Shown here: piece after piece, positions 1-43,142 of the stretch
Layout of the letters: each line of letters starts with the position of its first letter
Numbering within the stretch: position 1 is the stretch's first letter
Assembly (NCBI GenBank): GCA_003702495.1
Contig: REGH01000006.1
Span: 1-43,142, forward strand
Origin: Candidatus Nitrosopumilus sp.
Lineage (GTDB): Archaea > Thermoproteota > Nitrososphaeria > Nitrososphaerales > Nitrosopumilaceae
Direction: 5' to 3'
Length of the DNA: 43,142 bases
The notes under the pieces: generated by a model
What the model saw: only the letters and a program-made list of their open reading frames with translations
Database searches by the model: none
What the model was told of the DNA's origin: nothing
Program-made: the position numbers and the translations under genes

Positions 1-1088
<1,088 letters not shown>

Positions 1089-1091
1089 CGT

Positions 1092-1529
1092 TTATCCCGA
1101 TTGTGGGGGTTGACCAGGTTGCTGCATGGCTTGCATCAATTGATTGACTTGGGCTTTACCTTGCTCTAATCTTTGGGCAGCGTCTTGTTTTTTTGCTGCA
1201 GTATCTTGTATTGCAATTTCGATTTCTTTAATTCGCTCTTCAAGATAATTAATTGCAGAAGCAAAGTCTTTTTCAACTGCCACTCCTGCACCAATATTTA
1301 GAATTATTTTGCTTTCAGATGAAATTTTTGTTGGAACGTATGTTCCGAGTCCAATTGGAACAAGAGTATCAGATTCAGGGTTTTTACTAAGAGATTTAAT
1401 GGATTCAATAGCTGCAGTTGCTTCTCTAAATACACTAAGGAACGTATTTTCTCTTTGAGATAAATCTGCAAAATATGTTTCAAGCATTTGCATTTGCTGC
1501 ATTAATTGTTCAGCTTGTTCTTGACTCAT
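1092..1529 (-). CDS. pfdA: Prefoldin alpha subunit
   Basis: Alpha subunit of the hexameric jellyfish-shaped chaperone that passes unfolded proteins to the thermosome. Seen: about 145 residues, two long heptad-patterned helices (roughly 1-50 and 95-140) flanking a beta-hairpin region with VPIGLGTYVP and GAGVAVEKD, typical of prefoldin alpha; Gln/Pro-rich tail. Two starts are possible. ATG 1529 lies 27 nt from a TATA-like box (TTTATAACC, 1552-1560), fitting a leaderless mRNA. ATG 1538, three codons upstream, has a GGAG-like purine run. It sits directly upstream of ftsY. Confidence 0.93.
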   Translation of the reverse strand: MSQEQAEQLMQQMQMLETYFADLSQRENTFLSVFREATAAIESIKSLSKNPESDTLVPIGLGTYVPTKISSESKIILNIGAGVAVEKDFASAINYLEERIKEIEIAIQDTAAKKQDAAQRLEQGKAQVNQLMQAMQQPGQPPQSG

Positions 1530-1611
1530 GTACAACATGGCTCTCTCCTATGGTTATAAATTCATTCATAGATAGTGAATCAAAAAATGAATAAAAAATA
1601 AAGAATGAACT

Positions 1612-2232
1612 TTATTTTGCTTTAGAGAATCTGCTCTCTACCTCATCCCAGTTAACTACATTCCACCATGCTTCTATGTAAGCAGGTCTCTTGTTTTGGT
1701 AGTTGAGATAGTATGCATGTTCCCAAACATCACAGCCTAACAATGGTACTAATCCTTCAGTTCTAGGACTTGTTTGGTTTGGCATTGATTTGTACTCAAC
1801 CTTTCCAGAAGAAGGATTGTATACTAACCATCCCCAACCACTGCCTTGAATTACTGCTGTAGTGGATGAAAATTTCTCCTTGAAGTCGGCAAAACTTCCA
1901 AAAGAATCATTGATTGCATCAGCAATGGATCCTCCAGGTTCTCCGCCTCCATTTGGTTTCATGTTATTCCAAAATAACCTATGGTTGTCATAACCACCAC
2001 CGTTGAAATTAATTGCACCTCTTTTGTCCTCTGGTACTGAATTGATATCAGACAAGATGTCAAGAATATCTTTGTCTTGAATTTCAGTTGGACATGTTTC
2101 AAGAGCCGCATTTAGTTTGTCAGTGTATGTTTGATGATGCTTTGTGTGATGAATCTCCATTGTTCTTGCGTCAATGTGAGGTTCTAATGCATCATAAGCA
2201 TATGGCATTTCAGGAAGTGTGTATTTTCCCAT
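1612..2232 (-). CDS. sod: Superoxide dismutase, Mn/Fe family (Mn-like)
   Basis: Converts superoxide to peroxide and oxygen in the cytosol; no signal peptide. Seen: 206 residues, normal family length, with all four metal ligands: His28 (MEIHHTKHH), His84 (YDNHRLFW), Asp168 and His172 (DVWEHAYY). A Gln at 153 in the NQTSP segment and Gly-rich sequence before His84 resemble manganese rather than iron enzymes; this metal call is inference. A TATA-like box (2254-2262) lies 26 nt upstream of the ATG, so the mRNA is probably leaderless. It is divergent from the protease gene. Confidence 0.97.
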
Positions 2233-2253
2233 GAGTGCATTTGATAATTTATT

Positions 2254-2262
2254 CCATTTATT
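2254..2262 (-). promoter_or_regulatory. TATA-like box of sod
   Basis: Minus-strand AATAAATGG centred about 26 nt before the sod ATG. It lies inside the longest possible reading frame of the divergent protease, which argues that the protease starts further downstream. Confidence 0.5.
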
Positions 2263-2308
2263 GGTTTACAGGAAATCATTTTTACTTGTTGAAATTACTA
2301 GGAGATTT

Positions 2309-4333
2309 GTGAAATTCTTAGTAATTTTTTCTTCTATTGTTATAATTTTGATGGGGTTTATTTTAACTCAAGTAACAGATTCTGAAAATCAAATTAAAAC
2401 ATACTTGGAAAGAAGTGTTCCGTTTGTTGGAACAGACATTCCGAGAATTGATGGGATAGATGGAACAGGAATTAAGATTGCAATTATCGATACTGGAGTG
2501 GACTATAATCATCCAGACTTGTTTGGATGGGGTCCTGATGGGAAAGTTGTTGGAGGGTACAACTTTATTCAAGAAGGTCAACCTCCGATGGACAACAATG
2601 GACATGGTACGCAGGTTGCAGGAGTCATAGCTGCAGACGGGCAAGCAATAGGTGTGGCACCCAAAGCAAAAATTCTTGCCTACAAAGTATCCGAAAATGG
2701 GGAAGGTGTTTCATCGGATTTAATCATCAGAGCAATTGAAAAAGCAATTGAAGATGATGCAGATATCATCAATATCAGTTTAGGAGTAAACAAAACAAAC
2801 ACAAAGATTGAGAGAGCAGTAAACCAAGCACTAGAAAAAGAAATCTTTGTAGTTACAGCTGCTGGAAACGATGGTCCAGGATTAGGGACTATTGGAAGTC
2901 CTGGACAAAACTTTGGTTCAGTTACAGTTGGTGCAACTTACAACAATCTTACATCAAGTTTGATTGCAACACTGGAAGTCAATGATAAACCATATACGGT
3001 AATTCCAATGGCAGGAAATAAAAAGACAGAAGATTCTGTTTCGGGAAAACTAGTGTTTGGAGGATATGGAAAAGTAAATGAGTTAGAGGATCTTGATGTC
3101 AAAGATTCCATACTAATTGTTGAGAGAGGCAGTGACGTTGAAGGAGAGTTGTTGTATTTTTCAATAAAGGAAACTAATGCTGCAAATGCAGGGGCAAAGG
3201 CAATGATTGTTTACAATAACATTCCAGGGATTTTCTTTGGAGAATTAATTCACGAGTTCATCGAACCAGACTATTCACCAAGAATTCCAGTTGTGTCAAT
3301 TGACAGGGAAGAGGGATTGGAGATTGTTGAATCAATTAATGGAGGTCAAGCTACATTGAATCTATTTTTTAATCCAGATTATCTTGCACATTTTAGCTCT
3401 AGAGGACCAGTATCTCCATTTTACATCAAGCCAGAAATTGTAGCACCTGGTGCGTACATCAACACCACACAAAGCAATGCAGGTTACAACTTCACCAGTG
3501 GAACCAGCTATGCCGCCCCTCATGTTAGTGGTGCTGCCGCCTTATTACTACAAAAAAACCCAGAATTACACCACCATGAGATTAAGTCACTATTGTTGAC
3601 CACTGTTGAGCCTGTATCTGATGCCTACGGAAATGAATTTTCCATACAAGAAACAGGTGCAGGAAGACTAAACATTGGAAAAGCATTTGATGCAAAACTG
3701 ATCATAGAGCCACCAAACTTTGTTGCACTAACATCAGCAGATAACAAAGTCTTTGAAAAACAATTCCAACTAAAATCACTTGATGATACATGGGGAGGGT
3801 TTGATGTTGAATTTGATGGGCCAGAATTCATAGGGTTTGGAGGAGAGTTATTTGATGATAATATTTTGAATGTAAGGATGAGTGTACTCGAAGACAAATT
3901 TGGAGAGCATGAAGGAAAGATAAGGATAAGTCATGAAGGTACACAGTATGTCGTTCCTTTTGTGTTGCACTATACACCAGGTTCAATTTCAATAATTCAA
4001 CAAAACGAAAAATTATTGTTTGACATTTACCATCCAGAAGAATGGAGTTTTGCAAAAATTTCAATTACAAACAGTGAAAATGGAAGAATTGATACAACAA
4101 CAGCAACACCAAACAAAGTGGCATCAATTGATGTTTATGAGAATGCAGAGTATTGGGTAGATGCAAAAATTAGAATTAATCAAACAACATCTAGTGCATT
4201 TAATACCGTAAACATCAAAACTGTTGAAGAAAGAGAGAGGTTAGATATCGATATTCCGGAAAGGCAGATGATAATAATTGCAGGCGCAGTAATTATGATT
4301 GGAATAACAGGTATTGTTCTAACAAAAAGATAG
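2309..4333 (+). CDS. Membrane-anchored subtilisin-like (S8) serine protease with PA insert
   Basis: Extracytoplasmic protease. From the GTG at 2309 the protein has 674 residues: an N-terminal hydrophobic segment (about 3-20), the S8 domain with catalytic Asp61 (IDTGVD), His99 (NGHGTQVAG), oxyanion Asn187 (AAGNDGP) and Ser400 (GTSYAAPHVSG), a PA-like insert (about 210-350), a beta-rich tail, and a C-terminal TM helix ending LTKR. The frame is open to 2219 and an ATG at 2231 overlaps the sod start codon. GTG 2309 is preferred: AGGAG sits a few nt upstream, it yields a clean signal-anchor, and it leaves room for divergent promoters. Its stop is 1 nt from the convergent pckA stop. Confidence 0.9.
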   Translation: MKFLVIFSSIVIILMGFILTQVTDSENQIKTYLERSVPFVGTDIPRIDGIDGTGIKIAIIDTGVDYNHPDLFGWGPDGKVVGGYNFIQEGQPPMDNNGHGTQVAGVIAADGQAIGVAPKAKILAYKVSENGEGVSSDLIIRAIEKAIEDDADIINISLGVNKTNTKIERAVNQALEKEIFVVTAAGNDGPGLGTIGSPGQNFGSVTVGATYNNLTSSLIATLEVNDKPYTVIPMAGNKKTEDSVSGKLVFGGYGKVNELEDLDVKDSILIVERGSDVEGELLYFSIKETNAANAGAKAMIVYNNIPGIFFGELIHEFIEPDYSPRIPVVSIDREEGLEIVESINGGQATLNLFFNPDYLAHFSSRGPVSPFYIKPEIVAPGAYINTTQSNAGYNFTSGTSYAAPHVSGAAALLLQKNPELHHHEIKSLLLTTVEPVSDAYGNEFSIQETGAGRLNIGKAFDAKLIIEPPNFVALTSADNKVFEKQFQLKSLDDTWGGFDVEFDGPEFIGFGGELFDDNILNVRMSVLEDKFGEHEGKIRISHEGTQYVVPFVLHYTPGSISIIQQNEKLLFDIYHPEEWSFAKISITNSENGRIDTTTATPNKVASIDVYENAEYWVDAKIRINQTTSSAFNTVNIKTVEERERLDIDIPERQMIIIAGAVIMIGITGIVLTKR

Positions 4334-4334
4334 T

Positions 4335-5942
4335 TTATTGTTTTGGTGGATTTGGACCAGCGTCAATAATTTCTGGTGAAACTCCATCAAACTTCTTAAA
4401 ATTCTCAACAAACATTTGAGCTAGTTTCTTTGCAGATAAGTCATAAGCATCTTTATCAATCCAAGTGTTTCTAGGATCTAAAATCTCAGATGGTACACCT
4501 TCAACTTCTGTTGGGACATCTAGATTGAATAAATCGTTGTGAGTATACTTTACAATATTAAGACCGCCAGAAAGTGCAGCAGTAACCATTGCACGACTAT
4601 ACTTTATCTTGACTCGCTCTCCAACTCCATATGGGCCACCGGACCAACCAGTATTGATGAGGTAGACTACGGTATTGTGTTTATTGATTTTCTCTCCAAG
4701 TAATTTAGCATAAACAGAAGCAGGTCTAGGCATAAAAGGAGCTCCAAAGCACTGTGAAAATACAGATTTTGGTTCTTTGATTCCTCTTTCAGTTCCTGCT
4801 AACTTGCTGGTGTATCCAGACATAAAGTGGTACATTGCAGCTTCTTTTGTTAATCTGGAAACAGGAGGTAATACCCCCAACGCATCTGCTGTCAAAAATA
4901 TAATCACCTGTGGATTTCCACCAACACTTGGAATTACAGCACCTGGAATGAAATCCAAAGGATAGCCAACACGAGTGTTTTCAGTTAAAGAGTTATCATC
5001 ATAATCAGGAACATTGTCATTTAGAACTACGTTTTCTAAAAGTGCGCCAGGTTTGATTGCATTCCAAATTTCTGGTTCTGCTTCTTGACTTAGGTTAATA
5101 CATTTTGCATAACAACCTCCTTCAAAGTTGAAAGTTCCGTTGTCAGACCAGCCATGTTCATCATCGCCAATTAGTTTTCGGTTAGGATCTGCTGAAAGAG
5201 TAGTCTTTCCAGTGCCAGACAAACCAAAGAACAAAGCAGTGTCTCCTTTTTCTCCAATGTTTGCAGAACAGTGCATTGGAAATATTCCTTTATCAGGTAA
5301 GAGGAAGTTCATGACACCAAACATTGACTTTTTCATTTCACCAGCATATTCTGTTCCACCAATCAAGACAATCTTCCTTGTCAAGTCAATGAGAATGAAT
5401 ATGTCAGTTCTAGTTCCATCAATTTCAGGGTCTGCCTTAAAGTCATTGATACAAAGAATTGTAAATTCTGGTTCATGATTTTCTAACTCTTCACTTGTTG
5501 GACGAATGAACAAGTTACTTGAAAACATGTTTTGCCAAACATGATCATTGATTACTCTAATTGGTAAACGAGTTGCTGGATCAGCACCAACAAATCCATC
5601 AAAGACAAAGAGTTCCTTGTTATCAACAAAGTTTTTCATTTTTTCTAATAGTTTTTCAAATTTACCACTTGGGAACTGATGATTGATTTTACCCCAATCA
5701 ATTGTTTCATGTGTTTTGTCATCATATACAATAAATCGGTCATCAGGTGAACGTCCGGTATATTTTCCAGTATTTACTGAAAGAGAGCCTGTAGAGTTTA
5801 CTACACCTTCTTTTCTATCAACTGCAAGATTTACCATCTCATCGGTAGTAAGATTTCTGTGTACTTTGGATGGATTTATGCCAAAGTTATCAAGCTGGGC
5901 TGAAAACTTGGCAGTTGTGGCAGTACCTACTACTTGGGTCAG
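4335..5942 (-). CDS. pckA: Phosphoenolpyruvate carboxykinase (ATP), probable CTG start
   Basis: Interconverts oxaloacetate + ATP and PEP + CO2 + ADP, linking the TCA cycle to gluconeogenesis. Seen: TGRSPDDRF substrate loop, P-loop GLSGTGKT (240-247), metal-binding region with GTEYAGEMKK, and nucleotide segment NTRVGYPLDF. The first ATG (5837) gives only 500 residues and would cut conserved N-terminal sequence (LDNFGINPSKVHRNL). The frame is open to a TGA at 5967-5969 with no ATG, GTG or TTG. A CTG at 5940-5942, 9 nt after a perfect GGAGG (5952-5956 on the complement), would give 535 residues. The enzyme call is firm; the start is inference. Confidence 0.9.
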   Translation of the reverse strand: MTQVVGTATTAKFSAQLDNFGINPSKVHRNLTTDEMVNLAVDRKEGVVNSTGSLSVNTGKYTGRSPDDRFIVYDDKTHETIDWGKINHQFPSGKFEKLLEKMKNFVDNKELFVFDGFVGADPATRLPIRVINDHVWQNMFSSNLFIRPTSEELENHEPEFTILCINDFKADPEIDGTRTDIFILIDLTRKIVLIGGTEYAGEMKKSMFGVMNFLLPDKGIFPMHCSANIGEKGDTALFFGLSGTGKTTLSADPNRKLIGDDEHGWSDNGTFNFEGGCYAKCINLSQEAEPEIWNAIKPGALLENVVLNDNVPDYDDNSLTENTRVGYPLDFIPGAVIPSVGGNPQVIIFLTADALGVLPPVSRLTKEAAMYHFMSGYTSKLAGTERGIKEPKSVFSQCFGAPFMPRPASVYAKLLGEKINKHNTVVYLINTGWSGGPYGVGERVKIKYSRAMVTAALSGGLNIVKYTHNDLFNLDVPTEVEGVPSEILDPRNTWIDKDAYDLSAKKLAQMFVENFKKFDGVSPEIIDAGPNPPKQ

Positions 5943-5951
5943 AGTGTTACG

Positions 5952-5956
5952 CCTCC
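5952..5956 (-). promoter_or_regulatory. Strong Shine-Dalgarno before pckA
   Basis: GGAGG on the minus strand, 9 nt before the in-frame CTG at 5942 and 114 nt before the first ATG. It supports initiation upstream of the ATG. A TATA-like ATTAATGA at 5968-5975 would put the transcript start very near here, so the site could also be untranscribed. Confidence 0.45.
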
Positions 5957-6062
5957 AAAAATAATGTCATTAATCCCAGGCTTGTTCATGAGATATTTCG
6001 ATCCGCCTTCCATTTCCTTATTATCTCTTGCCCTCTGAAATTATTTTCATCGTCTAGGAACG

Positions 6063-6070
6063 TATTTATT
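6063..6070 (+). promoter_or_regulatory. TATA-like box of rpl32e-rpl19e
   Basis: TATTTATT about 26 nt before the rpl32e ATG, the spacing expected for a leaderless archaeal transcript. There is no convincing Shine-Dalgarno in front of that ATG. Confidence 0.5.
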
Positions 6071-6092
6071 CCAAAATTCAAGAGTCAATCTG

Positions 6093-6497
6093 ATGCCGAT
6101 TAATAAAGACAAGATTGCAAAGAGACAGGAGATCAAAGAACATAATCCTGATTTTGAAAGACCAGAGAGCTGGCGTTACGTTAGACTTCAAACTGGTTGG
6201 AGAAAACCAAAAGGTATTGATCATCATCAGAGAAAACAATGGAGTAGAGGTCGTCCAGGTCTAGTTAAAGTTGGATTTGGTGGACCAAAAGATGCAAGAG
6301 GATTACACCCTTCAGGATTTACAGATAACTTAGTTTACAATTTAGATGACTTGGCAAAACTTGACCCAAAGAAAGATGGCGTCAGATTAGGTCACAGTGT
6401 AGGTACAAGAAAGAGAAAAGAGATTGTTACAAAAGCAGTCGAACAGAAATTCAAAATTTTTAATGCGAGAGTGAGTGCAAGTGGTAGTAAATCTTAA
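6093..6497 (+). CDS. rpl32e: Large subunit ribosomal protein L32e
   Basis: Component of the archaeal/eukaryotic 50S subunit. Seen: 134 residues, highly basic, with the family core SWRYVRLQTGWRKPKG, the GLVKVGFGGPKDARGLHPSG segment and a basic tail. ATG 6093 is preceded by a TATA-like box at leaderless distance. Its 3' end overlaps the start of rpl19e, so the two are probably translated from one mRNA. In many archaea these two genes sit inside the large S10/spc ribosomal operon; here the pair stands apart from it. Confidence 0.95.
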   Translation: MPINKDKIAKRQEIKEHNPDFERPESWRYVRLQTGWRKPKGIDHHQRKQWSRGRPGLVKVGFGGPKDARGLHPSGFTDNLVYNLDDLAKLDPKKDGVRLGHSVGTRKRKEIVTKAVEQKFKIFNARVSASGSKS

Positions 6498-6936
6498 AGC
6501 TAAGAAAAGACTAGCAGCCAGAGTTACTGGTGTTGGTGTTCACAGAATAAAATTTGATGCAGACCATCTTACTGACGTAGCTGATGCCATTACAAGAGAA
6601 AACATCCGCAGTCTAATCACAGCTAACACAATCAGAATTGATTCATTTACCGGAACTTCCAGAGGGAGAGCACAAACAAAGAAAGATCAGAGAAACAAGA
6701 GAGGCACCAAACAGGGTTCAAAACAAGGACGTAAAGGTGCACGTGTTGGTAAGAAAGAAATCTATGTTGCAAAAGTACGTTCATTGAGAAGACTCCTAAA
6801 AATCGCAAAAGACAGAAAGGAATTGACCAATCCTGAATTTTGGGCACTCTACAAAAAAGTAGGTGGAAACACAGTCAGAAATAAGGCACACTTGAGACAA
6901 TTAATGGAAGAGATTGTCGCAAAAAGAAAGAACTAG
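6481..6936 (+). CDS. rpl19e: Large subunit ribosomal protein L19e
   Basis: 50S subunit protein present in archaea and eukaryotes. Seen: VVNLKAKKRLAARVTGVG start, a very basic central region (about 65-90), and the RSLRRLLKIAKDRKELT helix, typical of L19e; about 151 residues. GTG 6481 matches the usual MVNLK-type family start; a GTG at 6475 is also in frame. It overlaps rpl32e by 17 nt. The TAG stop shares the four bases CTAG with the stop of the convergent alkyltransferase gene. Confidence 0.95.
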   Translation: MVVNLKAKKRLAARVTGVGVHRIKFDADHLTDVADAITRENIRSLITANTIRIDSFTGTSRGRAQTKKDQRNKRGTKQGSKQGRKGARVGKKEIYVAKVRSLRRLLKIAKDRKELTNPEFWALYKKVGGNTVRNKAHLRQLMEEIVAKRKN

Positions 6937-7232
6937 AATCGGTAAACAGTTTTTTCCCAATCTAGAATTTTACCATTTTCAATGTGGATACCTTCATCAT
7001 TTAGCATCTTTGTTTTGATATGCTCACCATATGCATATCCACCAACCTTACGATTAGACATTACAACTCTATGACAAGGGATGATTACAGGGTATGGATT
7101 TTTGTTCATTATTCTTCCAACTACCCGTTGTCCATTCTTTAGACCAATTGCCTTTGCAAGTTCACCATAAGTTGTGATTTGACCTTTAGGAACTTCTAGT
7201 AATTTTTTGTAAATCTTTTTTTCAATATTCAA
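6933..7232 (-). CDS. ogt: Methylated-DNA-protein cysteine methyltransferase (minimal form)
   Basis: Suicide repair enzyme that moves O6-alkyl groups from guanine onto its own cysteine. Seen: only the C-terminal active-site domain (99 residues), with the HTH segment QRVVGRIMNKNP carrying the arginine finger, and active site IPCHRVV (Cys53). Because PCHR is intact it is not an alkyltransferase-like (ATL) protein, where the Cys is replaced. The usual N-terminal domain of Ada-C/Ogt is absent. TTG start 7232 overlaps the dtdA stop (TTGA), indicating translational coupling. Confidence 0.9.
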   Translation of the reverse strand: MNIEKKIYKKLLEVPKGQITTYGELAKAIGLKNGQRVVGRIMNKNPYPVIIPCHRVVMSNRKVGGYAYGEHIKTKMLNDEGIHIENGKILDWEKTVYRF

Positions 7233-8005
7233 AGTTTGACTACCTCAAGTTCTGTAGACTCTAGAAGGTCGAGAACTTTTTGTTTGTTATGTCCCAATCC
7301 ATTCCAATCTAGTAGTGCAAATGTTGCCATGTTATTTTGCTTGATAATGTGAGAGAACAACTCATCATCAAGATTATCAAGTGCATGTTTTGGGATAACT
7401 GTTCCAAGAGCATATTTGCCTTCAAGTAGTTGTCGGGTAAACTTTGTAGGATAATGTGTACCACCAAAACACAGGGCTACGGGGTTTTTTGGAATATTAT
7501 TTGACAGCACTTCATGAACTAGTTTTGCGACTCTATGACATAGATTTTCGTCAGTCCATTGTTTTTCAGTGGTTCCTATCTCAATGAATATTGCAGGTTT
7601 TTTGAGATCAGTTGGTCCATGATGGGTTGCCTCTATTGTAATATCAAATTCTATGAAATCAGATTGATGATCTTTAAGTGTTTGAAGATATTTTTTTTGC
7701 AAGTCGGGATGAGGAATTGCTACTTGTTTGTCTTTTCCACCAAATTTTGCCTCTGAGAAATTTCCAGTACTATGACAAGTAAGAGCTAAAACTCCAGATT
7801 CTGCAGCGTGTTTGGATAAAAAGACAAACCCATCATAATCATATTTTTCTTCTAGCCAATCTGCAGAAATTGAAGGTGTTGGAATAATCACTAAATCATA
7901 ATACTCTCCACGAAAAATATCTCCATCTTGAGTCATAGCCTTACAAAGAAATTTTGCCATATTGTGACCAGCAGGATCATCAGCATATGCAACTAGCAGC
8001 TCCAT
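7229..8005 (-). CDS. dtdA: D-aminoacyl-tRNA deacylase, archaeal type
   Basis: Hydrolyses D-aminoacyl-tRNAs, preventing D-amino acids from entering translation (DtdA/DTD2 family). Seen: start MELLVAYADDPAGHNMAKFL, then DLVIIPTPSISADW, FLSKHAAESGVLALTCHSTGN, EATHHGPTD, IEIGTTEKQW and CFGGTHYPTKF, all family-typical; 258 residues. The frame stays open to 8128, but the extra N-terminus is not family-like and would overlap divergent secE; ATG 8005 is chosen. It forms an operon with ogt. Confidence 0.93.
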   Translation of the reverse strand: MELLVAYADDPAGHNMAKFLCKAMTQDGDIFRGEYYDLVIIPTPSISADWLEEKYDYDGFVFLSKHAAESGVLALTCHSTGNFSEAKFGGKDKQVAIPHPDLQKKYLQTLKDHQSDFIEFDITIEATHHGPTDLKKPAIFIEIGTTEKQWTDENLCHRVAKLVHEVLSNNIPKNPVALCFGGTHYPTKFTRQLLEGKYALGTVIPKHALDNLDDELFSHIIKQNNMATFALLDWNGLGHNKQKVLDLLESTELEVVKL

Positions 8006-8044
8006 GAAATAAGAGATATAAGGAGACCCTATTAATTTCCACCA

Positions 8045-8218
8045 ATGAACCCGAAGCAGAAGTTGAAGGATATGGCAAATACCTTGAAAATGGCAAAAAA
8101 GCCAGACAAAGATGAGTATAAACAGCATCTTAGATTGGTACTATTAGGTATTGGAGGAGTTGGAATTATTGGATTTATCATTCAATTCGTCTTTTCGGTA
8201 ATCACATTTGGTAGGTAA
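8045..8218 (+). CDS. secE: SecE / Sec61-gamma subunit of the protein translocase
   Basis: Small clamp subunit of the SecYEbeta channel. Seen: 57 residues, an amphipathic N-terminal half (KLKDMANTLKMAKKPDKDEY) followed by one TM helix (about 31-52, VLLGIGGVGIIGFIIQFVFS), which is the archaeal SecE pattern. It sits 2 nt before spt5, giving the canonical archaeal order secE-spt5-rpl11. The reading frame is too short for many ORF filters, but position and topology make it secure. Confidence 0.93.
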   Translation: MNPKQKLKDMANTLKMAKKPDKDEYKQHLRLVLLGIGGVGIIGFIIQFVFSVITFGR

Positions 8219-8220
8219 AA

Positions 8221-8679
8221 TTGTCTGAAGAAGTAAAATCACATTTGTTTGCAATTAGAACCACTGGTGGACAAGAAAAAGTGGTAATGAGATTATTAGA
8301 AGCAAAAGCTAATGCTAATCAAATCAACATTCAATCAGTTTTTTGGGTAAATGATCTAAAAGGATATGTCGTTATTGAAGCAATCAACCCAAGTGATGCA
8401 TACATGGCAGTAGAAGGTGTCAGACACATTCGGGGTCAATTAAGAGGAGAATTAGAATTCAAAGATATTGAAGGATATTTGGTAAAGAAATCAACAGTAT
8501 CAACACTTGCAGTAGACAATGTCGTAGAAATTACTGGCGGTCCATTCAAAGGAATGAAGGCAACAATCACCAGAATCGATCCAGACAAGGAAGAAGCTAC
8601 TGTTGTGTTGCTTGATGCATCATACCAACTACCAGTCACAGTCGACGCAAACTATCTAAAACTATCAACTGAGGGTTAG
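8221..8679 (+). CDS. spt5: Transcription elongation factor Spt5 (NusG family)
   Basis: Binds the RNA polymerase clamp with Spt4 and raises processivity. Seen: NGN domain (about 8-90, HLFAIRTTGGQEKVV to GVRHIRGQLRG) and KOW domain (about 96-145, VVEITGGPFKGMKATI); 152 residues, normal archaeal length. TTG start at 8221, two bases after the secE stop. Co-transcribed with secE and probably rpl11. Confidence 0.95.
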   Translation: MSEEVKSHLFAIRTTGGQEKVVMRLLEAKANANQINIQSVFWVNDLKGYVVIEAINPSDAYMAVEGVRHIRGQLRGELEFKDIEGYLVKKSTVSTLAVDNVVEITGGPFKGMKATITRIDPDKEEATVVLLDASYQLPVTVDANYLKLSTEG

Positions 8680-8713
8680 GAAGGATTAAATTTTCATTTT
8701 GAGGCGATAGAAT

Positions 8714-9193
8714 ATGGGAGAACAAAAAATTTCATCACTTGTAACAGGAGGAGGAGCATCTGCAGGTCCACCTTTAGGTCCAGCATTAGGTCCACTTGGC
8801 GTTAACATTATGGAAGTTATCAATGCAATTAACGAGAAAACAAAAGACTTTGAGGGAATGAAAGTTCCAGTTACCGTAATTGTTGATAGCGACACAAAAA
8901 AGTATGAAATTGAAATTGGTATTCCATCAGCAGCGGCACTCATCATGAAAGAAGCTGGAATCCAAAAAGGTTCTGGTGCTTCTGGAACTGAATGGGCAGG
9001 AGATGTTACAATGGATGCTGTTATCAAAGTGGCAAACACAAAACTAGAGAACTCTTATGCATCATCATTAAAGTCAGTTGCAAAAACTATCGTTGGCACA
9101 TGCCTTGCGTTAGGAGTAAAAGTTGAAGGAAAGACTCCAAAAGAAATTACAGCAGAAATCAACGAAGGCAAATGGGATGAGAAATTCCAATAA
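8714..9193 (+). CDS. rpl11: Large subunit ribosomal protein L11
   Basis: Base of the GTPase-associated centre on 23S rRNA. Seen: glycine/proline-rich N-terminus (GGGASAGPPLGPALGPLGVN), mid-region, and C-terminal RNA-binding domain (about 75-145) with SVAKTIVGTCLALGVKVEG; 159 residues. Downstream, where rpl1 usually follows, the next gene is on the other strand and its stop abuts this stop with no gap; rpl1 resumes about 1.5 kb later. Confidence 0.96.
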   Translation: MGEQKISSLVTGGGASAGPPLGPALGPLGVNIMEVINAINEKTKDFEGMKVPVTVIVDSDTKKYEIEIGIPSAAALIMKEAGIQKGSGASGTEWAGDVTMDAVIKVANTKLENSYASSLKSVAKTIVGTCLALGVKVEGKTPKEITAEINEGKWDEKFQ

Positions 9194-9382
9194 TTAGACT
9201 CGAGTTTTATCTACTTCATCTAAAATTTTCTGCATGCAATCATGACAAATTACATCATCCACTGATAATTTTCTAATCACACCATGATCTTGAACTTGAG
9301 AATCATAAGTTGCAGAGATAACTATCTTGTTGCTCCAGACCGCAAAGTCTTCTTTTTTCTTTGAGCACACAATACAGTTCAC
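9194..9382 (-). CDS. Small zinc-binding protein, 62 aa
   Basis: Not recognised beyond its metal site. Seen: CIVC at the N-terminus and CHDC near residues 48-51, a split pair suited to one zinc ion. GTG start 9382; a TATA-like box (TTTATAGAC, about 9402-9410) lies about 24 nt upstream. The stop abuts the rpl11 stop. It is the last of five mini-genes that interrupt the usual rpl11-rpl1 order. Confidence 0.7.
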   Translation of the reverse strand: MNCIVCSKKKEDFAVWSNKIVISATYDSQVQDHGVIRKLSVDDVICHDCMQKILDEVDKTRV

Positions 9383-9411
9383 GATATACCTAGAGGTTTT
9401 GTCTATAAAAC

Positions 9412-9552
9412 CTAAACATCATTTCCCGTAACAACCCATTCAAGGGCTCTAAGAACCCCTTGATAGTATTTCATAGCATCCATTGATTCTGCATTTACCA
9501 ATCTTTGTTCGATATCTTTTCGGTATTCTGCAACCTCATTTTCGGTTTTCAT
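9412..9552 (-). CDS. Hypothetical mini-protein, 46 aa
   Basis: Found by reading the minus strand; below usual length cut-offs. Seen: ATG start, charged first half (MKTENEVAEYRKDIEQRLVN) predicted helical, then AMKYYQGVLRALEWVV, a second amphipathic helix. No Cys pairs, no TM helix. It starts 20 nt after the stop of the next upstream mini-gene, so both may share a transcript. Function unknown. Confidence 0.5.
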   Translation of the reverse strand: MKTENEVAEYRKDIEQRLVNAESMDAMKYYQGVLRALEWVVTGNDV

Positions 9553-9572
9553 AAAATTGTTAAGAAATGCAT

Positions 9573-9683
9573 CTAGATAAATGGATTTTTGATAAAACCA
9601 TTTGCCAAAAGTACTACAATTCCAACGGCAGTTCCTGTTCCACCAATGATCCCTATCAAAAAGGCAGCATCACGTTTGTCCAT
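9573..9683 (-). CDS. Single-TM mini-protein, 36 aa
   Basis: Seen: MDKRD cytosolic start, then one continuous hydrophobic helix (about 6-28, with IGIIGGTGTAVGIVVLLA) and a short polar tail. Too short for standard gene calling. A weak TATA-like CATAAGTTGG lies about 27 nt upstream. Resembles the other 34-36-residue single-span proteins in this window in architecture only. Function unknown. Confidence 0.5.
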   Translation of the reverse strand: MDKRDAAFLIGIIGGTGTAVGIVVLLANGFIKNPFI

Positions 9684-9715
9684 TTAGAATAACTCAAAAT
9701 TTCCAACTTATGAAT

Positions 9716-9841
9716 TTAGAGTTTGGGAAGTTGGCCAGTTTTATCCAGATTTGATTTACACACCTTACAATACAATCTAACCTCAGTTGATGGAAATTCA
9801 GCACCACAGTTTTTACAAGTGTAAAGTTTGCTCTCTACCAT
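9716..9841 (-). CDS. Zinc-ribbon mini-protein, 41 aa
   Basis: Seen: two CxxC knuckles, Cys9/Cys12 (CKNC) and Cys25/Cys28 (CKVC), 12 residues apart: a complete zinc ribbon with a short basic tail. A TATA-like CTTAAGTCTG (about 9863-9872) lies about 27 nt before the ATG, suggesting its own leaderless mRNA. No other domain, so it may act as a small nucleic-acid or protein adaptor; that is inference. Confidence 0.65.
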   Translation of the reverse strand: MVESKLYTCKNCGAEFPSTEVRLYCKVCKSNLDKTGQLPKL

Positions 9842-9887
9842 GAGTCTATAACACATGTTACAGACTTAAGCATTGATAATTTCGGAT

Positions 9888-9992
9888 TTAGAGTGGTTTT
9901 TCAGATTTTTCTTGTGCAGTATCAATTCCAAATTGTTCTTTTCTCTTCTTGTTTGATAACTCACAATAGAAAACTTGTTTATCTTCAGACAT
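9888..9992 (-). CDS. Hypothetical mini-protein, 34 aa
   Basis: Seen: ATG start, one Cys, Lys/Glu-rich (SEDKQVFYCELSNKKRKEQF), no TM segment. TATA-like TTAATAATC (about 10012-10020) lies about 26 nt upstream, and it fits neatly between the zinc-ribbon gene and the Lrp gene. Coding status rests on start, spacing and promoter only. Confidence 0.42.
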   Translation of the reverse strand: MSEDKQVFYCELSNKKRKEQFGIDTAQEKSEKPL

Positions 9993-10034
9993 TATGATTT
10001 CTAGTTTGTTTGATTATTAATACATGATGTATGA

Positions 10035-10568
10035 TCAGGATGCCAATTCATTAAGATATACTGGATCTTTGTCAGTCTTTTGTAATTCTACAAAGGTTTC
10101 GGTATTTTGTATTCCTTCAATTTTTCCAATCTTCTCAATAACTACTGCATGAAGGGATTCAAGATTTTTTGAATATACTTGGATCATAATATCAAATCTG
10201 CCAGTAACCTCAGAAATTGATACCACCTCAGGAGTTTCCATGAATTTTTTGTGTATTGCATCTTTGAATTTTGGATCTCTGTTAATTCCAACATTTGCCT
10301 TTACACCTATTCCTAACAAAGAATCGTCAATTTCTACGGTGAATTTTTTTATCAGTTTCTTTTTGACCAATCTCTTGATTCTGCTGTAAAGTACAGAGGC
10401 GTTGATTCCTAGTTTCTTTGAGAGAATAGGAACAGAGATCGAACCATCTTTTGTTAATTCAAAGAGTAATTTCATATCAAGTTCATCAAATCTATGCAAG
10501 GTATTAGAAAATTCTCGTTGTGATTTAATATATGTAGGTTTTGGGGTGAATTTGACATTGATTTTCAA
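10035..10568 (-). CDS. Lrp/AsnC-family transcriptional regulator
   Basis: Seen: 177 residues. A winged HTH (about 27-80, DMKLLFELTKDGSISVPILS) is followed by a RAM/AsnC ligand-binding domain (about 88-165, with EVVSISEVTGRFDIMIQV). TTG start 10568, with an AT-rich TATA-like stretch about 27 nt upstream. An extra basic 25-residue N-terminus precedes the HTH. It is divergent from rpl1-rplP0 across about 98 bp, so it could read or control that promoter; which ligand or genes it senses cannot be told from sequence. Confidence 0.92.
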   Translation of the reverse strand: MKINVKFTPKPTYIKSQREFSNTLHRFDELDMKLLFELTKDGSISVPILSKKLGINASVLYSRIKRLVKKKLIKKFTVEIDDSLLGIGVKANVGINRDPKFKDAIHKKFMETPEVVSISEVTGRFDIMIQVYSKNLESLHAVVIEKIGKIEGIQNTETFVELQKTDKDPVYLNELAS

Positions 10569-10635
10569 TTATTTTGGAGAAAAAATGAAATTTTTTAAAA
10601 TTTTTAGAACCAACAAAATCCTCGCCTCTAAACGA

Positions 10636-10643
10636 TTTTAAGT
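10636..10643 (+). promoter_or_regulatory. TATA-like box of rpl1-rplP0
   Basis: TTTTAAGT centred 27 nt before the second in-frame ATG (10667) of rpl1 but only about 18 nt before the first (10658). This favours a leaderless start at 10667. Confidence 0.5.
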
Positions 10644-10666
10644 AGGCTTTCTCGAAAATGTTCGTA

Positions 10667-11329
10667 ATGATTACAGAGGCAGAGCTAGCTAATATGGCCA
10701 AAGATGCAAAGGCTGGAACAAAAGCAAAAAAGTTCAAGCAGTCAGTAGAGTTGATTGTCAATTTCAAAGATATTGATGTCAAGAAAGGATTTGCACTCAA
10801 CGAAGTCGTACAGCTTCCAAAGACCAATTCTCCTGCAACAGTATGTGTTATTGCAACAGGGGATATGGGAACAAAAGCAAAAGCAGCAAAAGCAGACTCT
10901 GTTATCGGAACTGCAGAACTAGACAAGTTTGGTGCTAACAAAAGAGAGTCTAGAAAATTCATCAACAAGTATGATTTCTTTTTGGCAGATACACAAATCA
11001 TGCCAACAGTCGGTAAAACTTTGGGTCAACTATTAGGTCCAAGAGGCAAGATGCCAACACCGGTTCCATTTAATGCACCTATTGAAGCATTTTTGACAAG
11101 ATTTAGATCATCAATTAAAGTTAGAACAAGAGCATCACTTTCTGTTTCATGTAAGATTGGTGATGAAACAATGGAAGATGCTGACTTGGCAGTAAATGCA
11201 CATGCAGTTCTAAGTGCAATTGAAAAGAAATTACCAAATGGTGAGAAGAACATGAAAAAAGTCATGATCAAAACCACAATGGGAAAACCAATCAAGCAAG
11301 TACAAGAGGTTAAGAAGAAGTTTGCATGA
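10667..11329 (+). CDS. rpl1: Large subunit ribosomal protein L1
   Basis: Forms the mobile L1 stalk that handles E-site tRNA; in archaea it can also repress its own mRNA. Seen: MITEAELANM start, LPKTNSPATVCVIATGDMG, and the core LGQLLGPRGKMPTPVP, diagnostic of L1; 220 residues. ATG 10667 is preferred over 10658 by distance to the TATA-like box. The stop overlaps the rplP0 start by 8 nt. Confidence 0.95.
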   Translation: MITEAELANMAKDAKAGTKAKKFKQSVELIVNFKDIDVKKGFALNEVVQLPKTNSPATVCVIATGDMGTKAKAAKADSVIGTAELDKFGANKRESRKFINKYDFFLADTQIMPTVGKTLGQLLGPRGKMPTPVPFNAPIEAFLTRFRSSIKVRTRASLSVSCKIGDETMEDADLAVNAHAVLSAIEKKLPNGEKNMKKVMIKTTMGKPIKQVQEVKKKFA

Positions 11330-12188
11330 AAATAGAACCTCTTATCCAAAGAGAAAAACAGAGATGTATCAGCAGTTACAAGAGCTTCCAAAAAAATACA
11401 AAGTAATGACAGTTATCAAAATGAACAAGGTGCGTTCTACTCAAATTCTACCTTTAAGAAAAGTTCTCAAAGACGATGTAGAATTTTTCAGCATTAAAGA
11501 CAAAGTTGCAAAAAAAGCATTAGAGAATACAGACATTCCTGGAATGAAAGACATGATTGGAGAATTCAAAGGACAAGTAATGATCATGTTTACAAACATG
11601 TCACCATTCAAGCTTAACGTACTCTTAGCAAAGAACAAAATCATGATGATGGCAAGAGGTGGAGATATTGCAAGTATTGATGTTGTAGTTCCAGCAAAGA
11701 ACACAGGAATTGCACCAGGACCAATGCTCACAGAGTTCAAAGAGGCAGGAATTCCAACCAAGATTGACCAAGGTACAATCTGGATTGCAAAGGATTCCAC
11801 CCCAGTCAAGAAAGGTGAGGCAATCAATGAGAAACTTGCAGCAATTTTAGGTAAATTAGATATCAAACCAGTAGAAGCTGGAATTACACTATTCACAGCA
11901 CTTGAGGACGGACTCAAGTATGTTGAAGAAGAGATGATTATTGATGTCCAGAAGGTAAGAGATGAATTTGCACAAGCTCACCAAGAAGCAATTTCATTAT
12001 CTATCGAGGCAGCATATGTCACACCAGACAACATCGAACAAATCCTGGCAAAAGCAGCACAATCAGCACGCTCTGTTTCTGTTGAATCAGGTTACATGAC
12101 TGATGAGACAAAAGAGCAAATCTTGCAAAAGGCAGATGCTCAAGCAAGAGCAGTTGCAGGTCAAGCAAAAGATTACACCCCAGCATAG
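11322..12188 (+). CDS. rplP0: Ribosomal stalk protein P0 (L10)
   Basis: Anchors L12 dimers and binds 23S rRNA with L11. Seen: N-terminal L10 domain (about 10-105), the archaeal insertion domain (about 110-190, KNTGIAPGPMLTEFKEAGIP), then C-terminal helices for L12 (about 215-288). The terminal acidic GLxxLFG tail found in many P0 proteins is absent; the protein ends in an Ala/Gln-rich segment. The TTG at 11322 keeps the first conserved helix; the next Met is at residue 15. Overlaps rpl1. Confidence 0.93.
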   Translation: MHENRTSYPKRKTEMYQQLQELPKKYKVMTVIKMNKVRSTQILPLRKVLKDDVEFFSIKDKVAKKALENTDIPGMKDMIGEFKGQVMIMFTNMSPFKLNVLLAKNKIMMMARGGDIASIDVVVPAKNTGIAPGPMLTEFKEAGIPTKIDQGTIWIAKDSTPVKKGEAINEKLAAILGKLDIKPVEAGITLFTALEDGLKYVEEEMIIDVQKVRDEFAQAHQEAISLSIEAAYVTPDNIEQILAKAAQSARSVSVESGYMTDETKEQILQKADAQARAVAGQAKDYTPA

Positions 12189-12261
12189 TCATTCTGGTTC
12201 AAGTGCCAATTATCAAAAAAATAAGAATCCTTTATGAATATCCGCAGAACCTTTCAGATCA

Positions 12262-13359
12262 GTGACAACTCAAGTTAAACAAAAATCAAAGACTGCCATT
12301 CCATCAGTCGTTTTTCTAATAACATTAATTGGAACAACCATTGCAATGTGGGGTGCGAGTTGGGACATTTCATCTCACTTGCAGAGAATACCAGATTCCT
12401 TTTTCACACCATCTCATACAATGTTATACTTTGGTGTTGGAGTAAATGTAATTGGTTCAATAATTGCTGCCACAGTTTACAAAAAAAGAAAAGATATTCG
12501 TTCTGAATCTTTTGCAACTGGATTAAAACTAATCATAATTGGTGTAAGTGTTCAGGTAATTGCAGGTCCAGGAGACTTTTTGTGGCATGAGGCATTTGGA
12601 TTAGACGGACTACTCAGTCCAACTCACATGATACTTGCACTTGGAATGCTCAGCGTTCTTACTGGAACAGTAATTGGTTTTTCAAGAATGAGTTTTCATA
12701 TGAAAGAAAAAACTCTCTTTATCAACACTGCACTTCCCATAACTTATGGAATTTTCTGGTTTAGCGCAATGTGGTTAATCTTCTTTTTCGTATTGCCAGT
12801 TTCAGAAGGGGAAACCCATGACTTTAATCCGGATCCATATGTTGCAATTATTTTGAGTTTTGTATTCATTCCACTTGCACTAACACTAGTCTTTTGGTGC
12901 GCATCAAAAGTAATGAAAAAGTTTGGAAGGGTTAGCATTTCAGGACTGGTGTTTTTTGTAATGAGTATTTCATCTACAATATTTACAGGAGAAAACCTAA
13001 CACAATTTCTTCCATGGTACATAGCACCAATGGCATGCATAATTGCAGCAGACTATATCTTCAACAAAAAATTTGAATCAAAAAGTCTCACCAAACATTC
13101 AGCAAAAATTGCAGGTGCATTGATAGGCTCTATGTTCTTTGCTTTTGGATTCCCAATGCTATCCATGACATTTTTAGAAGTGATTGTGTATAATGGAGTA
13201 TTTCCATATGATGTATTGCCAACATCAGGGGATGTCGTGTTTAATCAGTGGATGATGACAATTCCAGGTGGAATAATTTCTGGAGTAGTAGGAATGATCC
13301 TAGCACCTAAAATACTAAGATTTTCTTTAAACCAATATGAAGAAAAAGGAAGTAGATGA
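12262..13359 (+). CDS. Polytopic membrane protein with duplicated Asp/His motif
   Basis: Function not known. Seen: 365 residues, about nine hydrophobic helices. Two segments exactly 70 residues apart align without gaps: Asp35-x3-His39-x5-Asp45-x4-Pro50-x-His52 and Asp105-x3-His109-x5-Asp115-x4-Pro120-x-His122. Each begins in a loop and runs into a helix, giving a two-fold arrangement of possible metal or proton ligands. GTG start 12262, with TATA-like CTTTATGA about 27 nt upstream. It overlaps the next gene by 23 nt. Similar WDxxxH/PPH-type motifs occur in uncharacterised bacterial membrane proteins as I recall; no transport or enzyme role is claimed. Confidence 0.85.
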   Translation: MTTQVKQKSKTAIPSVVFLITLIGTTIAMWGASWDISSHLQRIPDSFFTPSHTMLYFGVGVNVIGSIIAATVYKKRKDIRSESFATGLKLIIIGVSVQVIAGPGDFLWHEAFGLDGLLSPTHMILALGMLSVLTGTVIGFSRMSFHMKEKTLFINTALPITYGIFWFSAMWLIFFFVLPVSEGETHDFNPDPYVAIILSFVFIPLALTLVFWCASKVMKKFGRVSISGLVFFVMSISSTIFTGENLTQFLPWYIAPMACIIAADYIFNKKFESKSLTKHSAKIAGALIGSMFFAFGFPMLSMTFLEVIVYNGVFPYDVLPTSGDVVFNQWMMTIPGGIISGVVGMILAPKILRFSLNQYEEKGSR

Positions 13360-13552
13360 AATTCTAGAGCATATTGGCCAAAAGTTTGAAGATGATGTAC
13401 CATCAATTGTCAAAATGCTAGTAAGAAAAAAGATTGGGAAATTCCAGTCATTTGATTCAGAATCTTTACCAGAGTCATTGAAAACATGTACAGTTAAGGA
13501 TCTAATTGATTTAGTTCAGAAAGGATTAGAGTCAGGTAAACTCAAGATATAA
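13337..13552 (+). CDS. Hypothetical small soluble protein, 71 aa
   Basis: Seen: charged and helical, one Cys, no TM segment; starts MKKKEVDEILEHIGQKFEDD and ends LVQKGLESGKLKI. The ATG at 13337 overlaps the upstream membrane-protein gene by 23 nt, so the two are likely translated together and may act together. No recognised domain. Confidence 0.75.
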   Translation: MKKKEVDEILEHIGQKFEDDVPSIVKMLVRKKIGKFQSFDSESLPESLKTCTVKDLIDLVQKGLESGKLKI

Positions 13553-13594
13553 TCAGGATCAAGAAAATTTGAGGCTATTTTAGCCAGTTTCAAT

Positions 13595-14227
13595 TCAAGA
13601 TTCACGTACCTTTGGCAGATTCCATTTGAATTTCATTGCAAGCAATCTGATTGCAGTAGTAACAACTATTCCAACAATAGATGCAACTTGGATTTCTATA
13701 TCTGATGAAAGGATTGAATAAAATACTACAATCCCAATTACGCTAGCTACTGCATAGACTTCTTTGACAAAGATAATCGGAATTTCCCTAACAAAAACAT
13801 CACGTAGAATCCCACCACCAATTGCAGTGATTAATCCACCTAACAACATTGGCAGAAATTCCATTCCAACTACTTGATGTGCAATTGATGCTCCAATTAT
13901 TGAAAATACTCCCAACCCAACTGCATCAAATACTAGCCAAGTTTCCATTTTACTTTTGAATCTTCTATACAAAAAGAACATTGCAACACCAACTGCTACA
14001 GTCAATCCAATATAGATTGGATCAGAAAATGCATTTGGAAATCTACCAAATATTACATCACGTGTAATTCCTCCTGCAACTCCTACTACAGTTGCCAAAA
14101 CAATAATTCCAAAAATATCAGCTTGGTGTGCAATTGCTTTTGTAGCCCCGGTAACTGCAAATGCAATTGTTCCCAAGTAATCTAAAATGGTGATAAACGA
14201 TCCAAGTTCAAAAGAAAAATCTACCAT
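13595..14227 (-). CDS. UPF0126/TRIC-type membrane protein
   Basis: Seen: 210 residues, seven hydrophobic segments, and two copies of the family motif: GVAGGITRDVIFGRFP (about 49-64) and IGGGILRDVFVREIP (about 134-148). The paired GGxxRD repeats define the UPF0126/YicG family, related to prokaryotic TRIC cation channels; some members are reported to transport glycine. Substrate here is unknown. It is convergent with the 71-aa gene and upstream of nothing on its strand within 40 nt. Confidence 0.88.
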   Translation of the reverse strand: MVDFSFELGSFITILDYLGTIAFAVTGATKAIAHQADIFGIIVLATVVGVAGGITRDVIFGRFPNAFSDPIYIGLTVAVGVAMFFLYRRFKSKMETWLVFDAVGLGVFSIIGASIAHQVVGMEFLPMLLGGLITAIGGGILRDVFVREIPIIFVKEVYAVASVIGIVVFYSILSSDIEIQVASIVGIVVTTAIRLLAMKFKWNLPKVRES

Positions 14228-14308
14228 TCAATGCAGACATCGAGATATTGGTAATTAAGAATTGATAAAAATGGAGATCAAAAATAGATTTGAGAAAAGT
14301 AAACTCGT

Positions 14309-14623
14309 TTAGCCAAATAGTGAAGATAATCCTTCCATGGCTGCTTCTTCGGTTTTACCTTCTTCTTTAGGTTTTTCCTCGGCCTTTGCTTCACCACCAG
14401 CTGGTGCATCTCCGCCTGCTGCTGGTGCGGCTGCTGCTGCAACTGCGACAGGTGCGGCTTTAACTGCCTCATCGATGTTAACATCGGCTAAGGCTGCAAC
14501 TAGTGCTTTAACTTGGGCTTCATTAACTTCAGCGCCAGATGCTTTGACAACTGAGCTGACGTTTGCCTCGTTAACTTCTTTTTCTAGCTTGTGAAGAAGT
14601 AAAGCAGCGTAAACATATTCCAT
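14309..14623 (-). CDS. rpl12: Ribosomal stalk protein L12 (archaeal P1-like)
   Basis: Acidic stalk protein that recruits elongation factors. Seen: N-terminal dimerisation helices ([20 protein letters not shown]; about 1-58), an Ala/Pro/Gly hinge (about 60-80), a Glu/Lys-rich linker, and the factor-binding end [12 protein letters not shown]. 104 residues. TATA-like TTTTATATTATCG about 29 nt upstream. In most archaea this gene follows rplP0; here it is about 2.1 kb away on the opposite strand. Confidence 0.96.
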
Positions 14624-14679
14624 TGTACGGGGATTTTCATGCTCGATAATATAAAACTACTGTGAACATGTGCCTAGAA

Positions 14680-15189
14680 TCAGTTTAGAATCTTGAGACT
14701 TCTACATACAGAGTAGAGTGTTCGTTTGAGGTTCTTGTCAATTAGAGTGTCCATTCTATTTCTGAGAACACGTTTTGCCTCATCACGTTCTGCACCGGGT
14801 GGAAGTGACAATACGGTGTTTATGAATTCTGGTAGTGATTCACGAATCCAACCATCTAGCATGTTGTAGACTTTGGGTGGCATCAGATCACATTTGTCTT
14901 GGTCAAGATCCAGTACATCTGCAAAATTTTCATGTTCAATTCTATACACTAGAGCCAAGACAACATTGTCAGGGGTTGGATTTTGTAAAATTTCTAGTGA
15001 ACGTTCACCAGTCTTTCCTTGTTCTACTTTATTTTTCAAACCAACTGGATTTACAATAACCCCACTTACTCCAACCTTTCTTCCCTCAACTCCGGTAACT
15101 GTGGCAAAGATGAAGTCCTTGTAATCACCATTATCTTTTACAGAAAATACATGAACTCCTTCTTTGAGTTGAGGTTTCCTTCCAAACAT
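14680..15189 (-). CDS. Conserved-looking hypothetical protein, 169 aa
   Basis: Not recognised. Seen: soluble; beta-rich first half (KEGVHVFSVKDNGDYKDFIF, VTGVEGRKVGVSGVIVNPVG) and helical second half (RVLRNRMDTLIDKNLKRTLY) with one Cys near the end. ATG start 15189. It faces the sugar dehydrogenase gene, and an AT-rich element at 15208-15222 lies at promoter distance from both starts. Confidence 0.8.
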   Translation of the reverse strand: MFGRKPQLKEGVHVFSVKDNGDYKDFIFATVTGVEGRKVGVSGVIVNPVGLKNKVEQGKTGERSLEILQNPTPDNVVLALVYRIEHENFADVLDLDQDKCDLMPPKVYNMLDGWIRESLPEFINTVLSLPPGAERDEAKRVLRNRMDTLIDKNLKRTLYSVCRSLKILN

Positions 15190-15207
15190 GGATAAACTGA
15201 ATATGAC

Positions 15208-15222
15208 AGTGTATTTAATGTA
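15208..15222. promoter_or_regulatory. Shared bidirectional TATA-like region
   Basis: The segment tgtatttaatgtatt holds TTTAAT on the plus strand (about 26 nt before ATG 15236) and ATTAAATAC on the minus strand (about 24 nt before ATG 15189). The two divergent genes may use overlapping TATA boxes and so compete for TBP. Inferred from spacing. Confidence 0.4.
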
Positions 15223-15235
15223 TTATCAATTATTT

Positions 15236-16453
15236 ATGATAAAAATGAAAGTTCCAGTCATTGTTTTCACTCTAGTTGTTTTTGGGATAACTCCCCTAGC
15301 CTTTGGTCAAAGCTATCCCGAACTGGGAATCAGAGTAGATGTGGTTGCAGATAATCTTCAAGTTCCATGGGCAATTGATTTTGCATCAGATGGCAGGATG
15401 TTCTTTACTGAAAGAGTTGGCAATGTCAATGTAATTGAAAATGGTGAGGTAAACCAAATCATGTCATTAGGAGTTGGTGGAGGTGAAGGAGGAATGCTCG
15501 GTATTGCGCTTGATCCAAACTTTGATGAGAATAATCACATCTACATTTACTACACTTACAATGAACTACTTGGAACCAAAAACAGACTAGTGCAATATTC
15601 TGAATCAAACAATGAACTGACTGAAGAGAAAGTTTTGGTTGAGGGAATTCCGGGTGCACCATATCATGATGGCGGTAGAATAAAGTTTGGACCAGACGGA
15701 ATGCTCTATATAACAACAGGGGATGCAGTAGAGCCAGACCTAGCACAAAAAATAGATTCAGTTGCAGGAAAAATTTTGAGAATCAATTCAGATGGAACAA
15801 TTCCAGAGGACAATCCATTTGGTTCTGCCGTTTATTCTATAGGACATCGCAATCCACAGGGAATTGCTTGGGATCAATTTGGTAATCTGGTTGCAACAGA
15901 GCACGGACCATCTGGATGGATAGGTGTTGCCCATGATGAAATCAATTTGATAGTACCAGGTGCAAACTATGGTTGGCCTCATGTCTTTGGAGACCAAACA
16001 CTAGATGGAATGATAAATCCAATTCTTCATTCAGGAGATGACACTTGGGCCCCATCAGGTTCTACTTTTTACTATGGAGAAGAGATGCCAATGTTTGATG
16101 GAAAATATTTTGCATCAGGACTTCGGGGTCAACACATCTACGTCATAGAGTTTGATGAGAATTTCAATGTCCCATTTCATGGAGAGTTATTTTCTGGAGA
16201 GTTTGGAAGAATTAGAGATGTTGCACAAGGTCCTGACGGATTGTACTTTATGACAAGCAATCAAGATGGACGTGGCAATCCAAATCTGTATGATGATAAA
16301 ATTTTGAGGGTAAATCCACTTTACAACTATGAAGAAAGTCCTTCATGGGTACAAAACATATCTGAATGGTACATGAAAGGTATGATTTCAAAGCAAGAAT
16401 CATTCAATGCTCACAACTATTTACTTGAGCGAGGAACAATTTCTAGAATCTAG
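15236..16453 (+). CDS. Secreted PQQ-dependent sugar (aldose) dehydrogenase-like protein
   Basis: Beta-propeller of the soluble glucose/aldose dehydrogenase family (GSDH/YliI type). From ATG 15236: signal peptide (MIKMKVPVIVFTLVVFGITP), then family motifs LQVPWAIDFASDGRMFFTER, GEGGMLGIALDP, YHDGGRIKFGPDGMLYITTG, IGHRNPQGIAWD, EHGPSG, DEINLIVPGANYGWP and a final RVNP. An appended 36-residue tail (PSWVQNISEWYMKGMISKQE, ending ERGTISRI) resembles a W-rich C-terminal module I associate with secreted thaumarchaeal proteins. No PQQ-synthesis gene is in the window, so the cofactor may come from outside. The reading frame is open upstream to 15188. Confidence 0.9.
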   Translation: MIKMKVPVIVFTLVVFGITPLAFGQSYPELGIRVDVVADNLQVPWAIDFASDGRMFFTERVGNVNVIENGEVNQIMSLGVGGGEGGMLGIALDPNFDENNHIYIYYTYNELLGTKNRLVQYSESNNELTEEKVLVEGIPGAPYHDGGRIKFGPDGMLYITTGDAVEPDLAQKIDSVAGKILRINSDGTIPEDNPFGSAVYSIGHRNPQGIAWDQFGNLVATEHGPSGWIGVAHDEINLIVPGANYGWPHVFGDQTLDGMINPILHSGDDTWAPSGSTFYYGEEMPMFDGKYFASGLRGQHIYVIEFDENFNVPFHGELFSGEFGRIRDVAQGPDGLYFMTSNQDGRGNPNLYDDKILRVNPLYNYEESPSWVQNISEWYMKGMISKQESFNAHNYLLERGTISRI

Positions 16454-16842
16454 AGGCTGTCATATTCAGACCATTGTCTTCCAAGTTTGTTTAGGATCTG
16501 CCATGCAAAACGGTCTATGTTTATGCCAGGATTTGCCATAATCAATACTATGTATTTTCCATATGGAAAGCTAATCATAACTGCATTTTCTCTTCGTGAT
16601 GCAGAATATTTTACTCGGCCAAGATCTGCATCAAAGCCTTGTCTGTTTGCAACTCTGTGAGCTAGTTCCTGATACAATTGCCTTCTTTGTTTATCATTTA
16701 GCATTGGAACAATGCTACTGTCAAATCCACCTGCAACTAGTTCTCCTTTAGGATCAATTAAACCACAGAATCGAATTTCGGGTTCTGACAAAATATCATC
16801 AATTTTATTTTTGAAACCATCTGTGGAAAAAGCATCGGACAC
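16450..16842 (-). CDS. Hypothetical protein, possibly roadblock-like, 130 aa
   Basis: Seen: soluble, mixed alpha/beta; a segment EIRFCGLIDPKGELVAGGFD, then helices, then ENAVMISFPYGKYIVLIMAN, and an end NKLGRQWSEYDSL. The layout resembles roadblock/LC7 sensor folds, but this is a weak resemblance. GTG start 16842; TATA-like TTAAATACAC about 25 nt upstream. The stop shares CTAG with the convergent dehydrogenase stop. Confidence 0.75.
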   Translation of the reverse strand: MSDAFSTDGFKNKIDDILSEPEIRFCGLIDPKGELVAGGFDSSIVPMLNDKQRRQLYQELAHRVANRQGFDADLGRVKYSASRRENAVMISFPYGKYIVLIMANPGINIDRFAWQILNKLGRQWSEYDSL

Positions 16843-16889
16843 AAAAAATAATTGCGTTAATGTGTATTTAACAAATACGTAATTTTCAA

Positions 16890-17840
16890 TTAGGGTTTTA
16901 AGAATACCTTGAGGGTGTCAGGTTTCTTTGCATGCTCTATTGCTTGGGAAAACTTTTCGAGTGGAAAGGTGGAATCTATCATGGAATCAACAGAAACGAT
17001 TCCCGTCGCAAGAGCATCAATTGCAGGTTTGAACAACCCGCAGCGGGAGCCAACCAAAGTGATCTCATTTACTACAGTTGGTGTAAGGTCAAGGTTTTCA
17101 CGTGATGCAATTGTGGATTTCAGAATCACAATTCCACGAGGTCTAACAATTTTCATCGTATCTCTAAAACCAGAGTTACTACCAGTGGCTTCTACTACCA
17201 AATCATAAGACTGTTCATCTGAAGATTCTATTCCAATTTTAGTTGTAATATCAAACTTTTCAAGATGAGTCAGTTTGCTTTTATGTCTTCCAAAACACGT
17301 TACATTAGTACACGTCAATTTGATTACTTGACAGATCATCTGTGCCAGTCTTCCATCACCTACTACTGCAACCTTCCAGTTATTTTCTAGTGATACTTGT
17401 TCTTTGATTTCAAATGCTGCTGCAAGTGGTTCTACAAATACAGCCTGTTCATCTGAGATATTTTCAGGAATCAGATGTAGGTTCTCCTCAGGAAGTGACA
17501 AGAGTTGTGCAAATGCACCATCTCTTTTCAAAATTCCCAACACCGTTCTATTTGGACAGTGTCGCTGCATTCCCTTTTTGCACGAATCGCACTTTTTGCA
17601 TCCAGCATTTATCTCACCTACAACTCTTTTTCCAACAAGATCTCGGTTTTGTGATTGTTCTACAACTCCTACAAACTCGTGACCCAACACTCCGATATAT
17701 GCCATGTATCCATCTAGAATCTCTAAGTCAGTTCCACAAATTCCAGCAAGACTAACTCGCACCAGAGACTCACCAGGTTTTGGGTCAGGATAGTTATCAT
17801 CATACTTAATCTCTTTTCCATCAAAGAATGCTGCATGCAT
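16890..17840 (-). CDS. Zinc-dependent MDR-family dehydrogenase
   Basis: NAD(P)-dependent alcohol, polyol or sugar oxidoreductase. Seen: catalytic zinc residues Cys35 (GICGTD) and His54-Glu55 (GHEF), the glutamate in VEPLAAAFE, structural zinc cysteines 81, 84, 87 and 95 (CKKCDSCKKG then HC), and a Rossmann segment VAVVGDGRLAQM. 316 residues, somewhat shorter than the usual 340-350. The substrate cannot be told. Proximity to the sugar dehydrogenase may be coincidental. Confidence 0.9.
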   Translation of the reverse strand: MHAAFFDGKEIKYDDNYPDPKPGESLVRVSLAGICGTDLEILDGYMAYIGVLGHEFVGVVEQSQNRDLVGKRVVGEINAGCKKCDSCKKGMQRHCPNRTVLGILKRDGAFAQLLSLPEENLHLIPENISDEQAVFVEPLAAAFEIKEQVSLENNWKVAVVGDGRLAQMICQVIKLTCTNVTCFGRHKSKLTHLEKFDITTKIGIESSDEQSYDLVVEATGSNSGFRDTMKIVRPRGIVILKSTIASRENLDLTPTVVNEITLVGSRCGLFKPAIDALATGIVSVDSMIDSTFPLEKFSQAIEHAKKPDTLKVFLKP

Positions 17841-17908
17841 GATAATACTGAAAACTAATCCAATTTTAATCGACAGTTCTTAATATTGGAAAATGGGAGG
17901 TGTGAACA

Positions 17909-20578
17909 TTGGATAAAAAAGAGATTCTAAAAGAATTTTCAGCAGATCCTGACAAGTACTATAATGTCAAGTTATTCTCTGAGCAGGGGTTTGTCAGAAA
18001 GTCATGTGCAAAATGTGGAAGGTTCTTTTGGACTCTGAATGCAGACAGGGATTTATGTCCTGATGACGGGCTTGATACATATTCATTCATCGGAGAGCCG
18101 CCAACATCAAAGCGATTTGATTATACCCAATCGTGGAAACAAGTCGAAGAGTTTTTTGTAAAAAACAATCACACTTCAGTTAGCAGGTATCCCGTAGTTT
18201 GTCGTTGGCGTGATGACTTGTACTTTACAATTGCATCAATTGTTGACTTTCAAAGAGTGATGGGAAGTAAGGTAGTCTTTGAATTTCCTGCAAATCCTTT
18301 GGTGGTACCACAAACATGTTTAAGATTCAAAGACTTGGAGAATGTCGGTGTAACTGGCAGACACTTTTCATCATTTTGTATGATAGGACAGCATAGTGTT
18401 CCTGATTTGGGCGGATATTGGAAAGATGAATGTGTTGACCTGGATTATAGATTACTTACTGAACAGTTCGGAATTAACAAAGACGAAGTAGTCTTTGTTG
18501 AAGATGTATGGGCAGGTGGGGGTTCGTTTGGTCCATCACTAGAATACTTTGTACGAGGTTTAGAGCTTGGAAATGCAGTGTTTACTGAATTCCAAGGAGA
18601 TTTGGGACAACACACTACGTTAGACCAAAGAGTCATTGACATGGGTGCAGGATTAGAGAGATTTGCATGGGTTACTATGGGAACTCCTACAGCTTACGAC
18701 TGCTGTTTTGGTCCAATTAATGAGAAATTATTTGGAACAGTTGGAATTGATTCAGACTCTCAAATTTTAAGAAAATACTTTACAGAGATTGCAAAAGAGA
18801 TTGATCATTACGATGACTTGAATCAAGTTAGACGTCTTGCAATAAAGAATGCAGGAATTACTGACGATCAGATGCAAAAAATGATCACACCTCTGGAAGG
18901 AATGTATCTTATTGCAGATCATCTAAGGACTTTGATTTTTGCAATTACTGATGGTGCATTACCAAGTAATGTTGGGGGAGGATACAACTTGAGAATGATG
19001 TTACGAAGAATCAATGCAACCATTTCAAAATTAAATCTTAAACTAAACATTGATGACTTGATTGATTTACATGTTGATTATCTCAAGGACACATATCCTG
19101 AACTTGATGAGAAACGGGATGACGTTAAATCAATTTTAAAATTGGAATCAGCAAGATATGAGGAATCCAAAGTTCATATGAAGAAAAAGGCCGACAAAAT
19201 AAAAGAAAAAGGAACACCATCCGTTGATGAACTAATTACATATTACGAATCAGACGGCATTACACCTGAATATCTTAAAGAAGTTGATGCAATTTCAGAA
19301 ATCCCATCATCGTTTTATTCAAAGTTATCAGATTTGCACCAGTCAGATAAGAAAAAGGCAATAGCACAACTTCCACTAGAAGGACTACCAGAGACAGAGA
19401 CTCTGTTTTATCAGGATGACCCAATGGAGTTTGATGCAAAGATCATCAAGGTAATTGATGACATGGTAATTCTCGATAGGACGTCATTTTATGCCCGAGG
19501 TGGGGGGCAAGAACCAGACCACGGGACCATTGCAGGATTCAATGTGGTTGATGTAGACAAGCATGCAAACATTATCGTTCACAAGCTTGAAGGAGGGGTT
19601 CCAAAAGAAGGAGAGTCAGTTTCATGCAAAGTTGATCAGACACGCCGCTCCAATATTACAAAAAATCATACAAGTACTCACATTCTCAATGCATCGTCAC
19701 GAAAAGTATTGGGTTCTTGGATTTGGCAGCACTCCGCATTCAAAGAAGATGATCATGCAAGATTGGATATCACACATCACTCTTCCCTATCTGATGATGA
19801 AGTCAAAAAGATTGAAGATGCTGCAAATGAAATGGTAAAGAAAAATCTTAATGTCAATATCGATTACTATGATAGAGGAACTGCAGAGCAAACTTATGGA
19901 TTTAGAATTTATCAGGGTGGCGTCGTACCAGTTAAAGCAGTAAGAATCGTTTCTATTGAAGACCAAGATGTAGAAGCTTGTGGTGGAACACATGTCAAAA
20001 AAACTGGAGATATAGAACTAATCAGAATTACAAAGACTAAACGAATTCAAGATGGAGTAGTTCGATTGGAGTTTGTATCAGGACCAAATGCATTTGAGTA
20101 TGAAAATAAACAAGAGCAAGAATCAAAACGTAAAGCTGAAGAGGCGGTTGTAAAAGAACAATTAGAAAAACAACGCGAAGAAAACAAAGCAAAAGCTAGA
20201 GAAAAGATACCTGTACTCTTAAACAAGATTTTATCTGGAGAATCAGTTGAAGAAGAGGGAATATTTACAAAAGGAAAATTATGTTTTACAGCGAATCCAG
20301 ACTATGATGATTTCTTTCACCAGAACTTCGGAAAGAAGCTTGTCGGCAAAGATGGAGATGCAGCATTTTGTGGAATCTTTGAAGCTGGTCCAACTGTACG
20401 TGTAATGGTCTATGCAGGAGAGCAATCAGGTGTAAATTCAGGTCAAATTGCTAAGGAAATAGCCTCAATTTTGGGCGGTTCAGGAGGCGGTGATGCCAAA
20501 TTTGCTCAAGGTGGAGGTAAAGACACATCTAAAAAAGACGAGGCAATAGCCAAAGCAAAATCAATGATTTTTGGGTGA
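17909..20578 (+). CDS. alaS: Alanyl-tRNA synthetase, archaeal type
   Basis: Charges tRNA-Ala and clears Ser/Gly-mischarged tRNA. Seen: archaeal N-terminal Cys site (Cys33, Cys36, Cys50), class II core with TSVSRYPVVCRWRDDLYFTI, tRNA-binding helices, and the editing domain with zinc ligands His587, His591 (HTSTH) and Cys691, His695 (CGGTH), then a coiled coil and a glycine-rich C-domain (GGSGGGDAKFAQGGG). 889 residues, normal for archaea. TTG start 17909 with GGGAGG 8 nt upstream decides the start. leuS follows 4 nt after the stop. Confidence 0.97.
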   Translation: MDKKEILKEFSADPDKYYNVKLFSEQGFVRKSCAKCGRFFWTLNADRDLCPDDGLDTYSFIGEPPTSKRFDYTQSWKQVEEFFVKNNHTSVSRYPVVCRWRDDLYFTIASIVDFQRVMGSKVVFEFPANPLVVPQTCLRFKDLENVGVTGRHFSSFCMIGQHSVPDLGGYWKDECVDLDYRLLTEQFGINKDEVVFVEDVWAGGGSFGPSLEYFVRGLELGNAVFTEFQGDLGQHTTLDQRVIDMGAGLERFAWVTMGTPTAYDCCFGPINEKLFGTVGIDSDSQILRKYFTEIAKEIDHYDDLNQVRRLAIKNAGITDDQMQKMITPLEGMYLIADHLRTLIFAITDGALPSNVGGGYNLRMMLRRINATISKLNLKLNIDDLIDLHVDYLKDTYPELDEKRDDVKSILKLESARYEESKVHMKKKADKIKEKGTPSVDELITYYESDGITPEYLKEVDAISEIPSSFYSKLSDLHQSDKKKAIAQLPLEGLPETETLFYQDDPMEFDAKIIKVIDDMVILDRTSFYARGGGQEPDHGTIAGFNVVDVDKHANIIVHKLEGGVPKEGESVSCKVDQTRRSNITKNHTSTHILNASSRKVLGSWIWQHSAFKEDDHARLDITHHSSLSDDEVKKIEDAANEMVKKNLNVNIDYYDRGTAEQTYGFRIYQGGVVPVKAVRIVSIEDQDVEACGGTHVKKTGDIELIRITKTKRIQDGVVRLEFVSGPNAFEYENKQEQESKRKAEEAVVKEQLEKQREENKAKAREKIPVLLNKILSGESVEEEGIFTKGKLCFTANPDYDDFFHQNFGKKLVGKDGDAAFCGIFEAGPTVRVMVYAGEQSGVNSGQIAKEIASILGGSGGGDAKFAQGGGKDTSKKDEAIAKAKSMIFG

Positions 20579-20582
20579 TATA

Positions 20583-23450
20583 ATGACGTTAAACTGGACA
20601 GATGTTGAAAAAAAGTGGAGAAGTAAGTGGGAAGAAAACAAAGATTTTGAAACAAATCCAAATGACAAACCAAAAAAATTCATTACGGTGGCTTATCCAT
20701 ATCCAAACTCACCACAACATATCGGACATGGAAGAACATACACATTAGCTGATGTTCATGCAAGATTCTATCGAATGAAAGGATTCAATGTTTTATTCCC
20801 AATGGGATTCCATTACACTGGTACACCAGTACTTGGAATGGCAAAGAGGATCGAAGCTGGAGAAAAAGAGATACTAGATGGTTTGAGAAATATTTACCAT
20901 GTTCCTGAAGATGCAATCAAGACATTTGTTGAGCCAATAAAGATTGCAGATTATTTCCATGAAGAGATAAAGTCTGGAATGATTGAGATGGGTTATTCAA
21001 TTGACTGGAGAAGAGAGTTTACAACAATTGTTCCAGGTTATCAGAAATTTATTGAATGGCAAATCACCACACTTAAAGAAAAAGGTAGAATCATTCAGGG
21101 GAGTCATCCGGTTGGTTGGTGTCCAGTTGATCAAAACCCAGTATCACAACATGATACAATGGGGGATGTTGAACCAAAGATCGATGATAAAAATTTCTTG
21201 ATTAAATTCAAGCTAGGTGATTCTATATTTCCAATAACCACACTAAGACCTGAAACTATCTTTGGAATTACAAACTTGTGGGTCAATCCAAATACAATAT
21301 ACAAAAAAGTTTCAGTTGATGGAGAAGAGTGGATAGTTTCTGAAGAATGTGCAAAAAAGATTTCATTCTTTGAGAAAAAAGTAGAGATTACAGGTGAGAT
21401 TCCTGGCAGTGAAATTATTGGCAAGACCGCAACCAATCATGACGGACGAGAGATTCTAGTATTGCCTGCTGAATTTGTAGAGCCTAGTATGGGAACAGGA
21501 TTGGTAATGTCCGTGCCTGCCCATGCACCAAAAGACTATCAGGCACTCAGGGATTTGAAGGCAAAAGGCCATGAATTAGCCTCAAAACTGGAGCCCATTC
21601 CAATTATCACAACAGAAGGCTATGGTTCAATCCCAGCCAAGGAGATTTGTGAAAAGATGGGAGTATCAGACCAGTCTGATGACAAGCTAGAAGAGGCTAC
21701 GAAGGAGTTGTATCTCAAAGAGTTTACGGATGGAAAACTAAATGACAAGTGTCTACAGTTTGATGGAGAAAAGGTACAGTTCGGTAGGGAAAAAATTCGA
21801 ACTTGGCTGCAAGAAAATGGACATTTAGAAAAGTTCCCAGTATTAGAGAATGCGCCAGTTAGATGTCGTTGCGGAGCTGAATGTGTTGTCAAAGTACTCA
21901 ACAACCAATGGTTCTTGAATTATGGTGATGAGGAATGGAAGGGTTTAGCTAGAAACTGTCTAGATGAAATGAATATTCTACCAAACAACATCAAGACAGA
22001 GTTTGTTGAAGTAATTGATTGGTTGCATGAGCGAGCATGTGCAAGACAACAAGGGTTAGGAACTAAACTTCCATGGGACAAGGACTGGATTGTAGAATCA
22101 CTATCTGATAGTGTCATCTATATGGCATACTATACAATTTCACGATTTGTAAATGATGGAAGCGTAACACCAGAGAATCTTACAAAAGAATTCTTTGATT
22201 ATATTTTGTTAGATAAGGGTGATGTTTCACTAGCTGTAAGTACATCGAAACTTTCTGAAGATGTCATAAATTCAATCAAAAAAGAATTCACTTACTTTTA
22301 TCCAGTTGACTCTCGTCACTCTGGTCGTGATTTGGTACAGAATCACTTGTCATTTTTTGTTTTGAATCATGTTGCAATATTTGAGAAAAATTTGTGGCCA
22401 CAAGAGATTGTTGTAAATGGTAGTGTGATGATGGATGGAGCTAAAATGTCAAAATCTATGGGAAACATCATTCCATTGCGTTCAGCAATCAAAGAACACG
22501 GTGCAGACCCAATCAGATTGGCAATTATCTCATCAGCTGAATTACTCCAAGATGCTGATTTCAACATGGAGTCAGTATCAGGCATTCAAAGCAAACTAGA
22601 GTCATTATTGGAGTCCTGCTCTAGTCTCAAAAAGACTGAAATGTCTAATTTAAAGGCCGAAGATACATGGATTCTCTCCAAAACTCAGAGTAAAATTTCA
22701 GAAATCACTGAAGCTCTAGAGAAGATGAGATTACGTGAGGCACTGCATGATATCTTGTTTACATTTGAATCGGATTTGAGCTGGTATGCCAAAAGGACTG
22801 GAGCCAAAGGACGTCATGATATTTCAGGAATTTTGCACCAAATCAATTCAGCACGAGTTGCAATGCTTTCTCCATTTGCACCACATATAGCTGAAGAGAT
22901 GTGGGAGAAACTGGGGAATACTGAGATGGTCTCAAAATCAAAATGGCCTGAATATTCTCCTGACAAAGTAGATGCAGCATCAATTTGCGCCGAAGAGTTA
23001 CTTAAAAATACAATTGATGATATTTCAAACATTATCAAAGTCACAAAGATTACTCCAAAGAAAATTGTGATTTATGTAAATTCAGATGAAACTAAATCCA
23101 AAATCTATAGCAAGATGCTCAGCATAATGGTAGGTGGACAAAACAATATGGGAGTTGTGATGAAGGAGTTAATAGCAGATCCAAATACAGCAGGTGCTAA
23201 AAAGATGCCAGATTTTGTCCAGAAAACTATCAAGGACTTGCATTCAGAATCGGAAGACATCAAAAAGATGAAGCTTGAAGCTGAGAACTTTGATGAAAAA
23301 GAATTCCTAAAATCAGAATTATCTAGTATGGGACAAAAAGAGTTTGGAGTAGAGATAAAAGTGTATTCAGAAAATGATGTAGACATTTATGATCCAAAAG
23401 GAAAAGCAAGACATGCAAGGCCTTTCAAGCCGGCAATTTTGATTGAATAG
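20583..23450 (+). CDS. leuS: Leucyl-tRNA synthetase, archaeal/eukaryotic type
   Basis: Charges tRNA-Leu. Seen: class I HIGH box (QHIGHG, His46-His49), editing CP1 domain (about 150-430; TLRPETIFG and the GTGLVMSVPAHAPKDY segment), KMSKS at 621-625 (AKMSKSMGN), anticodon-binding helices and a C-terminal extension ending KPAILIE. 955 residues. ATG 20583 with GGTGAT just upstream is preferred over in-frame TTG 20571, which overlaps alaS. alaS-leuS-small membrane protein read as one operon. Confidence 0.97.
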   Translation: MTLNWTDVEKKWRSKWEENKDFETNPNDKPKKFITVAYPYPNSPQHIGHGRTYTLADVHARFYRMKGFNVLFPMGFHYTGTPVLGMAKRIEAGEKEILDGLRNIYHVPEDAIKTFVEPIKIADYFHEEIKSGMIEMGYSIDWRREFTTIVPGYQKFIEWQITTLKEKGRIIQGSHPVGWCPVDQNPVSQHDTMGDVEPKIDDKNFLIKFKLGDSIFPITTLRPETIFGITNLWVNPNTIYKKVSVDGEEWIVSEECAKKISFFEKKVEITGEIPGSEIIGKTATNHDGREILVLPAEFVEPSMGTGLVMSVPAHAPKDYQALRDLKAKGHELASKLEPIPIITTEGYGSIPAKEICEKMGVSDQSDDKLEEATKELYLKEFTDGKLNDKCLQFDGEKVQFGREKIRTWLQENGHLEKFPVLENAPVRCRCGAECVVKVLNNQWFLNYGDEEWKGLARNCLDEMNILPNNIKTEFVEVIDWLHERACARQQGLGTKLPWDKDWIVESLSDSVIYMAYYTISRFVNDGSVTPENLTKEFFDYILLDKGDVSLAVSTSKLSEDVINSIKKEFTYFYPVDSRHSGRDLVQNHLSFFVLNHVAIFEKNLWPQEIVVNGSVMMDGAKMSKSMGNIIPLRSAIKEHGADPIRLAIISSAELLQDADFNMESVSGIQSKLESLLESCSSLKKTEMSNLKAEDTWILSKTQSKISEITEALEKMRLREALHDILFTFESDLSWYAKRTGAKGRHDISGILHQINSARVAMLSPFAPHIAEEMWEKLGNTEMVSKSKWPEYSPDKVDAASICAEELLKNTIDDISNIIKVTKITPKKIVIYVNSDETKSKIYSKMLSIMVGGQNNMGVVMKELIADPNTAGAKKMPDFVQKTIKDLHSESEDIKKMKLEAENFDEKEFLKSELSSMGQKEFGVEIKVYSENDVDIYDPKGKARHARPFKPAILIE

Positions 23451-23771
23451 ATGAAATTTACTAAAATTATTGGAGTTATTTTGATTGGTGTGGGTGTTTG
23501 GGCACTCAATGTATCATTTCAAACCTACTTGCCTGGAACCGAAGATATCTTTTCAGATAAGACCGGAAATATGCTAGAATCAATTCGAGTGTATTGTCCC
23601 TATTATGACCCTACTGATGAGGACACATTTGATCCATGTCAAAATGAGTTTGACGGAATTAGAAATACATGGAATACTATAGGAATCGGATTGTTTGTTG
23701 GTGGCATTCTATTTTACTACAAATGGCTATTACAGTTACTTAGAATTGTTCGGGATAAAATGTTACGATAA
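23451..23771 (+). CDS. Small two-TM membrane protein, 106 aa
   Basis: Seen: TM1 (about 4-24, IIGVILIGVGVWALNVSF), a roughly 45-residue outer loop with two cysteines (YCPYYDP and FDPCQNE) that could form a disulfide, TM2 (about 74-92) and a basic tail. The ATG directly follows the leuS TAG with no gap, so it is translated from the same mRNA. Function unknown. Confidence 0.8.
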   Translation: MKFTKIIGVILIGVGVWALNVSFQTYLPGTEDIFSDKTGNMLESIRVYCPYYDPTDEDTFDPCQNEFDGIRNTWNTIGIGLFVGGILFYYKWLLQLLRIVRDKMLR

Positions 23772-23774
23772 TAC

Positions 23775-23930
23775 TTGAATAACCTTGTGTCTTTTAGGCT
23801 CAAATTCACCAATTATCTAGTGTATTGTCATTTTTGTAAGAATTGTCACGTATTATGCGAGAAATTCAAGGAATCGAATTGTTTATGGTGGGTTTGTCCT
23901 AGTTGTCATTCCTATTATCAGGTGGAATAG
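23775..23930 (+). CDS. Overlooked zinc-ribbon mini-protein, up to 51 aa
   Basis: Seen: frame from TTG 23775 (alternatives GTG 23787, GTG 23820) encoding YCHFCKNCHVLC, then CLWWVCPSCHSYYQVE, i.e. eight cysteines and three histidines arranged as two zinc knuckles. The TAG stop abuts the stop of the convergent gene with no gap, as several other convergent pairs here do. It is 3 nt downstream of the two-TM gene. The Cys pattern is hard to get by chance, but start and expression are uncertain. Confidence 0.55.
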   Translation: MNNLVSFRLKFTNYLVYCHFCKNCHVLCEKFKESNCLWWVCPSCHSYYQVE

Positions 23931-24362
23931 TTAATCCATTTTCAAAGAATCTACTGTACCATCAGGATTATGCCTCGTAACTGAAATGTCAGGAGTATTT
24001 TTGAAAAATACAATTTTTTCAAACTCTGGATCATCTTCAAAACAATATGGCTTTGGTGTAAAAATTGAGGTAACTCCAGTTTTGATATTAACACGGACAT
24101 AAGTGCTGATATTTTTTATGGAATAGATCGTTTTGTAGGTGTTCAGCATTTTTGTCATGTGGTTAGGATCGTATTTCTCGTGAGTTGTATTATAACAATC
24201 CATAGATGAAGCAAAAACTAGTTCATCATGATTTTGTTGTAATTCCTCTGCATGACAATTGATGTGATAATAATTGTCCACCCAATCACCTTCATTATCT
24301 AAAAACAACAAACCAACAAAAATTCCTTCATCAATTTCATCATTACATTTAGAACAAATCAC
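23931..24362 (-). CDS. Hypothetical protein with N-terminal Cys site, 143 aa
   Basis: Not recognised. From GTG 24362: MICSKCNDEIDEGIFVGLLF with CxxC at 3-6, then HINCHAEEL, suggesting a four-ligand zinc site, then a beta-rich C-terminal half (TYVRVNIKTGVTSIFTPKPY). The frame is open to TTG 24374, but a TATA-like CTTAAAAATG at about 24382-24391 lies about 26 nt from 24362, which decides the start. Confidence 0.72.
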   Translation of the reverse strand: MICSKCNDEIDEGIFVGLLFLDNEGDWVDNYYHINCHAEELQQNHDELVFASSMDCYNTTHEKYDPNHMTKMLNTYKTIYSIKNISTYVRVNIKTGVTSIFTPKPYCFEDDPEFEKIVFFKNTPDISVTRHNPDGTVDSLKMD

Positions 24363-24564
24363 AAAAATTATCAAAGATATTCATTTTTAAGAATTAAGAT
24401 ATACTTTGACGCTATTTTCTACAGCGAATGCACTTTTTAGAATGTAAATACTAAATTTGAAAATATTTCCCAAAAGTTACAAAATAGACTTAATCTTAAT
24501 TGAGAATCCCATCAGATATACTTGAAAATATTCACAATTACAACACTAAACTAAAAAAAGCCAA
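24363..24564. other. AT-rich spacer
   Basis: About 200 bp between two minus-strand genes. It holds the putative promoter of the downstream gene (near 24388) and two copies of ttgaaaatatt about 65 bp apart. No reading frame or strong hairpin seen. Confidence 0.4.
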
Positions 24565-24846
24565 TTACTGTAATCGCTCATTTGGAGGAATTACCTCGTC
24601 ATACATTTCTCCGCATAGTTTGAAATGAATCCAAAGAAGCGAGTCCTTGTCATCATCAGATAGTTTTGAGAACTGATTTTCAGCATACTCTAAAAATTCA
24701 TCTCTGTCCATTTTGAAGACATTTAATCTCTGTTCACCTGAAAGAATGACAGATTTGTTTTGAATTCTATCCAGTATTCTAAACTCATCTTTGTCATTGA
24801 TTTGTAATTCCCAATTAACACCGACGCTTAGAGGCTTAAACTCCAT
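24565..24846 (-). CDS. Hypothetical acidic protein, 93 aa
   Basis: Not recognised. Seen: soluble, one Cys; beta-type N-terminus (LSVGVNWELQINDKDEFRIL) then helices (DEFLEYAENQFSKLSDDDKD), ending CGEMYDEVIPPNERLQ. ATG 24846 with an AT-rich TATA-like region (about 24860-24872) upstream. It stands alone between spacers. Confidence 0.72.
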   Translation of the reverse strand: MEFKPLSVGVNWELQINDKDEFRILDRIQNKSVILSGEQRLNVFKMDRDEFLEYAENQFSKLSDDDKDSLLWIHFKLCGEMYDEVIPPNERLQ

Positions 24847-24887
24847 AATTACAATAGAAATTAATATTTTTTAAAACTAGTTAGAAC

Positions 24888-25244
24888 TCACATACCCATT
24901 GTCTTTCTCTTTGCAAAAAACAATACACCAAATCCCAGAATCAAAGCTTGCAATACATATCCACCAATTATCAATACCAGTGCATTTACTACGGGGTAAA
25001 ACGAGATCATTACCTCTGTATGTCTTGGAGATGCAGTATTTGCAATTATTACAATTATAGAAATCACCATACAAGGAATCAGGACATACCTAATGCGAAC
25101 AATAGAAAGAATTGTCAATGCAATAAACGCTGATTCTAAAATTAAGGCATTTACGATAAACTGAGGATCCCCCATTTGAATTCCAATTGCTCCAACCACA
25201 CTCACCAGACCGAGAAGAATGGTGAGAATTCTCTTATTCACAGG
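24888..25244 (-). CDS. Small polytopic membrane protein
   Basis: Seen: four hydrophobic helices in about 118 residues from GTG 25244 (MNKRILTILLGLVSVVGAIG), ending FFAKRKTMGM. The frame is open to 25370, with another possible start at 25310 that would add a further hydrophobic helix but overlap the divergent uracil-DNA glycosylase gene. GTG 25244 avoids the overlap and has a TATA-like CTATTATCC about 24 nt upstream. The start is uncertain; function unknown. Confidence 0.65.
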   Translation of the reverse strand, partial: PVNKRILTILLGLVSVVGAIGIQMGDPQFIVNALILESAFIALTILSIVRIRYVLIPCMVISIIVIIANTASPRHTEVMISFYPVVNALVLIIGGYVLQALILGFGVLFFAKRKTMGM

Positions 25245-25278
25245 AAATAAAAATTCCAAACAGGATAATAGAGTAACT

Positions 25279-25938
25279 ATGGCAAAGTCGACTATCAATT
25301 CACTTAACATCAGGATCAAGTCTTGCCAAAAGTGTCCAAGACTGGCAAAATACATCAGACAAGTAGCCAAAAAAAAGGTTAGGCGATTCCAAGATGAAAA
25401 ATACTACGGCAGACCACTCTCAGGCTTTGGAGATGTAAAGGCCAAGCTGTTGATTGTAGGACTAGCACCAGCCGCTCACGGAGGAAACCGCACAGGTAGA
25501 ATGTTTACAGGAGATTCCTCAGGTGACTGGGTTTCAAAAGTGATGCATAAGACAGGATTTGCAAACATTCCAACCAGTCAAAATAGCAATGACGGACTAA
25601 CTCTTTCAAATGCATACATTACAGCTGCTGTAAGGTGCGCCCCACCACAAAACAAGCCAACAAAAGAAGAGATGCAAAACTGTCACACGTTTTTAGATCA
25701 GGAATTCCAAATACTTGAAAACATTACAACCATTCTGTGTCTAGGAAAAATTGCATATGATGCAACATGCAAGTTACTTGATGTTAAGCCAGGAAAGTTT
25801 GGACACAACCAGATATTTCAGTATGATTCAATCAAGGTCATTACATCTTACCATCCATCGAAGCAAAACACACAGACAGGGCGACTGTCATGGAATGACT
25901 GGCATGCAGTGTTTAAACGTGCAAAGAAATTAGTCTAG
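25279..25938 (+). CDS. Uracil-DNA glycosylase, family 5 (UdgB-like, Fe-S)
   Basis: Removes uracil (and in this family sometimes other deaminated bases) from DNA. From ATG 25279 (219 aa): CQKCPRL at about 16-22 supplying the first two Fe-S cysteines, the catalytic-region motif GLAPAAHGGNRTGRMFTGD with no catalytic Asp/Asn after GLAP, typical of family 5, a further Cys in VRCAPP and one near NCHTF, and the closing HPSKQN motif. A TATA-like AAATAAAAATT lies about 27 nt upstream of 25279, supporting this start over the longer frame from 25219. Confidence 0.9.
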   Translation: MAKSTINSLNIRIKSCQKCPRLAKYIRQVAKKKVRRFQDEKYYGRPLSGFGDVKAKLLIVGLAPAAHGGNRTGRMFTGDSSGDWVSKVMHKTGFANIPTSQNSNDGLTLSNAYITAAVRCAPPQNKPTKEEMQNCHTFLDQEFQILENITTILCLGKIAYDATCKLLDVKPGKFGHNQIFQYDSIKVITSYHPSKQNTQTGRLSWNDWHAVFKRAKKLV

Positions 25939-25941
25939 AAT

Positions 25942-26052
25942 CTAATAATTTTCAGGATCTTCAGATTCCCTTTCACGTCCGCATTTAGGACACAATGTTT
26001 CGTTTTGAAATAATTCCTTTCCACAGTTTCTGCAGGATTGAGGTTTTACCAT
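25942..26052 (-). CDS. Zinc-ribbon mini-protein, 36 aa
   Basis: Seen: Cys7/Cys10 (CRNCG) and Cys21/Cys24 (CPKCG), each followed by Gly, the classic double-knuckle zinc ribbon; acidic tail ESEDPENY. Too short for routine gene calling. The stop lies 3 nt from the convergent UdgB stop. Function unknown; ribbons like this often recruit or stabilise partner proteins or nucleic acids. Confidence 0.65.
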   Translation of the reverse strand: MVKPQSCRNCGKELFQNETLCPKCGRERESEDPENY

Positions 26053-26076
26053 AAGGAGAATTCAACCTAATTGTTT

Positions 26077-26421
26077 TTAATGATTTATCAGATTAACCTT
26101 GATTAGTATTCTAGAGTTAATTTTGCTTTTTCGCGGCTCAAAGATTACATGACCATTTGTTATTGAATAACTCTCCTTGAGGTCCTCGTCTTCAGGTAAA
26201 AATTCGTAGGAAAAATTACCTTTTTGGAGCAGTTTCAAAATTGACTGTTTGACAGAGATTCCAGATTCATCAAGATCTATTTCACCCCTACCCTTTGAGA
26301 TTATTCTAGGATAGTAATCTCGCTCAAACTTTTCAAAAATGTACTTTTTGAGAAAGTTCTCGTCTCTTCTTGCCTTTATCCACCAGGAAGGGGATACGTC
26401 CATAAAAAATTTCAACTCCAT
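26077..26421 (-). CDS. Hypothetical soluble protein, 114 aa
   Basis: Not recognised. From ATG 26421: MELKFFMDVSPSWWIKARRD, a basic helix, ERDYYPRIISKGRGEIDLDE, then strands to SRILIKVNLINH. No Cys, no TM. A TATA-like AATAAATG (about 26444-26451) lies 26 nt upstream, choosing this Met over the one at 26475. Confidence 0.75.
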   Translation of the reverse strand: MELKFFMDVSPSWWIKARRDENFLKKYIFEKFERDYYPRIISKGRGEIDLDESGISVKQSILKLLQKGNFSYEFLPEDEDLKESYSITNGHVIFEPRKSKINSRILIKVNLINH

Positions 26422-26494
26422 TACAATACCGTGAATCCCTTTGCATTTATTGCTAGTCAGATCCTTGAAATACAATTAACGGGTAATCATTACA

Positions 26495-26617
26495 TTGAAT
26501 CAGGAATTTTTTTGCGGACACAAGCCAACTGTGTTGGTGAAGGAATCAAAAAAATTTAAAGGAATAACAATGAAGCTATGCGCCGAATGCGCAGAGATTG
26601 ATTGCATTGATGATTAA
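26495..26617 (+). CDS. Cys-rich mini-protein, 40 aa
   Basis: Seen: TTG start, MNQEFFCGHKPTVLVKESKK, then GITMKLCAECAEIDCIDD: Cys7-x-His9 with Cys30/Cys33 (CAEC) and a further Cys38, a plausible zinc site. Below the usual length limit. No Shine-Dalgarno is evident. Start codon uncertain; the spaced CGH/CxxC pattern argues for coding. Confidence 0.55.
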   Translation: MNQEFFCGHKPTVLVKESKKFKGITMKLCAECAEIDCIDD

Positions 26618-26730
26618 ACTACAAAAAATGAGGATTAATTACGTGAATTAGAAATTTAAATTGTTAAGACGTTTACCAATTTTAAAAAAATTAAAGAACA
26701 ATCTAATTTGGAAAACACATAAGTAAATAC

Positions 26731-27036
26731 ATGTCAGCAATCAAATATTCAAAAAGCAAAAAATCATCAAGTTACACAAATCATTTTATTGTAGCAGGAA
26801 TACTTGCAGGAGTTGGAATTGCATTACTAGCATACCTAATGTTCTACGTCGCTCCAGCCGAAGTACTTGAGACTGTAAAAGTCGTAGCAGTTACTGATAG
26901 TGGATGTATCGCTGAAACTCTAGACGGACATGCAGTAAACATTGGAAATTGTAATGCAGAACCAGGTGATTACATCAGTGCTCTAGTTGATCAAAAAGTC
27001 AAAGAAAGGGCAGCATTGATGAATCCAACAAACTAA
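26731..27036 (+). CDS. Small single-TM protein, 101 aa
   Basis: Seen: basic N-terminus (SAIKYSKSKKSSSYTNH), one TM helix (about 19-40, VAGILAGVGIALLAYLMFYV), and an outer beta-rich domain with Cys58 and Cys73 (SGCIAET, GNCNAEPGD) that may form a disulfide. ATG start 26731. A likely membrane-tethered extracytoplasmic domain; function unknown. Confidence 0.78.
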   Translation: MSAIKYSKSKKSSSYTNHFIVAGILAGVGIALLAYLMFYVAPAEVLETVKVVAVTDSGCIAETLDGHAVNIGNCNAEPGDYISALVDQKVKERAALMNPTN

Positions 27037-27073
27037 TTTTTTACTTATCCATAACGGATAATTCCTAACTTTT

Positions 27074-27208
27074 CTATTTTTTGGTCTTTTGTGGTTTAGA
27101 GTGAGCCTTTACCATGTGTCTCATTGTTCTTTCAGGATCAGTAAATTCCATGTTACAAATCCTGCAAACAAGACTAGGAGATTCAGGTTTCTTTTTGAAA
27201 AAGTTCAT
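27074..27208 (-). CDS. C2H2-type zinc finger mini-protein, 44 aa
   Basis: Seen: Cys15-x2-Cys18-x12-His31-x4-His36 (LVCRICNMEF, RTMRHMVKAH), the spacing of a classical C2H2 finger, flanked by lysine-rich ends (MNFFKKKPE and SKPQKTKK). ATG 27208. Too short for routine calling. The finger plus basic tails suggests nucleic-acid binding; this is inference. No clear promoter seen. Confidence 0.62.
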   Translation of the reverse strand: MNFFKKKPESPSLVCRICNMEFTDPERTMRHMVKAHSKPQKTKK

Positions 27209-27296
27209 GCAAACACATCAGTTTGTTTCAATATGAACCATGAAAATATACAGTGTAACAACTTAGATTAAAAAAATCAAACAAAAAGAGGGAAAT

Positions 27297-27401
27297 TTAG
27301 TCAAACATTACTGCCCCAACAATCACAAGAACACTTACACAGATCGCCATAATTGCCAATTTGCTGTTTTTACTCCAACCCTCTTTTACAGTAACCTTCA
27401 T
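27297..27401 (-). CDS. Single-TM mini-protein, 34 aa
   Basis: Seen: basic start (MKVTVKEGWSKNSK) then one hydrophobic helix (about 15-33, LAIMAICVSVLVIVGAVM), ending FD. Promoter-like ATACGCTTAATTTG lies about 31 nt upstream (27428-27441); very similar boxes precede two other genes in this stretch. N-in/C-out topology by the positive-inside rule. Function unknown. Confidence 0.55.
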   Translation of the reverse strand: MKVTVKEGWSKNSKLAIMAICVSVLVIVGAVMFD

Positions 27402-27447
27402 TTTCTATTTCAAATCAAAAAACGAATCAAATTAAGCGTATGTTTTT

Positions 27448-27681
27448 TCAAGATTCCTTTAATCTAATCTCATCCATGCATACAGGGCAAATTTTTTGAT
27501 TTTCATATTCAATCAGATTTCCCCTCATATGAGCAGGCTTGTCACATTTAGCACAAGTTACTGAATAGTACTCTTCAAGTTCTAAAACACAACCAGAGCA
27601 CAACATCTTGTCTACCCCATGATTATGATATCTACTGACTGCAGATACTTCCTTGTTGCATCTCTGACAGGTATCAGTCAT
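27448..27681 (-). CDS. Double zinc-ribbon protein, 77 aa
   Basis: Seen: four CxxC knuckles, Cys5/8, Cys28/31, Cys43/46, Cys65/68 (CQRC, CSGC, CAKC, CPVC), enough for two zinc sites, arranged LIM-like, with little other sequence. Leaderless-type start: CTTTATCTTG about 27 nt upstream of ATG 27681. Probably a protein-protein adaptor; partner unknown. Confidence 0.8.
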   Translation of the reverse strand: MTDTCQRCNKEVSAVSRYHNHGVDKMLCSGCVLELEEYYSVTCAKCDKPAHMRGNLIEYENQKICPVCMDEIRLKES

Positions 27682-27719
27682 AGATTTGATGCCAAAAATT
27701 TACAAGATAAAGACTAGAG

Positions 27720-28238
27720 TTAATTCTCACCATTGGTATCCTCAACAGAATAACCTCCAAGTGTAGTATGTGCAGCTCGCTCTGTTGCAAATTTTTTGGA
27801 TTTTAGTGCAGATTCTGAAATTATCTCCAGTCTACCAACTATGATATAGTCTGTCATGTTTTGGTATGTACTTGAATCAGCAGGATCTTTTGCATATACA
27901 ATCTGGATGTAAGCCCGGAGTGGATTCCACATTGAAGATTTTTTCTCAATCATGTTTTTGATTTTGCCATATGTTCCAGTCTGACTCATGCCAGAGCGAT
28001 ATAATCCAATGTTTTCACCGGACTCTGCTTCCTGATAGATACAGATGGCATAATTGCCGTCATCTTTTTCGATAAATGTTAGATGGATGTCTTTAGGCTT
28101 CCATAACTTTACAATGTCGGCAATCTTTTGAGATTCCTCTTGTTTTACAAACAATGGAACTGCAATTGGATTTCCGGCATTACTTCTCCATGCAATTCCA
28201 TAAAAGTTGCCATACCAAGAATATTTTACATCTACCAT
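27720..28238 (-). CDS. Hypothetical protein, 172 aa
   Basis: Not recognised. Seen: soluble, beta-rich: VKYSWYGNFYGIAWRSNAGN, KDIHLTFIEKDDGNYAICIY, RAYIQIVYAKDPADSS; Ser/Thr/Gly-rich C-terminus. Starts 11 nt after the stop of the 89-aa gene upstream, so it is likely the second gene of a two- or three-gene operon. Confidence 0.75.
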   Translation of the reverse strand: MVDVKYSWYGNFYGIAWRSNAGNPIAVPLFVKQEESQKIADIVKLWKPKDIHLTFIEKDDGNYAICIYQEAESGENIGLYRSGMSQTGTYGKIKNMIEKKSSMWNPLRAYIQIVYAKDPADSSTYQNMTDYIIVGRLEIISESALKSKKFATERAAHTTLGGYSVEDTNGEN

Positions 28239-28249
28239 TTCACAAAACC

Positions 28250-28519
28250 TCAGACATATTTCTCGTAGAGTTGATGAATCATAGAGTTTATCTTTTCGTT
28301 TTCATGGTCTCCCCAAGAGTCTGTCTTTATTCTGATGTGGATGTTGTTTTCTTCTAACTTTTCTGTGATTTTTGGATACATCATTCCAATGAAAAATGAC
28401 TTTTTGTCCAAGTGCATCTGTTCTGCCTTGTGTTGAAAGTAGCTTACCCATTCAGATTCTACATCCTGAAAGGTCTCTAAAATTATTGATTGAATCTTTT
28501 CTTCAATCTCAGGATTCAT
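28250..28519 (-). CDS. Hypothetical helical protein, 89 aa
   Basis: Not recognised. From ATG 28519: MNPEIEEKIQSIILETFQDV, aromatic WVSYFQHKAEQMHLDKK, then NNIHIRIKTDSWGD and a helical end. An ATG at 28537 is in frame, but the TATA-like CTTAAGTTCATT (about 28537-28548) is 27 nt from 28519 and overlaps the other start. Followed after 11 nt by the 172-aa gene. Confidence 0.72.
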   Translation of the reverse strand: MNPEIEEKIQSIILETFQDVESEWVSYFQHKAEQMHLDKKSFFIGMMYPKITEKLEENNIHIRIKTDSWGDHENEKINSMIHQLYEKYV

Positions 28520-28558
28520 GATTCTATCATATTCCAAATGAACTTAAGAGTGTTAAAT

Positions 28559-28684
28559 CTACTCCTGAGATTCTTCATATTCTTCGTCTTGCTCGTATCC
28601 ATCTTTTAGTTCTAGTTGATGGTCTTCTTCTTTCATCTCTTCTTGTTCAAGTTTCTTCCATTCTTTTTCCTTGTCTTCAGACAT
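28559..28684 (-). CDS. Highly acidic mini-protein, 41 aa
   Basis: Seen: almost entirely charged, Glu/Asp/Lys (MSEDKEKEWKKLEQEEMKEE, end YEESQE), a single helix. TATA-like TGTTAATATC (28705-28714) about 26 nt before the ATG supports expression. Low complexity makes homology hard to judge. Function unknown. Confidence 0.5.
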   Translation of the reverse strand: MSEDKEKEWKKLEQEEMKEEDHQLELKDGYEQDEEYEESQE

Positions 28685-28739
28685 GAATTACAAAATGTTT
28701 TTTTAGATATTAACAGATTCTTTATTTTCAGTTTTGAGA

Positions 28740-29165
28740 TTATGAAGATTCGTTGTTTTCAACTACATGGTGTTCCAATACACCAATGCATTCATCGAGG
28801 GATTCGTTTTCAGATATTGCCTTTGTCTCTTGGAGATTGAACTCCTGGCTTAGTTGCAAGTCATATTCTTTCAAATCATTTCTGTATGTATTACATGCAG
28901 AGCGCAACAAACGCCAATAATAGTACCCCTTGTTCATTTCCTCTTGGATCTTTTCAGAGTCCAAGATTCTCGAAAGTTTTTCATAGTCTTCTTTGTAATT
29001 GTCAAATTTTTCCTTTACAATTTGAGGTAGTTCTGCATACCAATCTCTTCCTTCATTAGTCTTTTCGACGTTGTTGAGTTTTTGCAGTTGGTATGATACT
29101 GAATCTTTTAGGACATCTAAGGTATTGTTTGTCTCAAGTAGTCTCAATATCTCAGGATTTATCAT
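28740..29165 (-). CDS. Hypothetical coiled-coil protein, 141 aa
   Basis: Not recognised. Seen: almost all helix with heptad-like spacing (LETNNTLDVLKDSVSYQLQK, FDNYKEDYEKLSRIL), two Cys, acidic C-terminus (VENNESS). Promoter box ATACGCTTAAGTTTAC (29184-29199) about 25-27 nt upstream of ATG 29165. Confidence 0.75.
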   Translation of the reverse strand: MINPEILRLLETNNTLDVLKDSVSYQLQKLNNVEKTNEGRDWYAELPQIVKEKFDNYKEDYEKLSRILDSEKIQEEMNKGYYYWRLLRSACNTYRNDLKEYDLQLSQEFNLQETKAISENESLDECIGVLEHHVVENNESS

Positions 29166-29208
29166 GAATCAAATCTCAATCATGTAAACTTAAGCGTATT
29201 GATGATTT

Positions 29209-29523
29209 TCAGTCTTGTTCATCTATTGCATCTTGTATGTCATCAACCCATCCACCAACATTGAACACTCCAAACTTGTAGGTCTGCTCACCATCACTTG
29301 TCTTGGCAGAGATGCATGCCTTTTTCATCAACAATCCTTCTCGCCAAGTATGAGTAACATCAGATAAAGGGATGTCAAGTATGGTTTCACCCATATGTTT
29401 TGAGAAATCCATTATTCTAGATCTTGTCTTATCAAAGGCAATTCTTTTGCTAGTTAAAGTAAGAACACCTTGACCTAGATTATCCTCATGGCAATCTTCT
29501 TGCTTGAGTTTCTTCTCAGCCAT
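29209..29523 (-). CDS. PH/GRAM-like domain protein, 104 aa
   Basis: Seen: GQGVLTLTSKRIAFDKT, then LDIPLSDVTHTWREGLLMKK and TYKFGVFNVGGWVDDIQDAI: the strand order and LTSKRI signature of bacterial PH-like/GRAM domains, ending in the expected C-terminal helix. Cytosolic, whole-protein domain. TATA-like TTTAATTC about 26 nt upstream of ATG 29523. Ligand (lipid or protein) unknown; fold call is moderate. Confidence 0.7.
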   Translation of the reverse strand: MAEKKLKQEDCHEDNLGQGVLTLTSKRIAFDKTRSRIMDFSKHMGETILDIPLSDVTHTWREGLLMKKACISAKTSDGEQTYKFGVFNVGGWVDDIQDAIDEQD

Positions 29524-29564
29524 GACTAGTATGGTTGTATTTTTGAATTAAAGTGATTGTCAAA

Positions 29565-29867
29565 TTATACACTGATTCCCCAGCCTCTAAGAATTAGTTT
29601 CTCATAGCTGGAATCTTTTACACATTTCATATTGTTTGTTGTCTTTTTGATAATCTCTTTGAAGCCATCACTGCACATCATTTTTGGTGGGTCCATTGAT
29701 GTAGATATAGGAGTTGTAGGTTCTGAATCAAGATGACATTCTTGGGTCTTTTTGATTACTTCCATCCCACACACTTTGTGTGGACTGGACCAATGCCAGG
29801 AAGCGAATGCAGAAGACACCGGAATCATCAAAACCAATGCAATTACAACAATAGCAATTATTTTCAC
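29565..29867 (-). CDS. Secreted protein with C...RGW domain, 100 aa
   Basis: Seen: signal peptide (about 1-22, GTG start: MKIIAIVVIALVLMIPVSSA), two Cys-containing segments, and a C-terminal module 65-96: Cys65, Gly68, Cys82-Val83, Ser87, Lys90-Leu91, Arg94-Gly95-Trp96. The same module pattern occurs at 103-133 of the Kazal-nuclease protein at 36012-37142. Likely extracytoplasmic. Confidence 0.75.
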   Translation of the reverse strand: MKIIAIVVIALVLMIPVSSAFASWHWSSPHKVCGMEVIKKTQECHLDSEPTTPISTSMDPPKMMCSDGFKEIIKKTTNNMKCVKDSSYEKLILRGWGISV

Positions 29868-29926
29868 AAAAATATTGAGTTTTTATCATATATTAAAAAA
29901 AATCAATTTCGATGCTAGTGCCAAGG

Positions 29927-30136
29927 TCAGTTCTCTGAATGTCTTTGTTTAATAATTCTAGTAACTTCTGCAACAAGTTCCTCATCTTTTTTTACCAATG
30001 CTTCTAATGCAACACGATACTCTTCATCACCCCACTTGTTTTGAGCAAACATCTGCTTTACCAAATTTACAACATCAGACTTGTTTTTCTGGTGATCATG
30101 TTTTGCATTTTCTAGATTATCCACAAATTTCATCAT
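29927..30136 (-). CDS. Hypothetical helical protein, 69 aa
   Basis: Not recognised. Seen: soluble, helical, His/Lys/Glu-rich (DNLENAKHDHQKNKSDVVNL, KKDEELVAEVTRIIKQRHSE). Starts possible at ATG 30136, ATG 30133 or GTG 30124; the last is at leaderless distance (about 25 nt) from a TATA-like TTTTATT inside the inverted repeat 30136-30166. That repeat may be an operator. Confidence 0.72.
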   Translation of the reverse strand: MMKFVDNLENAKHDHQKNKSDVVNLVKQMFAQNKWGDEEYRVALEALVKKDEELVAEVTRIIKQRHSEN

Positions 30137-30166
30137 AGAACATCAAATAAAATTGATGATGTTCTA
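30136..30166. promoter_or_regulatory. 10-bp perfect inverted repeat around a TATA-like box
   Basis: TAGAACATCA (30136-30145) and its exact complement TGATGTTCTA (30157-30166), separated by 11 bases (aataaaattga) that contain the TATA-like element of the 69-aa gene. The half-sites flank the box symmetrically, as expected for a dimeric repressor site; it could alternatively form a hairpin. Confidence 0.55.
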
Positions 30167-30183
30167 ACCTCCACTTTAATTCT

Positions 30184-30441
30184 GAATCATTCCTAGTTAC
30201 TCTCTCATGATTTGCAATATGCTAGGATGTAATTCTGAAGCCTTTACTCAGGTAATGTTCTACCATTTTGAGCAAGGTATGAGTAAACCATTCTGCAAGC
30301 AGATCATGAGATTTTGTACTAATCACGCAATGGAGATCTCAAGAGATGATTGTAACATAAGAATTCAGGTTTTAAGCTAAAACCCTCGAGGGACAAAAAC
30401 GAGGGCCAATACAGGATGAATTATCTAAGTTCTTTCCTGTA
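30184..30441. ncRNA. Candidate structured RNA in a gene-free stretch
   Basis: No reading frame fits 30167-30489. It holds perfect inverted repeats: GAAT+TCCTAG / CTAGGA+ATTC (30184-30196, 30222-30235), TTTACTCA / TGAGTAAA (30243-30250, 30280-30287) enclosing GGTA-6nt-TACC, GGTTTTA / TAAAACC (30368-30374, 30378-30384), CCCTCG / CGAGGG (30383-30388, 30400-30405) and TACAGGA / TCCTGTA (30410-30416, 30435-30441). A T-run (30455-30459) follows on the plus strand. Not recognised as SRP RNA or RNase P RNA. Strand is a guess. Confidence 0.4.
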
Positions 30442-30489
30442 CAGCAAAAGTAGGATTTTTGTCTTAAAATAAGATACCAGTTTTTTGTT

Positions 30490-30630
30490 CTAGAGTCCTT
30501 CCTCATTCAGATCAGGTTCTGGATTTGCACTCTCAAATTTCATTTCACGTTTCTGGCAGGACTCGCACTTTTCCCACATGCCAAATTCGTTTCGAATTTT
30601 TCCTTTGCCGTCACATCTAAGACAGGCCAT
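30490..30630 (-). CDS. Zinc-binding mini-protein with DnaJ-like knuckle, 46 aa
   Basis: Seen: MACLRCDGKGKIRNEFGMWE with CxxCxGxG (Cys3/Cys6), as in DnaJ zinc domains, paired with Cys22/Cys25 (CESC); acidic tail. ATG 30630; TATA-like CTTAAAATTAT upstream at about 30642-30652. Complete zinc site in a protein too short for routine calling. Confidence 0.65.
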   Translation of the reverse strand: MACLRCDGKGKIRNEFGMWEKCESCQKREMKFESANPEPDLNEEGL

Positions 30631-30670
30631 AATGTAGTAAAATAATTTTAAGACTTAAGGATTTTGGAGT

Positions 30671-31339
30671 CTAAATAGATTTTAGATAGTCTCTTAGTTT
30701 CTCTGTCTTTTCTTCAACTGATAATGGCAATAATTCTTCCATCATCTGTTTCATCTCTTGTTTCTTTGCATCTTTTTCTTCATCAGATAATGCGTCCCAT
30801 TGAACTTTCATTGACATAAAGTGCATGATCATCTTTGCTCTCTCATCAATAGATAATGCAAAAAATGCTTCTTTCACTTCACCCCACTGTTTCATTTTGA
30901 GTTCTCGCTCTTCTGGCGTTAGATCGGCGTAGTGGTCCTTCCATTTTCCAGATTTTTCAGATTGTTTCCAACTATCTTTTGATTTTCCCTCAGAGACATA
31001 CAAGACATTTCCATTACCTGCATCAACGATTACTTTGTAATACATATCATCATCAGATAAAACTCCAACTTTGTAGACCAAGTATCCTTGGATGACTTGA
31101 AGCTTGCCCCACATTGCATTAGAATCTTCAACGGTTTCTTGAGCAATGGTCATTGCATCAGCCAATGAAATTTCTTCTAGTCCACTAAAATCCGAATCAC
31201 TTACAGCAATACTTCCAGTAATGTCAGGAATTTTGTAATCACCATATTCTGCAAGAACACTAATTGGCGAAAATGACGCAATCGCAATAGCAAACACAGA
31301 AACTGCAAGTATTGCAGGTATGGTGATCTTTTTGTTCAT
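30671..31339 (-). CDS. Secreted PepSY-like protein with charged helical tail
   Basis: From ATG 31339 (222 aa): signal peptide (about 1-30, NKKITIPAILAVSVFAIAIA), a PepSY-like region (about 55-118: EISLADAMTIAQETVED, GYLVYKVGVLSDDDMYYKVI, VDAGNGNVLY), then a charged helical half with repeated LTPEERELKMKQW / LSDEEKDAKKQEM / LSVEEKTEKLRDY phases. TATA-like TTTAATAGTG about 27 nt upstream selects this Met over the one at 31363. PepSY domains are thought to inhibit or chaperone extracytoplasmic partners; partner unknown. Confidence 0.8.
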   Translation of the reverse strand: MNKKITIPAILAVSVFAIAIASFSPISVLAEYGDYKIPDITGSIAVSDSDFSGLEEISLADAMTIAQETVEDSNAMWGKLQVIQGYLVYKVGVLSDDDMYYKVIVDAGNGNVLYVSEGKSKDSWKQSEKSGKWKDHYADLTPEERELKMKQWGEVKEAFFALSIDERAKMIMHFMSMKVQWDALSDEEKDAKKQEMKQMMEELLPLSVEEKTEKLRDYLKSI

Positions 31340-31436
31340 ATGTGGTTGTCCTTCTATTTTCACTATTAAATTGCTCTACTAAATGTTCATAGTGACAACA
31401 AATACGTAGTATGATTTCAAATTCAGGAGGCCGAAT

Positions 31437-31577
31437 TTACTGTGCAATAGCCTGTTTTGAAATCACAAAGCTAGACCAGTACTTGTCGGCATAGCATTTC
31501 TCACATACTCTAAAGACTGAACCAGTATCATATTCAATAAGATACTTAGATTCTCTGTGACAACAACTGTGGGGCAT
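31437..31577 (-). CDS. Cys/His mini-protein, 46 aa
   Basis: Seen: MPHSCCHRESKYLIEYDTG, then VFRVCEKCYADKYW: CCH near residues 5-7 and CEKC at 26-29, a plausible zinc site. TATA-like CTTAAAT (31601-31607) about 27 nt upstream of the ATG. Function unknown. Confidence 0.6.
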   Translation of the reverse strand: MPHSCCHRESKYLIEYDTGSVFRVCEKCYADKYWSSFVISKQAIAQ

Positions 31578-31636
31578 CAATGATAATAGGTGCTAATAGA
31601 ATTTAAGAGAAAAGCAAGTTTTTAGCTAGTGGTAAG

Positions 31637-31828
31637 TTACCTACTAGCTAACATGTTTTTGAATTCCTCAACAGGAGTAATGAACTTGCATTTTTTACAA
31701 AACAATACCTCGTTGTTTTGCATTTTTTTGATATTAGTTGGTATCTTTCCGCAGAAAAGAGACTCACTTTGACAGTTTGGACAGTTTGCCAACAAACGAT
31801 TCATTCCATATTCATTGGTGACGTTCAT
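31637..31828 (-). CDS. Zinc-ribbon protein, 63 aa
   Basis: From ATG 31828: NVTNEYGMNRLLANCPNCQS, then FCGKIPTNIKK and VLFCKKCKFITPVEEFK: CPNC and CKKC knuckles plus one extra Cys. The frame extends to 31885, but TTAATATGC at about 31849-31857 lies 26 nt from 31828 and supports the shorter protein. Function unknown. Confidence 0.68.
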   Translation of the reverse strand: MNVTNEYGMNRLLANCPNCQSESLFCGKIPTNIKKMQNNEVLFCKKCKFITPVEEFKNMLASR

Positions 31829-31913
31829 AGAACAATTTAAGAAAACTAGCATATTAAAAAAATGAATAATTTGTACTAGTGCCAAGGATCACATTTGAGA
31901 AAACAGAGGTTCA

Positions 31914-32093
31914 TCAAACTTTCTGCCAGCAGTTAGTAGCACCACATTGGCCACAGCTTGATTTTGCATTCCATTTTGCAAAGTCCTTGTCAGACGGAAT
32001 CTTAACTACAGTGATTCTCTGACAACCAGTACACTTTACTTTGACTGGAATGTTTCCTTCATTCCCCCCTACAAACAAGTCTTTGAATCCCAT
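31914..32093 (-). CDS. Zinc-ribbon protein, 59 aa
   Basis: From ATG 32093: GFKDLFVGGNEGNIPVKVKC, then CTGC and CGQCGATNC: a zinc ribbon with a Gly/Val-rich N-terminus. It starts 5 nt after the helicase stop, so it is probably on the same mRNA. The frame extends to 32207, but that part lies inside the helicase gene and is not needed. Confidence 0.7.
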   Translation of the reverse strand: MGFKDLFVGGNEGNIPVKVKCTGCQRITVVKIPSDKDFAKWNAKSSCGQCGATNCWQKV

Positions 32094-32098
32094 GATAA

Positions 32099-34738
32099 TC
32101 ACTTGTAAAATGTAGCAAAAAAATCTATTGCATCTTTTTTTGATAGATCCTTGTTTTTTGTTTGGCAATAATTGTTGGTAAAGGTGCACTTTGGACATCC
32201 ACCCCACTTTCCACCCTCGGAAACTGCCTTTTTTTGCTTTGAATCAACAGGACAGTCACAATCACTCAACAATGAAGAACATGTCTCTAGTATCTTTTCA
32301 AAATCCTCATAGATTATCTTGCTGCATCCATTAAATCCATCAGAAGAGTTGTCATATAGATAGATGATTCCATTTTCATAGTACACTTCAATGTCATTTG
32401 ATTCTGATTTTGTGATAATTTTTGCTGCATTAATCAACACATGACAAATGGTATGTATTCTTGAATCATTTCCAATCTGACTTTTAGATTCAGATGATTT
32501 TATAACAAATTCAGGAGGAACAACAATACTTACAGAGGAGTGCTTTGACTTCCAGTTAAAATTTCTCCAGGATGGAACCGTACTTCCATTAAATGTCTGA
32601 AAGTTCTCAGATGAATCATTATAATTTCCTTTAAGGTAACCAGTGATGGTTCTACTTAACTCGATTATGCCATAACGTAGAGATAGTTTTCTCTTTTTTA
32701 CAACAACATCTCTGTGTACTGCATTTCTCTCAGATGTCTGCAAGATTGATGTTCTGACAATTGGAATTGTTCTTTTCTGATTCTCATAGGACTTTCTCAG
32801 ATATGCACGTGCACCATTCTGAGATTTTCTCAGAGATATGACCTCATAGTTTTGTTTATTGAAATGATAAATTGCATTTTGATGTAATTGATAATATCCA
32901 ACTGGCACACCACGTGTTCCAATTTTTTTAGAATTCAAATAAATGGCAATCTCACCTGATGCACCGCGAAGATTTACACTGTTTGCAAAATCAAAGAACT
33001 GTGATTTGTCAGAGCTCTCAGCAGCTTCTGCTTCAACTTCAATTGATTGTTCATGTTTATCTGAGATTATGGAATTTTTCTTGTTAATTGGAATGACGTG
33101 GTCTTGTGTAAGATATTCATCAATGTGACGTGCAAAATAGTGACACGATGCATCATCAGGATCAAATACACAAATCGCATAGGATTTCTGACCCATCCTA
33201 CCTGCACGCCCAATTCGTTGAACAAAGGAATCATACTCATTTTTGAAGGCAGAAATGACCACATCTACGTGTCCAATATCAATTCCAAGTTCTAAAGTAG
33301 GAGTACAGGATAATGCATCAAGTTCGCCTGCTTTCATCTGAGATTCGTATAGTTTTCGGTTATTTTGATCAAGACCGCCCCTGTGGATCTGAATTCGGAT
33401 TCCATCATTTGTAGACTCTACATTTGATGCAAGAAATTCTGAATCATTGTGAGAATTGCTAAAGACTAGTTGTGTTGAATGATTCCTGAAGCATATTGAC
33501 GACAACATCTCCATGGTAGTTCTTTGTCCAAATTTTCGTGGCATGATAAAGAACATGTGCATATTTCTTTTCCGTCTTGTTTCACTTTTGATGTATGAAA
33601 ATGATTCAGCAGGTAAATCAAACATGTTTGAGAAAAATTCCTGAGAGTTATCTAATGTGGCTGACGAGCCAACATACTGTACATCGTTCATGTATCGTTT
33701 CATTCTTTTTAGAACATGATACACATTAGATCCATGGAAACTGGTGTAAGAATGAGCCTCATCCATCACAATTATTTTTGCGTTCTTGAATAATTCATTC
33801 CATTTTTTGTCTTGTAAAATCAAATGGTAATTGATAAAATCAAAGTTTGTTGCAATGATTAGTGATTTTTTTGCAGCATCTGCAATTATCATGTCTTTGT
33901 ATTCAGAGCTTTGTCCACCGTGAATTGAATAGACATCAACTGTATTTTTTAATCCGCAACTATCAATGAGTTTTGATATTTTGGAAACCTGATCATCAAT
34001 TAGTGCATTAAGTGGATAAACAAATAGTGCAAATACGCCAGGTTCTTTTTGTTTTGAAATTTTCTCCAAAATAGGAATGCTAAATGCTTCAGTTTTTCCA
34101 GAACCAGTTGGAGCTGAAATTATAGAGTTTTTACCATTCAGGATGGAGCGAACTGATTCTTCTTGGAAAGGCAACAATCCAGTAAATCCATACTTTACAA
34201 TTCCCATCAGGATTTTCTCAGACAATACATCATTTAGGCTCTCGACAGGTACTTTTTCAGGCTCAGGAGAGACCATATTTTCATAGTGAACAATGGCCAA
34301 AGATTCTTCTTTGTGTCCCTGAATTATTTCATGAATAATGAAATCATCATCAACTAGGGATTTTGGAATTTTTGATATATCATATAGAATTTCTTGAGGG
34401 ATAGGGATTTTGGGTTTTGGAGCAACTTCTTTTTTCTTGATTTGTTTTATTTCATCAGGGAAGTAATCAGACTTGGTAGGGCCATCACATCTATGTGGCT
34501 CATCTGTTCTTGAATCAATTGGGATAAACTTTCCACTGTCAGATTTGAATTCCTCATCCCAATAGATTTCAGCTCCACATCCCTTGGAACAAGGTCTTGT
34601 TTTTCCAGAATAATTCATGCCATACGTAGGCCTCTTAGGGCTAACCATCTCAGGATTACATTTTGGACAAATTCCAGGACCACCTACATCTTCAAAGTTT
34701 TGAGTAAGTTTAGTATCACAATTAGAACAAAATTTCAT
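32099..34738 (-). CDS. DEAH-box superfamily 2 helicase, YprA/MrfA-like
   Basis: ATP-dependent DNA helicase, probably in DNA repair. Seen (879 aa): N-terminal zinc knuckles (Cys4/7, Cys24/27, CSKGC 50-54, HRC 82-84), Q-motif-like LLPFQEESV, Walker A SAPTGSGKT (209-217), YPLNALIDDQ, DEAH at 326-329 (VMDEAHSY), GSSATL, CTPTLELGIDIGHVD and QRIGRAGRMGQ, then a DUF1998-like C-terminus with cysteines in LSDCDC, GGCPKC and NYC. The relatives MrfA (mitomycin repair) and Hrq1 share this plan; the N-terminal ribbons are an addition. TATA-like box about 28 nt upstream of ATG 34738. Confidence 0.9.
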   Translation of the reverse strand: MKFCSNCDTKLTQNFEDVGGPGICPKCNPEMVSPKRPTYGMNYSGKTRPCSKGCGAEIYWDEEFKSDSGKFIPIDSRTDEPHRCDGPTKSDYFPDEIKQIKKKEVAPKPKIPIPQEILYDISKIPKSLVDDDFIIHEIIQGHKEESLAIVHYENMVSPEPEKVPVESLNDVLSEKILMGIVKYGFTGLLPFQEESVRSILNGKNSIISAPTGSGKTEAFSIPILEKISKQKEPGVFALFVYPLNALIDDQVSKISKLIDSCGLKNTVDVYSIHGGQSSEYKDMIIADAAKKSLIIATNFDFINYHLILQDKKWNELFKNAKIIVMDEAHSYTSFHGSNVYHVLKRMKRYMNDVQYVGSSATLDNSQEFFSNMFDLPAESFSYIKSETRRKRNMHMFFIMPRKFGQRTTMEMLSSICFRNHSTQLVFSNSHNDSEFLASNVESTNDGIRIQIHRGGLDQNNRKLYESQMKAGELDALSCTPTLELGIDIGHVDVVISAFKNEYDSFVQRIGRAGRMGQKSYAICVFDPDDASCHYFARHIDEYLTQDHVIPINKKNSIISDKHEQSIEVEAEAAESSDKSQFFDFANSVNLRGASGEIAIYLNSKKIGTRGVPVGYYQLHQNAIYHFNKQNYEVISLRKSQNGARAYLRKSYENQKRTIPIVRTSILQTSERNAVHRDVVVKKRKLSLRYGIIELSRTITGYLKGNYNDSSENFQTFNGSTVPSWRNFNWKSKHSSVSIVVPPEFVIKSSESKSQIGNDSRIHTICHVLINAAKIITKSESNDIEVYYENGIIYLYDNSSDGFNGCSKIIYEDFEKILETCSSLLSDCDCPVDSKQKKAVSEGGKWGGCPKCTFTNNYCQTKNKDLSKKDAIDFFATFYK

Positions 34739-34910
34739 GAATGCTTTGTGAGATATGAGACCTTTAATGAAGATATGATAAGTTTAGAATTAACATGGGA
34801 TCAAGTTTGATTCAATTATTCATTAGCAATTTGAAATAGTCAAAATAGATCCTGCGATCAAAAATTAATTTTCACTCTTGTTGCTAAATTATCAATACAA
34901 GAAACTAGTC
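34739..34910. other. Divergent intergenic region
   Basis: About 170 bp between the helicase and the plus-strand 62-aa gene. It contains a TATA-like element for each (near 34766 and 34885-34892) and a short repeat ATCAA-gt-TTGAT (34800-34811). Nothing else seen. Confidence 0.4.
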
Positions 34911-35099
34911 ATGGAAAAAACAACAAAAGAAAACATTACAGAAAAATCAATTCAAGACAGACTCAGACAAGCAAGTCACATTACAGTAGAGTCTGCACTC
35001 AGAAACAAAGTAGATCTCAACATTACATGGTATGATGTCCATGGAGAGCAACAAAGTCAAAAGTTTACCATTTCAGCAGGTTCAGTAATAGAATTTTAG
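34911..35099 (+). CDS. Hypothetical small protein, 62 aa
   Basis: Not recognised. From ATG 34911: MEKTTKENITEKSIQDRLRQ helix, then beta-type VDLNITWYDVHGEQQSQKFT ending AGSVIEF. The frame is open to 34878; the later Met has a TATA-like TAAATTAT about 23 nt upstream. No Cys or TM segment. Confidence 0.65.
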   Translation: MEKTTKENITEKSIQDRLRQASHITVESALRNKVDLNITWYDVHGEQQSQKFTISAGSVIEF

Positions 35100-35123
35100 G
35101 GAAAAATCCTACTTTCTTTTTTT

Positions 35124-35357
35124 CTAGTTAACACCTTTTCTTCTAGAGAGTTTTTCGCCAGAGAATTTGCTGGTACGCTCAAATTCTTCTGCTTTAGCCT
35201 TAACTTTGTCCCTTTCTTCTTGGGTTTGCTCTCGAATAATGACATCTTCTGCATCAGTATAGTTCTGACACTTGTTACACAGCCACAAGGTTCCCTTGTC
35301 ATCTGCACTATACTGAGGATAGCGTCTCTCTTCGCACGTCTTACAATAAAGAGGCAT
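35124..35357 (-). CDS. Zinc-ribbon protein with charged tail, 77 aa
   Basis: From ATG 35357: MPLYCKTCEERRYPQYSADD, then LWLCNKCQNY: Cys5/8 and CNKC, one zinc ribbon, then a Lys/Glu-rich helix (QEERDKVKAKAEEFER). Layout resembles the short RPB9/TFIIS-like ribbons (CKTC...CNKC), but no subunit assignment is made. Promoter box ATACGCTTAATTTG (35379-35392) lies 26 nt upstream and rules against the start at 35381, which it overlaps. Confidence 0.75.
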   Translation of the reverse strand: MPLYCKTCEERRYPQYSADDKGTLWLCNKCQNYTDAEDVIIREQTQEERDKVKAKAEEFERTSKFSGEKLSRRKGVN

Positions 35358-35378
35358 GATTTTGAATGAAATATTTCT

Positions 35379-35392
35379 CAAATTAAGCGTAT
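35379..35392 (-). promoter_or_regulatory. Promoter box ATACGCTTAATTTG
   Basis: TATA-like element with an extended upstream half, centred 26 nt before ATG 35357. Near-identical boxes occur at 27428-27441 and 29184-29199, upstream of other small genes. Confidence 0.55.
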
Positions 35393-35397
35393 TGGAT

Positions 35398-35592
35398 TCA
35401 TTCCAATTCAGATATAATCAGGGCACGTTTTTTGAGCAAATTTTCCAGATTTTTTTCCAATCGACGTAGTGTTTCATAATCAGGGTTTTGCTTCTTACTC
35501 TCAGATTCTTTATGTTCTTCTAATTTCTTAATTCTAGATTCAGCATCACAAAGAGCTTCTTGCAATCCGTCAACATCCTTTTCAAAAGACAA
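35398..35592 (-). CDS. Short coiled-coil protein, 64 aa
   Basis: Seen: one long heptad helix (SFEKDVDGLQEALCDAESRI, then RRLEKNLENLLKKRALIISE). TTG start 35592 with CTTAATTTG (35616-35624) about 28 nt upstream, overlapping the stop codon of the gene before it. Probably an oligomer or adaptor; function unknown. Confidence 0.62.
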   Translation of the reverse strand: MSFEKDVDGLQEALCDAESRIKKLEEHKESESKKQNPDYETLRRLEKNLENLLKKRALIISELE

Positions 35593-35619
35593 GTTACTAA
35601 AATTGAATCAATTATCAAA

Positions 35620-35874
35620 TTAAGGGTTTGGAGAATAAAGGTCTCTTTGACTCCACTGCTCTTTTTGATAATCAGTTCCAAAGACATCAAGGGATTTTGT
35701 AATGCATTCTTCTTGTTCCATTCCCTGCGGAAATAATTTCTTACAGTCATCTACTGCAAGTTGTAGATTTCTCTGATCACGTTCTGCAACATACACGTCA
35801 TAGTTAGAGCTACCAATTATTCCAATAATTATTGCAACTACAACTACTATGGACAATGGAATGATAGGTCTCAT
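35620..35874 (-). CDS. Signal-anchored small protein, 84 aa
   Basis: Seen: one N-terminal hydrophobic segment (about 4-22, IIPLSIVVVVAIIIGIIGSS), then a soluble outer part with two Cys (VDDCKKLFP, QEECITKS) that could form a disulfide. ATG start overlaps the stop of the 35-aa gene (ATGA), implying translational coupling. Function unknown. Confidence 0.7.
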   Translation of the reverse strand: MRPIIPLSIVVVVAIIIGIIGSSNYDVYVAERDQRNLQLAVDDCKKLFPQGMEQEECITKSLDVFGTDYQKEQWSQRDLYSPNP

Positions 35875-35978
35875 CGCCCTGTGACATAAGCGACATACAA
35901 TGCAACGGAAACAATACTAGATATGCAAATAATTATTCCAAGTTCTTTCTTAGAAAAAACTGCTGTTCTGTAACTCAA
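35871..35978 (-). CDS. Single-TM mini-protein, 35 aa
   Basis: Seen: MSYRTAVFSKKE cytosolic start, one TM helix (about 13-32, LGIIICISSIVSVALYVAYV), short end TGR. TTG start 35978 is the only usual start codon in the frame. Its TGA overlaps the next ATG. The ATGA overlap with another membrane protein makes it a likely partner. Confidence 0.5.
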   Translation of the reverse strand: MSYRTAVFSKKELGIIICISSIVSVALYVAYVTGR

Positions 35979-36011
35979 TGAATAATTTACTTTGTCACAG
36001 AATTTAGGGTT

Positions 36012-37142
36012 TTAGGATTCACATCCAATTCCATCTTGGTCCCCATCAAAGTTATGAGGATCAGGAGGTAAAACGGTGAATTTCTTGTATACAACATCAA
36101 CGCAATTCAAGTCTGGTGGAGGAGATGTAATACAAAAGTCTGGATACGATGGATCACAGTTTGTTTGATCCTCTAGAACAGGGGTTGATGCTGGAATGTG
36201 TTGGCAGCCGTGTTTTTGAGCCCAAGAAATATGTTCAAACTCCGATTGTCCACAGAATTCTGTACTCAAGTATCCTAATCCAGAATCTAACAATTCTTCA
36301 TTGAGGGATAATCCATTACAGTATACCACACCAAGCATTCTTCCATAACTTCCTTCAGTTTGTTTGTCATCCTCATCAACCAATACAAAGGAGTCAATTG
36401 GGCAGATTGTTTGAATGAAATTTCTAGCATCAATACCGTTTATTTCATCTAGTTCCGGCGCAGAAGCCAAAGTGAATCGAATTGATTTTCCATCAACATG
36501 AATTGTATCACCGTCAACTATTCTAGTTACAAATCCAGTTAGACATTCAGCATATCCAATACACTCATCAGGATTTGGAAAATTTCTGAATTCACGTTTT
36601 GGAGGTTCAACATAACATTCACCACGATGCTTCATTGCCATGTGTTCTGCATTCAAACTACAAAGATTGCCATAAGTTACTCCATTAACTCCGCACACAG
36701 GATTGTACTCCATGGTGCATGCAATTGGTGGCTTTTCAGAATACCAACCGCGTTGTTGCATCTTTTCAACTGATTTCGCATTGACGCAAGCTGGAGTTGC
36801 ATCATGTTTGAACATCAAATGTTTTCCTTCAAGACAAATTACATTCTCAGCTGAAATTCCTGCAAACTTTTGGTGATGTGGTCGCAAGTATTCTTTGATT
36901 ACCCCATCCATCATACACAGCCTTCCAGCATATGCCCCAGGTCCACATCTATCATCTAAAACACACATTCCATCAAGAGATGCAAAACCAGGTGCACACA
37001 TCCCCATATAGGAGCGATGATGGTTGCTCATATCATTCATCATTCCAGGATTACCAGAGTACTCAGGATGAGATGGTGCAAAGATAGGAGCTGGAGTTAA
37101 CAAAACAAATGCAATCACGGCAATTAAAACAGTATTCAACAA
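36012..37142 (-). CDS. Secreted Kazal-like / staphylococcal-nuclease fusion
   Basis: 376 aa, TTG start (TATA-like CTTAATTGAG about 24-27 nt upstream). Seen: signal peptide (about 1-22); Cys-rich region (45-80); a C...RGW module (103-133); a Kazal-like domain 142-176 (Cys142, Cys150, Cys161, Cys176 around NPVCGVNGVTYGNLCSL); an SNase domain about 202-297 with Asp210, Asp212, Arg222, Glu230, Arg268 matching the catalytic Arg35/Glu43/Arg87 and metal Asp19/Asp21 of staphylococcal nuclease (Asp40 is Ser here); a C-terminal excalibur-like end (FDGDQDGIGCES). Predicted extracellular nuclease; the Kazal part may inhibit or only scaffold. Confidence 0.88.
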   Translation of the reverse strand: MLNTVLIAVIAFVLLTPAPIFAPSHPEYSGNPGMMNDMSNHHRSYMGMCAPGFASLDGMCVLDDRCGPGAYAGRLCMMDGVIKEYLRPHHQKFAGISAENVICLEGKHLMFKHDATPACVNAKSVEKMQQRGWYSEKPPIACTMEYNPVCGVNGVTYGNLCSLNAEHMAMKHRGECYVEPPKREFRNFPNPDECIGYAECLTGFVTRIVDGDTIHVDGKSIRFTLASAPELDEINGIDARNFIQTICPIDSFVLVDEDDKQTEGSYGRMLGVVYCNGLSLNEELLDSGLGYLSTEFCGQSEFEHISWAQKHGCQHIPASTPVLEDQTNCDPSYPDFCITSPPPDLNCVDVVYKKFTVLPPDPHNFDGDQDGIGCES

Positions 37143-37174
37143 AATTATTTTGTATTTCTCTCAATTAAGAATAT

Positions 37175-37777
37175 CTAGAAACTATTTTCAAATGCTACTT
37201 CATTCAAAGGCAGTTGACCGCCACGTTTTGGTGCATCTGCTGTTCTTTTTCCAACTACAACCATCATGACGATAAGATGGTCCTCTGGCAAATTGATAAC
37301 GTTGGCCAATTTATCATAATCAAAGCCCACCATAGGACAAGAATCAAGCCCCATATCACGAGCTGCAAGCATAATGGTTTGAGCTGCCATACCACAAGAG
37401 CGAATTGCTTCATCTCTTTGTGCTTGAGTATCTTTAGAGTACTTTCTCTCAAGACTAGCTTTTACAAGTTCTTGTTTTTCAGGTGGATGATGCTTCCAAT
37501 AACGTACTGGATTAGTCTTCCATGCAGTCATATCACCACACAGTACAACAACTAGGGAACTGTCTTTTGGTTGAGCTTGCCCTCTAGCAGCTTCTGAAAT
37601 TTTCTCTTTGATTTCTTGATCAGTTACATAGACAAATCTCCAGTTTTGTTGGTTGTAACTGGTTGGAGATAGTATAACATGTTCCATGAGTCTTTTGATA
37701 TCATCAGAACTCATCTTGTGATTTGGATCAAATTTTTTGATTGCACGTCTTGTAGATACTGCTTCAAAAACATCCAT
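37175..37777 (-). CDS. Nitroreductase-family flavoprotein
   Basis: FMN-dependent NAD(P)H oxidoreductase. Seen: VSTRRAIKKFDPN (FMN phosphate site), LSPTSYNQQNWRFVYVTD, GMAAQTIMLAARDMGLDSCP (dimer/FMN), and VVVGKRTADAPKRG near the end; 200 residues, normal length. Substrate unknown. ATG 37777 with TAATTTATTT (about 37801-37810) about 27 nt upstream. The hairpin-repeat array lies beyond that promoter. Confidence 0.92.
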   Translation of the reverse strand: MDVFEAVSTRRAIKKFDPNHKMSSDDIKRLMEHVILSPTSYNQQNWRFVYVTDQEIKEKISEAARGQAQPKDSSLVVVLCGDMTAWKTNPVRYWKHHPPEKQELVKASLERKYSKDTQAQRDEAIRSCGMAAQTIMLAARDMGLDSCPMVGFDYDKLANVINLPEDHLIVMMVVVGKRTADAPKRGGQLPLNEVAFENSF

Positions 37778-37828
37778 AGAATTAATCCATTCTTTATCTA
37801 AAATAAATTAAACGAAAAGACAATCGAG

Positions 37829-37950
37829 ATTAAGACCAAGACCAAAAGTGTCTTGATGACATCCCTTATCACTTAAGATCAGAAACTATTGTCCTCTGAT
37901 GACAGTGATTTCATCTTAAGGTCTGAAACGATTGTTCTCAGACGACAGAC
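37829..37950. ncRNA. Three-copy 43-bp hairpin repeat array (candidate RNA)
   Basis: Three units with exact 43-bp period: TTAAG at 37830, 37873, 37916 and (T/C)GACA at 37857, 37900, 37943. Each unit is a hairpin on the same axis: CAAGAC/GTCTTG (37837-37842, 37850-37855), ATCAGA/TCTGAT (37878-37883, 37895-37900), GTCTGA/TCAGAC (37921-37926, 37938-37943). Units 2 and 3 differ at six of 34 positions; four of these form two compensatory base pairs and two lie in the loop. No reading frame. A possible end is AGACttGTCT followed by TTTCTT (37947-37962). Direction unknown; plus is favoured by the T-run. Confidence 0.6.
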
Positions 37951-38044
37951 TTGTCTTTTCTTAACAACTTTATGTGAATTTGATATTTAACCGGTACTAA
38001 TGATTTCTACTAGTGGCAAATGACGTGAACAAATTCAGATAGTC

Positions 38045-38053
38045 TATTTATTA
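38045..38053 (+). promoter_or_regulatory. TATA-like box of the flavoprotein gene
   Basis: TATTTATTA centred about 29 nt before the TTG at 38078, consistent with a leaderless or near-leaderless transcript and therefore with the TTG start. Confidence 0.5.
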
Positions 38054-38077
38054 CACCCCAGAGATTCACAAAATATC

Positions 38078-39091
38078 TTGAAGATTGCAGTAATGGGAAT
38101 GGGAGTAGCAGGTTCCTATCTAATGGCCAGACTCAAAGATTCTGAACATGACGTTACAGGATATGAGTTGAATCCAAAAGAGAGACATGACTCTATTTGT
38201 GCATGGGGTACAATCAAGCCAATACTTACTGAATACTGCAAAAAGACTGGCAGAGATTTTAACGACTTTCTAATTCATGATGGAAAAAACATGCATGTCA
38301 AAATGAACAATGATGTAAAGTTTGACATTGGGTTGCATGGATTATGTACATACGACAAAATTGGTCTAATCAAAGATTTCATTAAAGATTCTAAAATTAT
38401 CTACGGTAAGCCACCATCACTTGAAGAATTAGAAAAAGAGTATGACATGATAGTTGATTGTACTGGATTTCACAGAGTGTACTTGCCAAAACTCAAAGAA
38501 GATTTCTTTTTGCCAACATATGAATACAAAGTAGAATATGAAAATGGAGTTCCATATGATGACTTTTACATAGAGCCATTTCCTGGAATGTCGGGATATT
38601 TTTGGTATTTCCCATTAGGAGAGAATTGGGCCCACATTGGTGCTGGAGATTACAATAAGAATCACATCAAAGCGACAGATGAATTCTTGAAAAAACACGG
38701 GGGTAAAGTTCTCAAGACAAAAGGAAGACCAATCAGATTGGCAACTCCAGATAGATGTAAGCCATACTATTCAGGCAAAGTAGTAGGGGTTGGAGAATCA
38801 ATTGGAACTGTATATGCATTGTTAGGAGAAGGAATCATTCCATCAATGCAATGTGTAGAGTTATTCTTAGAGAACATGAATGATTTCAAGGCATATGAAA
38901 AGGCAGTAGAAGAGCACTACAAAGTATATGCCAAGGTTTTCAATTTTGTTAGGGCAAAAATCAAAAAAGATTTCAATTTCTTCAAATCACTTCCAGACTT
39001 TATAGCAATCTTCCGTTACATGAAAAAGAACGAAGATAGGTTTGGAATGGACATCAAAATTGCAGACTTGATGAAAGTAGCTAAAGCCTAA
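38078..39091 (+). CDS. FAD-dependent reductase, geranylgeranyl-reductase-like
   Basis: Seen: Rossmann FAD motif MKIAVMGMGVAGSYLMARL at the very N-terminus, which requires the TTG start; YDMIVDCTGFHRVYLPK (second FAD contact); a substrate-domain segment PFPGMSGYFWYFPLGENWAH with GAGDYN; and VVGVGESIGTVYALLGEGI, the GD/GE FAD-phosphate motif near the C-terminal third. 337 residues. This layout matches the GGR family that saturates isoprenoid lipid chains. The reaction is inference. The stop overlaps the convergent YkgJ-like stop. Confidence 0.85.
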   Translation: MKIAVMGMGVAGSYLMARLKDSEHDVTGYELNPKERHDSICAWGTIKPILTEYCKKTGRDFNDFLIHDGKNMHVKMNNDVKFDIGLHGLCTYDKIGLIKDFIKDSKIIYGKPPSLEELEKEYDMIVDCTGFHRVYLPKLKEDFFLPTYEYKVEYENGVPYDDFYIEPFPGMSGYFWYFPLGENWAHIGAGDYNKNHIKATDEFLKKHGGKVLKTKGRPIRLATPDRCKPYYSGKVVGVGESIGTVYALLGEGIIPSMQCVELFLENMNDFKAYEKAVEEHYKVYAKVFNFVRAKIKKDFNFFKSLPDFIAIFRYMKKNEDRFGMDIKIADLMKVAKA

Positions 39092-39792
39092 CTAAAACTC
39101 ACAGAACCAAAGCCTTCTCTGTTTGTTCTATTTGATGCCATGTTGTAATCATAAATTATCTTAGAATACTCTTTGAATTCTTCTTTCATTGGTTCCAGAT
39201 CCTCTGCCAAGTAGAATCCTGGACAGTCTCCTGTGAATTGGTATGTTGCATGAACACGTGGCTTTCCCTTCTCATTTTCAAGCCAACTGGAAAATGGATA
39301 CAAGTAACACACTCCAGGTCTGTCTGGATGCATAGAACATCCACCCTCTTCATTCAAAAATCTACAGGATATGTGAGTACCATCATCTGCTTCAGTCTCA
39401 TCGGTCTTTCTTTTGAGATTGATTGTAGTCATAGTAGTCATTTGACCGGATGGTCCTGGCTCTGAGTAGGTAACTGTCAGAGTTTCATTTTTGATAAACT
39501 CTGAGGGCTTTTGATATTTCAACCCCTTGCCAATTGTAATCAAGTCATCAGAAGTAAGTGGAAGTCTTCCTTGTCTATCACAGCAGTTGTGACAATCAGG
39601 CCAAAAGCATTTCCACAAAATGAATTTTTTTTCAGAATTTAGATAAGGTACATGAAAAACTACATCTTTTACTTTGATTGGTCTATCAGACACATCGGTA
39701 ATTTTTCCTAGCATAAAATTTCGAAGTATCGGATCAACATCCCAATCTTTTTGGAGTAAATCTAGTGATTCTTCAATCTCTTTTTGGGACAA
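39088..39792 (-). CDS. YkgJ-like cysteine-cluster protein
   Basis: Seen: CFWPDCHNCCDRQGRLPLT (CxxxxCxxCC), then CRFLNEEGGCSMHPDRPGVC, YPFSSW and GDCPGF: the conserved Cys clusters of the YkgJ/UPF0153 family, thought to bind zinc or an Fe-S cluster. 234 residues, TTG start 39792. Longer than many family members because of a 60-residue N-terminus. Biochemical role unknown. Divergent from the 106-aa gene. Confidence 0.85.
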   Translation of the reverse strand: MSQKEIEESLDLLQKDWDVDPILRNFMLGKITDVSDRPIKVKDVVFHVPYLNSEKKFILWKCFWPDCHNCCDRQGRLPLTSDDLITIGKGLKYQKPSEFIKNETLTVTYSEPGPSGQMTTMTTINLKRKTDETEADDGTHISCRFLNEEGGCSMHPDRPGVCYLYPFSSWLENEKGKPRVHATYQFTGDCPGFYLAEDLEPMKEEFKEYSKIIYDYNMASNRTNREGFGSVSFS

Positions 39793-39823
39793 TAAGTTAT
39801 AACATCATTTGCAGATGTTATTA

Positions 39824-40144
39824 ATGTTGAGCGAAAAAGGCAAGTATGCTTCAGCTACGGAAAACAGAAGATTTGTCTGGTCAGAAATAATTTGGCCTTT
39901 AATTTTAGAACTTAATGATGTTGCATTTACTCTAAAACAATTCCAAAACAAACGTGACAAAATTTGTCAGCAGCATAATCTCTCAATAAATGTTCCATCA
40001 CGAGGACTAGCATCACTGCAACAAAAAGGAATCATACTCAAAGAAGGTACACTCTACTCAATTCACTACAAGTTAATTCCTTACATGCGACTAAGAGCAG
40101 GGTGTGATTATGCAACTGCAATTAGAGAAGTTAGACTAAAGTAA
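39824..40144 (+). CDS. Hypothetical protein, possible winged helix, 106 aa
   Basis: From ATG 39824: MLSEKGKYASATENRRFVWS, a helical middle (LELNDVAFTLKQFQNKRDKI), NVPSRGLASLQQKGIILKEG that resembles a recognition helix plus wing, and a basic end. The TATA-like TTATAAC (39797-39803) is 24 nt upstream; starts at 39809 and 39815 are in frame. DNA binding is a guess from shape. Confidence 0.65.
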   Translation: MLSEKGKYASATENRRFVWSEIIWPLILELNDVAFTLKQFQNKRDKICQQHNLSINVPSRGLASLQQKGIILKEGTLYSIHYKLIPYMRLRAGCDYATAIREVRLK

Positions 40145-40190
40145 TTACAACAAATGATTATATTCTAAACATTCAAAATTTCTTTCAAGT

Positions 40191-40281
40191 AGCCCGATAG
40201 TCTAGCGGTCAAGGATTCTGCCCTCTGGATCTCACAAAGTGGATATAGGCGGAGACGGCAGTTCGAATCTGCCTCGGGCTA
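40191..40281 (+). tRNA. tRNA-Gln (CTG) with 18-nt anticodon-loop intron
   Basis: Acceptor AGCCCGA (40191-40197) pairs with TCGGGCT (40274-40280), discriminator A40281, no encoded CCA. T-arm GGCAG-TTCGAAT-CTGCC. Anticodon stem CTGCC (40218-40222) pairs with GGCGG (40248-40252). The 25-nt loop implies an intron; placed canonically at 37/38 it spans 40229-40246, leaving loop CTCTGG|A and anticodon CTG (40225-40227). A1-U72 and A73 fit archaeal tRNA-Gln. Splicing is by the tRNA endonuclease. Confidence 0.85.
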
Positions 40282-40302
40282 CTGGAATAATTTCTAAAAA
40301 TT

Positions 40303-40902
40303 CTATCTGGATGCTTGTGCGATTCTTTCTAGTTCGTTCTTCTTCTTTACGGAAGGAGCGTTAGGATCGTTTTCTGCAGCCAAGATTAGTTGTTCTGCCA
40401 TGTGTTCTTCAATTGGTTTTGGATTAGAGAATGTTGATTCTTTGATTGCATCAGCAATGAATCTCAAAGCCAAGTCTACTCTTCTGATGGGTGCAACATC
40501 GACTGATACATGGTAAACAGTACCACCGTAAACAATTCTAGTTGTATCCTCATTAGGAGCTGAATTTTCAACTGCTCTAACAAGTACCTCAACTGGGTTT
40601 TTTCCAGTCTTGAGTTCAATAATTGTAAATGCGGTTCTAACAGTATTGAGAACTTTGGTTTTCTTTCCAGTCATTCTACCGGTGTTCTTTGCATATTTTT
40701 TACCAAAGTGCATTGTCTTGTTGATTAATCTCTCAACAATATTGACATCTGCTTTGTTGAATCTTTTGAGTGCAGAACGACCAAAAGTATATGGTAAGAT
40801 TTGTTTTCTAAGAGAAATTGCAGTTTTAAGACCTGGGTCTTTTACTTCAATGTCAGATAAATCCCATTTTCTAAATAGTAACAAATTTTTTGTTTGTGCC
40901 AT
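40303..40902 (-). CDS. rps7: Small subunit ribosomal protein S7
   Basis: Primary 16S rRNA 3'-domain binder near the E site. Seen: 199 residues, the family signature YTFGRSALKRFNKADVNIVE, NPVEVLVRAVENSAPNEDTT, GGTVYHVSVDVAPIRRVDLA and a basic C-terminal helix. ATG follows the rps12 stop by 2 nt, with GGAGATAG just before it. Last gene of rpl30e-nusA-rps12-rps7; tRNA-Gln lies convergent just downstream. Confidence 0.97.
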   Translation of the reverse strand: MAQTKNLLLFRKWDLSDIEVKDPGLKTAISLRKQILPYTFGRSALKRFNKADVNIVERLINKTMHFGKKYAKNTGRMTGKKTKVLNTVRTAFTIIELKTGKNPVEVLVRAVENSAPNEDTTRIVYGGTVYHVSVDVAPIRRVDLALRFIADAIKESTFSNPKPIEEHMAEQLILAAENDPNAPSVKKKNELERIAQASR

Positions 40903-40904
40903 TT

Positions 40905-41342
40905 CTATCTCCTTGGTTTCTCCTTCTTTCCAATTACCAACTCATGAAGTGAAGTTCCATTTACTTTGAATACTTTGAATCTAACACCAGGAATATCTCC
41001 CATTGCACCACCTTGAGTTGCACCCATTCCTTGAATGTGAACCTCATCGTGTTCGTCAATAAAGTTCATTGCGCCGTCTCTTGGCAAGAATGCTGTAACT
41101 GTTTTACCATTTTTAATTAATTGAACACGGACACATTTTCTAATTGCAGAGTTTGGCTGTTTTGCTGCAACGCCAACTTTTTCTAAAACTATTCCTCTTG
41201 CTTGTGGAGCACCACCAAGTGGGTCTGCTTTTTTATCAATACCTAATTCTCTTCTCTTGTAAGTTGAGATTGCCCATCTCTGTCTTTTCTTTTTAGTAGT
41301 TAGAACTCTGCCTGCAAATAATCCAAGTGGTGATTTTCTCAT
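40905..41342 (-). CDS. rps12: Small subunit ribosomal protein S12
   Basis: Decoding-centre protein. Seen: basic N-terminus ([20 protein letters not shown]), [40 protein letters not shown] and a C-terminal [15 protein letters not shown] region; 145 residues, archaeal/eukaryotic (S23-like) length. The KQPNSA segment holds the residues that contact the codon-anticodon helix. Starts 3 nt after the nusA stop. Confidence 0.97.
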
Positions 41343-41345
41343 ACT

Positions 41346-41810
41346 CTACATCTCCAAAGTTTGTCTTTCAGGACTGTTAATCAAGACACTAGTAATATCA
41401 AAATATCGTTTTGCAAGCATTCTTGCCTTCTCAGCATTTCTGCCCTCTCTTCCAACAACAATTCCTTTCTTTCTTGGGTCTACCATAACAATTGCCTGTT
41501 TTGTCCCGTCTGCCCGTGTATTTATTTTTACTTCAGATACTAGTTTAGAATTAAGCAAATTGGACAAAAATTTTGCAGGATCTTCGTCAAATTCAACGAG
41601 TTCAACATTTCTTTTTACAATGTTTTGTAATGATTTGATATGCATTCCACCCTTGCCAATTGCAAGTCCCATCTTTCCTGTGTTTACTACAAAAATTACT
41701 CTATCTTGTTTTTCATCTTCTACACAATCACGTGCTGTTGCACCTGTAACATTTTGGAACAAAGACATCATTCTCATTTGATCCGTTGTTAGTTTGATTG
41801 ATTGTGTCAT
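41346..41810 (-). CDS. nusA: Archaeal NusA-like KH-domain protein
   Basis: RNA-binding protein encoded with rps12/rps7 in most archaea. Seen: two KH domains, with GKMGLAIGKGGMHIKSLQNI (GKGG at about 55-58) and KKGIVVGREGRNAEKARMLA (GREG); 154 residues from ATG 41810, lacking the S1 and N-terminal polymerase-binding domains of bacterial NusA. A frame from 41828 is also open. Confidence 0.93.
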   Translation of the reverse strand: MTQSIKLTTDQMRMMSLFQNVTGATARDCVEDEKQDRVIFVVNTGKMGLAIGKGGMHIKSLQNIVKRNVELVEFDEDPAKFLSNLLNSKLVSEVKINTRADGTKQAIVMVDPRKKGIVVGREGRNAEKARMLAKRYFDITSVLINSPERQTLEM

Positions 41811-41864
41811 AATTCTTAATGTCTCCAAACAAAAAATGTCTCATTTAAACTTTCAATAGTATCT

Positions 41865-42188
41865 CTAATCATTTTTTTCCTCAGCTTCTGTATCTTTTAA
41901 AATTGATTTGATGTTTGCGTCATCGATTGATGTGAATGAAATTGTTGAAATTCTAAATTGTAAGCCGCACAATCTACCCAATGCGACTGAAGTTCCCTGG
42001 AAGTTCACTAAAGGTATTTTTTCTTTCTTTGCATCTGTTTCAATTTGCTCAACCATTTCTTTCTCTACAGATTGAGACAATACAATTAGCTTGGAATTTT
42101 TTACAGAGTTCAAAACTTGTTTAGTACCCATTGTTAACTTACCTTCTTTACGGGCATCCTTCAAAGATTTTTCAAGTATCTTACTCAT
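41865..42188 (-). CDS. rpl30e: Large subunit ribosomal protein L30e
   Basis: L7Ae/L30e-family RNA binder of the 50S subunit. Seen: MSKILEKSLKDARKEGKLTM, GTKQVLNSVKNSKLIVLSQS, IPLVNFQGTSVALGRLCGLQ; 107 residues plus a Glu/Asp/Lys tail. An AAGGA lies upstream of ATG 42188, chosen over 42206. First gene of the operon. Confidence 0.95.
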   Translation of the reverse strand: MSKILEKSLKDARKEGKLTMGTKQVLNSVKNSKLIVLSQSVEKEMVEQIETDAKKEKIPLVNFQGTSVALGRLCGLQFRISTISFTSIDDANIKSILKDTEAEEKND

Positions 42189-42262
42189 GTTTTTCCTTAT
42201 GAGCATCGTCGCAACAGGGCTTTATAGGTTTATGGAAAAATTACGCACACAAAAAACAAAGA

Positions 42263-43142
42263 TCACTCACTAAAACCAAACAAAGATGAGAATACGCGAC
42301 TTAATTCTTCAAAAAAGTTTGTTTGTTTTTCATTTTCATTTTCTTTAGTAATTGTTTTTTCAGTTAATGTATTGTCATTTTGCAAAACTTCAATTTGAGA
42401 TTCAGGGAAACTAGTTATTTTAGAAGTTTCTGGAACTTGTGAATTTAGTAATAATGCCGTGTTAAGATTTGTTCTTGCAGTATAGTAGTTTGGATTTTCC
42501 TCTAGAATTTCATAATAGAGTAAAATTGCATCATCTAGATTTCCAAGATGTGCCAAGGCATTTGCCTTGTTATTTTTTGCAGACAAATAGCTTGGGTCTA
42601 AGGCAATAGCATGATCATAGTAAGCAATTGATTCTGAAACAAATCCAATTTTTCCCAAGGTAGAGCCCTTGTTGACCAGAATCTCAACATTGTTAGGATC
42701 TTCAATTAAAGATTCATTAAAAAAATTCAACGAACTATCGAATTGACATAATCTGTAAAGAGCAGGACCCATACCATCATAGTAAGAAATGGTGTCAGTA
42801 AAAATACTGGTATCACATTCAAGATTAATTTGATTTAATAATTTCCCAAGCTCAATATCTTCCACAGAAAGATTATCATGTTCTTCATTTGATAAAATAT
42901 TTTCAGAGTTATTTTTTGTTTGGGGTTCTTTGGATACTATTTTTCTTTTAGTTTCTATTTTTTCATTTATGTTTTCATTCTTAGAAACTGTTTTTTCCTC
43001 TATTATTTCTGTTACAGGTTCTATTGTTGTTGTATCTTCAGTTGTTTGTGTTGTATCTTCAGTTGTTTGTGTTGTATCTTCAGTTGTTTGTGTTGTATCT
43101 TCAGTTGTTTGTGTTGTATCTTCAGTTGTTTGTGTTGTATCT
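42263..43142 (-). CDS. TPR protein with TQTTEDT repeats (N-terminus off the window)
   Basis: 292 residues visible. The frame is open from the right edge: at least five 7-residue TQTTEDT repeats, an acidic/Lys linker (EPVTEIIEEKTVSKNE), then tetratricopeptide repeats (about residues 130-230: ALYRLCQFDSSLNFFNESL, NKGSTLGKIGFVSESIAYYD, NKANALAHLGNLDDAILLYY), and a Ser/Glu/Asn tail ending SSLFGFSE. A Thr/Glu-rich stalk ahead of TPRs suggests a membrane- or wall-attached protein whose signal lies outside the window. The GTG at 42865 is internal, not the start. Confidence 0.8.
   Translation of the reverse strand, partial: DTTQTTEDTTQTTEDTTQTTEDTTQTTEDTTQTTEDTTTIEPVTEIIEEKTVSKNENINEKIETKRKIVSKEPQTKNNSENILSNEEHDNLSVEDIELGKLLNQINLECDTSIFTDTISYYDGMGPALYRLCQFDSSLNFFNESLIEDPNNVEILVNKGSTLGKIGFVSESIAYYDHAIALDPSYLSAKNNKANALAHLGNLDDAILLYYEILEENPNYYTARTNLNTALLLNSQVPETSKITSFPESQIEVLQNDNTLTEKTITKENENEKQTNFFEELSRVFSSLFGFSE
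43029..43142. repeat. 21-bp tandem repeat in the TPR protein gene
   Basis: Five perfect copies of gttgtatcttcagttgtttg plus one t (21 bp) and 9 further bases to the window edge. In the gene frame each copy encodes Thr-Gln-Thr-Thr-Glu-Asp-Thr. Perfect identity between copies indicates recent expansion; total length is unknown. Confidence 0.95.

Follow-up and report, generated by a model that had tools for sequence, protein, structure and literature searches.

Downstream of the leucyl-tRNA synthetase gene, leuS, a Nitrosopumilus genome has a dense array of small cysteine-rich genes that is most probably cargo carried by a hypervariable locus. The locus appears to hold about nine genuine, mutually unrelated zinc microproteins of one or two domains (36-77 aa). 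Several of these would be transcribed from their own TATA box, and each is most likely a small binding module, stabilised by zinc, that acts independently. They would be grouped because the locus takes up and retains small genes and not because they form one system. To this explanation as a whole, unrelated zinc microproteins carried by the leuS locus and acting independently, a probability of about 0.72 is given.

The leuS locus

The window analysed is an entire contig of 43,142 bp (C20) from a draft genome of 1.27 Mb. The encoded leucyl-tRNA synthetase shares 93% identity with the counterpart in Nitrosopumilus sp. SFB3, which places the host among the marine-type ammonia-oxidizing archaea of the SFB3 group. 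leuS (20571..23450, + strand) forms the conserved left border and is present in 80/80 fetched loci, all of which were chosen by leuS; alaS precedes it in most loci holding enough sequence. The variable locus (23451..37174) spans 13,724 bp and contains zinc microproteins and other small genes. Its right border is a nitroreductase-type gene (37175..37777, - strand), which opens a block of conserved order (NTR, GGR, h39088, rps7, rps12, nusA); the names NTR, GGR, rps7, rps12 and nusA are those we presume from the sequences. All eleven ORFs of the cluster fall between leuS and the conserved block ending in rps7-rps12-nusA.

The length of this interval varies widely. An anchor gene was recognised in 57 of the 80 loci, where it follows leuS at a distance of 33-9,316 bp. 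The nitroreductase comes next in 18 of them (33 to 9,316 bp), and in the remainder a geranylgeranyl-reductase-like gene lies 46 to 4,547 bp from leuS; in four further loci neither anchor was found within 10 kb of leuS. In one relative whose leuS is 90% identical to that of the window (L034), the gap is just 1.1 kb.

Zinc ORFs, defined mechanically as frames that lie outside long genes, code for 30-150 aa and have two Cys/His pairs, are enriched in the interval across Nitrosopumilus. Counts from 65 of the 80 loci give 51 zinc ORFs for the interval (133 kb) and 30 for the rest of the sequence of these loci (1,111 kb). When long genes are masked the densities are 0.76 and 0.21 per kb, only a 3.7-fold enrichment; per bp of the whole sequence the enrichment is still 11-fold when the four closest relatives having the same cargo are left out. 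The gap exceeds 1.5 kb in 22 loci, and 15 of these carry one or more zinc ORFs, which belong to several different families. Other cargo in the relatives' intervals includes a type I restriction set (L037), Cas1 (L079), a PolB fragment (L073) and a Cdc6-like gene (L031).

Such genes also change places, as shown by z9194 (62 aa; 9194..9382, - strand). In the window it lies outside the cluster, 14 kb away from the leuS interval, and its relative (57% identity, 4/4 Cys) sits inside the interval of L034. The zinc ORFs are clustered because their array occupies a variable locus with sharp borders, and the variability of the leuS locus explains the clustering better than a shared role. The newest element of this work is the variable locus, together with the finding that zinc microproteins are enriched there across Nitrosopumilus. 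A further step, which we consider unlikely on present evidence, would make the leuS-to-rps7 interval a dedicated collecting site where new single-domain zinc factors would be taken up, exchanged and retained, perhaps as fast-evolving factors against viruses or other mobile elements, with such elements also inserting there.

Density of zinc ORFs

A sequence-only reading of the window had described eleven small CxxC or C2H2 frames as a dense array, together with two more at 9194 and 9716. All eleven frames are open and all contain Cys/His pairs, and the same is true of the two extra frames. The density also holds up. By the fixed definition, which leaves out three of the eleven (26495, 31437 and 31914), the cluster taken for counting (23451-35592) has 8 zinc ORFs. 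Markov shuffles of its non-gene sequence (n=100) yielded a mean of 0.57 and a maximum of 3. In a sample of the same genome (435,678 bp, 34% of the genome) 32 zinc ORFs were found, from which about 0.9 would be expected in the cluster (Poisson P ~5e-6, post hoc).

Part of this density arises because the cluster is small-gene territory. A second masking of long genes gave 28 instead of 32 zinc ORFs in the same sample and left 56% of the cluster free of long genes. Measured against sequence without long genes, 3.0 zinc ORFs are expected (P 0.012, for a cluster picked after the fact), and the excess falls from 9-fold per bp to 2.7-fold (1.0 zinc ORFs per kb of free sequence in the cluster, 0.38 in the genome). 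A comparable stretch occurs on another contig of the genome (C14), with six zinc ORFs in 11.6 kb, some of them probably spurious. Gene calling by codon usage missed most zinc genes, since short cysteine-rich genes score low, and it was dropped in favour of the motif and free-sequence count.

Conservation and selection

Relatives were drawn from 80 leuS loci of named genomes and from per-protein searches of 61 whole genomes. The sequence-only reading had held that its proposal would fall if the frames were not conserved or if their cysteines showed no selection; nine of the eleven frames are conserved proteins under purifying selection. Pooled over the nine families, 456 of 463 aligned cysteines and 3512 of 5742 other aligned residues are conserved, a comparison in which cysteine retention is somewhat favoured because matches were found by protein similarity. 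Median dN/dS against relatives of at least 65% identity, with many synonymous distances near saturation, is 0.13 for z25942, 0.03 for z26495 (one pair only), 0.12 for z27074, 0.22 for z27448, 0.09 for z30490, 0.03 for z31437, 0.27 for z31637, 0.08 for z31914 and 0.03 for z35124. Five other genes of the region have values of 0.04-0.23, similar to the 0.03-0.27 of the nine zinc genes. By their conserved cysteines these microproteins are putative zinc binders, and by the selection and the promoter footprints described below they would be expressed as protein.

z25942 (25942..26052, - strand) is a protein of 36 aa with one zinc ribbon built on two CxxCG motifs; it has 8 relatives, in which 31/32 cysteines are kept. 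z26495 (26495..26617, + strand; 40 aa) has a syntenic ortholog of 95% identity, from which it differs by 14 synonymous and 3 nonsynonymous changes, and two further relatives (in G016 and G030). z27074 (27074..27208, - strand; 44 aa) is a single C2H2 finger with basic flanks and a net charge of +7. It was matched in 43/61 genomes at E<=0.01, and its 31 distinct relatives keep 62/62 cysteines. z27448 (27448..27681, - strand; 77 aa) contains two zinc modules and has 7 relatives (Cys 54/54), and z30490 (30490..30630, - strand; 46 aa) has a single DnaJ-type motif, CxxCxGKG..CxxC, with 21 relatives (Cys 83/84).

The remaining genuine frames lie on the same strand. z31437 (31437..31577; 46 aa) has 5 relatives (Cys 20/20), and the zinc ribbons z31637 (31637..31804; 55 aa) and z31914 (31914..32093; 59 aa) have 12 (Cys 58/60) and 11 (Cys 52/55), respectively. 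z35124 (35124..35357; 77 aa), in which a zinc ribbon is followed by a helix and a basic RRKGVN tail, has 23 relatives with 92/92 cysteines kept (alignment A1). Outside the cluster, z9716 (9716..9841, - strand; 41 aa) is found in 19/60 relatives at 73-87% identity.

The other two frames, both with TTG starts, are weak as genes. For z23775 (23775..23930, + strand; 51 aa) no syntenic ortholog was found among the leuS loci. A 29-residue match of 59% identity occurs in one genome (G012), where a longer match holds one stop, and a second, shorter remote match in another (G043). z23931 (23931..24374, - strand; 147 aa) is an orphan with just two weak matches (E 0.001-0.004) among 60 relatives. These two, with no clear orthologs, are what could be cited for the idea that the array consists of chance open frames which happen to contain cysteines. 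As an account of the other nine this idea is refuted by their orthologs, low dN/dS and kept cysteines, and with shuffles averaging 0.57 zinc ORFs it is hardly credible for the array.

Start codons and promoters

The starts of several frames were corrected to ATG codons at 31577 (z31437), 31804 or 31828 (z31637), 32093 (z31914, 59 aa), 35357 (z35124, 77 aa) and 9841 (z9716, 41 aa). For z31914 the originally listed frame of 97 aa is too long, as it runs into the neighbouring helicase gene. Orthologs of 31437, 31637, 31914 and 35124 start at or near the corrected methionines.

Most of the frames had been said to have their own TATA-like box at leaderless distance. Such boxes are a property of the whole genome: their start peaks 28-31 nt upstream of the start codons of long genes, and TTWWWA occurs at -34..-26 in 54/264 long genes against 12/264 in a control stretch. 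This is the distance expected for leaderless transcripts, and the remark describes the genome at large. From the main starts, only 3/11 cluster genes exceed the 90% control box score, and 31% of long genes do so.

The remark stands for several zinc genes, for which upstream alignments show a conserved box. The box region is better conserved than the leader in 4/7 genes tested: z30490 (CTTAA invariant in 10/10 upstreams), z35124 (entire -36..-24 block kept in 4/4), z27448 (85% of this block kept) and z31437 (54%), each exceeding the conservation of the 20 nt beside the start. In the same alignments z27074 and z31914 showed no box conservation above the leader. A CTTAAAT-like box is present in 6/7 upstreams of z25942, where the window's own upstream aligns poorly. 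z31914 begins 6 nt past the helicase stop and is without a box.

Folds and family matches

In Pfam, PHROGs and NCBIfam no scanned zinc ORF reached the curated cut-off where one exists. The AlphaFold model of z27448 (pLDDT 91.6) has two compact, treble-clef-like zinc modules, nearest to the zinc-binding domain of ClpX and to LIM domains, with Z not above 4; its PDB sequence matches are RING and LIM proteins, none better than E 0.05. The model of z35124 shows a ribbon and a helix (pLDDT 80), with the conserved RRKGVN tail at low confidence. All PDB matches of these two models are weak (Z 4.5 or less). Among PDB sequences, z31914 matched only DNL-type and eL34/eL43-type zinc proteins (E 0.006 or worse), z30490 had no match, and the hits of z31637, all unrelated leucine-rich chains, were set aside. 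The basic finger z27074 and z35124, with its ribbon and basic tail, would probably bind nucleic acids or the transcription machinery, and the double module of z27448 probably bridges proteins.

One system or independent proteins

The sequence-only reading had taken the clustering as a sign of a shared regulatory or adaptor role, and a functional module of this kind could consist, for example, of transcription or ribosome factors. The set and its order are largely kept in two loci (L032 and L033) and partly in a third (L035). In several loci z30490 occurs together with the small ORF h29927 (29927..30136, - strand; present in 8/80 loci) and z31914 with z30490. Against this, the sequences are unrelated. 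An all-against-all comparison of the cluster proteins gave nothing better than E 0.0015, the level reached by CxxC pairs alone, so they share no homology; z27074 alone has clear paralogs in other parts of the genome. The two modelled proteins, z35124 and z27448, have different zinc folds, and the families differ in spread, with matches in as few as 3 and as many as 43 of 61 genomes.

Linkage is likewise not conserved. In other Nitrosopumilus genomes 180/185 cross-family pairs lie more than 5 kb apart or are unlinked, and 5/185 are within 5 kb where 1.2 are expected, a count in which draft assemblies hide pairs split over different contigs. The pair excess and the recurring group of z30490, h29927 and z31914 hint at limited joint movement. 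A module with a shared role is therefore very unlikely, and the claim of one is not borne out.

It may also be asked whether the zinc proteins are local regulators, each acting on the gene beside it. A known precedent in the available parts of the literature is Brz, which regulates bop in Halobacterium. In the window genome z31914 lies directly behind the gene of a DEAD-box helicase with an MrfA-type Zn-binding (MZB) domain (32099..34738, - strand; PF00270, PF00271, PF09369; found in 2/80 loci). The neighbours vary, however: in L035 the gene preceding z31914 is z35124, and more distant genomes have z31914 at other places, and regulation of neighbours is accordingly a distinctly improbable general explanation.

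A third possibility is that the zinc genes are remnants of mobile elements (a casposon, virus or integrative element) targeting the 3' side of leuS, and that they take part in conflict between element and host. The Cas1, PolB fragment and type I restriction set in relatives' intervals would fit, as would the window helicase, which matches defence-type helicases. In a defence library this helicase was the only protein with a strong match, to BrxHI-like and many other helicases, because its helicase core is matched. A separate observation from the same library is a weak Csx21 match (E 2e-4) for the ORF at 28740-29165. Further cargo in the window includes a gene of the uracil-DNA glycosylase superfamily (25219..25938, + strand; PF03167, E 1e-25).

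Convincing mobile-element ends, as a target duplication or terminal inverted repeats, were not found in the window, and nothing longer than 12 nt is shared with the leuS end in six loci tested. Seven non-zinc cargo proteins of the window were scanned with Pfam and gave no Cas1 or PolB match. Casposon cargo, which is recognised by cas1 and polB, terminal inverted repeats and a target duplication, was rejected for the window. In a viral collection, single-protein searches with z31914 and z35124 and searches with profiles A4 and A1 found no relative, and profile A2 found one (L242), so that relatives on viral contigs are absent for three families and number one for a fourth. The zinc genes are moreover under purifying selection like their neighbours. 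Remnants of mobile elements are thus an unlikely source of the array, and retained cargo of the leuS locus, made up of independent zinc microproteins, is the reading preferred here.

Significance and comparison with known systems

Nitrosopumilus is among the most abundant marine ammonia oxidizers, and many of its small genes are still without a name. To these the present analysis adds at least nine selected families of zinc microproteins and one sharply bounded variable locus. Proteomics thereby gains a concrete list, and genomes in which the locus is empty can be compared naturally with those in which it is full. Searches of a paper library listed no work on thaumarchaeal zinc microproteins and gave no paper on ribosomal C2H2 proteins of archaea.

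Individual proteins recall known families. z35124 is reminiscent of RPB9. Its profile matches are mostly RPB9 chains (the best, a polymerase subunit at E 0.02, is not significant), and the first 37 residues of the model superpose at rmsd 1.4 with a weak Z of 3.4. Its higher-ranked structural matches, however, are small UPF0434-type and similar proteins, and unlike RPB9 it has a helix and basic tail, four cysteines only and no second, C-terminal ribbon. z27074 has profile matches to 6skg_Bo, 9sra_Bk and 9qf4_Bk (47-65 aa, E 0.0005-0.0011), chains of what we take to be archaeal ribosomes; many eukaryotic fingers outscore them, so that the likeness extends to the C2H2 fold only. z30490, with a single CxxCxGxG...CxxC module in 46 aa, is like Anti-TRAP and the cysteine-rich domain of DnaJ, and it weakly matches PF00684 (E 0.015) and NCBIfam RtpA (E 0.008), both far below the curated cut-offs. 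Its identification as Anti-TRAP was rejected, the family model scoring 16.3 bits against a cut-off of 65.

The locus as a whole shares Cas1 and a PolB fragment, found in the leuS loci of two relatives, with casposons and the integrated mobile elements of Thaumarchaeota (PMC6563490; PMC4046053). In the parts of these papers available the described casposon targets are ef-2 and one other gene, the word 'leucyl' is absent from their main texts by text search, and the window differs in that no element ends were found.

The closest likeness in kind is to the C(P)XCG µ-proteins of Haloferax and Halobacterium, including Brz, which the available parts of the reports describe as single-domain proteins that are shorter than 100 aa, have two Cys/His pairs and occur many to a genome, mostly without known function (PMC2253796; PMC6562870; PMC11241148). 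As far as these sources go, small zinc-finger proteins are described in all archaea (PMC2253796), Haloferax volcanii has 49 zinc-finger proteins of up to 70 aa (PMC11241148), and 12/16 deletion mutants of zinc-finger µ-proteins had phenotypes, of different kinds (PMC6562870). Such diverse phenotypes fit the independent action of zinc microproteins. Several archaeal µ-proteins of this type are without zinc binding according to the title of one paper. Papers differ in setting the length limit at 70 or at 100 aa; with corrected starts 10/11 of the cluster ORFs, at 36-77 aa, are short proteins in this sense, and z23931 has 147 aa. An approximate form of the CPxCG rule (a CPxCG-related pattern with a second Cys/His pair 7-40 residues away) fits only 5/11 cluster ORFs, and z9716 in addition; the other 6/11 are C2H2, DnaJ-type or plain CxxC proteins. 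A further difference is that the genes are here gathered in one variable locus, whereas the available parts of the Haloferax and Halobacterium reports mention no clustering. The cluster proteins resemble the known archaeal zinc-finger µ-proteins, and the five that follow the CPxCG rule are filed among them.

Cargo of the leuS interval

The leuS interval, the variable locus between leuS and the conserved nitroreductase to nusA block, contains, in the window, a DEAD-box helicase (32099-34738) with an MZB domain and a cysteine-rich N-terminal part. Among the 80 leuS loci compared, copies with 95% identity to this helicase were found in two relatives and in none of the remaining 78. A predicted secreted protein (36012-37142), whose C-terminal part appears nuclease-like, lies at the interval's right-hand end. 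Two Kazal-domain matches probably derive from cargo proteins which relatives carry at the equivalent place. In Nitrosopumilus ECS24A2 the interval holds a type I restriction-modification set of HsdR, HsdS, and HsdM types, accompanied by a YgjP-like metallopeptidase (L037:13032-22839). The leuS neighbourhood of the closest relative is wholly unlike that of the window, since a Cdc6-like gene (L031:7753-9045) follows leuS there.

Elsewhere in the same genome, z27074, the 44-aa single-finger microprotein of the interval, has two C2H2 relatives, also microproteins, on contig C25. These two and a multi-zinc-motif ORF lie less than 3 kb apart (L140:6370-9396), near a translation-factor-like GTPase gene.

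Shortly after leuS, the intervals of two other relatives contain a Cas1 gene (L079:13600-14619) and a DNA_pol_B_2-type polymerase fragment (L073:3595-4461), respectively. A search for element ends found none; the Cas1 gene and the polymerase fragment may indicate past use of the site by casposon-like elements.

Follow-up and report, generated by a model that had tools for sequence, protein, structure and literature searches.

A predicted triple-hairpin RNA with a near-invariant internal loop in Nitrosopumilus and related archaea

Sponge RNAs of the CsrB/CsrC/RsmZ type, known from bacteria, carry several copies of one protein-binding hairpin, and the same site can occur singly elsewhere. In archaea, H/ACA guide RNAs are encoded by stand-alone genes and have one to three hairpins, in which an internal feature is conserved. 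At the level of single motifs, an internal loop named UAA/GAN was reportedly described by Lee, Gutell and Russell in 2006. Ammonia-oxidizing archaea of the family Nitrosopumilaceae are among the most abundant cells of the ocean; almost no description of their regulatory RNAs was found in the open literature that we searched.

We analysed a contig of Candidatus Nitrosopumilus sp. (Nitrosopumilaceae; contig REGH01000006.1 of assembly GCA_003702495.1, 43,142 nt, the whole of which is referred to as the window) and report a predicted triple-hairpin RNA, called T RNA, whose units share one asymmetric internal loop. Like CsrB, CsrC and RsmZ, T RNA repeats a single hairpin module that also stands alone elsewhere, and it meets the Csr/Rsm-like criterion that a site is present several times within one RNA and also occurs alone. 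It differs from them in being archaeal, in lacking the GGA loop motif of Csr/Rsm sites, in repeating an internal loop and in having no known partner protein. With archaeal H/ACA guides it shares one to three hairpins, a conserved internal feature and stand-alone genes. An H/ACA RNA was nevertheless rejected: the internal loop is constant at all loci and not target-specific, no conserved ACA follows each hairpin (it is missing after units B and C), there is no Rfam match, and the UNUC/CUUAA loop is not a kink-turn, being without tandem G.A pairs.

The initial annotation had placed three hairpins at 37829-37950, with TTAAG and GACA recurring at an exact 43-bp period. Both motifs are found at that spacing (TTAAG at 37830, 37873 and 37916; GACA at 37858, 37901 and 37944), and the 43-bp array was also detected by Tandem Repeats Finder; the period is exact in the window only, the spacing shifting by a few bases in relatives. 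The stems read as claimed (ATCAGA 37878-37883 with TCTGAT 37895-37900; GTCTGA 37921-37926 with TCAGAC 37938-37943; CCAAGACC 37836-37843 with GTGTCTTG 37848-37855 in the unit then numbered 1), and four of the six differences between the former units 2 and 3 can be read directly as two compensatory pairs. TTAAG and GACA do not merely flank the hairpins, however, but face each other in a conserved internal loop with an outer stem beyond it, and the element is larger than the three hairpins. It extends over 37812-37963 (Table 1) and includes the outer stems together with a closing stem, P1, that had gone unmentioned. In the alignment of relatives, each unit is built of an outer stem, an asymmetric internal loop (U-N-U-C facing C-U-U-A-A on the RNA strand) and an inner stem, and in 76 distinct sequences the loop is near-invariant except for the free N. 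P1 is a 10-bp perfect inverted repeat around all three units, with which T RNA would fold as a four-way junction. No ORF of at least 40 aa overlaps the element. Folded on either strand, it has a z-score of about -4.3, and none of 200 dinucleotide shuffles folds as well.

Table 1. Predicted features of the T RNA locus and its neighbours, in window coordinates.
Feature	Position	Strand	Evidence or remark
Whole triple-hairpin RNA (T RNA), ~150 nt	37812-37963	-	covariance model R1 full-length, 149.9 bits, E 8.9e-35; 78 loci aligned
P1 closing stem, RNA 5' arm GAAAAGACAA	37951-37960	-	perfect 10-bp complement of 37814-37823
P1 closing stem, RNA 3' arm UUGUCUUUUC	37814-37823	-	partner of 37951-37960
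Hairpin unit A, first in the RNA (formerly unit 3)	37912-37951	-	unit model R2, 48.1 bits, E 3.0e-8
Hairpin unit B (formerly unit 2)	37869-37908	-	R2, 51.2 bits, E 4.6e-9
Hairpin unit C (formerly unit 1)	37826-37865	-	R2, 39.7 bits, E 3.8e-6
Unit A internal loop	UGUC 37944-37947 / CUUAA 37916-37920	-	UNUC/CUUAA near-invariant in relatives
Unit B internal loop	37901-37904 / 37873-37877	-	UNUC/CUUAA near-invariant in relatives
Unit C internal loop	37858-37861 / 37830-37834	-	UNUC/CUUAA near-invariant in relatives
Dedicated promoter CACTAGTAGAAATCATTAGTACCGGTTAAATATC	37982-38015 (minus strand reads 38015-37982)	-	location; conservation in relatives
TATA element	~37983-37991	-	transcription start ~37960 (inferred)
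U-rich 3' tract	37790-37813	-	probable transcription end ~37800; overlaps nitroreductase TATA region
Nitroreductase family gene	37175-37777	-	PF00881, E 1.3e-33; neighbour, not always beside the RNA
FAD-dependent oxidoreductase, geranylgeranyl-reductase-like	38078-39091	+	weak Pfam matches; divergent from the RNA, syntenic

With a covariance model of the triple element (R1, ten sequences) we aligned 78 loci (alignment A3) and, as A3 is structure-fitted, made a second alignment of 33 sequences with plain MAFFT from sequence only (A1). In A3, changes on both sides were found at 49 of the 51 pairs and 91.9% of the cells were paired; the observed values were reached by none of 500 shuffles, and the covariation score was 0.359 as compared with at most 0.077 when partners were slid. 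A1 gave double changes in 21 of 41 pairs (0/500 shuffles; 0.234 against at most 0.058 slid), and unconstrained RNAalifold on this alignment returned the same three units. In the covariance-model alignment, each of the 10 pairs of P1 has double changes, and the P1 arms complement the partner from their own locus better than swapped arms, with an observed mean reached by none of 300 shuffles. Shuffle tests are inflated by the relatedness of the sequences, which the slid controls preserve. The G.U and covariation counts of A3 come from a structure-fitted alignment, a bias that A1 and the slid controls reduce and do not remove. Conserved stems with compensatory changes, the criterion for a structured non-coding RNA, are thus present. 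The initial annotation had proposed a new structured RNA, to be checked by a covariance model, a search of relatives and a covariation analysis, and to be abandoned if the stems decayed or the region was absent in relatives. Its proposal withstood this check, as the stems are compensated and not decaying, the segment folds beyond chance, and the triple element is conserved and syntenic, being kept in 72 of the 95 genomes of the genus (221-bp query).

The strand, which had been left open, was assigned to minus because wobble pairs appear there as G.U, and because of the promoter orientation. On this strand A3 contains 278 G.U against 59 C.A, and the core stems of A1 contain 66 against 5 (p 1e-14; 22 pairs favour G.U and one C.A). 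Other loci carrying the unit, described below, lean the same way (26:6 for class S2, 23:4 for multi-unit loci); for class S1 the numbers (5:3) are too small to judge. No such asymmetry is expected for a cruciform, an operator or another role of duplex DNA, which are thereby disfavoured, and of the earlier alternative between RNA structure and cruciform only the former is retained. The asymmetry and the promoter also rule out the plus-strand reading, in which the loop reads UUAAG/GANA with N free, like the UAA/GAN motif, and units B and C carry a C-box-like TGATGA. Pairing asymmetry puts the RNA on the other strand, with UNUC/CUUAA as its loop. As a short stand-alone RNA whose units B and C carry TGATGA on the plus strand, T RNA resembles archaeal box C/D sRNAs, but the RNA strand is minus and A1 has no conserved RUGAUGA/CUGA pairs there, so this class was rejected as well. 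Judged from the comparative evidence alone, the segment 37812-37963 almost certainly encodes a structured RNA on the minus strand.

No match reached the Rfam 15 gathering threshold in the whole window, nor at the other loci of the unit, with the exception of one tRNA elsewhere in the stretch L183. Near-matches to BTnc231, MIR1886 and snR75 at the element, and to the fluoride riboswitch just beside it, all scored far below gathering and were discarded. No earlier description of this RNA was found in the open-access literature, to which the search was restricted; a prior description elsewhere is not excluded. The RNA family is new and absent from Rfam, while a multi-hairpin small RNA is not unprecedented as a kind.

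The divergent oxidoreductase gene adjoins the element, which lies upstream of it, at nearly all loci with enough flank. On the other side, the nitroreductase gene starts about 35 nt downstream of T RNA in the window and lies close to it in many relatives, a position compatible with a cis-acting leader of this gene, riboswitch-like or attenuator, made of three tandem aptamers. The gene is missing, however, at many relatives' loci where T RNA is still kept and the U-tract is stronger, and single units have varied neighbours. Those of class S1 even lie opposite the end of the adjacent gene, in antisense orientation. The criterion of a riboswitch or leader class, a conserved downstream gene on the same strand, is not met, and we regard a nitroreductase leader, rejected by synteny, as very unlikely.

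From the promoter at 38015-37982, the RNA would start near 37960 and would end near 37800 at the U-rich tract, both ends being inferred. This tract follows P1 in all relatives listed and is strongest where the nitroreductase is absent. S2 genes have a promoter block similar to that of T RNA, with a TATA-like element in 33 of 34 loci and a modal spacing of 26 nt to the hairpin. When four genomes were searched for the combined T/S2 promoter element with up to 3 mismatches, nine matches were recovered, all of them preceding a T or S2 RNA; the controls had no match. The S1 promoter differs and was matched once in each of three genomes out of six searched, at the S1 locus. Synteny, promoter and U-rich 3' tract argue for a stand-alone RNA and not a nitroreductase leader, and T RNA is very probably a stand-alone non-coding RNA gene, with transcription, start and end predicted in the absence of transcript data.

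Elsewhere in the window, a 376-aa ORF (36012-37142, minus strand) has Kazal-type protease-inhibitor and staphylococcal-nuclease-like Pfam matches. Both contig ends (1-162 and 43028-43142) consist of tandem repeats of 18 bp and 21 bp, which probably caused the assembly to stop.

Isolated single units were picked up by model R1. With a model of the unit alone (R2, 41 positions), it was detected in 83 of 95 genus genomes, at 1-21 copies each and commonly 3-8. Besides the three units of T RNA, the window's genome contains a single unit at C64:58625 and a weak copy that appears to have decayed. Its S1 copy (L182:1501-1541, that is G000:C84:16732-16772) reaches 28.7 bits only, with a mismatched outer stem, and looks like a decaying copy. 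Three classes were distinguished. The triple RNA, class T, is found in the genus of the window and, with the same neighbours, in genus g4. Class S1 is a single unit that mostly occupies one recurring locus and has the extended stem GCAAA.GAGC/GCUC.UUUGC, and class S2 is a dispersed single unit with the extended stem AUUG-GARC/GYUC-CAAU. The neighbour genes of single units differ. In genera g18, g19 and g22, two- or three-unit versions were recognized by eye at other loci, several of them closed by a P1-like stem that differs in sequence. A second multi-unit RNA of genome G073 (L163:1501-1623) has two units, a different middle segment and a P1-like closing stem, GAAAGGTTT/AAACCTTTC. In a rare variant (L108:290-400 and L227:5420-5520), one unit is joined to a second strongly conserved hairpin, GGTTCAGRCCCGAGGGGAAACTCAAGTCTGARC, which has no Rfam match and was not found in 61 family genomes.

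Across the order, 63 of 64 unit-positive genomes belong to the Nitrosopumilaceae, and 11 genera are positive altogether; the lone genome labelled as another family (G368) may reflect contamination, as in mislabelled MAGs. Some complete Nitrosopumilaceae genomes have no detectable unit, which indicates that it is not universally needed. A strict pattern searched against 84,980 species genomes matched 82 stretches, almost all labelled as belonging to the Nitrosopumilaceae group. MAGs labelled Proteobacteria, Nitrososphaeraceae and Phycisphaerae (L213, L217, L228, L230) were dismissed as carriers from other lineages, since similarity to Nitrosopumilaceae loci extends over 0.7-3 kb of their contigs; judging from this similarity, binning contamination is probable. 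The same pattern had no match in 2.9 million viral contigs, and a viral or mobile carrier was rejected.

Several genomes have 14-21 unit copies, and in G035 two identical S2 genes lie inverted 1.9 kb apart (L175 and L179; C1:561146 and 563024), hinting at recent spread. Dispersion at up to 21 copies per genome, and this equal-scoring inverted pair, would also suit hairpins acting as DNA, be it as operator, cruciform, terminator or mobile repeat. Such a DNA element is hardly credible given the excess of G.U over C.A, unexpected for double-stranded DNA, the correctly spaced TATA element at nearly every S2 copy, the synteny of the triple form across the genus and the lack of copies in viral contigs.

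What would an RNA of this kind do? Across classes and genera the UNUC/CUUAA loop is constant and both flanking stems vary, the pattern of a recognition site: the loop would be held between stems that are free in sequence as long as they are paired. Most likely, by inference and without an identified partner, a lineage-specific RNA-binding protein would recognize this loop. T RNA would then serve that protein as a trivalent scaffold or sponge, and single-hairpin RNAs made from promoters of the same type would be monovalent versions of T RNA. Binding of a protein is favoured because RNAs sharing a promoter present this loop one, two or three times. An RNA that binds a small molecule or a metal, or a ribozyme, in either case independent of a protein, would also account for repeated modules and for an internal loop that is compact and invariant apart from one free nucleotide, which is probably flipped out; as no linked gene set names a ligand or an output and no Rfam aptamer or ribozyme matches, we consider it improbable. 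Stand-alone genes with their own promoter would likewise be expected of a trans-acting antisense small RNA, its hairpins being stable handles and its single-stranded or loop segments pairing with target mRNAs, and the apical AAC-UAAUC-GUU is conserved in unit A and in the single-unit RNAs. The linkers, like the apical loops of B and C, differ freely from species to species, though, and the constant part is the internal loop, which leaves little free sequence, so that an antisense role appears rather unlikely. Since it is conserved in the singles, the apical loop may be important too, alongside the internal one.

The explanation as a whole, a stand-alone minus-strand RNA of about 150 nt whose loop most likely binds a protein and which serves as scaffold or sponge, is the one we moderately favour, transcription and function being inferred. 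Structure, strand and conservation, and the sharing of module and promoter, rest directly on sequence evidence. Taken by itself, the inferred protein-binding step with T RNA as trivalent scaffold or sponge is about evenly balanced. By analogy, T RNA may work like the Csr-type sponge RNAs, no partner having been identified.

Because the family is absent from Rfam, annotation pipelines miss it. Its covariation is convincing, it has several gene copies and a private promoter, and its recognition loop is defined, which makes its expression, structure and partner directly testable. More tentatively, and as a possibility that we hold to be doubtful, these RNAs could form a dedicated RNA regulon of the Nitrosopumilaceae, in which a transcription factor drives only them through the private promoter element and all of them show one module, in one to three copies per RNA, to one RNA-binding protein. 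If this is true, the main ammonia oxidizers of the ocean would have an archaeal equivalent of control by sponge RNAs.
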